Shown here: positions 1-42,804 of the stretch, piece by piece
Layout of the letters: every line of letters starts with the position of its first letter
Numbering within the stretch: position 1 is the stretch's first letter
Assembly: GCA_030425045.1 (NCBI GenBank)
Contig: JAUHVL010000027.1
Location: forward strand, 1 to 42,804
Direction of reading: 5' to 3'
Source of the DNA: a bacterium
GTDB lineage: Bacteria; Bdellovibrionota; Bacteriovoracia; Bacteriovoracales; Bacteriovoracaceae
DNA length: 42,804 nucleotides
Notes under the pieces: generated by a model
Seen by the model: only the letters and a program-made list of their open reading frames with translations
Database searches by the model: none
Told to the model about the DNA's origin: nothing
Position numbers and translations under genes: made by a program

Positions 1-710
1 AGTGGTCTTAGCCTTCTCAAAACCTCGATATTGGAATTAAACTCACCAATACTACTCGCATAATCACACATTGCTTTTTTAATCACGGGATCAACAAAGA
101 TACGATTGATGGGGTGACGGTTTACGAGAAGTTTAAAGAGATGCCAGTTTTTAGAGAGACTAAAATTTTTAAGCTTACCATTAGAAACAAAAAACTGTGT
201 CCAATAACTATTATCCATCGCTTGCAGTTTTTGATCATTCGTATAATAAACAATATCCACATCGAGACCATTTTGATGACTGCTATGGCCTGAAACAAAA
301 CCACCTATTTTTGCAGAGAGATCTCCTACTTGCATTTTTTCAATATTATCGAAGCGGTTATTCATCTCCGTTGCTACATCTTCAATCAAATCAACAAGCT
401 CCTTTGTAGCAAAAGAGCGATTTCGACTTTTTAAAATTTTATGAACAGAAGCCGATCGCGATAGAAGGTCTTCAGAGTTTTTAAGTGAACCATTACTATA
501 ATAACCGATGGCCATGGTATCGTTAGCCGCAATGTTATCCTCTTCTCTTTGTTCAGTTTGTATTCCAGCATTGCCGCAATTTTGTGAAGCTGTTTCAAAT
601 TCAGCATCCGATAGCTGACTCCAAACAATATTTTCACATTGTTCCTGATTACATGAGCTAAAAAAAGTGAGAGCAAAGAAAAGGACAAACAAAGAATGAT
701 ATTTTTCCAT
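1..710 (-). CDS. MepA-like murein endopeptidase (M74), lipoprotein, 3' end cut by window edge
   Basis: The reading frame is open from ATG at 710 to the left edge, giving about 236 residues. The N-terminus is a signal sequence ending in FFSSC (Cys20), so it is probably a lipoprotein. Residues 141-152 read GHSSHQNGLDVD, the metal-binding H-x-x-H...D-x-D signature of penicillin-insensitive murein endopeptidase MepA (peptidase M74). Residues around 203-215 (RIFVDPVIKKAMC) match the next conserved block of that family. The family cleaves D-Ala-meso-DAP cross-links in the periplasm. The last zinc-binding His motif lies beyond the window. No clear ribosome binding site precedes the ATG; the start is chosen because the signal peptide begins there. 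The family call is firm, the lipid anchor likely. Confidence 0.85.
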   Translation of the reverse strand, partial: MEKYHSLFVLFFALTFFSSCNQEQCENIVWSQLSDAEFETASQNCGNAGIQTEQREEDNIAANDTMAIGYYSNGSLKNSEDLLSRSASVHKILKSRNRSFATKELVDLIEDVATEMNNRFDNIEKMQVGDLSAKIGGFVSGHSSHQNGLDVDIVYYTNDQKLQAMDNSYWTQFFVSNGKLKNFSLSKNWHLFKLLVNRHPINRIFVDPVIKKAMCDYASSIGEFNSNIEVLRRLRP

Positions 711-858
711 AAGAAAATCATATCAGCCTCAGTATATTTTTCTTTAAAAGGAATTTTTTACCGGCGAATAGTCTGTATTCATCGTACTTTTCACGTTTTT
801 TATAAGACAAACAGCACTTTAAAATTCTCTAACAAAAATGCCTTAAAAATAACTCAAC

Positions 859-1260
859 TTAGTTTAGAAAAATATCACATAGAATTTTTAAAGCATCTTT
901 ACTGGTAAAAATACCAACCACTTTTCCTTCACTATTATTGATCAAAACGGAGTTATAACTTTTAGAAGTCATATGAAGAATAATTTCCTCTAAATTAGTC
1001 TTCTCATCAACGCAATAAGGCTCAGGAGTCATAATGTCACAGGCACGCATTTGAGTTACCCCAGTTGAATAAGAGACAAACTTAACATCGCGATCACTAA
1101 TAATCCCGATGGCCTTCCCTTGTTCGACAATAGGAATATGGTGAATTTGATGTTTTTGCATTAACCGGTATATCTCAACGATTCCCGTTTCTGGCGCGGC
1201 AAGTATTAGCTCATCTTTTTTAATAAACATCTCAGTTTTATAGTCGTTGAAAGTACTCAT
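859..1260 (-). CDS. Tandem CBS-domain protein
   Basis: This 133-residue protein is almost entirely a pair of CBS domains, roughly residues 10-65 and 75-132. Typical CBS patterns are visible: HHIPIVEQGKAIGIISDRD in the first half, and MTPEPYCVD followed by KVVGIFTSKDAL in the second. CBS pairs bind adenine nucleotides and act as sensors. No catalytic domain is attached, so its target is unknown. ATG at 1260 is preferred over the in-frame TTG one codon upstream, because AAAGGAG lies five bases before it. The gene stands alone, with divergent intergenic space on its upstream side. Confidence 0.85.
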   Translation of the reverse strand: MSTFNDYKTEMFIKKDELILAAPETGIVEIYRLMQKHQIHHIPIVEQGKAIGIISDRDVKFVSYSTGVTQMRACDIMTPEPYCVDEKTNLEEIILHMTSKSYNSVLINNSEGKVVGIFTSKDALKILCDIFLN

Positions 1261-1321
1261 CAAAACTCCTTTTAGCCTATTTTAATAAGAGAATCGAATT
1301 AGTCATTTGATTAATGTCATC

Positions 1322-1350
1322 TTGTTTTGTGATTTTGTTTTGTGATTTTG
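1322..1350. repeat. 13-bp tandem repeat, two copies
   Basis: TTGTTTTGTGATT occurs twice head to tail (1322-1334 and 1335-1347), followed by the first three bases of a third copy. It lies in the 236-base space between the CBS gene and the divergent lipoprotein gene. It may affect promoter spacing; function unknown. Confidence 0.7.
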
Positions 1351-1502
1351 CCAATAATTATTGCCGGCCCTTTAGTTCAAATGGATGATGACTTAGCGAT
1401 TAACAACCTGAAATTGCTTGAAAAAACTATTTTAATCAAGTTCTCGCCTCGTATTACCGAAGAGTTAACGTAAACTTTATCTAGTCTAAAATAGAGATGT
1501 AT

Positions 1503-2462
1503 ATGATGAATAAAAAATTAATCTTGGTGGTAATTCCTTTTACCCTTATGTTTTCTGGTTGTCGTTTCTTTCAAAACCTTTTTGGAAGTCGAGATAGTGG
1601 GCTGAGACCTGATGCTCAAGAGCGCTTAGAAGATGGTGATCTCGCTGGTGCTGTTAATACTCAAGTTAGCTCTCCTACTGACCCAGAAAGATGTGGTGAG
1701 CAAGCCGAAACAAGAACAGCAGAAGCATTTGAAACGAGGCCGACTAATACTTTAATTAGGCTAAGGGCAAATGAAAATTGTAGCCTAGGCCTTGATGAAT
1801 ACTCTTCACTCGTGGCCATCAACCGTTATTTAAATCCCAGCGCAGAAGATCGTTATGGAATGTTATCGGTCGGCGATCAAGATATTCACCATAATCTTCT
1901 CGATGTCGATGGCAATTCTAGAGTTGAGAGAATCAACCAATCAAAAACATTAATCGATACCAAATACAACGAAGGTCTTTTTGAACTCATCTCTCAAGTT
2001 GTAAGCGACGACGAAGTTCAAAACTGTGGAGTTTTTCATATGACTGAAGGTGGAGAGCAAAGTGCTTCTCTATTATCCTATTTAGGTTTAGATGGTGTTA
2101 CCGCTGAACAAATTAATGATCCCGAGTGGGAGATGCCTGAATTACTTCCAGAGAGATTAAATAATCTGTTAAATACCAGAGATCGCCTTGCTGCTGCCAC
2201 GGCCCTGAACTCTTCATCGAGGCAAGAAATGTATCTAGCAAGTGATGTCAATTCAAATGGTGAACATACGCTTACTTATCGATGTGCGATCAACCAACCT
2301 ATAAGAATGTCTCAAATGATTGCTCCAAGAGATCGCTCCGCACTCATTTTTAACGATGATGTGATCGATCTTATGCCCTTCACTCCGGCCACCACGACGC
2401 CTTCTACGATCTCAACAAGATCTCCGGCAAGTGCAGAGCCAATTGATATCTGTACGGACTAG
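1503..2462 (+). CDS. Hypothetical lipoprotein
   Basis: Unrecognised 319-residue protein. A basic N-terminus and hydrophobic stretch end in the lipobox FSGC (Cys20 from this start), so it should be lipid-anchored. The mature part is acidic and Asn/Ser rich, with scattered cysteines and no motif I can assign. The tail (from about residue 290) is Thr/Ser/Pro rich, like a flexible linker. ATG codons occur at 1497, 1503 and 1506. The only ribosome-binding-like bases (AGAG, 1493-1496) abut the first, so 1503 or 1506 is more likely. It is transcribed away from the CBS gene. Confidence 0.8.
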   Translation: MMNKKLILVVIPFTLMFSGCRFFQNLFGSRDSGLRPDAQERLEDGDLAGAVNTQVSSPTDPERCGEQAETRTAEAFETRPTNTLIRLRANENCSLGLDEYSSLVAINRYLNPSAEDRYGMLSVGDQDIHHNLLDVDGNSRVERINQSKTLIDTKYNEGLFELISQVVSDDEVQNCGVFHMTEGGEQSASLLSYLGLDGVTAEQINDPEWEMPELLPERLNNLLNTRDRLAAATALNSSSRQEMYLASDVNSNGEHTLTYRCAINQPIRMSQMIAPRDRSALIFNDDVIDLMPFTPATTTPSTISTRSPASAEPIDICTD

Positions 2463-2594
2463 CACACATGAGCAGTCATTTTGATACCAAGCTAAAGTGA
2501 TTCTATAAAATTTATCATTTATCCCAACCCGATGCTTATTTAGGGTAAGTAAAAGATGTGTACAGTTGTACTCATAAAAATCGGGGGTCATTTC

Positions 2595-3227
2595 ATGGTA
2601 AAAATTTGGACATTTGTTTCATTCTTTTTTCTTTTCAATACAGTTTCAGCAAGAACACTTACCTATGGTGAGGTCAATAAGATAGCTCTTGAAGCTATTC
2701 AAGGGTACTTTTCTTATATCGACACACTTGAAACAAAAGATATCGATAAATTCTGTCCAAATTATGATTCCTTAAGTGCAGATGAACGCCAACGGTTTTT
2801 TTCTCATCTGCTTACAAGTATTTCTTTTTTTGAATCGAGTTTTAAGCTCAACACTTCATTTAAAGAAAATAGTGGCGTTAGTAGCAAAGGACTTATCGGA
2901 CTTTCTTTTGGGGCCACTCAGCAAAAAAGTTATAAGAAAAATGGATGCTATATCATCAAAACGGCCGAAGATATTCTTGATCCACTTAAAAGTATGAGAT
3001 GTGGGATGGCCATTGTTGAGACATGGATGAGAAAAGATAACTACCTAGCAAATCAGTATACCAACTCTGAAGGAAAAAGAAGATACCAGGGTGCTGCCCG
3101 CTACTGGTCAACTCTAAGAAAACCTTATCAAGTCACTCTTAAAAACTATAATAACCAAGTGGTGACGATAGGAAAAAGACAAAAGGTAATAGATAAAGTA
3201 AAAGCTAATTTCTCTCAATGTTTTTAA
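2595..3227 (+). CDS. Secreted lytic-transglycosylase-like (SLT fold) protein
   Basis: A signal peptide (MVKIWTFVSFFFLFNTVSA) precedes a 190-residue mature domain. SISFFESSF carries a candidate catalytic Glu (residue 80), followed at 94-104 by GVSSKGLIGLS, resembling the S-x-G-L-x-Q block of SLT transglycosylases. Near the end, YQGAARYWSTL (164-174) resembles the usual aromatic helix. Such enzymes cleave the MurNAc-GlcNAc bond of peptidoglycan. ATG 2595 is chosen because the signal peptide begins there and GGGGG lies just upstream; the longer frame from 2556 adds an unlikely leader. The match is by eye, and the canonical Gln is Ser/Leu-like here, so function is probable rather than certain. 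Confidence 0.7.
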   Translation: MVKIWTFVSFFFLFNTVSARTLTYGEVNKIALEAIQGYFSYIDTLETKDIDKFCPNYDSLSADERQRFFSHLLTSISFFESSFKLNTSFKENSGVSSKGLIGLSFGATQQKSYKKNGCYIIKTAEDILDPLKSMRCGMAIVETWMRKDNYLANQYTNSEGKRRYQGAARYWSTLRKPYQVTLKNYNNQVVTIGKRQKVIDKVKANFSQCF

Positions 3228-3637
3228 GATTCAACACGACAACGGATACTCGTTTTTTCACCTTGAATACTGAGAGTTCCTGAGAAAAAGTTTTTATCTT
3301 TTCCAAAATTATCACCCTCATTGGTTACTTCGATGGAATAATCGTTAGCAAAGTCCCATCCATTTCCAGATGAAGAATCTGAGTCAAAAAGAACGGCTTG
3401 ATAACCTCCGAAGTCATCATAATCAAAAATTTTCATCTCTCCATAAATAGGTGTTTCTCTTAATCGACTTCCATCTAAGATTGTCATCCCCTCAATTTTT
3501 CCACGGTCTTCACCACGAATAGTTTTTAATGAAAAAGAATCAGGTGCTCCAATTCTATAACCTTTAAAAGTAGAACAATCCAAAGATAAGGCAAAACTTG
3601 AGCTTGTAAATAGTAAAAGGAAAAGTGTTGTTTTCAT
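3224..3637 (-). CDS. Small exported protein of unknown function
   Basis: A 137-residue protein with a clear signal peptide (MKTTLFLLLFTSSSFA). The mature part looks like a small beta protein with two cysteines (near 21 and 133) that could form one disulfide. Its ATG overlaps the stop of the 616-residue upstream gene by four bases (ATGA, 3634-3637), with GGGAG seven bases ahead, so the two are translationally coupled. Its last bases overlap the convergent SLT-like gene by four. No family recognised. Confidence 0.8.
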   Translation of the reverse strand: MKTTLFLLLFTSSSFALSLDCSTFKGYRIGAPDSFSLKTIRGEDRGKIEGMTILDGSRLRETPIYGEMKIFDYDDFGGYQAVLFDSDSSSGNGWDFANDYSIEVTNEGDNFGKDKNFFSGTLSIQGEKTSIRCRVES

Positions 3638-5484
3638 TCGTAATCTCCCGTCATAATTCGAAATAATATTTCAAAAGCAGTAAAATCAGTAATAGCTGGT
3701 GTGTTGAGGTGTACAATAATTTGCTCAACCGCTTCTGCCATAAGCTCAATATTAAAACCTGCTCGACCAAAAGCGGTAGTTCTAGAATTTAGAAGAATCT
3801 TCATGGCCTCTTTTTTCTTTGCATGTTTAATCGCAAAAGAGATATGCATGAGATCATAATCTCTATAACCTTTTTCATAAAACTCTTTCATCGCCTTATC
3901 GTAGGCTTTTTTGTTTTTAGAAATAACAGACTTTACAAATTTATCCGTCTCAACACGAGCAAACATCTCACGATAATTTCTCTTTTTATGATAATTTCGC
4001 ATTCCTCTACTGTGGTAAGGTTTCATCAGCCTTGAAATTTTTGAACTATCACTCATTTTTGTTACTAATTTTTTGGCATAAACGCTAAATCCTTTCGCTG
4101 CACCAAGAGCACCTATTTCCATAGCGATAATTAACCCTGACATCCATTTTTCTTTTCTCGCACGGGCCTTTTGATCTTCAATGAGAAGACTTGTTTGATA
4201 AGTCTCTAACTCGGTCCCTTCTACTCGGCTATGAAATCTCGTTTCTCGCTCTAGTTTTCTTCTATCTCCTGCTCTTTTTGCTAAATCTATGGCCGTAACA
4301 GTATTGAGTAGAATTAGACCAGCTAACCAAATACCTGCGGAAAAAAATCCTCCAGCAAAAAATAATAATCCAATCGTCAAAGGCATGAGATAACTATCTA
4401 AGGAAGAAAGACTTGCAGTGATATACCAACTGCTGGTAGCACGATCCATATTTTCAATTATCCAGCACAGATGACGAAAATATTCTGGTGTTTTTTGTAA
4501 TACATTTGCCACTGCTGTTGGTGAGGAAGCGAGGTACTTGGACAAAAGAAGGAGCCGCTCTTCAAATGCACTTGGAGCGATGTGTTTTGAATTCCCTTCA
4601 ATTGAACCAACGATATTATTATAATTAAGTTTGTCATACCATTTAAACTTAAAAAGTGACCTATGATTGAAATTCGTCCATTTTGTTGTCAAGTTTTGAA
4701 AGTGCTCACGAACGGCCCTTTTAACTTTCCAAGAGCGTATGGATGTTTTGTGAGTTGGGTTGATAAACCTTCTTCCTTTTAAATCATAGTCATCTAACGT
4801 AAACATCACTCCAAAGTGATTTTTAATTCGTGGAATATTAATTAAAAATCCAGGAAAAGAGCTTTTTAAAACTTGATAATGGTGCTGATATCCTGCCAGA
4901 TCGATATTTTGATTTTTATCTCGATAGTTTAAAATAGAGTTTAGGCCTTTGAAGTTGATCTCTAAATCTTCTTTGATCTCATCAATGGTAAATCTTTTTG
5001 TATGAAGCTCTTCAAGACGATCAACCATCTCTTGGGCATTTTTTATCAATTCACTTTTAGAAAGTGTCTGACATGCACTTTGACAAATAAACGTCACTGC
5101 CTTTCTCGCAATTCTCTTTGTTTCAAGGCGAAGAAGTGAATTCTTTAATTCTTTTGGCTCATAGATAAAATAAAGTGACTCAACGGTACTTTTTAAGGCC
5201 GCGAGAACAATCTCAGTTTCTATATCTTTTAAAAACTCATGAATGATTTCTAATCGAGAAGAGTTATCTACGGGGTCACCGGGTGCATAACCAAAACGAT
5301 TAAAAACATCAGCTCTGACATCGTAAGATGATAGAGGTGTGCCTAAGGCCTCAGTTAATCCTAAATAGCGCCCCATGGACTCATCATGAGTCATACGTGG
5401 ACATGACAGCGATTGGGCGGCCACTGTGTGATAAGGAAGTAAGATCACGGCCAACAACGCTAAAAATTGAGCTATAGTTTTCAC
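3634..5484 (-). CDS. Large exported protein with membrane segments, unknown function
   Basis: Unrecognised 616-residue protein. An N-terminal signal sequence (residues 1-23) is followed by a long helical, charged domain. A hydrophobic block at about 366-397 is probably a membrane hairpin, followed by a charged loop and a third hydrophobic stretch near 444-465. The C-terminal 150 residues are basic and helical. Four cysteines cluster in two places (134/138 and 28/340). The start is GTG; GAGGGG runs directly into it, unusually close, but no other in-frame start preserves the signal peptide and a stop lies five codons upstream. It heads a two-gene unit with the 137-residue exported protein. Confidence 0.75.
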   Translation of the reverse strand: MKTIAQFLALLAVILLPYHTVAAQSLSCPRMTHDESMGRYLGLTEALGTPLSSYDVRADVFNRFGYAPGDPVDNSSRLEIIHEFLKDIETEIVLAALKSTVESLYFIYEPKELKNSLLRLETKRIARKAVTFICQSACQTLSKSELIKNAQEMVDRLEELHTKRFTIDEIKEDLEINFKGLNSILNYRDKNQNIDLAGYQHHYQVLKSSFPGFLINIPRIKNHFGVMFTLDDYDLKGRRFINPTHKTSIRSWKVKRAVREHFQNLTTKWTNFNHRSLFKFKWYDKLNYNNIVGSIEGNSKHIAPSAFEERLLLLSKYLASSPTAVANVLQKTPEYFRHLCWIIENMDRATSSWYITASLSSLDSYLMPLTIGLLFFAGGFFSAGIWLAGLILLNTVTAIDLAKRAGDRRKLERETRFHSRVEGTELETYQTSLLIEDQKARARKEKWMSGLIIAMEIGALGAAKGFSVYAKKLVTKMSDSSKISRLMKPYHSRGMRNYHKKRNYREMFARVETDKFVKSVISKNKKAYDKAMKEFYEKGYRDYDLMHISFAIKHAKKKEAMKILLNSRTTAFGRAGFNIELMAEAVEQIIVHLNTPAITDFTAFEILFRIMTGDYE

Positions 5485-5540
5485 CCCTCTAACATACTAG
5501 AGAAAAGAGTTTGAAGGTGAGATTTAGAAAATTTTATAGA

Positions 5541-5564
5541 GGTGGTAGCATGAAAACTACCACC
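5541..5564 (-). terminator. Hairpin downstream of the 323-residue exported protein gene
   Basis: GGTGGTAG (5541-5548) pairs with CTACCACC (5557-5564) around an eight-base loop, just beyond the stop of the minus-strand gene ending at 5575. The following bases are AT-rich but have no clean T run, so termination is plausible, not certain. Confidence 0.5.
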
Positions 5565-5574
5565 ATATCATCAT

Positions 5575-6546
5575 TTACTGAGGTTGAGCTCTTGTATCAC
5601 TAGCATCGACGGGAAGGCCCTGTGGTCTTGGAAAAAGTGAATCATCTGCGGCCATTTGGGCAACGTAACCCCAGCTACATGCTTGTCCTAGCATCATTAT
5701 TTTTTGACTAGCATTTAACATGGGATTATTGACCACGGTATCGACACTCATTCCAAAGCCTCCCATACCGTATTGTCCCCAACCGGTTTGTCCTTCTGGT
5801 TGACCTTCAGAGAAACCACCTTCTCCTTCGAAAATCCCCCCATAAATTCTCTCTTCTTGATTACGTGGAGGATTATAGAGGTCATTATTTCTTGTTTTAT
5901 GAGCATCGATTAATCTTTGAGATTCTCGAATATACTCATCGTAACAAGACTTTAGTTGGGAAAGCCTGTTTGTCGCATCACTAGCGTTTTGATTAAATTG
6001 TCTGATATCTCGGCAAAGTTCGACATCGTAAGTAAAACTACGATGAGTATGATTATTTGTCGTCATGGCAGCAACAGAGCGGTAGGGAAAACATTTTCCA
6101 TTAACCATTTTTACATCAGTCACCACAACACTATCAGAGTTGACCATTGGTCCACCAAAACCAACACCATTTACAAATGGATTTACTCCTCCAATCATGC
6201 CCCATGGATTATTTGTTCCTAAACCACTTCTCGTTGGCGGAGCTCTAAAAGAATAAGACGTCTCAAACTGAGAAATCTCACCTCTTTCATTTCTTCTAAC
6301 AATAATTGTTTGATCGGGATAACCTTCATAGGCGGAGGGAACGGTAATTGTGGTGGTTCTTTGCTGAGCATTGACGGCCATATTCACTGTACTATGAGGA
6401 CGAATGGTCCCATCGTCAGTAATAGCAAAAGGAAAACCGTTTGTACTTATCCCCGGAGGTCGAAGAGAATTTTGACAATGAGTATAGTCAACCGAGTAAA
6501 CTTTAACCGCAAAAATTAAAAACACCAATAAAATGATATTTTTCAC
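5575..6546 (-). CDS. Exported Gly/Asn-rich protein, unknown function
   Basis: A 323-residue protein with signal peptide MKNIILLVFLIFAVKVYS. The mature half has beta-rich stretches, then a Gly/Gln/Pro-rich segment (about residues 230-275) containing GQPEGQTGWGQYGMGGFG. A handful of cysteines occur (near 24, 152, 178, 196, 286). No domain recognised. The start is GTG with a perfect AGGAGG five bases ahead. That ribosome binding site sits in the loop of a 7-bp inverted repeat, listed separately. It is followed by a hairpin and probably forms its own transcription unit in the minus-strand run of exported proteins. Confidence 0.8.
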   Translation of the reverse strand: MKNIILLVFLIFAVKVYSVDYTHCQNSLRPPGISTNGFPFAITDDGTIRPHSTVNMAVNAQQRTTTITVPSAYEGYPDQTIIVRRNERGEISQFETSYSFRAPPTRSGLGTNNPWGMIGGVNPFVNGVGFGGPMVNSDSVVVTDVKMVNGKCFPYRSVAAMTTNNHTHRSFTYDVELCRDIRQFNQNASDATNRLSQLKSCYDEYIRESQRLIDAHKTRNNDLYNPPRNQEERIYGGIFEGEGGFSEGQPEGQTGWGQYGMGGFGMSVDTVVNNPMLNASQKIMMLGQACSWGYVAQMAADDSLFPRPQGLPVDASDTRAQPQ

Positions 6547-6565
6547 ACAACCCTCCTAGTTGTGT
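6545..6565 (-). promoter_or_regulatory. Inverted repeat presenting the ribosome binding site in its loop
   Basis: On the mRNA strand ACACAAC (6565-6559) and GTTGTGT (6551-6545) form a 7-bp stem with a 7-base loop. The loop holds AGGAGG, and the 3' arm runs into the GTG start codon (6546-6544). This could modulate translation of the 323-residue gene. It is a sequence observation; regulation is inference. Confidence 0.4.
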
Positions 6566-6606
6566 CTATTTTAATACTGCTTCTCACTTATCTCTAGTGG
6601 TAGTCT

Positions 6607-8091
6607 TTACCCTTTTTTGAAATGCTTACTCATAAGCTCGGTTACGATCTCTTGGAATTCTTGATCATCTCGGTATTTCTCTACTGTTCTTTTTGCTTTC
6701 CACTTTGCAAACCTTGTCGCATTTTCATCTTCAAGAACTTCAAGAGCTTCAAAATACTTCTTCACTTCTTTATCACGCTTTCTATCGACGTTATAAAACT
6801 TTAATGTCTTGGCAAGACCGTTAACTGAAATTCCACCAACAGGTCTTTTAGAAGCTGTCTGTGGTAAAAAGATATAATCCATTCTTTTAATTCCCATAGA
6901 CTCACCTCTTTTCACGACATTTTTTACAAGCGACTCAAAAGTCACCCTAGGAATATACGTAGCACGAGGCTTTACAACACCATGGTAAAGCTGAAGCAAC
7001 ATATTATCAGAATGCTCAAGCTCTTTCGCTGGTGCCTTAAGTTTGCCTGAAATCAATGTATATTCGTGGGCACCACGAATTCCGATTGGCGCTAGAGTTT
7101 TAAAAGCAGAAGTTGAACAATTATACATAGGAGTAATGCCTAGGCCTTCTTCTGTTCTTACTCGGTGAAGATCTTCTTCCATAGCATCACGAACAGACTT
7201 TAACTCTTCTTTTGTTTTTCCATAAACTAAAACTGAATATGTTGGACGATAATTATTTTGACCTTGAATAAGATGACCAAAATAACTTGATAGTTCAGTA
7301 TTACCTGCAGGAACTTCTTTTGGACCTTCAAAGTAAAAATTAAAAATTTCACCATCAACTTCGAGGTTCTCATCAAGCTCGCCCATACCAATGGCAAAAT
7401 GTCCACCAACTGTATCGGGAGCATCACCTTGCCTACCACTTAAAGTAATAATAAGAACGGGGTCACCAGCTTTAGGAGTATGATTTTTTCCTGTCACAAT
7501 TCCTCTAAAAGGAATATCTTTTTGAGAGTTTTCGTTTTTAGGCATTTCTTTTAAAATATAACGAAGAGGCTTTCTATTAAAGGCGTCAGGTGCTTTAAAA
7601 GAGTTTTCTCCAGCAGCGAACAATCCTTTAACCATGATCGAATTAATTTCAAAAGATTCTTCACCAAGATTTCCATAGACGCGTACTTCTTTTCCAATAA
7701 AAGACTCTTTACTGATTTCATCAAACTGATTGTTATAGATTTCTTTAGTTCTTCCAAAATTTACTTTTTGTTCTCCAATAAAATACTGACCATCAACTTT
7801 TTGAAATAGTCCCGTAAAAGAGTCACGACCAGCAATAATCGTTGGAGTTTGCTCTGCAACCAGAGTATTATCAATCAGCTCACCCTCTACTTTAAAAAAG
7901 TAATTATCCCAACCAAGGTAAACATCATCCATCGTATAGAGAAATTCCGCTGGCATACTCATTTGATATTGATCAAAAACAATATTATCATTTGTTCCAG
8001 AAATCTTTCCTGTAAAGCTCGCCGCTTCAACTGAAAAAATGGTCTTAAGAAAAAATAAACCTAAAAGTAGTGTGGTTAATTTCATATGCAT
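6607..8091 (-). CDS. Exported protein, possible His/Cys hydrolase-like C-terminal domain
   Basis: A 494-residue protein with signal peptide (about residues 1-24). The N-terminal 160 residues look like a repeated beta domain. The central part contains VGGHFAIG (His231), and about 90 residues later YNCSTSAFK (Cys325). A His-then-Cys order with an N-C-[ST] motif recalls DUF4105/LRAT-like circularly permuted papain folds, but this is only motif resemblance. The last 100 residues are strongly basic and helical. AAGGA lies eight bases before ATG 8091, favouring it over the ATG two codons later. The gene belongs to the minus-strand run of exported proteins and is separated from its upstream neighbour by 27 bases, so the two may be cotranscribed. 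Confidence 0.7.
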   Translation of the reverse strand: MHMKLTTLLLGLFFLKTIFSVEAASFTGKISGTNDNIVFDQYQMSMPAEFLYTMDDVYLGWDNYFFKVEGELIDNTLVAEQTPTIIAGRDSFTGLFQKVDGQYFIGEQKVNFGRTKEIYNNQFDEISKESFIGKEVRVYGNLGEESFEINSIMVKGLFAAGENSFKAPDAFNRKPLRYILKEMPKNENSQKDIPFRGIVTGKNHTPKAGDPVLIITLSGRQGDAPDTVGGHFAIGMGELDENLEVDGEIFNFYFEGPKEVPAGNTELSSYFGHLIQGQNNYRPTYSVLVYGKTKEELKSVRDAMEEDLHRVRTEEGLGITPMYNCSTSAFKTLAPIGIRGAHEYTLISGKLKAPAKELEHSDNMLLQLYHGVVKPRATYIPRVTFESLVKNVVKRGESMGIKRMDYIFLPQTASKRPVGGISVNGLAKTLKFYNVDRKRDKEVKKYFEALEVLEDENATRFAKWKAKRTVEKYRDDQEFQEIVTELMSKHFKKG

Positions 8092-8118
8092 ATTTTTCGT
8101 CCTTTTTATATGTCTTCT

Positions 8119-8673
8119 TTAATTAAGTAACTCTATCAACTCATCTATACTTGATCTGACTTTCGCGAGATTAACTTCTCTCATAGTGTGATCACATAGA
8201 TATAATTTACTCTCCAGCATCATAGCGGTGTTATACGCTCTCGCTTTTTCATGCAAAACCATTGGAATCATGGCGCACATAAAAGGAATCACCGTGGTTC
8301 CTATAAATAATTTTGAAGAATTAAAAATCTGCTCTCTATCCATCATCAGCGCCGCTTCCCCCATCATAAAGCCAAGAAAACTTCCGACGGCCAATAACGA
8401 GATATAAGACGCTTGATTGAGAACATTTTCCGAATGATCACTTGAGAGTTCTCTTAAAAAAGCATTGAGGTCTTCCACCTCAATCTCTCCAAAAAAACGA
8501 CAAGGATTATGTCGAAAGCATTCTTCAAACCTTATGAGGTCGTAATCATAATGAACGATCAAATAATTCTCTTTACCTTTTTCTTTAAAAGAGAACATCT
8601 TCACTTCACTGGAAGCTAATGTGTTTTGCCATGAAAATATGACTGCAAAAAACAGCAATAGCATCAATCTCAT
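8119..8673 (-). CDS. Small membrane protein of unknown function
   Basis: A 184-residue protein. An N-terminal signal sequence (MRLMLLLFFAVIFSWQNTLA) is followed by a short soluble part with two cysteines near residue 33-38. Two probable transmembrane helices follow (about 94-112 and 120-142), then a helical C-terminal tail. No family recognised. No strong ribosome binding site precedes ATG 8673; ATG three codons later, preceded by GAG, is an alternative. It lies 27 bases ahead of the 494-residue exported protein gene on the same strand. Confidence 0.7.
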   Translation of the reverse strand: MRLMLLLFFAVIFSWQNTLASSEVKMFSFKEKGKENYLIVHYDYDLIRFEECFRHNPCRFFGEIEVEDLNAFLRELSSDHSENVLNQASYISLLAVGSFLGFMMGEAALMMDREQIFNSSKLFIGTTVIPFMCAMIPMVLHEKARAYNTAMMLESKLYLCDHTMREVNLAKVRSSIDELIELLN

Positions 8674-8851
8674 AATACCGTTAGATTACAAGGGGATCGG
8701 ATTTCAAACAATTTGCAATGTAACTTTTATAAGCAACTTGATAGTGGTGTCTAAATGCTTGACACCTCCGTTGTTTTTACAGGCCATCTGTCTCCAAACA
8801 GTGATCTATGCCATAAAGAGATGATCATTTATTTAATTTTGTGAGGGAAAA

Positions 8852-9946
8852 ATGAAAATTTCACTTTTAGGTATTCTTGTTACTCTTTTCATCATGGGCT
8901 GCAGTAAAACAAAAGACTTGGCCGACGCTGGTGCTACAACCAAAGAAATGAGCACGAAACTTGATACAACCAATGCCTCTACAGAAAAACTTCTGACCAC
9001 CACAGGTGAAATGAATGAAACAACAGATGAACTTCGTGGAATGACAGGTGAACTAAAAGGTTTAACTTCAAATATGTATGTTCAACTTCGCTTAAAAGAA
9101 GCCGAAGAAACTCGTGATCGAAGAACAAAAAACCTCTTCGAGGCCAATAGTTTTCATCAAAAAGTAACTGAAGCGGCTGCTTACTTTAAGGCCTTTGAAT
9201 ATCAATACTGGACTGCAAATGAATCAGCGGGCGATGATCTCCATGTTCGAGATGAAAAAATGATGGCCGCTGCTCAAGAGTTTTTTCGTTTTTTAACAGA
9301 GCTTGTTACCATCGTCGGTCCTGAGAACCTCGCTGATTATACAAATAATATGCAAGACAAAACAAAAATGTCACTTAACGCTATCTCTGTAGCCTTACAC
9401 CAAATTGACGATTATCAAAAGGTTCTAATCGATCAAAAAGGTATCAAAAAAGTTCATATGCTCAATATGATCAAAGACACCCTTGTTAAACTCGGCCCTC
9501 TTGAAAGAGGAGAAATCACTCTTTCTGATCTCAAAGATTATGAAAAAGAAATTCTAGAAAATAGTGATCTTGCCATAATGGTTTTAAAAGTAAGACTTAA
9601 TACTTTTGGTATTATGGCCTTAACTAAGATTTCAAATGTTGCTGATAAAAATGCACTTCAAAAACTTAGTATGATCAGATCAGGTTGGAGCAGTAAATTT
9701 GAACGCCTCAATGTTGCGCTTCAGCACAAAGTTTTACGTTATTTAAGAGAGGCCAACAAAACGAAGGCTTTTCTCATCTCATTAGGTGTTAAGCCCAATA
9801 AAACCGTGGATGAAAATCTAAGTAGAATGTATTCTGCTATGAGAATTAAAGAAGCTTCGCGTTGTGAAGGTTGTAACCGTGAGAAAGCAGCTCAGTTAGA
9901 AGAGCTCAACTCATTGGCCCTCGATTTTGCTAAGCTTGAAGAATAA
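8852..9946 (+). CDS. Coiled-coil lipoprotein
   Basis: A 364-residue protein. The lipobox FIMGC places the lipidated Cys at residue 17. Residues 22-75 form a Thr/Glu/Met-rich heptad stretch with repeated TTxEM / MTGEL units (KEMSTKLDTT, TGEMNETTDEL, TGELKGLT), typical of a long coiled coil or a periplasmic tether. The rest is helical and includes a CEGC motif near the C-terminus (about residues 338-341). No enzymatic signature. GAGGG lies before the ATG. It precedes rpsP but is separated by about 120 bases containing a hairpin and a promoter. Confidence 0.8.
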   Translation: MKISLLGILVTLFIMGCSKTKDLADAGATTKEMSTKLDTTNASTEKLLTTTGEMNETTDELRGMTGELKGLTSNMYVQLRLKEAEETRDRRTKNLFEANSFHQKVTEAAAYFKAFEYQYWTANESAGDDLHVRDEKMMAAAQEFFRFLTELVTIVGPENLADYTNNMQDKTKMSLNAISVALHQIDDYQKVLIDQKGIKKVHMLNMIKDTLVKLGPLERGEITLSDLKDYEKEILENSDLAIMVLKVRLNTFGIMALTKISNVADKNALQKLSMIRSGWSSKFERLNVALQHKVLRYLREANKTKAFLISLGVKPNKTVDENLSRMYSAMRIKEASRCEGCNREKAAQLEELNSLALDFAKLEE

Positions 9947-9960
9947 TTCTCTCAAAAAGG

Positions 9961-9982
9961 GTGATTTTTTTTAAAAAATCAC
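9961..9982. terminator. Perfect 10-bp inverted repeat after the coiled-coil lipoprotein gene
   Basis: GTGATTTTTT and AAAAAATCAC are separated by two Ts. It lies 15 bases after the stop at 9946. The hairpin lacks a T run after it, so it may be a weak terminator or a binding palindrome. Confidence 0.4.
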
Positions 9983-10000
9983 ATACCTGCATATTTATTG

Positions 10001-10029
10001 TTGACTAAATGGGCCGACAGGACTAATTT
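10001..10029 (+). promoter_or_regulatory. Sigma70-like promoter for rpsP-khpA
   Basis: TTGACT (10001-10006) is followed after 17 bases by TAATTT (10024-10029). It lies about 40 bases before the rpsP start and is correctly oriented. Confidence 0.5.
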
Positions 10030-10066
10030 TCCAGACTGACTTATGTTTTAATGTTGTGAGGAAAAT

Positions 10067-10315
10067 ATGGTTGTTATCAGATTGACAAGAAAAGGTAGAA
10101 CACACCGCCCAGTATATACTATTGTAGCTGCAGATCAGCGTAATAAACGTGATGGTCGATTTCTTGACAAACTTGGTCACTATAACCCAATGGGACCAGA
10201 TGGGGCCAATCTAAGCGACGTTCAAGCTGAAAAAATCAAAGCATGGCTAGACAAGGGCGCGACCCTCTCTGCCACCGTTTCAACCCTTTTAAAGAAAAAT
10301 AAGATCCAACTATAA
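10067..10315 (+). CDS. rpsP: 30S ribosomal protein S16
   Basis: The 82-residue protein is of standard S16 length and opens [20 protein letters not shown], with [15 protein letters not shown] following; both are S16 hallmarks. It is a structural component of the small subunit. GAGGA lies a few bases before the ATG. It is followed 78 bases later by khpA, the usual neighbour, but not by rimM, trmD and rplS, which accompany it in many bacteria. Confidence 0.97.
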
Positions 10316-10393
10316 AAAAATAGTATTTGGGCATCCAGTATTCTTGGGTTAAAATTTCAATGAGATACATTATTGTGAATCAAGTGAGGATTC

Positions 10394-10633
10394 ATGAGCG
10401 AGTTAAGAGATCTCATTGAGTATGTCAGTAAGAAGCTAGTTGACATGCCAGACGAGGTTGAAGTTAACGAAGTAGTTGGCGAGCAAACCACAGTTATAGA
10501 GCTAAGAGTTAACAAGACCGACCTCGGTAAAGTCATTGGTAAGCAAGGCCGTACCGCAAGGGCCTTAAGAACCATACTTAATGCTGCTTCAACCAAGCTA
10601 AAGAAAAGATCAGTTCTCGAAATTATTGAATAA
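10394..10633 (+). CDS. khpA: KH-domain RNA-binding protein KhpA (YlqC family)
   Basis: The 79-residue protein is a single KH domain. [19 protein letters not shown] (about residues 47-65) contains the GxxG-type loop GKQG that contacts RNA. KhpA usually pairs with KhpB and binds many RNAs, affecting cell-wall synthesis and small-RNA function. The position directly after rpsP is the common arrangement. GAGG stands just upstream of the ATG. Confidence 0.93.
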
Positions 10634-10893
10634 TTTCTTTTAAACTGAGACTTTTTTAACTTTTGCTTTTCTTCTTATATGCCAATATTTTCAGGCACAT
10701 GGTCTTTATACATCTATTTTTAAAGACAATTTAAATATTCTCGTCACCTAGCACTTTAGGCCCGCAAAACTATTGAAAATACATCATTCACTGCTCAACT
10801 CTCAACCATCTTTTGAAAAAAAATATTTTTATCAGATATTTCTTTAGGGCCAGCTCAGATCTTCCGATAAAATAAGTGGGATAAAGGAAAAAT

Positions 10894-12783
10894 ATGTTCG
10901 AAAAACTGAGCGTCAGCTTTTTTATTCTTTTGTTGATGATGGGACAGTCATGGGCAAGCCTAGATTTTGATATCGATGACGATGAGTCGGCGGATATTGA
11001 GAGAGATTGTCGTGGTTATAAATCCCAAATCAGAAGATTAAGCGATCGCTTAATGAACTTACCACTAGGTAGTCCTTTTACCATGGCAGATGGGAGTACC
11101 AACCTCAGCACCCTTGGAGAACTTCAAAAACAGCATGCAAAATATATGGCCGAGCTTGTACTTCTCAATGGTATGAGAGAAATCAATCAACGATCTGTCG
11201 CCATGTTTGCCAGAAGTGAATCCATTGATGCTTTTCAAAACTTATCAACGGCGCAAAGAAGAGATCAACTTCCCGCTGGTCAGACGATTTTAGCGGCAAT
11301 GAGTGATCACGAACAAAGAGCTGCTCAAATAGCGACTCATCAAATTGTCAGTGGTGCCCTCACAGATTTAACAGGTCTTGATATGAGTTTTGTTCGCTCA
11401 ACAGAAAACTCTCCCGAGGCCTTAGGGGCGTTAATCCAAAGAGTTTGTTCAAATACAAATAATCGTGGAACGATTTGTGAAGTTGAAAATAGTGGAAACG
11501 AAAGTCATAAAAGACTACTAAGAGGTATGCTTGAACATTATGTTATAGCCGTTCAAAACAGTGATGATGAAAATCCAAGTATTTCACCAGAAGAGCTTTC
11601 AAGAGAGTTAAACCTAAATCTTGGTGAAGAGTTTCTTACTCAATACAATAACCATTACCGCTCTTTTTCTGAGCTTGCTCACCTTTTACCAGAAATCCAA
11701 AACTGTAGTGACGAACAATGTACGACAACAAGAAAAAATGATTTCTTAAATGCTTATACCGCTTTTACAGAAGCCGAAAGCAATATCGTAGGACAACAAG
11801 CTCCTCAAATATTACCGACAGAGAAAATTAATAATCATTTGAAAAGATATACAGCACTAGCAGAGCTTGCTTCGAGAAATGCTGAAAATGATGCTCACAG
11901 AGGTTTTGAAACCACAAGAGAGATGAGAACTATTTTACAAAGGGCCTTAAGTAGTGCCTTTCCACGTGACTGCGCCGAAGAACAAGACGGTTGTCTTGAA
12001 AGATTTAATATTGCCAGTGACGGAACAATTTCAATGAATGGTGAGTTAAACTTTACTCTTGATTCTTCAAATTTAGAAGCGAGAATTAATCGTTTAAAAA
12101 CGGAAGTCTCTCATATTAACAATGCCATCAATAATACAAAGCAAAGTTCTGATTTTAAACACTTAAATGGAGTAATTAGTTATCTTTCAGCTCCCCTAAA
12201 TTATCGTAGGTTTTGTGGACGAAATAATACACCACTGGTTAGAGCGACTTGTGGTTACGATGGAAATAATGCTCTTAATAGAGTGGGAAGTTTAATTAGT
12301 GATGGTAATGAAATTCTGGCCCACACTTATAATAATACTCCTCTTATAAATCTAGAGCAGCTCGAAAGCTTTTGTGAAAGACAAAGAGAAATTTATCGTG
12401 AAAGAAGTGAGTCTGCTTTTAGAAGAGATTGGGGTGCCACTTGTTCTCTCGCTGATCGCAACGTTCAGCTTAGAGATAGCGCCCTTCCCAATCAAACGAT
12501 TACAGAAGGACAATTATTTGATCCCGTTACTAACCAACGTTATGACATAGAATACCCCACTGCCGGTGAAAATTATTTAAATGGCTTTTTAGCAGGCTTT
12601 ATTCCCAATGTTGGTGGACTGGTAGGAACATATTATCAAAATAGATATATGGATTTATATCTTGCCAATAATCCTAGTTATTGGATTTATCCTCCGGCGA
12701 GTTATTATTCAGGATCAAACCTTTTTTCTACTGCCTGGAGCCCTGTTGGCGGAATTAACGGACTTAATGGATATATGTTCTAA
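10894..12783 (+). CDS. Large exported protein, unknown function
   Basis: A 629-residue protein with signal peptide MFEKLSVSFFILLLMMGQSWA, followed by an acidic start (DFDIDDDESAD). The bulk is helical, Asn/Arg/Glu-rich, with several Cys that may pair (for example around C191/C199, C268/C273, C363/C370). The last 45 residues change character: a hydrophobic Gly-rich stretch (FLAGFIPNVGGLVGTYY) then a Tyr/Asn/Pro-rich tail ending GYMF. AAGGA lies six bases before the ATG. The gene is followed after 221 bases by the giant lipoprotein gene on the same strand. No family recognised. Confidence 0.75.
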   Translation: MFEKLSVSFFILLLMMGQSWASLDFDIDDDESADIERDCRGYKSQIRRLSDRLMNLPLGSPFTMADGSTNLSTLGELQKQHAKYMAELVLLNGMREINQRSVAMFARSESIDAFQNLSTAQRRDQLPAGQTILAAMSDHEQRAAQIATHQIVSGALTDLTGLDMSFVRSTENSPEALGALIQRVCSNTNNRGTICEVENSGNESHKRLLRGMLEHYVIAVQNSDDENPSISPEELSRELNLNLGEEFLTQYNNHYRSFSELAHLLPEIQNCSDEQCTTTRKNDFLNAYTAFTEAESNIVGQQAPQILPTEKINNHLKRYTALAELASRNAENDAHRGFETTREMRTILQRALSSAFPRDCAEEQDGCLERFNIASDGTISMNGELNFTLDSSNLEARINRLKTEVSHINNAINNTKQSSDFKHLNGVISYLSAPLNYRRFCGRNNTPLVRATCGYDGNNALNRVGSLISDGNEILAHTYNNTPLINLEQLESFCERQREIYRERSESAFRRDWGATCSLADRNVQLRDSALPNQTITEGQLFDPVTNQRYDIEYPTAGENYLNGFLAGFIPNVGGLVGTYYQNRYMDLYLANNPSYWIYPPASYYSGSNLFSTAWSPVGGINGLNGYMF

Positions 12784-12922
12784 CTAGTTGAAAACCTATC
12801 ATCTCTTGCCAAGTTTTCTAGTCAATTTTTTATCACCACCAAATTTTTTCTGATAAGTAACTTCCACAAAAATAATGATATGAACTCTTTATTTTCAGTG
12901 TCTTAACCATCTTTTAGCTGAC

Positions 12923-12942
12923 TTTCACCAAGATAAGTGAAA
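12923..12942. promoter_or_regulatory. Inverted repeat upstream of the giant lipoprotein gene
   Basis: TTTCAC (12923-12928) and GTGAAA (12937-12942) flank an eight-base spacer in the 221-base gap before the 13005 start. It may be an operator; nothing identifies a regulator. Confidence 0.25.
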
Positions 12943-13004
12943 ACCCTTCAGTCAAGTACTTTAAAATAATAATAAGTATTAACCGTAAAGAACGTAGAGG
13001 TTTA

Positions 13005-16000
13005 ATGGGTTTTACAAGGAAGAAAAACATTAATTTTTTGATGGTGGTATTGGGAATCTTTTCCTTACTCGCCACTTCGTGTGTGGACATGGCCTCACTT
13101 GGTCAATCGTCGTCCGGCCAATCACGAACGAAAAAAACATCAAATGGATCTGGTGGTAGTGGTGGCAGTGGGCCAGGCACTCCTAGTGAGCCTATCTTTA
13201 ATAACCAAGATATTGATTGGTTTAATGCCACTGATAAACTCGATGCGATTTTATCTCTCAATGAAAGTTTTAGTAGTATTATCACCTTAAGAGGCTCTAG
13301 TATTCATGACTTTCTTGGAAGAAATAATAATTTTAATAAGCAGTTTTGTTTGGTTGTTTCCTATAACGGGTCAGCGTTTAAAAAGAATCTCCGTTTAAGA
13401 GCAGCGCCTATTAACTTTTTAAACTTTGCCAAAGGTCAGTACGAACGTATTTTAAGAATTGATTTTAACGATCGTGATATCAATACTGCTGTTTGTACAG
13501 GGACGGCCTTTCAGATCAATACCAACTTAAGTACAGCGGCTACGGTTGCTGATGGCGATAGTGCTTTTTTACTTAATGAAGTTTGTACGACTTGTACCGG
13601 AACAATTGTTTCAACCAATGTTAGTCTCTATGAAAGTGATAGTGGTATTTCAACGAGTAATAGAATCGATGATAATGAACTTTCCCTTAATAAATTTACC
13701 GTGAGAATTGATACCTCTTCAACCATTATTGATGATGTTGGTGGAAGCTGTAGCCAAAGTGCCTGTCAGGCAAAGGGGGCCAATTATTGTTGTCTCTCAG
13801 GTCAATGTGTTCGCGATGGTGATTTAAAGCCGGGAGCGGAAACTCTTCCCGAGTATGATCAGGCCATGGCCGATGTCGATGATGATCCCAATAATTTTAA
13901 ATTTTGGAAAAATATTTTCTTTGTTTGTGGATCGACTCCTCCTCCTGTTGAACCCGAGCCGGAGCCGGTTCCCGATCCAGAAGAGCTCGCCGATATTATC
14001 TTACAAGATAAACTGAAAGAGTATTATTGTTTAGAAGAAGGGAAAAAAGAGACTCCTGATTTTGCTACTGCCAATGTTTGTGAACCTAGCTTTGATCAAA
14101 CGAGTTACGAGTCAGTAAGAGCAACCGTTTGGGCAAAATGTGGATGTAATGCTGTTCCTTTTCCAACAGATCCTGACGATCCGAGATGTCCAGACTTTGG
14201 ATTAAAATTAGTACAAGATGTCTCTGGTAAAATTACGGATGTGGTTTGTGATAACCCTGCTCCACCAACACCAGTGCCTGAACCCTTTCAAGAATTACAA
14301 TTGGATATTCCAGCAAGAACGGCACCTCACCGGTTTTATCGTTCTGACAATGGAGAATCTGTTGATATCAACCTCAGTAAAAAAGTTTTTTATAACCTAC
14401 CTGATGGTGTAACCGCTGAAGGAAGTTTCTTTAGTTATATCGATGAAGTCAATAAGAAAGAACCAGATAGTGGAAGCTTTAATATGAACGCTATAATGGG
14501 GCAATTTACAGTAGAGCTTGATCAGGCAATTCCAGCGCAAACTGTTGATGTTGAATTTAATACCAATTATATCATCTCAACAACACCACAAGGTTTTTTC
14601 ACTCCCTGTGCTGAATGTAATAAAGACTATTGGTTTGAATCGTTTACGGCATGGCCTTCAAGTGTTTCTGGTATGGGTGTCTCTGCCACCAGAGCGACGA
14701 TGGGTTACTCAACCAGTAGAACTGATTTTAATAGTAATACTATTCTTGCAAATTACGAGGATAATATTTTTGGTCGAGCTTGTTTTGTTCCTCCGACAAT
14801 GATTCCTTTTAGTCATAAGAAAAATGCTGATCTCACGACGCAAAGACAAGCAAGGCTTGCCACTCAAGCGGCCCTCTTCGCAAACGGCTATCAAAGAGAT
14901 TGGTATGGTTTTAACAAAGGTGCTCTCATTGGGTCTTTTGATGGAGTTCGCTGGTTTGCTATCGGTGGATCGCGAAGAGTCACTTCTTCTAGTAAAAAAT
15001 TATATCTTGCGATCAATGCTCCTTTTGCTGACCTGGCAGAAAGAAGTAGTATCACGGTTCAAATTACAGAAAATAATAGTAATACCAACGCTGCAGATTT
15101 TGATTACGATCCCAACCTTTCTCCCAATGATCCCAATCAAAATTCAGGGGCCACATGTCAGCACTTTCATAGCTGTAGTAGCGACTCGGATTGTGTTAGT
15201 AAATTAGGTTGGGAGTATATGTGTGAAAACACCACCATGTATAAATCGGTATGGCCTGTTTTTGATACAAATGGAAATGAGCTCGTCAATGACGAAAATC
15301 CGGCGATTAAATTTAGTAAACTTTTACAAGGTGGCCTTGCCTCTGGTTCAAAAAATAGATGTGTCTATCGCGGTTCCGGTTCTGTTTGTAAAAAAGATTT
15401 TTCAACTCTAGATGATAATAAGAGAAGACTTTTTACTTGTGCTCCTAACTTTTACTGTGCTGATTTAGATGAAAATGCCTTTAACAGAGAAGTAGCAAGA
15501 GAGCCAAAAGAAGAGGGAGTCTTTCAATTAGGTAGAGAGGCCAATGTTCTTGGTAGACCACTTAATTATGTCGGAGGTGGACATGGATTAAGTCAGGCCA
15601 TCATCGATAATATCAAACATAATGCAGCTCTCTTTGATGCTGACGTGGATGATTTTGGAATTTGTCGACCTGGAAAACAATTAGCGGATACCTATGCTAA
15701 TCAACATCAGGCTAAAGATAATAGTTTAAGAACAGATTATATTAATCAAATATCTTCTTGTAATTCAGAAGCGACTGGGGATACTCGTGTAAGAACCTGT
15801 CCTATCTTTGAAGATCAAGAAGACCAAGCTGTTAATAAAGGTGATTATATTTTTACCGCTGATCTCACTAAGGCCCATAGTCAAAATATGTGTGGTCAAG
15901 AGTCTCAGTATAATGACGGCACCACCGATCGAAACACTTTCGAATTTTTAGAATTAGGAGCACTTAATTCACTTTCTAGCATCGATAAAGATATTAAAGT

Positions 16001-18260
16001 ACTCGCTCAAGATGCCTGTTTTCGAAGAGCAGGATCAATTTGTCATACCGACCTCGACTGTTCTCCTAATAAACTTCACGCTGAAAAAGCGGAAAGTTTC
16101 GGTCGAACACGTTTCGGTGGAACAGATGCAGAAAAAGAATTTTGGGAAGAAGCGCTGATCTGTGGACAAGCGGCAGAAAAACCAACCATCCAAGATCCTG
16201 AGTACTTTAATTATGATATGACTCAAAACAGATGTTGTCGTGCTGTTGGAAATGACTTCACGATGTATACTCAAGACGACGACAGCATCATCACAGATCA
16301 CTCTAAAGTTAATACAGGACTAAATGTCGCTACCTTCCCATTTAGTGATCCAACAGCTGCCGGAAGATATTCTCGTTATGCCGGCGTCTCAGGTGTTGAT
16401 GGAAACCCTGCAGCTGACCCTAATACGGTTATCAATCAGGTTCCTATTGTTAATGATAATTCGGCTCCGAAGGCCTTCCAGTGGAAGACTTTAAATGAGA
16501 CAGGGAAAAAGAATTGCTGTGGTGGTGGCTGGATTAGAAAATTTGCAGATGGATCAAAAGATTGGTCAGTCAATCGCTTCAACCCAGATATTACAAAGTT
16601 TGCTTGTTTAAATTATCAAAGTGAAATTCCCTTTTCGACTCCTGATCATGTCGATAACGATAATTATATTCAAGACATTGGACGTCTCTGTCGAGCTCCA
16701 GCAGATAATGGTTGTGTACAAGAAAGTATGCCTCTTCCTACAGATCGAAGTGTCACCAACCCAACCGCTTTAGCGACTACAACGGCGACACTAAGTACGA
16801 GACCTCTTGATGATAATAATGCCGATCTCATTTTATTATCTTCAGAGGTTCCCTATAACCCTATCCCATTTATTAATAGTCAGCCTATTAATCAAGACCT
16901 CGATGATTTAGATAACCGTTATACTTTCTTTCCAAACCCAACTTCTTATATTGCCGTTAGTTTTTATCTTCCCATTTATATTGGTTATATCGATACCGAT
17001 ACTGATGGAGATGGAGATGGAGCAGCAGATACAAGTCCAAATAATGGTATAAATGATTATTTTGATACTCCACGAGGTGGTACACGATTTACAAATGACG
17101 ATGCCGCGAGTGGTGCAACAAACAACCTCATCGATGTTCGTATTCGTTACTTTTTTGAAGATACTAATGGGATTGTCACAGATGCAGGAACGTCAACACC
17201 CACTTTTGTTCAAAATTGTGACATGAGATCAAGCAACCCAAGAAATCTCCTCGCCGATAATGAGTGGTGTATTGAAGAGAGAGATGGGCATACTGTTTTC
17301 CATGCGAAAGCACTCCCTACAGGAGATCTTGGTCCTGAACTCGGTGGTAATGACTGGACATTCGCCTTTATTGAAATTGATTATAATATCCAAAATAGAG
17401 ATGATTATATTTACAACACGTTGGCAACAGATACCGATCAAAGTGGGATGAAAGCCGGAAATGCTCTTTATTATCTTACAAAACTTGGTCGCTTTGAATT
17501 AACTGGAGTACCACAAATTTGGTATGAGCCAATCTATTGTAATTCAAATAAATCAAAATTAGTTGAAGGACTTTTTGATTTACCAAATCAAACAAGAACG
17601 GCATTTGAAGCTGCTGCTTATGCTAATAATAACGCCGCTGTCAATGGTCGACAAACCTATGAAGTTTATGATGCCGCTAATACGGCCGATAGTGAGGCCA
17701 ATCCCGGCGACTTTGTGGTGCAAGAAGATAGTCTCGCAACGGAGCCTATTTTTAAAAGCTCGGAGTTTCGTTGTTGTGTAAAACTCAATCAAAAAACTAG
17801 TTCGTCTGATAAATGCTGTTCAGGTTATTCTGTCACATCAGGTGATGATAAAATTTGTAAACTTCCCAAGGGAACAAACGTAAATGTTTATTTTAATAAG
17901 TTTATTTCAAGTGAAGGGATGGACGATGGAGACTTTCCTGAAGATCTCGTAGGACTCACTGATGATGATTTTATTGCAGAGACAGGTGAAATTAAATTAA
18001 ATGAAACCGCTTATAGTAAACTAGCTAATCTTGGTGCTCAATTTTGTGAAAATGGTGCTGTTAGAAATGGTGGCGCTTTTGGATTTTTCTTTGGAGAGCC
18101 TTTTGCCACCTACGTTCAGGTTGGTGATTTTGAGGCCAGCTTCCGCTATGGTATTTTAGATAATCAAAACACCAGTATTGATTATGATGATCTCAATGAC
18201 ACAGGAACTCCCGTCTTTAATGCTGGATTTAAATGGGATCACCATCTATACTGCGAATAA
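13005..18260 (+). CDS. Giant cysteine-rich lipoprotein (1751 residues)
   Basis: A basic N-terminus and hydrophobic run end in LLATSC (Cys26), so the protein should be lipid-anchored and probably surface exposed. A Ser/Gly linker follows (GSGGSGGSGPGTP, about 47-60). The mature part holds about 52 cysteines, including five CC pairs (CCLSGQC, RCCRAV, NCCGGGW, RCCVKL, KCCSGY) and a recurring C-x(2-4)-D-x-D-C pattern (CSSDSDC, CHTDLDC). Pro/Glu linkers (EPEPEPVPDPEE, PAPPTPVPEP) lie near residues 315 and 420. An Asp-rich loop, DTDTDGDGDGAADTSPNNG near residue 1330, looks calcium-binding. This modular, disulfide-rich build suggests an adhesin or structural surface protein, but I recognise no named family. 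GAGG precedes the ATG. The methyltransferase starts on the base after its stop. Confidence 0.85.
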   Translation: MGFTRKKNINFLMVVLGIFSLLATSCVDMASLGQSSSGQSRTKKTSNGSGGSGGSGPGTPSEPIFNNQDIDWFNATDKLDAILSLNESFSSIITLRGSSIHDFLGRNNNFNKQFCLVVSYNGSAFKKNLRLRAAPINFLNFAKGQYERILRIDFNDRDINTAVCTGTAFQINTNLSTAATVADGDSAFLLNEVCTTCTGTIVSTNVSLYESDSGISTSNRIDDNELSLNKFTVRIDTSSTIIDDVGGSCSQSACQAKGANYCCLSGQCVRDGDLKPGAETLPEYDQAMADVDDDPNNFKFWKNIFFVCGSTPPPVEPEPEPVPDPEELADIILQDKLKEYYCLEEGKKETPDFATANVCEPSFDQTSYESVRATVWAKCGCNAVPFPTDPDDPRCPDFGLKLVQDVSGKITDVVCDNPAPPTPVPEPFQELQLDIPARTAPHRFYRSDNGESVDINLSKKVFYNLPDGVTAEGSFFSYIDEVNKKEPDSGSFNMNAIMGQFTVELDQAIPAQTVDVEFNTNYIISTTPQGFFTPCAECNKDYWFESFTAWPSSVSGMGVSATRATMGYSTSRTDFNSNTILANYEDNIFGRACFVPPTMIPFSHKKNADLTTQRQARLATQAALFANGYQRDWYGFNKGALIGSFDGVRWFAIGGSRRVTSSSKKLYLAINAPFADLAERSSITVQITENNSNTNAADFDYDPNLSPNDPNQNSGATCQHFHSCSSDSDCVSKLGWEYMCENTTMYKSVWPVFDTNGNELVNDENPAIKFSKLLQGGLASGSKNRCVYRGSGSVCKKDFSTLDDNKRRLFTCAPNFYCADLDENAFNREVAREPKEEGVFQLGREANVLGRPLNYVGGGHGLSQAIIDNIKHNAALFDADVDDFGICRPGKQLADTYANQHQAKDNSLRTDYINQISSCNSEATGDTRVRTCPIFEDQEDQAVNKGDYIFTADLTKAHSQNMCGQESQYNDGTTDRNTFEFLELGALNSLSSIDKDIKVLAQDACFRRAGSICHTDLDCSPNKLHAEKAESFGRTRFGGTDAEKEFWEEALICGQAAEKPTIQDPEYFNYDMTQNRCCRAVGNDFTMYTQDDDSIITDHSKVNTGLNVATFPFSDPTAAGRYSRYAGVSGVDGNPAADPNTVINQVPIVNDNSAPKAFQWKTLNETGKKNCCGGGWIRKFADGSKDWSVNRFNPDITKFACLNYQSEIPFSTPDHVDNDNYIQDIGRLCRAPADNGCVQESMPLPTDRSVTNPTALATTTATLSTRPLDDNNADLILLSSEVPYNPIPFINSQPINQDLDDLDNRYTFFPNPTSYIAVSFYLPIYIGYIDTDTDGDGDGAADTSPNNGINDYFDTPRGGTRFTNDDAASGATNNLIDVRIRYFFEDTNGIVTDAGTSTPTFVQNCDMRSSNPRNLLADNEWCIEERDGHTVFHAKALPTGDLGPELGGNDWTFAFIEIDYNIQNRDDYIYNTLATDTDQSGMKAGNALYYLTKLGRFELTGVPQIWYEPIYCNSNKSKLVEGLFDLPNQTRTAFEAAAYANNNAAVNGRQTYEVYDAANTADSEANPGDFVVQEDSLATEPIFKSSEFRCCVKLNQKTSSSDKCCSGYSVTSGDDKICKLPKGTNVNVYFNKFISSEGMDDGDFPEDLVGLTDDDFIAETGEIKLNETAYSKLANLGAQFCENGAVRNGGAFGFFFGEPFATYVQVGDFEASFRYGILDNQNTSIDYDDLNDTGTPVFNAGFKWDHHLYCE

Positions 18261-19046
18261 ATGTCTGACTCTCATCAAAAACAACATTACGACAAAGTGG
18301 CCGTAAATCATGGACTCTCTGCCCTTTCGTCTATTAAAGATCATCATATTCGAGAAGCGGAGTTAAAGTATATTAACTTTTGTCTTGAAACTTATGGCCA
18401 TCAAGGAAAATCACTCATCGATCTCGGTCATGGAAATGGTCATACCTTAAAAACAATACGAGAAAAGTATGAGTCAATCGATCTCTATGGTATTGAATAT
18501 CATGAAAAAATGTATCAGCTTTCTTGTGAACAAAATATTGAAAACTGCACTCTATGGCACGATGATATGATTTCAACGGAGGTTCTTAAGAAGCAGAAAT
18601 TTGACTTTATCTTAACCGAAAGAAGCTTGGTCAATATCCTCAATTTAAAAAATAGGCCCAAAGTCTGTGAACAAATTTATCATGGACTCAAACCAGGTGG
18701 TCTTTTCATCATGATTGAAAGCTTTTCTGAGACGTGGATCAAGATGAATGAAGCGAGAAATGAATTTCAGCTAGAAGCGATACCAATCTCTCATCATAAT
18801 AAATACCTCAATGAAGACACCATTAAGATTTTTAAGAAAAAGGGGTTTGAAGAGATTGAGCACTCTTTTGGAAGACATTATCTTTCAACTCATTTTTATA
18901 TCACTCGAGTTTGGCATCCAAGTATCAGACAAAGTAATGCCCCTATGGATAATAGCCACTTTTCAAAATTTTTCACCAAGGCCTTACCTCCATCTATTGG
19001 TGAATACTCTCCTATTCAGTTTAGACTCTTTAAGAAAACTGAATAA
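18261..19046 (+). CDS. Class I SAM-dependent methyltransferase
   Basis: A 261-residue Rossmann-fold methyltransferase. Motif I is LIDLGHGNGHT (52-62), with the SAM-ribose acidic residue in YGIEY (Glu79). Post motifs FDFILTERSL and LKPGGLFIMIES follow as in class I enzymes acting on small molecules or proteins. Its ATG directly follows the TAA of the giant lipoprotein gene and has no ribosome binding site of its own, so translation is probably coupled. The substrate cannot be read from sequence; context suggests a link with the lipoprotein, but the protein has no export signal and acts in the cytoplasm. Confidence 0.8.
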   Translation: MSDSHQKQHYDKVAVNHGLSALSSIKDHHIREAELKYINFCLETYGHQGKSLIDLGHGNGHTLKTIREKYESIDLYGIEYHEKMYQLSCEQNIENCTLWHDDMISTEVLKKQKFDFILTERSLVNILNLKNRPKVCEQIYHGLKPGGLFIMIESFSETWIKMNEARNEFQLEAIPISHHNKYLNEDTIKIFKKKGFEEIEHSFGRHYLSTHFYITRVWHPSIRQSNAPMDNSHFSKFFTKALPPSIGEYSPIQFRLFKKTE

Positions 19047-19184
19047 ACTTTAAACAAACGCTAACAAATTTCAGCACTCAATCATCGAAAAATGAGCACC
19101 TTAGCAGCTTATAAATTGGCCTCTTCTTTGCTTCTTAAGTGATGACGGCAATGAATGCCATCTCAATAAGACAGGAGGTCTCCC

Positions 19185-19367
19185 ATGTATAAAACTCTAC
19201 CCCTATTTCTTCTCTTTTTGTTTTCAATATTATTTTTTGAAAATAAATCAAAAGTAAAAAAACCAATTAATCAGTTAAATAGTCAGTTTGATCGACTCGA
19301 TCGTGAACTAAAAAAAGCTAAAACTCATGAGGTTTCTTATAGGAGGTATAAAAATACTCTTAATTAA
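19185..19367 (+). CDS. Small membrane-anchored protein (60 residues)
   Basis: A perfect AGGAGGT sits seven bases before the ATG. The product has one hydrophobic helix (about residues 4-18) followed by a highly charged, Lys/Arg-rich helix that could form a coiled coil (QFDRLDRELKKAK). It is followed immediately by a strong terminator. No family recognised; the very strong ribosome binding site and the terminator are the main reasons to believe it is expressed. Confidence 0.65.
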   Translation: MYKTLPLFLLFLFSILFFENKSKVKKPINQLNSQFDRLDRELKKAKTHEVSYRRYKNTLN

Positions 19368-19376
19368 AAAATGAAT

Positions 19377-19414
19377 TTAAAAGGTGATTTAAAGATCACC
19401 TTTTAATTTTTTTT
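19377..19414 (+). terminator. Strong rho-independent terminator
   Basis: TTAAAAGGTGAT (19377-19388) pairs with ATCACCTTTTAA (19395-19406), loop TTAAAG, followed by eight Ts. It ends the 60-residue gene and overlaps the 3' end of the convergent SGNH gene. Confidence 0.88.
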
Positions 19415-20597
19415 CAAGCGCTTTCCAATCACAACGTCTATCTAAAAATTCATACTCGGCAATAATAAGTTTCGCTATTTTATCTAGAAACATACGTTGA
19501 GCTGTTCTGTTGAGATGACAACAACCGTCTATATAAGTTTCTTCAAATGAGCGTGAAAAGACGCTAGTGAAGTCATAAAGATTAAAGTGATAATGATCAA
19601 CTAGTCTTTCAACTTCTTGTTTATAAACCGACACATAATCATCATAGTGTCCAAGAAGATGTGGCTTGTAAAATTCGATATACTTTAGTTCATTTGATGT
19701 TACTTTTTTCCCAAATGCAGGTATCGGCTGTTTTATATAAAGTGACTTAATGTTTCGATCTTTTAGCATATTTTGCTGAGAACATGACTGAAGTAACCAA
19801 AAATTATAATTATTAAGAAAATAGTCCTTTGAAAGTTTATTCAGCTCTGGTTTAGTATTTTTTGAAACGAAAGAATAATAGTTATATATTTGATTAAGAA
19901 AAATATAATCAATCGTCTTTCTTGTTTTAAGCAAGTACTGATCTTTTTTAATTCGTTTAAGTATTTCTTTTTTTACTCCATTTAGTTTCAACAAAATGGG
20001 AAGTCTAGATAATCTTTTTAGACCACTAAAATAGATATTTGAAACCGCATGCATAGGGTAATAATGAGGGTGCTGATGATAGAAATAGGCCACTTCATTA
20101 GATCCTTCGATATTGATACTCAAATCAAAGAATTGTGAAAACATGTTAGCAATATGGATACTTTGAGGTTGCCTTAATCCTCCTGCAGAGAAATTGATCA
20201 CCTTAATTTTCTTATCTCGAAATAGTTTATTCCCTCCAAGATATTTCTCAAGTGTTCTTTCTGTTTTATTAACTTCATAAATACCGTGAGCAACAGAACC
20301 TCCAAAGATAGCGATAATAAACTCATTTTTATCACCTTTAGGTTTTCTGGTTAATAAGTTGCGTTCGAAGTCATTATTACTATTGATAAAGCCAAAAAAA
20401 GGATGTGGTTTTAATGAAGTATTTTTTTTCATTAAATGAGAGACAAATTGAATACTATCGAGATGAAAAGATAACTGCCCATTATAGTGTAATGTCACTT
20501 GATTTTTAATAAATGGGAAAAGAAAATATAAAAAAACCTCCAAAAATAAAAATGAAAACAATATATTGAGAGTAACAACTTTGATTTTATTTTTCAT
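19389..20597 (-). CDS. Membrane-anchored SGNH/GDSL-type hydrolase
   Basis: A 402-residue protein with one N-terminal membrane helix (about 6-30) and the rest outside the inner membrane. The SGNH blocks are present: FGGSVAHG with nucleophile Ser101 (block I), INFSAGG (block II), GSNE at 165-168 (block III), and DGCCH with Asp357 and His361 (block V). The catalytic set is therefore complete. Relatives remove or transfer acyl groups on envelope glycans, lipids or proteins; the substrate here is unknown. The ATG directly follows the TAA of the PEGA-like lipoprotein gene, so it is the last gene of the kinase-FHA operon. Confidence 0.82.
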   Translation of the reverse strand: MKNKIKVVTLNILFSFLFLEVFLYFLFPFIKNQVTLHYNGQLSFHLDSIQFVSHLMKKNTSLKPHPFFGFINSNNDFERNLLTRKPKGDKNEFIIAIFGGSVAHGIYEVNKTERTLEKYLGGNKLFRDKKIKVINFSAGGLRQPQSIHIANMFSQFFDLSINIEGSNEVAYFYHQHPHYYPMHAVSNIYFSGLKRLSRLPILLKLNGVKKEILKRIKKDQYLLKTRKTIDYIFLNQIYNYYSFVSKNTKPELNKLSKDYFLNNYNFWLLQSCSQQNMLKDRNIKSLYIKQPIPAFGKKVTSNELKYIEFYKPHLLGHYDDYVSVYKQEVERLVDHYHFNLYDFTSVFSRSFEETYIDGCCHLNRTAQRMFLDKIAKLIIAEYEFLDRRCDWKALEKKLKGDL

Positions 20598-22028
20598 TTA
20601 ATATCTAAACCAATCTCGAATCATTGTTTTCAGAGAGGGGAAGTAATAACCAAAACCAAAAGATGATTGAATCCACTTCTCAAGTTCATAATAACCAGGT
20701 CGCCCCACAGGACTATTAATTTCATATTGAGTTAATGAGGCCACAAAATACCATTTTTCATCAAAGAATCCGACATAGTTTAGGTTAAACCTTTTGGATC
20801 TTTTTACTTTGTTTTCACTCATTCCTAGAGAGTCTTGCATATTTAGGTTCCCCATCCCGTAGCCGGCCTCTAAGCTAAGAGCTCCCCACGGAGTATGCCC
20901 GGTAAGGCCAATATTATAAGTGGCCATAAAGGCAATCATTTGGGTTGTAAAATTATCATTTTGAGTTTGCCATGCATTTAACTTAAACATGGGAAAAGTG
21001 GTGAAGTCCCAGTCCCAAGAACCATAGAATTGAGGATGAAGAACATTGGCCAAACCAAAGAATGTAACTATTCTAGGGACGGCCTCTGGATGCTCATCTG
21101 TATCCTGACTATTGGCCGAGCTGACTGAGAACTGATCGGCATTATAATAAACCTTAGGATTTGTTAGGTAGGTAAACGTTAATGTATTGGGTACCAGATT
21201 AATAATTCCTATTAAAGTATCAATATACGATCTTTCAACGGTGGCCTCTTTTGGTAAATCAAACTCATTAAGATATTCTGTATTTTCTTCTTGCCCCGTA
21301 AAGAGATCATAAAGAACAGGTTTAATTTTATGACGATTCTTATTTTTACCTCTTTTTAAAAGTAGTGAATGAGTAGCGTTTAGCTCAGAGGCAATTTTGT
21401 TTAAATTTTCTTTTTTCACTTCAGAAAATGAAGATGCCGACTGATTTGTGATTCCTCGAAACTCCATTAATTTATAACTTTTATCGAGATCAATTATTTT
21501 ATCTTCTGTTTTTACCCGAGAAAAATAATTGTCTAACCAGTATTGCCTAACAAGCTTACTTACTTTGACGTCTTTATCAAAAAAAGGAAGTACTAAAACA
21601 TTTTTTTCTTTTAAAGTCGTTTTAGGAAGAAGATCCCGTCCAACAAAAATGGGCCCTTGACATAAAAAAAGATGGCCAGAAATCGCATCGATAGCTAGCG
21701 AAGCTCCACCAAGTATTGCCCCACCTATTCCAAAAAAAGCAGGAACAACTCCTGGAACTAAAGACTGCCCCCAATCGATCGGACATTTATAAAGCTCTCG
21801 ACTAGACCAATTCCCCTCTGACTCGGGTACTTTAAAAATAAAATATTGTTGGTGTTTTGGTTTGATATCATAAAAAAAGGGTGTCTTTCCTAAAAGTTTT
21901 CCTCTTTGATCATAAACAAGTAGCCCTCTAGGATTTGAATCAAAGGGAACAATATTCTTACGGCCACCAATAGTTCCGCAGGCCGAAAGAAGAAGATTTA
22001 ATAAAAGAAGAGTGACGAGAGACTTCAT
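20598..22028 (-). CDS. Lipoprotein with PEGA-like N-terminal domain and beta-rich C-terminus
   Basis: A 476-residue protein. LLLSAC (Cys17) is a good lipobox. Residues 33-75 (NPRGLLVYDQRGKLLGKTPFF) resemble the PEGA surface domain, with the typical G-x-TP turn. A Gly-rich hydrophobic stretch near 90-115 resembles the membrane-seeking part of related lipoproteins. The C-terminal 230 residues have alternating aromatic strands (WDWDFTTFPMFKLNAW, LSLEAGYGMGNL, FGFGYYFPSL), suggesting an outer-membrane beta-barrel-like domain. Its start overlaps the FHA gene stop (ATGA). It sits between a kinase/FHA pair and an SGNH enzyme, so an envelope-spanning role is plausible. Confidence 0.72.
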   Translation of the reverse strand: MKSLVTLLLLNLLLSACGTIGGRKNIVPFDSNPRGLLVYDQRGKLLGKTPFFYDIKPKHQQYFIFKVPESEGNWSSRELYKCPIDWGQSLVPGVVPAFFGIGGAILGGASLAIDAISGHLFLCQGPIFVGRDLLPKTTLKEKNVLVLPFFDKDVKVSKLVRQYWLDNYFSRVKTEDKIIDLDKSYKLMEFRGITNQSASSFSEVKKENLNKIASELNATHSLLLKRGKNKNRHKIKPVLYDLFTGQEENTEYLNEFDLPKEATVERSYIDTLIGIINLVPNTLTFTYLTNPKVYYNADQFSVSSANSQDTDEHPEAVPRIVTFFGLANVLHPQFYGSWDWDFTTFPMFKLNAWQTQNDNFTTQMIAFMATYNIGLTGHTPWGALSLEAGYGMGNLNMQDSLGMSENKVKRSKRFNLNYVGFFDEKWYFVASLTQYEINSPVGRPGYYELEKWIQSSFGFGYYFPSLKTMIRDWFRY

Positions 22029-22939
22029 GATTGAAAGATTAATCCTGCATTTTTCGCTTTTACCAAGATTCTCTCTGATTCAATGAGTTCAGGCGCCTTA
22101 GGCTTAATTGTATTCATTTTTTGATTTTCAATCTCTGCCCAATATCGCGTTTTCGTTTTATCGTGATTAAACGTCATATCACTTAAAAGTTGATTGCAGC
22201 TCCATTCATCGAGAGAGGAATAACTGGTGCCATTTTTTGATCCAAAATCCTCTATGATGACTCTCCCTTTTTGCTGAAAAGAAAGCCTCAAGTGGCCTGG
22301 GAGGTCCTTTGTGGGACTACTTAAAAAAGGATCATTAAGAAGAAGAACGACAGCATAAGGACCATACTCCTCGCAATACTTCATCATATCTTTCTCTTTA
22401 ACCTGACGGTTACCGGCAATGATAACATTGACCCACTCCCCTGCTCTTGCCAGTGTCAATGTCTTCAAGTCAATTTCGAGATGATATAATTCGTTAAAGA
22501 GTTCAAAGTAAATGACAAATCTATTAAATTCAGGATGACTCTCCCCTTTTTTAACCCTTAAGAAATGCTCCATCCCAGGAGAATAAAAAAGATCGGCCCC
22601 ACCGTCCACAATTTCATTACGGCCAGAAACAGAAAGGTTATCTTTTCCTGAAATTTGATATTTATAAAACCGCACCCTCTCAGAAAATTCCTCTTCCATC
22701 GTTTTTCCAAGAAAAATACCTTGTTTATTAAAAGCAAACTCATCGACCTCACTTTCAGTAACAAGGTTTTTCAAATCTCTTCTTAATGCTTTTTCAATAT
22801 TTTCTTTTTCATCCAAGTCCATTTTATTTTTAATCCATGTTTCAACTTCTTTTCGCTCGAGGGGTCCCCAAGATTTTAAAACATTAATGATACTTGTATA
22901 CCTTTTAAAGGTGGAGTGTTCTGTATAAGTTTTATTCAT
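22025..22939 (-). CDS. FHA-like protein with possible winged-helix N-terminus
   Basis: A 304-residue cytoplasmic protein with no signal peptide. Residues 227-240 read VIIEDFGSKNGTSY, the D-x-G-S-x-N-G-T hallmark of FHA phosphothreonine-binding domains. The usual upstream GR and S-x-x-H blocks are weak; a degenerate version (SSPTKDLPGH) is visible near 207-216. Residues about 10-65 have the helix spacing of a winged helix (INVLKSWGPLERKEVETW, then KALRRDLKNLV), so DNA binding is possible. Its ATG overlaps the kinase stop by four bases (ATGA), implying coupled expression and suggesting it reads the kinase output. Confidence 0.72.
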   Translation of the reverse strand: MNKTYTEHSTFKRYTSIINVLKSWGPLERKEVETWIKNKMDLDEKENIEKALRRDLKNLVTESEVDEFAFNKQGIFLGKTMEEEFSERVRFYKYQISGKDNLSVSGRNEIVDGGADLFYSPGMEHFLRVKKGESHPEFNRFVIYFELFNELYHLEIDLKTLTLARAGEWVNVIIAGNRQVKEKDMMKYCEEYGPYAVVLLLNDPFLSSPTKDLPGHLRLSFQQKGRVIIEDFGSKNGTSYSSLDEWSCNQLLSDMTFNHDKTKTRYWAEIENQKMNTIKPKAPELIESERILVKAKNAGLIFQS

Positions 22940-23925
22940 TTCACAATTCTCTTAAAAATATTTTTCGTTTCGTTATTTATTTTGAATTTTTTGGTTTTCT
23001 TTTGTTGACCTTTCTTAATCTTTTTTCTTTTCTTATTTATTCTTTGTTTTTTCTCATATTTCACTTGCTTAGAGAGCTTACTTTTATTTGTCATCTTAGG
23101 CTTTGTCTCACTCGAGTTAAAAAATAAAGCAGCAACAAAAAGTGCGGAGATTATAGTAAGGCCAACAACCCATTTTTTTCGATCACCTTCTTTAAGCTCA
23201 ACTGATTGTGTTTTAAATTGATTCACTTGTTTAACCACTTCATCAATTTTTATTCGTGCCTCAACCATGGGTAATTTCATTGAAGCTATCAAGAAATCTA
23301 AATCAACAGCAAAACCGAGAGACTCAGCATTATTTTTAATCTCATCTAAAATAATACCTAGAGAGTAAATATCGTTATGAAGACCAAACTCTTTTTCATA
23401 AGCTTCAGGCGCCATATAATCGACTTTTCCTACCGCCTCATCAATCAATTGAAATTCTTGTTCACTCCTAGCAAGAGAAAAGTCGATGAGATAGATGCAC
23501 GATCCATCATTTGAAACTAAAATATTATCCGGTGATAAATCAAAGTGACCAAGGTGGTAATGTTGGTGAAGAGTATAAACACTTCTCGAAATTTGATCGA
23601 TTAAGGAAAAAGCAAATTCAGAGCTTAGCTTTTCACCAAGACCTTCACACTCATCAAGAATGCTTCTTAACGTCTTTCCTTCAATAAAATCCATCACAAG
23701 AAAGGGAATACCGTCGGCATCATTTGAGATTTGATAAACCTTTGGTGAGATCTTTGCTTTGTTTATAAGCTGTAACTTTTCAAATTCATTTTCAATTTGT
23801 CTGATTGATTGCGCTGATTTATTTTTAGCCTCTTTGATTACTTTTGTCGCACTACTATCTAAAAATACATCAGTGTATTTTCCCCGACCAAGTAATCGAT
23901 GTTTTTGCAACGTACTGCTTTGCAT
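22936..23925 (-). CDS. Membrane Ser/Thr protein kinase with atypical active-site motifs
   Basis: A 329-residue Hanks-type kinase. Visible elements: glycine loop LGRGKYTDVF (12-21), ATP-site Lys31, catalytic loop HFDLSPDN (127-134, catalytic Asp129, Asn134), metal motif DFS instead of DFG (148-150), and APE (172-174). HFD replaces HRD, making it a non-RD kinase. A single membrane helix at about 252-269 is followed by a roughly 60-residue extremely Lys/Arg-rich extracytoplasmic tail with no PASTA or other sensor domain. GGAG lies eight bases before the ATG, and a TTGACA promoter lies about 50 bases upstream. It heads the kinase-FHA-lipoprotein-SGNH operon. Confidence 0.88.
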   Translation of the reverse strand: MQSSTLQKHRLLGRGKYTDVFLDSSATKVIKEAKNKSAQSIRQIENEFEKLQLINKAKISPKVYQISNDADGIPFLVMDFIEGKTLRSILDECEGLGEKLSSEFAFSLIDQISRSVYTLHQHYHLGHFDLSPDNILVSNDGSCIYLIDFSLARSEQEFQLIDEAVGKVDYMAPEAYEKEFGLHNDIYSLGIILDEIKNNAESLGFAVDLDFLIASMKLPMVEARIKIDEVVKQVNQFKTQSVELKEGDRKKWVVGLTIISALFVAALFFNSSETKPKMTNKSKLSKQVKYEKKQRINKKRKKIKKGQQKKTKKFKINNETKNIFKRIVK

Positions 23926-23949
23926 TACATGAGCTCCAATAATTTCCCT

Positions 23950-23978
23950 TATTTAGCCACAAGGGCACAATGTGTCAA
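23950..23978 (-). promoter_or_regulatory. Promoter of the kinase-FHA-lipoprotein-SGNH operon
   Basis: On the minus strand TTGACA (23978-23973) is followed after 17 bases by TAAATA (23955-23950). The -35 is perfect, the -10 weak. The implied leader to ATG 23925 is about 20 bases. Confidence 0.5.
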
Positions 23979-24042
23979 GTCCTCCCATTTTTTAAACCCA
24001 TAACCTGTTAATTTATGAAACCATAAGCTTAAGGAGTACCAT

Positions 24043-24843
24043 ATGAAGCAGTTAGTCATTACGTTATTTTTAATATCCAATGTAGCCTTGGCAGCGAAGA
24101 ACAGTAAAGTTGATGGGAAGACGATCAATATCGATGGCCATTACAACGAAACCAAAAATGTTCAAGTTGATGAGGAGTTAAAGTCTCTAAGAACAGAACT
24201 TAAAAACGTTAAAACTCTTAAAAAGAATTACCAAAAGAAAGAGAAAATGTACGGTAAGCTCGTTCAAGAATCTGAAGGTCTAAAAGAAAACTTCGAAAAC
24301 TATCTCGAGCAAAGAGATGAGTGGAATGATGCTATTGGTGGTTACAATCAACTTTTAGAATGTACTAAAAGTAAATCAGCAAAAGATTGTCTAAAGAGAA
24401 GACCTAAAAAAAAAGCTATAGATCGCGGTACTAGAAGACAAAAACAATCACGAAACTATGCCCCTTCTAACTTTGAAGATGACCTAGCTTTTGATGATAT
24501 GAATATGGATTCTGTAACCATGTCTAATTCAGCAACATCGAGACCTGGACTTGGTAATTATATTAGAAGTTTCGATCAAAGTGTTGCTGGCAAGGCGATG
24601 GACTTAAACCTTTGTTATAAACAATCCCAAACAAAGCAACAGGGTACATTGCCCGTGATGATGAAAGTTGGACCTAATGGCAGACTTGATCATTTAACGT
24701 TTATCGATACCACTCAGATTTATAATAGGTATTTAGTAAATTGTTTGACGAGAGTTCTTTATAGTATTAACTACCCTCGTACTCCAAACAATAAACTTGT
24801 CAGTATTAAGAAAATTTTTACATTTGAATTACATCATATCTAA
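24043..24843 (+). CDS. Exported protein with AgmX/PglI (TonB-C-like) C-terminal domain
   Basis: A 266-residue protein with signal peptide MKQLVITLFLISNVALA. Residues 45-95 are a charged coiled coil. A basic region (118-138) and an acidic Ser/Asn linker follow. The C-terminal 80 residues match the AgmX/PglI pattern: LCYKQ, then GTLPVMMKVGPNGRLDHL, and a second Cys in LVNCLTRVL, then YPRTPNN, with conserved Cys191 and Cys234. In Myxococcus such domains occur in gliding-motility and periplasmic bridging proteins. Here there is no N-terminal TonB-type anchor, so it is probably periplasmic. AAGGAG precedes the ATG and a strong terminator follows. It diverges from the kinase operon. Confidence 0.75.
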   Translation: MKQLVITLFLISNVALAAKNSKVDGKTINIDGHYNETKNVQVDEELKSLRTELKNVKTLKKNYQKKEKMYGKLVQESEGLKENFENYLEQRDEWNDAIGGYNQLLECTKSKSAKDCLKRRPKKKAIDRGTRRQKQSRNYAPSNFEDDLAFDDMNMDSVTMSNSATSRPGLGNYIRSFDQSVAGKAMDLNLCYKQSQTKQQGTLPVMMKVGPNGRLDHLTFIDTTQIYNRYLVNCLTRVLYSINYPRTPNNKLVSIKKIFTFELHHI

Positions 24844-24868
24844 TTTTAAATAGTGATATCTTTCGAAT

Positions 24869-24896
24869 AAAAAAGGGCCCTAAAGGCCCTTTTTTT
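24869..24896. terminator. Bidirectional rho-independent terminator
   Basis: AAAAAAGGGCC and GGCCCTTTTTT flank loop CTAAA, with a T run on either strand. It separates the AgmX-domain gene from the convergent mgtC-like gene. Confidence 0.9.
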
Positions 24897-25671
24897 ATGA
24901 ACTCATTTTATTATTTTTAATATTGATATCATGATCTTGTACGATATCTTCAAGGTGAGGATGATAATTTACCTTATCAACCTTTACAGAGGTTTTTATT
25001 TCAGCGCAGATTCTCTCCATCATTCGAGGATGGGCCATCAGGACAACCGTTAAAAAGCGATAATTTTTCTTTGAGTGAATATCCTCTTCATATATCTCAA
25101 TAATATCCAATGTCTCGGAGAAGATGATATCTTTTACCGTTTTAGTAATTGAGCCATAAGAGAGGACTTCTAGTTGAAATGGCTTTTGATCCTTCTCTCT
25201 TTCTAAAAAGCGATAGAGAGGATTTATCATTTTTAAAACAATAAGAACGGTTAAAGAAAAGATTGTGGCACTAAAGGGATGGCCAACACCCACTGTATAA
25301 CCAATGGCCGCCACCACCCAAATCGTTGCTGCTGTGGTTAAACCAATGACATTACCTCGTCCTTGTATAATTGCCCCTGCACCGAGAAAACCAATACCAC
25401 TCACAATTTGTGCCGAAACACGGTTAGGATCTGGTGCCCCAATTGAGTTTTGAGCGATAGAAACGAGAGACATGGAGGTATACATACAGGCCCCCATACA
25501 AATCAAAATATTTGTTTTGAGACCAGCGGCCTTCATCTTTTTTTCGCGATCATAACCGACGATTCCACCAAGAACCATGGAAGCCAAAACTTGAATACCA
25601 AGACCGAGGAAAAGATTCACATTTCCGAGAAGTTCTATATAAATGGTTTGTGTATTCTCAAACAAACTCAT
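24895..25671 (-). CDS. MgtC/SapB-family membrane protein
   Basis: A 258-residue protein. Five hydrophobic helices occupy about residues 15-150, with the family signature VGYDREKKMKAAGLKTNILI (about 39-58) and VSGIGFLGAGAII (about 89-101). The C-terminal 100 residues form a soluble ACT-like domain. MgtC proteins act in magnesium limitation and survival inside host cells, and influence ATP synthase and phosphate balance in pathogens. It is a single gene with no clear ribosome binding site. No Mg-responsive leader was found in the short upstream region. Confidence 0.9.
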   Translation of the reverse strand: MSLFENTQTIYIELLGNVNLFLGLGIQVLASMVLGGIVGYDREKKMKAAGLKTNILICMGACMYTSMSLVSIAQNSIGAPDPNRVSAQIVSGIGFLGAGAIIQGRGNVIGLTTAATIWVVAAIGYTVGVGHPFSATIFSLTVLIVLKMINPLYRFLEREKDQKPFQLEVLSYGSITKTVKDIIFSETLDIIEIYEEDIHSKKNYRFLTVVLMAHPRMMERICAEIKTSVKVDKVNYHPHLEDIVQDHDINIKNNKMSS

Positions 25672-25774
25672 AAATAAATTTTAAGGTTAGTTTGTTTAAA
25701 ATACAAATTTAGACAGTTTTTATAAGTAATACTTATAGAGTTTATAAGAGCCAATTCCTGACCCTATTTATACA

Positions 25775-26560
25775 CTACTCATTAACTTCAAGTGAAAATT
25801 CAATATAATCATCGTTTTGGCAAACTTCAGTTGGCCTTCCACTATGCTGATTATTGAGACTATAAAAAGTTCGCTGAGAACTAAACAGTACGGCCACGTT
25901 AGGCCAAAGTTTATGAATTTTTGCATTTTCTTCTAAATGAAGGTCATCGACCAAAGAAACACCGGCCAGCCGAGAAGGTTCAGCAAGTGCTATTTTTGAA
26001 CGGGCCATATTAAAACCAGAAAACTTATCAATAACAGAAATCTCTAATCCGACAAAAATATGTTTGTTTGCTAAGTACTCTGGTTCATAGACCAACCGAT
26101 CGAAGAAACCTGTCTCATTAAAATGAGGCACTCTATTTATGGCATCATTAACTTTATACATTGGTAATGAGTAATTAAAATTTTCAAACTCAAAACTTTG
26201 TTGAGCAACAGTGCTCATTCCCGTCAAGGCCGTCATTAATAAATCTGTTGCTTCAACCTCTCCCGATTGGTGATCAAATTCATAATCATCAAAAGCAGCA
26301 ACGGAATCTCTCACTCTCGCTTTTTTTACAAACTCAATGGTTCCGTTATTTTGATTTAAAATGGCCTTGAAAACTTTTACTGAAAGCTGATATGGCCCTG
26401 AAAAACTTGTATTATTTTGATTCTTTAAACAAACCTTATCAATGGTGATCGTTAATTTTTTATCACCATCAATTCCACTCAAAGAATAAAGGTTACTATC
26501 CCAAGCTTTTAATGAAAGAGATATCAGACAAGAAAAAACAATAGTCGTAATTGGTTTCAT
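25775..26560 (-). CDS. Exported protein of unknown function
   Basis: A 261-residue protein with signal peptide (MKPITTIVFSCLISLSLKA). The mature part reads as a beta-rich domain with two cysteines (near 44 and 249). No motif recognised. It has a weak ribosome binding site and is transcribed divergently from the 118-residue exported protein. The shared intergenic space carries an inverted repeat built from TTTGACAG. Confidence 0.75.
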   Translation of the reverse strand: MKPITTIVFSCLISLSLKAWDSNLYSLSGIDGDKKLTITIDKVCLKNQNNTSFSGPYQLSVKVFKAILNQNNGTIEFVKKARVRDSVAAFDDYEFDHQSGEVEATDLLMTALTGMSTVAQQSFEFENFNYSLPMYKVNDAINRVPHFNETGFFDRLVYEPEYLANKHIFVGLEISVIDKFSGFNMARSKIALAEPSRLAGVSLVDDLHLEENAKIHKLWPNVAVLFSSQRTFYSLNNQHSGRPTEVCQNDDYIEFSLEVNE

Positions 26561-26646
26561 TTGATCATCATAAAAGAAGACTAAAAAATAATCCTGCTTT
26601 ATTTCATTCTTTCATATCGATGTCCTCAAAGTAGACAATAAAAAAG

Positions 26647-26665
26647 CTGTCAAAACATTTGACAG
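26647..26665. promoter_or_regulatory. Inverted repeat CTGTCAAA-ACA-TTTGACAG
   Basis: Eight-base arms (26647-26654 and 26658-26665) lie between two divergent genes. Each arm contains TTGACA in opposite orientation, so it may be an operator over a -35 box or paired divergent -35 elements. On the minus strand it is followed by CTTTTTT, so a terminator reading is also possible. Confidence 0.4.
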
Positions 26666-26687
26666 TACTATGTAAGCCTTTCTTAAA

Positions 26688-26710
26688 CGCCCATGAGGGG
26701 CGATATTTTT
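26688..26710 (+). other. Hairpin with T-rich tail in the leader of the 118-residue gene
   Basis: CGCCC (26688-26692) and GGGCG (26698-26702) form a short stem, followed by ATATTTTT. If transcription starts at the TTGACA near 26659, this could attenuate it. Weak evidence. Confidence 0.25.
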
Positions 26711-26739
26711 GCTAGACTAGAGAGATAACAGGAGATTTT

Positions 26740-27096
26740 ATGAAAAGCTTATTAATTACAATATTAACACTTTTATCACTTTCAACACTGGCCTTAAATG
26801 AAGGGCTATCCAATGCCGATCTCGTTAAATTATCTGCAGATAAAGATATCCAGTTATTGGCCTTAAAAGATTATTTTAAGCAGGAGCGTGATAATGCTGA
26901 AGGTATTTCTGATCATACTGAAGGTAAAATCGTCGCCGCCATTATTGACTCTACTGAGCGAGAAATTAAAGCTGTTGAAAAAATACTCTTTTCTAGTAAT
27001 GGAATGACGGAAGATGACCTGAGACGAATTGATTTTAACGATCTTCAGACCAGACTTGACAATATTAGAGAGATGATTGATCAAATTAACTTATAG
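26740..27096 (+). CDS. Small exported helical protein
   Basis: A 118-residue protein with signal peptide (MKSLLITILTLLSLSTLA) and a mature part that is acidic, helical and free of cysteine. No family recognised. AGGAG precedes the ATG. A 9-bp hairpin lies downstream. Confidence 0.75.
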   Translation: MKSLLITILTLLSLSTLALNEGLSNADLVKLSADKDIQLLALKDYFKQERDNAEGISDHTEGKIVAAIIDSTEREIKAVEKILFSSNGMTEDDLRRIDFNDLQTRLDNIREMIDQINL

Positions 27097-27111
27097 TAAT
27101 TAATGCAATCT

Positions 27112-27136
27112 GCGCGATAGCCTCAGCCTATCGCGC
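27112..27136 (+). terminator. GC-rich hairpin downstream of the 118-residue gene
   Basis: GCGCGATAG (27112-27120) pairs perfectly with CTATCGCGC (27128-27136) around a seven-base loop. There is no T run, so it may be a terminator needing help, or an mRNA 3' stabiliser. Confidence 0.5.
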
Positions 27137-27213
27137 TATATCATTAAAGTATTTAACTTCTACCCCACTTTCCCGTAATATAAACACAGAAAAATGAAGC
27201 TTTAGGAGCTGTA

Positions 27214-28212
27214 ATGAGTGTTTATGATATAGCCATTATTGGTGGAGGTGCTGCAGGAGTGATGGCCGCCTTAAGAGGTGTTCTCAATAACGACAACGTC
27301 GCTCTATTTACCGGTAATGCGAAAGCTAAGAAAAAGTCGAGGGCCCAATGGGTTTCCAAAGTGGAGAATATGCCCGGTTATCATGAATACAAAAAGGGCA
27401 TTGTTAATCCCAATATGGAAACGCTTAAGTGGATCAAAAATAGTGAGTTTAGTGAGCGCTTTACTCAACTCAATAATTTGAGTGTCGAAACGATTACAAA
27501 AAATGACGATGGTCTTTTTACTCTCACTGATCATAAAGGTGAAAGTCACCAAGCTAAATATGTTGTGTTGGCCACCGGTTTAATGGACGTCCAGCCTCAT
27601 ATTCAAGGGAGTATTGATCCTGTTTTACCTTATGCAAATGTTCAGCTCATAGATTACTGCCTTCGCTGTGACGGGCATCATGTTTATAAAAAAGATACCT
27701 CGATCATTGGCCATACATCAGGAGCTGTTTGGGTAGCGACTATGCTTTATGAGCGTTACCGAACACCAAGCATGAATATTTTAACAAACGGAGAGGAGCC
27801 TCAGTTTGATGAAACAACTCGTGAACTGATTGAGATGTATGGTTTTAAGGTCTACACTTCTCCCATCAAATCGATTGATGGAAATGCAAAAGAATTAGTG
27901 CTAAATGGCTTCGAACTCGAAGATGGCAGTTACGTAAAAAATCAAATTTCTTTTATTAGCTTGGGCATGATTGTCTATAATGAGCTGGCCAAAAGTTTAG
28001 GTGCAGAGGTTGATGAAAGAGGCTTTGTCACCACCAATAAAAAAGGTGAAACCAGCGTTGAAGGTCTCTATGCTGTAGGAGATCTGCAAGCTGATATTAA
28101 AAAACAAATTTATACCGCATGGGATAGTGCTGTTGATGCACTTGACGATATTAACGGAAAAATTCGACGAATTAATCGAGAAGCGCGCCTCGCAGAATTT
28201 CGTCAACAATAA
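27214..28212 (+). CDS. Thioredoxin-reductase-like FAD-dependent oxidoreductase
   Basis: A 332-residue flavoprotein. The FAD motif is IAIIGGGAAGVMAA (7-19), the redox-active pair is CLRCDG (Cys149, Cys152), and the NAD(P) site IIGHTSGAVWVA (164-175) is a slightly degenerate G-x-G-x-x-A/G. A typical C-terminal FAD block, YAVGDLQADIKKQIYTAW, follows. Length and CxxC-D-G context agree with thioredoxin-reductase-type enzymes that reduce thioredoxin or glutaredoxin domains. AGGAG precedes the ATG. The peroxiredoxin-glutaredoxin fusion starts 13 bases after its stop, so this enzyme probably supplies electrons to that peroxidase. The partner specificity is inferred from position. Confidence 0.85.
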   Translation: MSVYDIAIIGGGAAGVMAALRGVLNNDNVALFTGNAKAKKKSRAQWVSKVENMPGYHEYKKGIVNPNMETLKWIKNSEFSERFTQLNNLSVETITKNDDGLFTLTDHKGESHQAKYVVLATGLMDVQPHIQGSIDPVLPYANVQLIDYCLRCDGHHVYKKDTSIIGHTSGAVWVATMLYERYRTPSMNILTNGEEPQFDETTRELIEMYGFKVYTSPIKSIDGNAKELVLNGFELEDGSYVKNQISFISLGMIVYNELAKSLGAEVDERGFVTTNKKGETSVEGLYAVGDLQADIKKQIYTAWDSAVDALDDINGKIRRINREARLAEFRQQ

Positions 28213-28224
28213 AGGAGATCCATA

Positions 28225-28941
28225 ATGGAAAATAGAGAAGGACAAAAAGTCCCTAACGTTACATTTAAAACCAGAAGCCAAGGGCAATGGAAAGACGTCA
28301 CAACAGATGACCTTTTTAAAGGGAAAAAAGTTGCTGTGTTTTCACTACCGGGAGCTTTTACCCCTACTTGCTCTTCAACTCATTTACCTCGCTATAATGA
28401 TTTAGCACCCGTTTTTAAAGAGCATGGAATTGACTCCATCGTGTGTCTATCTGTAAACGATGCTTTTGTCATGGATGCTTGGGCAAAAGATCAAGAAGCT
28501 GAAAATATCATCCTTATTGGAGATGGCAATGGTGAATTCTCTGAAGGTATGGGCATGCTGGTCGATAAATCAGCGATAGGCTTTGGTAAGAGAAGCTGGC
28601 GTTACAGTATGGTGGTTAATGATGGCGTGGTTGAGAAAATGTTTATTGAGCCAGAAAAGCCAGGTGATCCCTTTGAAGTTTCTGATGCCGATACCATGCT
28701 AAACTACCTCGCACCTGAAGCGAAACCAAAAGCTGGTGTTACCATTTTTACGAAAGAGGGCTGCCCACACTGTGCTAGAGCGAAAGAGCTTTTAGTTGCA
28801 AATAAGCTCACTTACACTGAAGTGCCAGGTATGAGAACAAATGTTCTCCAATCCATGGGCGGAAGTGGTACATTCCCATTGGTCTTTATTGGTGGAGAAA
28901 AAATCGGCGGGGCCGATGAGCTTGAAACTTATTTAAAATAA
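28225..28941 (+). CDS. Hybrid peroxiredoxin-glutaredoxin (Prx5-Grx fusion)
   Basis: A 238-residue fusion. Residues 1-160 are an AhpC/TSA-type Prx5 domain with PGAFTPTCSSTHLP (peroxidatic Cys49). Residues 170-238 are a glutaredoxin with CPHC (180-183) and the cis-Pro block TFPLVFIGG. Such hybrids reduce peroxides using glutathione or a small thiol through the attached Grx. GGAG lies eight bases ahead of the ATG, and a UUCG-capped terminator follows. It forms a two-gene unit with the flavoprotein reductase, probably for peroxide defence in the cytoplasm. Confidence 0.93.
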   Translation: MENREGQKVPNVTFKTRSQGQWKDVTTDDLFKGKKVAVFSLPGAFTPTCSSTHLPRYNDLAPVFKEHGIDSIVCLSVNDAFVMDAWAKDQEAENIILIGDGNGEFSEGMGMLVDKSAIGFGKRSWRYSMVVNDGVVEKMFIEPEKPGDPFEVSDADTMLNYLAPEAKPKAGVTIFTKEGCPHCARAKELLVANKLTYTEVPGMRTNVLQSMGGSGTFPLVFIGGEKIGGADELETYLK

Positions 28942-28944
28942 ATG

Positions 28945-28969
28945 AAGGCCTCTTCGGAGGCCTTTTTTT
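28945..28969. terminator. Rho-independent terminator with TTCG tetraloop
   Basis: AAGGCCTC (28945-28952), loop TTCG, GAGGCCTT (28957-28964), then a T run. It ends the redox operon and overlaps the 3' end of the convergent gene. Confidence 0.92.
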
Positions 28970-29519
28970 ACTGACAATTACCAACAAGGCAATCTGAACT
29001 ATTTCTTTCAATAAAACGAAGCCAACTTAGCCCCTTGGGGTGACCTTTTAAAAGTCCACTGGAATGAAGAGTTAATTTTGCTTCAATTCTTTCTAACCTA
29101 TCAAAGAGAAGCTGATCATCGATAAAGCTCTGGACCTCTGCACGACACCCGTTGGATGAGTTAAATACTTCAACTTGAAACTTAACATCCTTTGGATAAG
29201 TGCTTTTAAAAAGTTTATGACTAAAAATACCTAATGAAAAAACTGCTTTCGAAGAGTTTTTTCCCAGAACTTTTGGAGTAAAAAGTTTTTTATTATTCCC
29301 AGTCAAGGCCTCTATTTTTTTTGAGTTACCATTACTGACGATAAAATATGAAGAAAGAGGATTTTTTTGATTGATGCGACAATTGCTATCAACGTTTACA
29401 TCAAAGACATAGGTTTTATTGGTGTAATAATTCACCCGAAAAAAGCTCATCAACCTTATATCTTCAGCATTAATCGCTTGCAGGCTAAAAAACATGATTA
29501 ATAGTGTTAGTAATTTCAT
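28968..29519 (-). CDS. Exported protein of unknown function
   Basis: A 183-residue protein with signal peptide (MKLLTLLIMFFSLQAINA). The mature part looks beta-rich, with cysteines at about 42 and 124 and a C-terminal pair (DCLVGNC) that could make disulfides. AAGGA lies seven bases before the ATG. No family recognised; it is a single gene. Confidence 0.75.
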   Translation of the reverse strand: MKLLTLLIMFFSLQAINAEDIRLMSFFRVNYYTNKTYVFDVNVDSNCRINQKNPLSSYFIVSNGNSKKIEALTGNNKKLFTPKVLGKNSSKAVFSLGIFSHKLFKSTYPKDVKFQVEVFNSSNGCRAEVQSFIDDQLLFDRLERIEAKLTLHSSGLLKGHPKGLSWLRFIERNSSDCLVGNCQ

Positions 29520-29635
29520 AATTTAGTCCTTGTTGTGTGAATTATTAAATACTTAACTATAGCAAATTTATCAATAACACTTGTAGATTTTTCAATAGAC
29601 TTGGAAATTTCGATACTATCTGAGATGATTAACTT

Positions 29636-30520
29636 ATGAGAAATACATTTTTCCTGAGCATTTTGATACTACTTATGGGTTGTGATTTAGGATCTAAGTC
29701 TGATCAAAGAAGATCTGGTACCGTAAGGGGTGGTGGTGAACTACAACCCGGGCCAGGAGATGGTGAAGGAGACAAAGGTGGTGATACCAATAGTGTTGTC
29801 TATATTGAGTCAGAAGATAGCCGAAGGTTAAAAAGTCTCATGTTAGATACCATAGAAAACTTTACGCCAAACTCTCCCGTTGCTGGAGAAAAAATAACCT
29901 ACATCAAAACGTATTCAACTGAACAAGAAAAAAGTTTTATTTTGCCGACTAACAATACTGTGACTTGTGTCTTTAATTCGGCCAGTGACATTTTCGAAGA
30001 AGAAGTTTTACAGGTACTTAGTGAAGATGAATTCATGAAGCAAACCTCATCTTATCCCGATTATGAAAGTGCCCAATTTGTTTCGCCAACAGAAAACAAA
30101 GATGAATGTGAAAATAATATTGCTCAACTAAAAGTGCAAAATACAGAGATTGGTTCTATCAAAATTAATCGCTCTGACGCCATCGAGAGCAATAGAAAAA
30201 CAGTTCTTTCAGATATTGACTATCTCGATAAGGCCTGCAAAGACGTTGGTGATTTCGCCGATGACCGCTGTACTCAACATGAGATTGAAACAAGTTTAAT
30301 TGACTATGAATTAAGTAATAAAAAGTACAGGGCCTACCAAACTGTTCACACTTTTGCTGGAGCAGAAAACGAAGTCGAGTTTACTTGGACGATCTGTTAT
30401 CAAGCACCTTATTTTTCCATTGGGTATGAATGTTTAATCGATGGAGATGATCCAAAATTTGAAGACAAAAGTATCCATGACTTTATTCATCTAAAAGTTC
30501 TTGATTACACAAGACCTTAG
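29636..30520 (+). CDS. Hypothetical lipoprotein with Gly-rich linker
   Basis: A 294-residue protein. The lipobox LLMGC gives Cys16, followed by Asp at +2; in enterobacteria that favours inner-membrane retention, but the rule may not hold here. A Gly/Asp-rich linker (about 30-53) precedes an acidic domain with several cysteines (near 104, 157, 201, 212, 253, 265). No family recognised. Its stop codon abuts the stop codon of the convergent serC gene with no base between. GACCTT and AAGGTC around that junction form a possible terminator inside serC. Confidence 0.75.
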   Translation: MRNTFFLSILILLMGCDLGSKSDQRRSGTVRGGGELQPGPGDGEGDKGGDTNSVVYIESEDSRRLKSLMLDTIENFTPNSPVAGEKITYIKTYSTEQEKSFILPTNNTVTCVFNSASDIFEEEVLQVLSEDEFMKQTSSYPDYESAQFVSPTENKDECENNIAQLKVQNTEIGSIKINRSDAIESNRKTVLSDIDYLDKACKDVGDFADDRCTQHEIETSLIDYELSNKKYRAYQTVHTFAGAENEVEFTWTICYQAPYFSIGYECLIDGDDPKFEDKSIHDFIHLKVLDYTRP

Positions 30521-31627
30521 TTACTTTAAAGCAAGGTCGATAATTTTTGTTAATTTCACAATATCATCAAAACTGATCGCTTGAAAAAGAGCTATTCTAA
30601 ATTGATTTCTTCCGAGCTTTCGATAACTCCCAATACCATAGACAAGCTGTCTCTGCTCTAGTTCTTTGATAAAAGGGGTGACATCAAAAGACTCATCAAC
30701 ATCAATGGTGGCCACAGCATTTGAACGATACTTTTGATCACTAATATAACAAGAGAGTTTAGGATGATTAGTCGCCCATTGATAAATAAAATCGGCCCTC
30801 TTGTTTCCTTCAGCAATAACACCTTCATAACCAACAGCATTCATTCTTTTGATTTGCTCATTCAAGTAAAAAAGTGCCGAAATACAAGGAGTGTTGTAAG
30901 TTTGATTTTTTTCGGCATTATCCATTGCCGTCTTCCAATTCATGATTCCTGGAATATAACGATCACTATCATTAATTTCTAACGCTCTTTTTTGCGCCTT
31001 TGGTGACATAATCGCAACGAAGGTTCCCCCTTCACTGGCAAAAACTTTTTGAGGAGCAAAGAAAAAAAGATCGACCTTAGAAAGATCACAAGGTACTTGC
31101 CCTCCTCCGCTGGTGGCATCTACCGCCAAGATTGTTTCTTCGTCAACGTCTGGTAACGAATCAACCATCACTCCCGTTGAAGTCTCATTTAAGGTCACAC
31201 AAATCATATCAGCATCACTTCTATTTTCTGCCGTAATGCCTGTACCATATTCTGCAGCAACTTCTTCTGCTTCAATCCAAGGAATTAATTTGTGAGACTT
31301 AAACCATTTGTTTGAAAACTCTCCGCAGGTAAAATGAGTCGATTTTTTCTGCACAAGACCAAGCCCAATAGCATCAAATAAAAATGTAGCACCACCATTT
31401 CCGAGCACAACTTCATAACCACTTGGCAGATTAAAATAGTTCACTAGGCCCTGTTGAATTTCCTTCACCAGATCTTTAACAGCTTTACTACGATGACTGG
31501 TTCCAAGTAAATGTGGCCCATGATCGACAAGCTTTTGCACTGTTTCATTAGGAATAAGAGTTGGACCACAGCCAAAGCGAGGATCACTAGGAATGAGGTC
31601 ATTTGGTATATCATAATTTGGAATCAT
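30521..31627 (-). CDS. serC: Phosphoserine aminotransferase, SerC
   Basis: A 368-residue class V aminotransferase. The opening RFGCGPTLIPNETVQ resembles the actinobacterial-type SerC. HLLGTSHRSKAVKDLV (about 39-54), the PLP aspartate region AVDATSGGG (168-176) and the Schiff-base lysine in FAPQKVFASEGG (Lys194) are all present. It converts 3-phosphohydroxypyruvate and glutamate to phosphoserine in serine synthesis, and also serves pyridoxine synthesis in some bacteria. GGAG lies five bases before the ATG. serA and serB are not adjacent, so it stands alone. Confidence 0.9.
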   Translation of the reverse strand: MIPNYDIPNDLIPSDPRFGCGPTLIPNETVQKLVDHGPHLLGTSHRSKAVKDLVKEIQQGLVNYFNLPSGYEVVLGNGGATFLFDAIGLGLVQKKSTHFTCGEFSNKWFKSHKLIPWIEAEEVAAEYGTGITAENRSDADMICVTLNETSTGVMVDSLPDVDEETILAVDATSGGGQVPCDLSKVDLFFFAPQKVFASEGGTFVAIMSPKAQKRALEINDSDRYIPGIMNWKTAMDNAEKNQTYNTPCISALFYLNEQIKRMNAVGYEGVIAEGNKRADFIYQWATNHPKLSCYISDQKYRSNAVATIDVDESFDVTPFIKELEQRQLVYGIGSYRKLGRNQFRIALFQAISFDDIVKLTKIIDLALK

Positions 31628-31759
31628 ATATTCTCCGTTTGTCGCCTAGTCTAACTTTACTTCAATATTTAGGCCATGATCTAACTCAATAATAATAAAT
31701 GATTATGTTTGCCATTGAGAATTTTACTTTGCAAAATAATACTGTTTCCAAGGAATGAA

Positions 31760-32356
31760 ATGTTTTTAAAAATTCTAAGTATTTTAGTTTTGACTCTCTC
31801 CCCGACGTTCGCTGAATTCAACGACCTCACCTTTGGTACAGGTGTTATCAATGAGCATATTGGACGGTTCCAAACCAACCGAGGAGGAGATACTAATGAT
31901 TTTGATCATCGAGTCTATTTTAATCTCGGTACTCAATACCAATTGTTTGAAAATATTTCTCTCGTTCCCGAGTTTGGACTTCTTTGGCCCTTTGGAACCA
32001 CTGATGATGAGAATACTCATAAGTATTCCTACTTTTTTAATGGCCACCTCGCCTATTCTTTTCTTGAAAGGTATATGATTTCACTTGGTACGGGGATGTA
32101 CTTAACAACAATCAAAGGTGACGGCGGAACAGCAACCTTACCCAATGGTGATGGCTATACTAGTTTCCCTGTTCCCAATGGTGCTAGTACAACCAGAAAT
32201 ATTGTCGCTATCTTAGGAGGCCAATCTTTTATTTTCAAAAAAGAGTGGTCGGTAAAAGCTCAGGTTTACGCCTTTAACGTCCTAAGTTCACTCAATAGAA
32301 GTTTTTCCTATACCCTTTCTGTTCAATACCATTTCGGAGACTCGTTATGGAAATAA
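31760..32356 (+). CDS. Outer-membrane beta-barrel-like protein
   Basis: A 198-residue protein from ATG 31760. Signal peptide: MFLKILSILVLTLSPTFA. The rest alternates Gly/aromatic beta strands (LTFGTGVINEHIG, LAYSFLERYMISLGTGMYL, SVQYHFGDSLWK), typical of a small outer-membrane beta barrel. ATG 31760 is preferred over the upstream frame start at 31709 because AAGGA lies five bases ahead and the signal peptide begins there. Its end overlaps the matrixin gene by ten bases, so the two are cotranslated. Confidence 0.75.
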   Translation: MFLKILSILVLTLSPTFAEFNDLTFGTGVINEHIGRFQTNRGGDTNDFDHRVYFNLGTQYQLFENISLVPEFGLLWPFGTTDDENTHKYSYFFNGHLAYSFLERYMISLGTGMYLTTIKGDGGTATLPNGDGYTSFPVPNGASTTRNIVAILGGQSFIFKKEWSVKAQVYAFNVLSSLNRSFSYTLSVQYHFGDSLWK

Positions 32357-33156
32357 GAATTTCAATAAGGTCTTTTCTATTAATCTCGCTTCTTTGCTCT
32401 CAAGTAAAAGCTTTTACTTTAAATAATAGTGCGGCTGCCTCTTTTAAAAATGATGAAATCAAAATTAATATTGCAGAAATCGACTGCCCAAATTTAGACA
32501 ATATTACATACACCGATCTGCTCGATATTGCGCAAGAAGCAGCAAACCGTTTTTGGAACACTGTACCCACAAGCTCTTTGGAGCTTGTTCGTGGTAGTGT
32601 TCAATCTGTTAGCTCAAACTTCTATACTGAACAAATTTGCTCAAATAGTGATACCAATAATTGTACTCCCAACGCTGCTCTCGTTGTTAGTAGTGATATT
32701 CTCATAAGCTGTAATAATAACTCTGCCAATTTCAGTGGAAGCTCTCACGTGCTAGCAGTCGGCGCTCCTAATAATATCGATGGAGAGAATATTAATGGCG
32801 CCCTTATTTTAATAAACGACAGTGGAACCTTTGACACTCTCTCAAGAGATGAGCAGATCGCAGTGATTGCTCATGAACTGGGACACGCTGTAGGTCTAGG
32901 CCATAGTCAACACGACCACAACCTCATGTACTACTCCAGCGTCTCCACTCGTTACAAAGTTGGTGAGGATGACTCAGATGGTATTAGCTGGTTATATCCT
33001 TCAGGCCAACCCTTTAGTGGTGGCTGTGGAACGATTAATCTTGTCGACAATGAAGGCCCCAAAAATGGATTTTTGACTTTCTTATTAGGAGTTTTTTTAA
33101 TTATAGTAATGCGAAAACTTCGTAACTTAATACGGCCAAATTACCGAGCATTTTAA
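32347..33156 (+). CDS. Matrixin-type zinc metalloprotease with C-terminal membrane tail
   Basis: A 269-residue secreted protease. Residues 176-186 read HELGHAVGLGH, the zinc motif of matrixins (M10), followed by the Met-turn HNLMYYSS (Met194) and the family end motif DGISWLYP. There is a signal peptide at the N-terminus. The C-terminus is unusual: GGCGTI (225-230), 11 residues of linker, a membrane helix (about 241-255), and a basic end (RKLRNLIRPNYR). That Cys/helix/basic layout resembles C-terminal sorting tails such as MYXO-CTERM. The gene overlaps the beta-barrel gene, suggesting a surface protease and outer-membrane partner. Confidence 0.88.
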   Translation: MEIRISIRSFLLISLLCSQVKAFTLNNSAAASFKNDEIKINIAEIDCPNLDNITYTDLLDIAQEAANRFWNTVPTSSLELVRGSVQSVSSNFYTEQICSNSDTNNCTPNAALVVSSDILISCNNNSANFSGSSHVLAVGAPNNIDGENINGALILINDSGTFDTLSRDEQIAVIAHELGHAVGLGHSQHDHNLMYYSSVSTRYKVGEDDSDGISWLYPSGQPFSGGCGTINLVDNEGPKNGFLTFLLGVFLIIVMRKLRNLIRPNYRAF

Positions 33157-33246
33157 TCCACTTTAGCTTTTTTTTAGCAAAATATTCAAAATACTAATGT
33201 TTTCCAGAATTTATGTCGAAAATTCTTTAGGAGATTTGTTGGTATT

Positions 33247-33390
33247 ATGGAATTTAAAATGGGAAAGGTTGTCTTAGTAATTTTGGGAGTTTTTCTCTTT
33301 AAAGTTATTGTTGCCGATTCTTATATGGATAAAAACCGAAGGCCATCATCTATTAAAGTTCGTTCAGTCTCTGTTCCACCAAGTAAGTAA
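33247..33390 (+). CDS. Possible 47-residue membrane peptide
   Basis: ATG 33247 opens a frame with one hydrophobic helix (GKVVLVILGVFLFKVIVA, about 6-23) and a basic, Ser/Pro-rich tail ending VSVPPSK. An AGGAG lies 13 bases upstream, longer than ideal. The end overlaps the murD 3' end on the other strand by 38 bases. Coding is plausible but unproven; no family recognised. Confidence 0.4.
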   Translation: MEFKMGKVVLVILGVFLFKVIVADSYMDKNRRPSSIKVRSVSVPPSK

Positions 33391-34603
33391 AATACTTACC
33401 TCGCTCTACATAGTTTTTAAATTGATCGAAGCTAGGATAGGCCGGAGAAAATAAAATCGTTTTATTTAAATCAAGATGCTTAACAACGTCATCAAGTGTT
33501 TCAAAATATTCATCTTCAAAAAGTTGCCTTAGCTTTTTTCCCGATTCACCAAAAAAGTAAAATTGATTTACTTTTGACTTAAGTAAACTCACGATCTCAT
33601 CGGAGGGTAAGTCATGTTCGTCTCGACTTTTTCCTCCTAAGATAAGTGTTATATCCCCATTCATTTGAAGAGCTAAAACGGCGCTAACAGTAGCGCGCCA
33701 ATTGGTACTTTTTCCGTCATTAAAAATATTTTTTGCTATTTTTTCTAAACGAAAAGGTTCACCTTTCAATTTTGATAGTTGAATTTCTTTAACCGGTAGT
33801 TCAAAAAAGTCTAAACTTTTTATGACAAACCAAAGATTATCCACGTTATAATCTCCAACCAGCTTAAACTCTTTTAAATCAAAATACTGATTTAAGTACT
33901 GGTCTCTATTTTTAATTGAGTCCTCACCAGATTTTGAATCTCTTTTTGGAGTTAAAAAAGAGTGACAATGATTTTTTAAATTTAACTTTGCTTTTTTATA
34001 ATCATCAAAGTGATTATATCTCTCCATATGACTTGGCGTAATGTTCAGGATCATCCCTAGATCAGCAGAAAAGGAATCTAAGCTTTCTAGCTGAAAACTA
34101 GATAACTCAATAACAGCGTATTCTGTAGGCACAGTTTTCTTTTCAAGAAAGTCACAAACCCATGAGAGAAAAGGGGTGCCGTAGTTTCCCCCCAGAAAAA
34201 CACTCTTACCTAATTGTTTTAATGATTGAGCGAGTAAGCTCACCGTTGTCGTTTTTCCATTGGTTCCCGTGACAGCAATAATTTTACCTGGGAAATAAGA
34301 AGCCGCAATTTCAACTTCATTTACAATTGGAACTTCTTTTTCAATGGCCTTCTTTAAAACGGGGTGCTCTCTTGGAATGCCTGGGGATAATATGATGATA
34401 TCAAGAGAGCTCAAAATATTTGAAGTTTGAGCATCATCTTGATGATAAAAGGTGACGGCCTTAAGTCCATCCCAATCGATATTGGGATTATTTCCGATCA
34501 CCACCGTATTGGCCCCAATACATTGGCAAAAGCGAAGAGCGGCCATACCGCTGACGCCAAGACCAAAGACTGCTATATTTTTAGTTGAAATATTAGTATA
34601 CAT
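33353..34603 (-). CDS. murD: UDP-N-acetylmuramoylalanine-D-glutamate ligase
   Basis: A 416-residue Mur ligase. The N-terminal Rossmann part has VFGLGVSGMAAL; the P-loop is VTGTNGKTTT (111-120). FNDGKSTN, LILGGKSRD and LFSPAYPSFDQF complete the MurD pattern. Two blocks diverge: the usual LN-xxx-DH is LNITPSHMERYNH, and GxHN is GDYN. The enzyme adds D-glutamate to UDP-MurNAc-L-Ala in the cytoplasm. The start is uncertain: ATG 34603 fits the domain start, ATG 34621 is an alternative, and neither has a good ribosome binding site. It stands alone rather than in the usual mur cluster and diverges from the METTL25-like gene by 24 bases. Confidence 0.87.
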   Translation of the reverse strand: MYTNISTKNIAVFGLGVSGMAALRFCQCIGANTVVIGNNPNIDWDGLKAVTFYHQDDAQTSNILSSLDIIILSPGIPREHPVLKKAIEKEVPIVNEVEIAASYFPGKIIAVTGTNGKTTTVSLLAQSLKQLGKSVFLGGNYGTPFLSWVCDFLEKKTVPTEYAVIELSSFQLESLDSFSADLGMILNITPSHMERYNHFDDYKKAKLNLKNHCHSFLTPKRDSKSGEDSIKNRDQYLNQYFDLKEFKLVGDYNVDNLWFVIKSLDFFELPVKEIQLSKLKGEPFRLEKIAKNIFNDGKSTNWRATVSAVLALQMNGDITLILGGKSRDEHDLPSDEIVSLLKSKVNQFYFFGESGKKLRQLFEDEYFETLDDVVKHLDLNKTILFSPAYPSFDQFKNYVERGKYFTYLVEQRLNEL

Positions 34604-34627
34604 TGTACCAAACTGTATCATTTTGCT

Positions 34628-35818
34628 ATGGACTATCAAAAGTATTTTTTAGACATCATTGATTTTATCTCACCTTATGAAGATATTGTTCTCAATGAAC
34701 CTCTCAATCAATTTGAAAAGAGAAAGCATTATTACCCGCAATATTTAATTGATCAGCTAAGAGAAATGAAAGACGCTGAACATTACAGATTTATTCATTT
34801 TCACGAGACAAAAAATTTAGACCAAAGAGCAGTCGCTTTTCAAGATAAAATAAATTGTCTCACTTCCCCTTTCCCGTATAAAAAAAGACAAACTGATCAA
34901 CTTCCTAGCTGGGCGCTTTGGAGGGTCAGCAAGAAAAAGCAGCATGAAATTGAACAGATTATTGGATTTATCAAAGAGCAAAAAGGTATTCAAAAAATAG
35001 TCGATATTGGAGGTGGTATCGGACATCTCGCCAGAACCTTGGCCCATTATTATCAAAAGGAAGTTCTTTCAATAGATCAAAACCTTGAGTTTCAAGAGCT
35101 TGGAAAGAAGCGGGCGAGTAAATATCCCTTACCAAATAGTGCTAACTCTCTTACCTTTTTAAATAAAGATTTTAAACGTTCAGTATTAAAAGAACTTCAC
35201 TATGACTTAAGTATAGGTCTCCATACTTGTGGAGAGCTAGCAGTAGAACATCTTCACGTCATGGAAAAACCGCTCGTTAATTTTGGATGTTGTTATCACC
35301 GTCTTGATGAAAACTCTTTTCCCTTATCAACATTTTGTAGGGATAACTTACCTTTCAAATTCACCAAAGAAGCTTTTACGTTAGCAACCAGATCTCACTA
35401 TGGTGCAGACGAAAAACAATTTTATAAAACAAAAAAAGTAAAAGACTTTCGCTTCACTTTACAACTACTTTTAAAAGAAGATTATGAAATAGATCATTTT
35501 TTCAGTGTTGGTTCTTCAGTTAATAGTACTTATAAAAGTTCATTTGCTGACTACGCTATTGAGAGACTTGAGCATCTTAACTATGAGGTTAAAAGAGAAT
35601 CAAATGAGCTCAACCAGTTTTTCGTCTGTGCCGAAAATCAAAAGAAAATAAGAGAAATCTATCTTTGTAATGTCATCAGGTGGCGCTTTGGTCGCTTACT
35701 TGAATTGATCATTATCCTCGATCGTGTTCTATGGCTTCAAGAGCAAGGGGTAAAAGCGAGAATTGAGGCCTTGTTTGACCCCGTAATTTCTCCAAGAAAC
35801 TTAGCGGTTATTGTTTAA
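34628..35818 (+). CDS. METTL25/RRNAD1-family SAM methyltransferase
   Basis: A 396-residue protein. SKKKQHEIEQI (101-111) matches the SPKKxHE motif before the methyltransferase domain; VDIGGGIGHLARTLA (125-139) is the SAM-binding loop. GLHTCGELA (197-205) and NFGCCYH (218-224) are further hallmarks of the METTL25/METTL25B (RRNAD1) family. The C-terminal RLLELIIILDRVLWLQEQG and FDPVISPRNLAVIV also match. Members are best known from eukaryotes; METTL25-type proteins have been linked to ribosomal protein or rRNA methylation. The start ATG lacks a ribosome binding site. Family call confident, substrate unknown. Confidence 0.82.
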   Translation: MDYQKYFLDIIDFISPYEDIVLNEPLNQFEKRKHYYPQYLIDQLREMKDAEHYRFIHFHETKNLDQRAVAFQDKINCLTSPFPYKKRQTDQLPSWALWRVSKKKQHEIEQIIGFIKEQKGIQKIVDIGGGIGHLARTLAHYYQKEVLSIDQNLEFQELGKKRASKYPLPNSANSLTFLNKDFKRSVLKELHYDLSIGLHTCGELAVEHLHVMEKPLVNFGCCYHRLDENSFPLSTFCRDNLPFKFTKEAFTLATRSHYGADEKQFYKTKKVKDFRFTLQLLLKEDYEIDHFFSVGSSVNSTYKSSFADYAIERLEHLNYEVKRESNELNQFFVCAENQKKIREIYLCNVIRWRFGRLLELIIILDRVLWLQEQGVKARIEALFDPVISPRNLAVIV

Positions 35819-36102
35819 ATTTTATAAACTGATCCCTTTAATTGGAGAGATTTCGTACATAATTTATTAAAACTTAATAGTTCTAAAAACTTACATAATA
35901 CATGTTAAAACATCCATGTTTTACGATAACCAATATTCGGCCATCCATGGCCTAACCCTAAAGAGCAAGTATTGGCCATCTCTACTATTAAAGCGAATAG
36001 ATATTTAAAACTGGCCCACGAAGTGGGTGCGACCACGACGGGAGCATTTTAAATGTCGAAAAACAAGGATGTTTTTTTGGATTTTAATAATGTTAGTAAT
36101 TT
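35819..36102. other. 284-base gap between convergent genes with structured elements
   Basis: Both neighbours end here, so no promoter for a known gene is expected. It holds two inverted repeats with a shared CATCCATG core (35907-35922 and 35939-35952) whose centres are 31 bases apart. It also holds a hairpin CCCAC-GAA-GTGGG (36015-36027) inside an outer ATTTAAAA/TTTTAAAT pairing (36003-36010 with 36047-36054). A frame from 35930 to 36052 reads protein-like but lacks a clear start. A small RNA or a gene remnant is possible; I see no tRNA or known riboswitch. Confidence 0.4.
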
Positions 36103-36711
36103 CTAAATTTTACAATAATTTATAATTTCTTCGATTATTGGATCATAAGATTGTTCCCCACTAATCAGATGGTGGGCCTTCATTTTTGTCTGCTCAACAA
36201 AAGTATCATGCATCGGCTTTACTTGCTTAAAAAATTGATCGTGAACTCCTTGTTCTGTTCTCCCCCTTTCTTCAACATCTCTTTTTAAACGCCGTTGAAA
36301 ACGTACAGTTTCAGGGGTATCGACAAAAATCATCTGATCAAACAACTGACAACAATAATCGTGATGAAAAATTAAAATACCCTCAACAATAATAACTTTT
36401 TTGGGGGCTTGAGGATAATTTACTTCTAACCTTTTATGAGAAGAGAATTCATAAACGGGAATATTAACAGCATTACCTTTTTTAAGTTCTTGTACTTGTT
36501 TGGCAAGAAGTTCAAATTCGAGAGCATCGGGGTGATCAAAATTTATAGAGCCACCATCGTGGTCAAACTTATCTGATTGGTCCAAATAATAACTATCCTG
36601 GAGAAGAACACAGGAATTTTCTTCTCCCATTCTCTGGTGAAGTTCCCGGGCGAGGGTTGTCTTTCCCGAACCACTTCCACCAGCAATACCTATAACAATA
36701 CAGTTTTTCAT
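36103..36711 (-). CDS. udk: Uridine kinase
   Basis: A 202-residue P-loop kinase: IAGGSGSGKTTLA (9-21), then LLQDSYYLDQ and NFDHPDALEF, all typical of uridine kinase. It phosphorylates uridine and cytidine to UMP and CMP with NTP. Its ATG overlaps the upp stop by four bases. It is the last gene of the pyrimidine operon, where it could feed prey- or medium-derived uridine into the UMP pool that the URC branch then degrades. Confidence 0.92.
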   Translation of the reverse strand: MKNCIVIGIAGGSGSGKTTLARELHQRMGEENSCVLLQDSYYLDQSDKFDHDGGSINFDHPDALEFELLAKQVQELKKGNAVNIPVYEFSSHKRLEVNYPQAPKKVIIVEGILIFHHDYCCQLFDQMIFVDTPETVRFQRRLKRDVEERGRTEQGVHDQFFKQVKPMHDTFVEQTKMKAHHLISGEQSYDPIIEEIINYCKI

Positions 36712-37340
36712 TTTGTTTTAAATAATCTATCCCCGGCATCACCAAGTCCTGGAACGAGGTAGCCTTCTTCTGTTAGCTCAGCTTCTGTTGATAAACTATA
36801 AATATCCACATCCGGATGAAAGTGATGAACTTTTTCAACACCTTCTTTCGACGCTAAAATAGAAATGACTTTTATTCTACCGACTTCATAGTTTTTTAAT
36901 CTATCAAGCGCTGCGACCATTGTATCAGCTGTAGCAATTAAAGGATCACATATCAAAATATCTTTTCCTTTTACATCAGCAGGAAGTTTAAAATAATACT
37001 CCACTGTGTTTTTTATAAATTTATCGCGATAAATTCCAATAAAACCAGCTGGGGCAAATGGCATCATTGTTAAAATAGCGTCTAACATACCATTACCGGC
37101 CCTCAAAACCGAAACAACAACAGGAGGATTGGTAATACGATCTATTTCTGTTTTACAGATGGGTGTTTCAATGGACAAGCGATCAAATTGATCCCAGTCT
37201 CTCATGACCTCGTAAACCATGAGACCACTAATTTGCTTTGTCACTTCTCTAAAACGAGCAGATGTTGTTTCCTTATCTCTTAATAATCCTAACTTATGTT
37301 TAAGTAGAGGATGATCAATTTCAATATAACGTCCCTTCAT
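36708..37340 (-). CDS. upp: Uracil phosphoribosyltransferase
   Basis: A 210-residue type I phosphoribosyltransferase. The PRPP-binding block is DPLIATADTMVAALDRL (a variant of the common DPMLATGGT), the substrate loop is VVSVLRAGNGMLDAIL, and the end GLGDAGDRLF is the usual C-terminal uracil-site motif. It makes UMP from uracil and PRPP. AGGA lies nine bases before the ATG. It lies 16 bases after the URC4 gene, which is the expected partner in URC uracil catabolism (the yeast equivalent is URC6). Confidence 0.93.
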   Translation of the reverse strand: MKGRYIEIDHPLLKHKLGLLRDKETTSARFREVTKQISGLMVYEVMRDWDQFDRLSIETPICKTEIDRITNPPVVVSVLRAGNGMLDAILTMMPFAPAGFIGIYRDKFIKNTVEYYFKLPADVKGKDILICDPLIATADTMVAALDRLKNYEVGRIKVISILASKEGVEKVHHFHPDVDIYSLSTEAELTEEGYLVPGLGDAGDRLFKTK

Positions 37341-37356
37341 TTCTTTATTCCTTTAA

Positions 37357-38547
37357 TCAAAAAACTGTTCCATCACTTTTTAGTTTTAGTGGAGGGCCTC
37401 CTCCATCACGTTTCTGAGCAAGTCGTCTTCCTGTCCACCAGGTTCCTCCTTCAAGTGCTTTTACAAGAGGAAACTCTTCTTCACTTTTATTGAGCTTCTT
37501 TCTCAACTCATCAGATATAATATCCAGTAAACAAATCGTGAGAGCTCTCCACTCTATAATAAGATCTGACGATGGGAGGTGCTCTTCATTTATAAGACTA
37601 TTGTCTTTAAGTGAGATGAGACCACTATCAAGAAGTAAACCACCGTTTCGGTACTCGGGAAGCCCCGTCATAGAGTTCAACTCCGTCACTTTTCTACCAG
37701 ATTCACTTATTGGCTCAATCATTGAATAAGTCAGCCATTGAGATAATTTATGAAAAGGAACCAGGGAATGTAGAGAATTACTTCCTAATTTACTATAGGA
37801 CCAAACGTCTCCTAAATTGGTATCACCAATATATGTTCGGCCTGGCCAAATATTACCAAAGTTCTTTAAGACAATCTTTAGCAAGTCACTCGCTTTTAAA
37901 CTTTGATCAACTTTATCTAAAATATTTCCAGGTCTTCCCTCTACAGAATGAGAAAGCTCTTTAATTAAATTAACTCTCCCCTCTAAGCCTTCAAGAGGAT
38001 TGTCGTCACTAACTTGAAACCCATCCTTTAAAAGATCCACACTGAAGCTTTCAAGTTTTGAGTTATCACAACGATAAGGGTTGCTTGTATCACTTGAAAA
38101 ATCACCTCGACAAAACATATGGTAGCTTGCAATAGCGAGGCCTTCACTTCGACTAAAAGTTTGACCTGTTTTTTCTTCAAGGTATGTCCAGTTATCACCT
38201 GCTCCTGCATCTAGAAGAACTGAAACAATCACAAGGTCTAATTTACTTTTGCATTGTTCATCTTGATCGAGATGGGAGATGAGACCATTAAACTCAGCAT
38301 TTCGATCAACACCACCGGCATTGAAATGTCCCCAGCGAGAATGAAAAGGTATATCAAGATCGGGATAGTTTTCTCTCGTTACTTTTTCAACAAGCGCTAC
38401 CGTTTCTTCAAGTTTTTCAGGATGATAATCAAAAGATGTCTCACCTTTTTTAGTCAGCTCAAAAATTAAAGCGGCCCTATCTCTGATAGCACGAGGATCA
38501 AGAAGGTATTCAATATCTTCTTTAGTGCCCACAATATTATTCTTCAA
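37357..38547 (-). CDS. URC4-type (DUF1688) uracil catabolism protein
   Basis: A 396-residue protein of the DUF1688 family, called URC4 in yeast and urg3 in fission yeast. Recognisable blocks are LLDPRAIRDRAALIF near the start, PFHSRWGHFNAGGVDR, LLDAGAGDNWTY, SRSEGLAIASYHMF, and GGTWWTGRRLAQKRDGGGPPL at the end. Biochemistry is unsettled; genetics ties it to degradation of uracil or its nucleotide. The long frame opens at 38598, but AGGGGAG at 38559-38553 lies five bases before TTG 38547, overlapping the URC1 stop by 11 bases, so I choose TTG. URC1 precedes it and upp follows, completing a URC set. Confidence 0.88.
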   Translation of the reverse strand: MKNNIVGTKEDIEYLLDPRAIRDRAALIFELTKKGETSFDYHPEKLEETVALVEKVTRENYPDLDIPFHSRWGHFNAGGVDRNAEFNGLISHLDQDEQCKSKLDLVIVSVLLDAGAGDNWTYLEEKTGQTFSRSEGLAIASYHMFCRGDFSSDTSNPYRCDNSKLESFSVDLLKDGFQVSDDNPLEGLEGRVNLIKELSHSVEGRPGNILDKVDQSLKASDLLKIVLKNFGNIWPGRTYIGDTNLGDVWSYSKLGSNSLHSLVPFHKLSQWLTYSMIEPISESGRKVTELNSMTGLPEYRNGGLLLDSGLISLKDNSLINEEHLPSSDLIIEWRALTICLLDIISDELRKKLNKSEEEFPLVKALEGGTWWTGRRLAQKRDGGGPPLKLKSDGTVF

Positions 38548-39784
38548 GTTTTCTCCCCTGAACTTCTTGTAATTCACCATCGTCTTTGACATCACCATCG
38601 GTAAAATAACCGGCGGCTTTTTTAGCCTCGATTTCTACTTGAGCATCGGCGGGTATAAGTTCTTTAGGAATTGAAATTCTATTGACGACCTCAATACCAC
38701 TTTTGACGATAGAATCGTATTTCATATTACTCATTGAATGAAGATTATGAATCTTTTTCACACCCAGAAAATGTAATGGGTCAGGCATTAACTCTTGAAA
38801 TCTTGCATCCTCTACACCTGCGACACATTCAGTTCTATAAAAATAATTTTTCGCCGAGTCTCCACCTTCTTGTCTTTTTCTTGCGTTATAAACAAGAAAC
38901 TTCGTTACTTCACCTAGGGCCCGTCCTTCTTTTCTGTAATAAACAACAAGTCCAACACCACCTGCTTGAGCAGTTTTGGCGGCATGTTCAATCCCATAGG
39001 TGAGATAAGGACGACATGTACAAATATCAGAACCAAAAACATCACTACCATTACATTCATCGTGAACTCGACAGCTTAACTCTGTTTTGGGATCTGATAA
39101 TTTCTCAGGATCACCAAAGATATACGCCGTGACACTTCCAATGGGAGGTAATAAAACATGAAGATCAGGTCTTGTTACCAGCTCTGGAAACATTCCCCCA
39201 GTTTCTTGAAATAAAATTTTTCTAAGCTCGCCTTCTTCTAAATTTAATCTTTTTGCAATTCCCGGAAGATACCAAACGGGCTCAAAAGCGACTTTTGTAA
39301 TTTTAATATCGCCAGCTTTTGTCACAATTTTTCCATCTGGCTTAATTCGCCCTTCTTCTACAGCAGTATAAATTTCAGGAATTTGTAAATGTGCCTGAGT
39401 GATAGCAATAGTCGGACGAATGTCCATCCCTGCTTCAAGAGATTTCTTAAAATGTAAATTAACATCGACACCCCATGGGTCGATAGAAACAATTTTTTCG
39501 GGATCAAACCATGATTCTTGAGGTTTGATATTCCATGTTCCCTCTGTATTTTCTAAATCTGGTTTATGTTCTGGCGAATAGTCTCCAGCAGCAATCGAGA
39601 GTGCACGATAGACAGTATAACTTCCGCTATGAGTTCCAATGGCGTTTCTCATATTAGTATCGGTTAGAGATCCAATAATTGGCCCTCTTTCTTCAGCACT
39701 TTTCGCTCCCCAGTTTATTTTTGGGTAGTCTTTATAAACTTGGTTTGAGTGAGACGTAAGTACGACGTGTGATGATCTTTTCAT
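38537..39784 (-). CDS. URC1-type GTP-cyclohydrolase-II-like protein
   Basis: A 415-residue protein of the URC1 family, related to RibA. The zinc-binding block is CRVHDECNGSDVFGSDICTC (238-257, ligands Cys244, Cys255, Cys257); RKEGR at 284-288 matches the GTP-cyclohydrolase II active-site loop. The N-terminal 215 residues and the C-terminal extension set it apart from RibA. In yeast URC1 is essential for uracil degradation by the URC pathway and probably opens a pyrimidine nucleotide ring; the exact reaction is inferred. ATG 39784 is chosen because AAGGA lies six bases ahead. It follows the mmsA-like gene by 17 bases. Confidence 0.88.
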   Translation of the reverse strand: MKRSSHVVLTSHSNQVYKDYPKINWGAKSAEERGPIIGSLTDTNMRNAIGTHSGSYTVYRALSIAAGDYSPEHKPDLENTEGTWNIKPQESWFDPEKIVSIDPWGVDVNLHFKKSLEAGMDIRPTIAITQAHLQIPEIYTAVEEGRIKPDGKIVTKAGDIKITKVAFEPVWYLPGIAKRLNLEEGELRKILFQETGGMFPELVTRPDLHVLLPPIGSVTAYIFGDPEKLSDPKTELSCRVHDECNGSDVFGSDICTCRPYLTYGIEHAAKTAQAGGVGLVVYYRKEGRALGEVTKFLVYNARKRQEGGDSAKNYFYRTECVAGVEDARFQELMPDPLHFLGVKKIHNLHSMSNMKYDSIVKSGIEVVNRISIPKELIPADAQVEIEAKKAAGYFTDGDVKDDGELQEVQGRKLEE

Positions 39785-39801
39785 AAACATTCCTTCAATT
39801 A

Positions 39802-41271
39802 TTAAGACATCCAATTATTATCTGATTGTTTTTCCCACTTTGTTGTTACCTTCTTAAGGTCACTCCAAAAGTTTAACGAAGTTTCGCCAGTAATATCTCC
39901 ATGGCCAAACTTTGAATCATTAATACCACCAAATGAAAAAGGCTCTCTAGGTACGGGGACTCCTACATTGACTCCAACCATACCGGCTGACGCTTGCTCA
40001 ATGACCTTTTCAGCCAAAGCACCATTAGATGTAAAAACACTACAAGCATTTCCATAAGAGATACTATTTTCTATTTCCATAGCTTCAGTGATATCTTTAC
40101 AACGGATAATACTTAAAACAGGTCCAAAAAGTTCTTTAATATGGGCTTCACTTTGAGGTTTAACATTATCTAAAATTGTTGGACCAAGCCAATAGCCCCC
40201 TTCAAATCCTTTCGGAGCGGGAGCATTCCTTCCGTCGAGAATAACAGAAGCACCATCTGCTACTGCTCTTTCAGTAGCTGATTCTAAAAACTCTTTTTGC
40301 TCTTTAGTAATGATGGCACCCATACTTTCACCGAGTGTTTGAGAGCTTGCTGTCTTTTTTATTTCACTAATATGTTTTTCAACATCACCAACGGCCAATA
40401 AAACGGAGGCGGCCATACACCTTTGCCCGGCACAACCAGTAAAAGAATTGGATATTCCAACTCCTGATAATTCGGGATTGGCATCTGGTAAAAGAACGAT
40501 ATGGTTTTTCGCTCCCCCAAGAGCAAGAACTCTTTTACCAAGTGTGGTTCCACGTTGATAAACAGATTTTGCAACGGCCGTGGAGCCAACAAAGGCAATC
40601 GCTTTTATTTTAGGATGATCAATTAGGGCTTCTGCGCATTCTCTACTACCTTGTACGACACTAAAAACACCTTCAGGAAGGCCGGCCTCTTTTAATGCCT
40701 CGGCAATAGCAATAGATGTCAGCGGTGTTTTTTCTGAAGGCTTCCAGACGTAACAATTACCCAAGGTAAGAGCGATAGGAATAGTCCACATAGGAACCAT
40801 GGCCGGAAAGTTAAAAGGAGTTATACTGGCGACAACTCCAAGAGGTCTTCGTCTATACTCACAGCTCACCCCTCTGGAGACTTCCATTTTGCCCATGGTA
40901 TCTAAATTTTGAAGTGAAAGGGCAAACTCCAAAACTTCGATGCCTTTTAATAAACCTGCTTTTCCTTCATTAAATGTTTTTCCGGACTCACTACATTTAA
41001 TATGAGTGATTTTATCAATGTCTCGTAAAAGAATATCGCGAAAGTTAAACATTATTCGCGTTCTTTCTTTTAGAGGGGTTTTCGACCAAGAATGAAAGGC
41101 CTTTAAAGCTGAACCTACGGCTTGATCAATGTCATTTTTATCAGAGTGATAAAAACGTCCAATTTCTTTTCCCGTGTAAGGTGAAACAACTGGTGAGAAT
41201 TCTCCAGAACCTTTAACCCATTGGTTATTAACAAAATTTAAACAATCACTCATTTTTGGTATTTCAATCAT
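39802..41271 (-). CDS. mmsA: Methylmalonate/malonate semialdehyde dehydrogenase (MmsA-type, CoA-acylating)
   Basis: A 489-residue aldehyde dehydrogenase. Visible blocks: ITPFNFPAMVP (150-160), WKPSEKTP, FVGSTAVA and the catalytic GQRCM (Cys285). The general-base Glu of ordinary aldehyde dehydrogenases is absent (LALGGAKNH), the mark of the CoA-dependent MmsA group. MmsA converts malonate or methylmalonate semialdehyde to acetyl- or propionyl-CoA. In this operon its role is probably to drain the three-carbon product of uracil degradation. ATG 41271 is chosen over GTG 41280 because AAGTGA lies five bases ahead. A promoter is visible upstream. Confidence 0.87.
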   Translation of the reverse strand: MIEIPKMSDCLNFVNNQWVKGSGEFSPVVSPYTGKEIGRFYHSDKNDIDQAVGSALKAFHSWSKTPLKERTRIMFNFRDILLRDIDKITHIKCSESGKTFNEGKAGLLKGIEVLEFALSLQNLDTMGKMEVSRGVSCEYRRRPLGVVASITPFNFPAMVPMWTIPIALTLGNCYVWKPSEKTPLTSIAIAEALKEAGLPEGVFSVVQGSRECAEALIDHPKIKAIAFVGSTAVAKSVYQRGTTLGKRVLALGGAKNHIVLLPDANPELSGVGISNSFTGCAGQRCMAASVLLAVGDVEKHISEIKKTASSQTLGESMGAIITKEQKEFLESATERAVADGASVILDGRNAPAPKGFEGGYWLGPTILDNVKPQSEAHIKELFGPVLSIIRCKDITEAMEIENSISYGNACSVFTSNGALAEKVIEQASAGMVGVNVGVPVPREPFSFGGINDSKFGHGDITGETSLNFWSDLKKVTTKWEKQSDNNWMS

Positions 41272-41301
41272 ATTTATCACTTTAAAAAATGGAAAAGAAT
41301 T

Positions 41302-41330
41302 ATTCTAGGCCTCGGAAGCTAACCCGTCTA
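41302..41330 (-). promoter_or_regulatory. Promoter of the mmsA-URC1-URC4-upp-udk operon
   Basis: On the minus strand TAGACG (41330-41325) is followed after 17 bases by TAGAAT (41307-41302), 30 bases before the mmsA start. No operator is obvious. Confidence 0.5.
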
Positions 41331-41389
41331 GCATTTTACTATGTGCACAAAGAGGAATTTTATTGTAAATATTTATTGATGCGCTTTGA

Positions 41390-42280
41390 CTAAGCAATTT
41401 CATCGAGCAAGCCGCTTTCATTTATCTCTCTTAAAATTTTCTTAGCGCCTGCTTTTTCAATCAATGTTTTAAAATGTCGAAGCTTGTGATTGGTTAAATC
41501 ATCCGCCCCCATTTCTTTTAATATTTGAAGATGGTCCTTTTCATTTAATGAGGAAATTACCTGCTCGAGCCTTCTTATCACCCTCAATGGCCCCATACGG
41601 ATCATCTTAAGAAATTGAGAGAGAACATTTTTTAAATACTCTTTTTCCTTATCGTCTAAATTATTTTCGTCAAAAATAGCAACTCCAGATCCATGGTGAG
41701 AAGCTTCATCAACAAGAATACTTTTTAAATCTGCTTTTAAATCAGAATTCAAACAATCGTTCATAAGCATTGTGTAATGATCAATGCCCCACCCTTCTAA
41801 AAGAACCTGAATCATAAAAACAAGAGTTAGCTTTGGCCCATTTTCTAATAATTCATCGAGATAATGCAAAAAAGGATTACTTTTACAATCTAATTCTTCT
41901 CTCAAAAGGTAGCGTCTAACCATCGCGAAATGTCTAATCTCATCACCAACAAAACAACCATAAAGGAGACGATCATCAATTGTTTGACTTAGAGCAATCA
42001 TCTTTGCCCCATAAATAGTTCCCGATTTTTCGATATGAAAAGCTTCTTCAATGCGGTCTTGAGATAGCTCTTCTAAGACGATATGTTTTTTTTCATCGGG
42101 TAGTTTTTGGAAAAGCTCAACCTTATCTAGGCCAAAAGAAGCTTCTCCCCAAAATATTCCATTTTCTAAGTTGAGATCGGGATAGTCTTTCAAACGCGCC
42201 TTCACAAAAGGAGCAACAAGAGGATTCTTTTTGGTATGTAAATCAATCATCCCAACATGGATATCAATCGTCTTTTTCAT
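41390..42280 (-). CDS. Ferritin-like di-iron protein
   Basis: A 296-residue helical protein. The four-helix di-iron pattern is visible: EEAFHIEKSG (ligand Glu in 78-84), DEIRHF (Glu114, His117), EGWGIDHY (Glu162, with His168 nearby), and DEASHHG (Glu192, His195). This E / ExxH / E / ExxH order belongs to ferritin-like oxidases, oxygenases and N-oxygenases. Which reaction is unknown. A C-terminal helical extension (about 225-296) is extra. The start lacks a good ribosome binding site. It lies 18 bases after the nitroreductase stop, so they were probably cotranscribed. Confidence 0.78.
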   Translation of the reverse strand: MKKTIDIHVGMIDLHTKKNPLVAPFVKARLKDYPDLNLENGIFWGEASFGLDKVELFQKLPDEKKHIVLEELSQDRIEEAFHIEKSGTIYGAKMIALSQTIDDRLLYGCFVGDEIRHFAMVRRYLLREELDCKSNPFLHYLDELLENGPKLTLVFMIQVLLEGWGIDHYTMLMNDCLNSDLKADLKSILVDEASHHGSGVAIFDENNLDDKEKEYLKNVLSQFLKMIRMGPLRVIRRLEQVISSLNEKDHLQILKEMGADDLTNHKLRHFKTLIEKAGAKKILREINESGLLDEIA

Positions 42281-42298
42281 TATTCTATTATAATTTAT

Positions 42299-42804
42299 TT
42301 AGTGAACTTTAATAAAATTTTCTCGATCAAATCGAATTTGTGTTCCATAAACTCCTTTTTCCGATCTTTTACCTAGCGAAATCACCATCACGACTGAAGC
42401 ATCACTTTCGAGAGACAAAGCATTCCTGATCATTTTGCTATCATAACCTTCCATAGGACAACTATCGTATCCAAGAGCACGAGCTGTTAGCATAATATTT
42501 TCACAAGCAAGCGCAGTTGATTTGACCGCCCAGACTTTCATATCCTGTAAGGAAACAGGCTCTCTTGGTGTCGGTCTAAAAAAACCTCTCACCCATGTCG
42601 CAAAATACTTCAGAGGAAAATAAAGACCAAAAGGTCCTTGATTATAAGCAAGAGGAACAATCTTTTGATAGTAATAGACTGCTGCTTTTGGGGCATCTTT
42701 ATGTTCATGCTCAAAAAGCTCTAACATCATCTTTTGATGCTTTTTCTAAGTATTTGTTCGCGCCACACAAACAATAAGCTCTGCTGCAGTTTTCGCTGCT
42801 GGCT
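42299..42804 (-). pseudogene. Nitroreductase-family protein interrupted by in-frame TAG; 5' end beyond window
   Basis: From the right edge, one frame reads PAAKTAAELIVCVARTNT, then TAG at 42748-42746, then KKHQKMMLELFEHEH and on to the stop at 42299. Both halves read as one nitroreductase; YYYQKIVPLAYNQGPFG, RPTPREPVS, VWAVKSTALACENIMLTA and GYDSCPMEGYD match one subfamily. From memory, relatives carry Trp at the TAG position, so TGG to TAG is likely. A 143-residue product could start at ATG 42730, but it would lack the FMN-binding N-terminal part. Nonsense mutation, sequencing error or readthrough cannot be separated here. The ferritin-like gene follows. Confidence 0.65.

Follow-up and report, generated by a model that had tools for sequence, protein, structure and literature searches.

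A membrane Ser/Thr kinase and a dedicated winged-helix protein carrying an FHA fold probably constitute a two-gene signalling core, in an arrangement that resembles PknH-EmbR. In the proposed mechanism, the membrane kinase, whose periplasmic part is variable, would sense the state of the envelope and would then phosphorylate either itself or its partner FHA protein. The FHA domain, as a presumed phosphothreonine-binding module, may dock on the phosphorylated kinase or on a phosphorylated residue of its own, and this docking would alter the putative binding of the winged helix to DNA. In the clade to which the DNA studied here belongs, a divergently encoded protein with an AgmX/PglI tail may be a periplasmic partner or a target, and in this particular genome the operon appears to have gained genes for an SGNH-type hydrolase and a lipoprotein, which are most simply targets or co-expressed envelope cargo. 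The hypothesis of a four-gene system is thereby replaced by a smaller and better supported two-gene unit. Bacterial Ser/Thr kinases are usually viewed as few and pleiotropic (PMC4601284). A kinase and an FHA regulator recurring one-to-one would clearly exemplify dedicated wiring, and with such a pair the signalling from kinase to gene could be tested in a group to which predatory bacteria belong.

Organization of the operon and the kinase gene

The window (the whole stretch of 42,804 nucleotides that was analysed) contains four minus-strand open reading frames, a divergent gene and the following features:

22936 to 23925, minus strand: membrane Ser/Thr protein kinase, 329 aa
22025 to 22939, minus strand: winged-helix and FHA protein, 304 aa, probable phospho-dependent regulator
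22292 to 22324, minus strand: LSSPTKDLPGH, FHA Ser...His motif with an insert, residues 206-216 of the 304-aa protein
22226 to 22252, minus strand: EDFGSKNGT, FHA Asn-Gly-Thr loop, residues 230-238 of the same protein
20598 to 22028, minus strand: predicted lipoprotein, 476 aa, with lipobox LSAC, a possibly PEGA-like N-terminal part and a beta-rich C-terminal part
19389 to 20597, minus strand: putative N-terminally anchored SGNH-like hydrolase, 402 aa
19377 to 19406, no strand assigned: terminator-like hairpin at the operon end, 13 pairs followed by a T-run, overlapping the end of the last gene
24043 to 24843, plus strand: exported protein, 266 aa, with an AgmX/PglI C-terminal (TonB-C-like) domain

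The computed coordinates bear out the gene order and the junctions of the original prediction, with two 4-base ATGA overlaps and one TAA-ATG abutment. The single TTGACA promoter that had been assigned to the operon fared less well: the hexamer is indeed located at 23978-23973, but its -10 element (TAAATA) matches the consensus at three of six positions and the site is absent from the list produced by a promoter scan, which returned 11 promoter-like sites against 18.2 in shuffled DNA, that is, fewer than chance. The scan thus gave no support to a single strong promoter of this kind.

The first gene was correctly anticipated to encode a membrane kinase, as manifested by its Pfam Pkinase match (E 1.1e-24) and a single membrane span near residues 251-270, which follows a cytoplasmic kinase domain and precedes a tail of 57 residues, of which 25 are K/R and only 3 are D/E. 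No Pfam PASTA match was found in this tail, and the NCBIfam PknB_PASTA score of the kinase (80.4) lies under the cut-off of 450; the protein therefore differs from PASTA-type PknB kinases, of which extracellular PASTA repeats are a feature. In the window kinase, aligned with other FHA-adjacent kinases, the catalytic Lys and Glu, the HxD Asp, the Asn and the DFx Asp are all present (HFDLSPDN), as would be expected of an active Ser/Thr kinase. In this protein DFS replaces DFG by a Gly to Ser change, and the activation segment is short and devoid of Thr. The possibility that the sister-genus kinases are pseudokinases was ruled out, since their catalytic residues are retained.

Recurrence of the kinase-FHA pair and its divergent neighbour

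The FHA family is patchily distributed over 25 genomes of the phylum. Of the 23 other genomes, 14 have a same-strand kinase gene immediately next to the FHA gene, where 0.05 would be expected. This adjacency spans eight of 15 genera, with a tail probability of about 3e-15, and each carrier genome encodes only 1-11 kinases. Both gene orders occur, the FHA gene being first in L062, L063 and L085 and the kinase gene elsewhere; eight or nine FHA loci have no adjacent kinase. The window groups with six relatives in a single clade (100/99), all of whose members possess the kinase and the divergent gene. Scanning of contigs required a four-row FHA alignment, the 17-row one being too diverse, and revealed no loci beyond those already seen in whole genomes. 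Taken from gene neighbourhoods, a partnership between kinase and FHA protein across genera is strongly supported, as originally suggested. This is not the case for the full set of four genes: only the pair recurs, and conservation of the four was ruled out by the scattering of lipoprotein and SGNH relatives away from kinase and FHA genes in every neighbourhood examined.

A broader proposal, to which we give slightly less than even chances, is that the phylum harbours a family of dedicated kinase-regulator pairs similar in logic to two-component systems but employing Ser/Thr kinases, in which periplasmic sensors are exchangeable and each membrane kinase has its own winged-helix FHA transcription factor. 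Examples of such exchangeable sensors would be a cysteine-bearing domain in several genera and the AgmX/PglI tail in the sister genus of the window. The periplasmic domain with conserved cysteines was found in five of 369 genomes, always in a kinase adjoining an FHA gene, in a search trained on those same five sequences.

It is very improbable that the pair belongs instead to an anti-phage or conflict system. Such an origin would fit the patchiness of the FHA family, the match of the kinase domains to the PD-T4-6 and MAD6 models, and the position of the G036 pair on a small contig, where a transposase-like gene and a ZorD-like SNF2/Mrr gene are also located. However, the PADLOC kinase models match through the general kinase fold and the FHA protein matched none of them, and in six sister-genus species the chromosomal surroundings of the pair are constant, an acyl-CoA dehydrogenase gene being part of them.

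The gene at 24043-24843, divergent from the kinase gene, had been left out of the originally predicted system. Its product matches myxo_SS_tail (E 3.4e-6, short of the curated cut-off) and shares 38-41% (BLASTP) with its divergently encoded counterpart in six genomes that belong to a single genus, full-length close relatives being found only in those six genomes and in that of the window. Judging from these comparisons, the exported protein is a conserved third component accompanying the kinase-FHA pair in the clade of the window. The AgmX/PglI tail is also present on the sister-genus kinase L066 (E 1.4e-5). No inverted repeat that might serve as an operator was detected in the intergenic region of the window, nor was any shared between kinase and divergent gene; an AGGGCA-type string is loosely common to the regions between the two, by eye only.

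Architecture of the winged-helix FHA protein

The second gene had been predicted to encode a cytoplasmic FHA-like protein, and its product indeed has no membrane span. Pfam FHA (PF00498) matches residues 216-239 (E 0.012) with 16.5 bits, not reaching the curated cut-off of 20.7, and nine of 17 family members show matches at E up to 1, the best being 0.00045. These matches are sub-threshold, and structure was therefore needed to establish the FHA fold, which was modelled confidently on the relative L087 only, the model of the window sequence being too weak for the FHA half (pLDDT 60 overall; 3gqs with probability 0.75 and Foldseek E 0.24). The L087 model (pLDDT 79) contains a winged helix at residues 7-98 and an FHA fold, with known-fold matches spanning 7-98 and 120-295. 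Its FHA part matches 3gqs (Z 10.6, rmsd 2.2 over 96 residues), EmbR (2ff4; Z 9.2, rmsd 3.0 over 95 residues) and the FHA domain of Bdellovibrio bacteriovorus DgcB (6hc1, Z 9.2), and residues 7-98 match Zur-, Nur-, Fur- and PadR-type winged helices with Z 8.8-9.7. The winged helix modelled for the window sequence matches Nur at Z 9.4, with an rmsd of 2.1 over 70 residues. An N-terminal winged helix followed by a C-terminal FHA fold is thus confirmed, at the level of a structure model, on a family member; the FHA assignment stands for the family and is completed by an N-terminal domain that had been overlooked. No helical repeat that could represent a BTA (TPR-like) domain lies between the two in the L087 model.

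Among the phosphothreonine-binding residues, the Asn-Gly-Thr and the Ser, which does not vary among the 17 aligned members, are present in the window protein. The FHA Arg, found in 16 of 17 members, seems displaced in the window protein: a Gly occupies its position and an Arg follows two residues on (IIAGNR). Of the 16 kinase-linked members 15 retain the FHA Asn, as opposed to one of nine unlinked members (Fisher p 7e-5), an association that follows phylogeny because the unlinked members are mostly in other families. In the sister genus the Gly-Thr of the loop has been lost and the kinase retained, so that binding in the clade of the window may not be phospho-dependent.

Not every winged helix binds DNA, and FHA proteins act as scaffolds in type VI secretion or gliding machinery. 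The winged helix might serve for protein interaction, with the FHA protein as a scaffold that links the kinase with a complex in the cytoplasm or envelope, which we consider unlikely, with roughly a one in five chance. Non-DNA-binding winged helices such as cullin WHB are included in the fold matches, part of the FHA loop is missing in the sister genus, and the AgmX/PglI tails of L066 and the divergent protein recall Glt gliding proteins (PMC3169522). Nevertheless, many of the top winged-helix matches fall among transcription factors of bacteria (Zur, Nur, Fur, PadR, BlaI, MecI), and at the loci inspected neither gliding motor nor secretion genes were recognised beside the pair.

The downstream genes and comparison with known systems

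The last two genes have full-length relatives elsewhere, in several genera of its family for the lipoprotein and in three genera for the SGNH protein, and no kinase or FHA gene was found beside any of them in the neighbourhoods examined; likewise, neither gene accompanies the pair in the six sister-genus loci. Both look like lineage-specific additions to the operon in this genome and are possibly targets of the pair. The lipobox Cys is invariant across nine lipoprotein relatives, in agreement with the envelope lipoprotein that had been described, whose supposed PEGA domain and outer-membrane barrel match weakly in a single relative each (E 0.0021 and 0.037, respectively) and not at all in the window protein. 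The complete SGNH catalytic set was borne out: the motifs GGSVA, Gly, EGxNE and DxCCHxN are largely invariant in four relatives, and their Ser, Gly, Asn and Asp/His residues suggest membership of the SGNH hydrolase superfamily, from which the protein departs in matching no SGNH-type Pfam family, even at E 5. PDB sequence searches with both families gave chance-level matches only.

According to the original prediction, the four gene products were stoichiometric partners and phosphorylation controlled acyl modification of the envelope. In this view, kinase and FHA adaptor would control a lipoprotein-SGNH acylation module as one envelope machine, without a transcription step. The overlapping or abutting reading frames of all four genes, the SGNH motifs and an FHA locus (L076) whose overlapping upstream gene encodes, by eye, PEGA-like repeats and a beta-rich end would be consistent with it. 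The lack of linkage of both genes to the pair argues against stoichiometric partners, and the winged helix of the FHA protein points to gene regulation rather than to envelope acylation; we regard the single machine as decidedly improbable, and kinase-to-regulator signalling as the preferred reading.

No paper describing a kinase paired with a winged-helix FHA protein was found in a literature search of incomplete journal coverage. The closest parallel is EmbR of Mycobacterium tuberculosis, an FHA-domain transcription factor phosphorylated by the membrane Ser/Thr kinase PknH (PMC4601284). In both cases a membrane Ser/Thr kinase would be coupled to a regulator with a DNA-binding-type domain at the N-terminus and FHA at the C-terminus, as far as the models indicate. 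The family described here belongs to another phylum, has no visible BTA domain, carries a Fur/PadR/BlaI-type winged helix instead of the OmpR-type N-terminus of EmbR and an insert between the FHA Ser and His, and its phospho-dependence is putative. Mycobacterial EspM (PMC11005418) likewise combines FHA and HTH in one regulator, in the reverse order (N-terminal FHA, C-terminal HTH). With GltG/PglI and GltJ/AgmX of the Myxococcus Agl-Glt gliding system (PMC3169522), the divergent protein and the kinase L066 have in common the AgmX/PglI-type C-terminal domain, and FHA and TonB-like modules recur together in both settings; here, however, the FHA protein is not membrane-spanning, the membrane protein is the kinase, and no gliding motor genes were recognised nearby. 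Finally, DgcB of Bdellovibrio bacteriovorus, an FHA-regulated diguanylate cyclase (PMC6733907), exemplifies FHA-based signalling within the same broad group, with GGDEF as its output domain where the present family has a winged helix.

Genes and promoter of the window locus

The original prediction described four genes, kinase, FHA, lipoprotein and SGNH, as one envelope signalling operon read from a TTGACA promoter. The four reading frames were confirmed, with two ATGA overlaps and one TAA|ATG abutment. The window is contig C77 of an assembly of 91 contigs totalling 3.97 Mb. The four genes are listed first below, followed by two other genes of the window:

22936-23925, minus strand: membrane kinase
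22025-22939, minus strand: FHA gene (304 residues; N-terminal winged helix, C-terminal FHA domain)
20598-22028, minus strand: lipoprotein
19389-20597, minus strand: SGNH-like hydrolase
24043-24843, plus strand: divergent gene for an exported protein with an AgmX/PglI tail
13005-18260, plus strand: 1751-residue Cys-rich protein whose N-terminus resembles a lipobox; a methyltransferase gene follows with no gap

The operon ends at a hairpin resembling a terminator. The case for the promoter is weaker: the TTGACA hexamer exists at 23978-23973, but its -10 element keeps 3/6 consensus positions and the promoter is absent from the scan's list of sites.

Association of the kinase with the FHA gene

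FHA-family members were detected by a two-row profile search in 25/369 genomes of the phylum, and mapping of 24 further FHA neighbourhoods revealed kinases beside the FHA gene. Among the named relatives with the family are metagenome genomes labelled Bacteriovoracaceae. A same-strand kinase is directly adjacent in 14/23 other genomes against 0.05 expected (8/15 genera; tail probability ~3e-15), an expectation derived from per-genome kinase counts (1-11 in carriers) with gene number taken as 950 per Mb. Two further loci are near misses: L064, with the kinase one gene away at a contig end, and L084, with a divergent kinase fragment. The kinase may precede or follow the FHA gene, and this variation speaks for functional linkage and against a single frozen cluster. 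No adjacent kinase is present at eight or nine FHA loci, mostly in other families. The intervening L064 gene (1462-2649, genome G111) appears CsgG/FlgO-like by eye.

The window and six species of a single sister genus form one clade (100/99). In 6/6 of these species the pair faces a divergent gene whose product is 38-41% identical (BLASTP) to that of 24043-24843; close full-length relatives of the latter are confined to the sister genus (seven genomes) and the window's own genome. In the seventh sister-genus genome the kinase runs past the contig edge.

Neither a lipoprotein nor an SGNH gene adjoins the pair at these sister-genus loci, and in all the neighbourhoods fetched no relative of either lies beside a kinase or FHA gene. 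Such scattering, which the original prediction itself named as a refuting result, refutes the proposed four-gene unit for genes three and four. The kinase-FHA pair is real and conserved, and its extension to four genes is wrong. A search of 59 related genomes tallied lipoprotein matches in 12 and SGNH matches in 4. The lipobox Cys is invariant among aligned relatives, and PEGA and barrel matches are weak and limited to single relatives. The SGNH catalytic residues are invariant in four relatives, and comparison of the protein with Pfam families and PDB sequences gave no confirming match.

Several side observations were made at related loci. The nearest lipoprotein relative (39%; L029 5995-7443, G020) is split by an in-frame TAG into two called ORFs. 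An SGNH relative (L038 2503-3780, G026) shares a gene run with what, by eye, is probably a sugar-nucleotide dehydratase gene, a hint of a role in modifying polysaccharide. In genome G142, the gene at L076 4280-5554 lies immediately upstream of an FHA-family gene and overlaps it; judged by eye, its product has PEGA-like repeats and a beta-rich end. The 12.9-kb contig G036:C74 (L036), which carries a kinase-FHA pair, also bears genes for a ZorD-like SNF2 helicase/Mrr nuclease and for a transposase-like protein (38-3565 and 6359-7528).

Features of the two proteins

The window kinase matches Pfam Pkinase (E 1.1e-24) and, aligned with other FHA-adjacent kinases, keeps the Lys, helix-C Glu, HxD Asp, Asn and DFx Asp; the DFG glycine is replaced by Ser, and its short activation segment lacks Thr. 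A single membrane span precedes a tail of 57 residues, of which 25 are Lys/Arg and 3 are Asp/Glu. The sister-genus kinase of L066 has a C-terminal domain of AgmX/PglI type (E 1.4e-5, under the curated cut-off), which is missing from the window kinase. Kinases of five genomes (L036, L062, L063, L065, L071) share a C-terminal periplasmic domain with conserved cysteines. Its profile matched 5/369 genomes only, always in the FHA-adjacent kinase; having been built from those very sequences, it documents absence elsewhere and not independent confirmation. The L036 kinase, the only one of these scanned against Pfam, gave no match for this domain.

Since the Pfam FHA match of the window protein fell under cut-off, the FHA assignment was tested through its family. 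The family profile gave marginal best matches among PDB sequences to 3gqs (FHA; C-terminal end, E 0.01) and Fur (N-terminal end, E 0.04). The window model (pLDDT 60) displays a clear N-terminal winged helix, and the predicted FHA fold was borne out on the modelled L087 relative (pLDDT 78.9), whose residues 120-295 resemble FHA domains (3gqs, Z 10.6; Nbs1 and MDC1, Z ~10; EmbR, Z 9.2). Residues 7-98 resemble winged helices of Zur, Nur, Fur and PadR type (Z ~9). Z values of ~9-10 are modest, their weight coming from the many same-fold structures covering each domain. The matches also include winged helices from proteins that are not regulators, such as cullin WHB, so that DNA binding by the family can only be inferred from these models.

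In 17 aligned members the pocket Ser is invariant and the pocket Arg is present in 16, being apparently shifted by two residues in the window protein, which retains NGT. The FHA Asn is kept in 15/16 kinase-linked against 1/9 unlinked members (family alignment; Fisher p 7e-5), an association confounded with descent because linkage is clustered on the tree (3 changes versus 7.5 in shuffles). The sister genus has lost the Gly-Thr after this Asn, yet retains the kinase.

Proposed mechanism and the PknH-EmbR analogue

Most likely, a periplasmic signal would make the kinase more or less active, the FHA domain would read a phosphorylated Thr located either in the kinase or in the FHA protein, and winged-helix DNA binding would change. 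The genes for the lipoprotein and the SGNH protein are taken to be cargo of the operon or targets. PknH-EmbR is the closest working counterpart of the pair; there, phosphorylation by the kinase requires FHA residues (PMC4601284). Unlike EmbR, the FHA family described here has no BTA domain and its winged helix is of another type.
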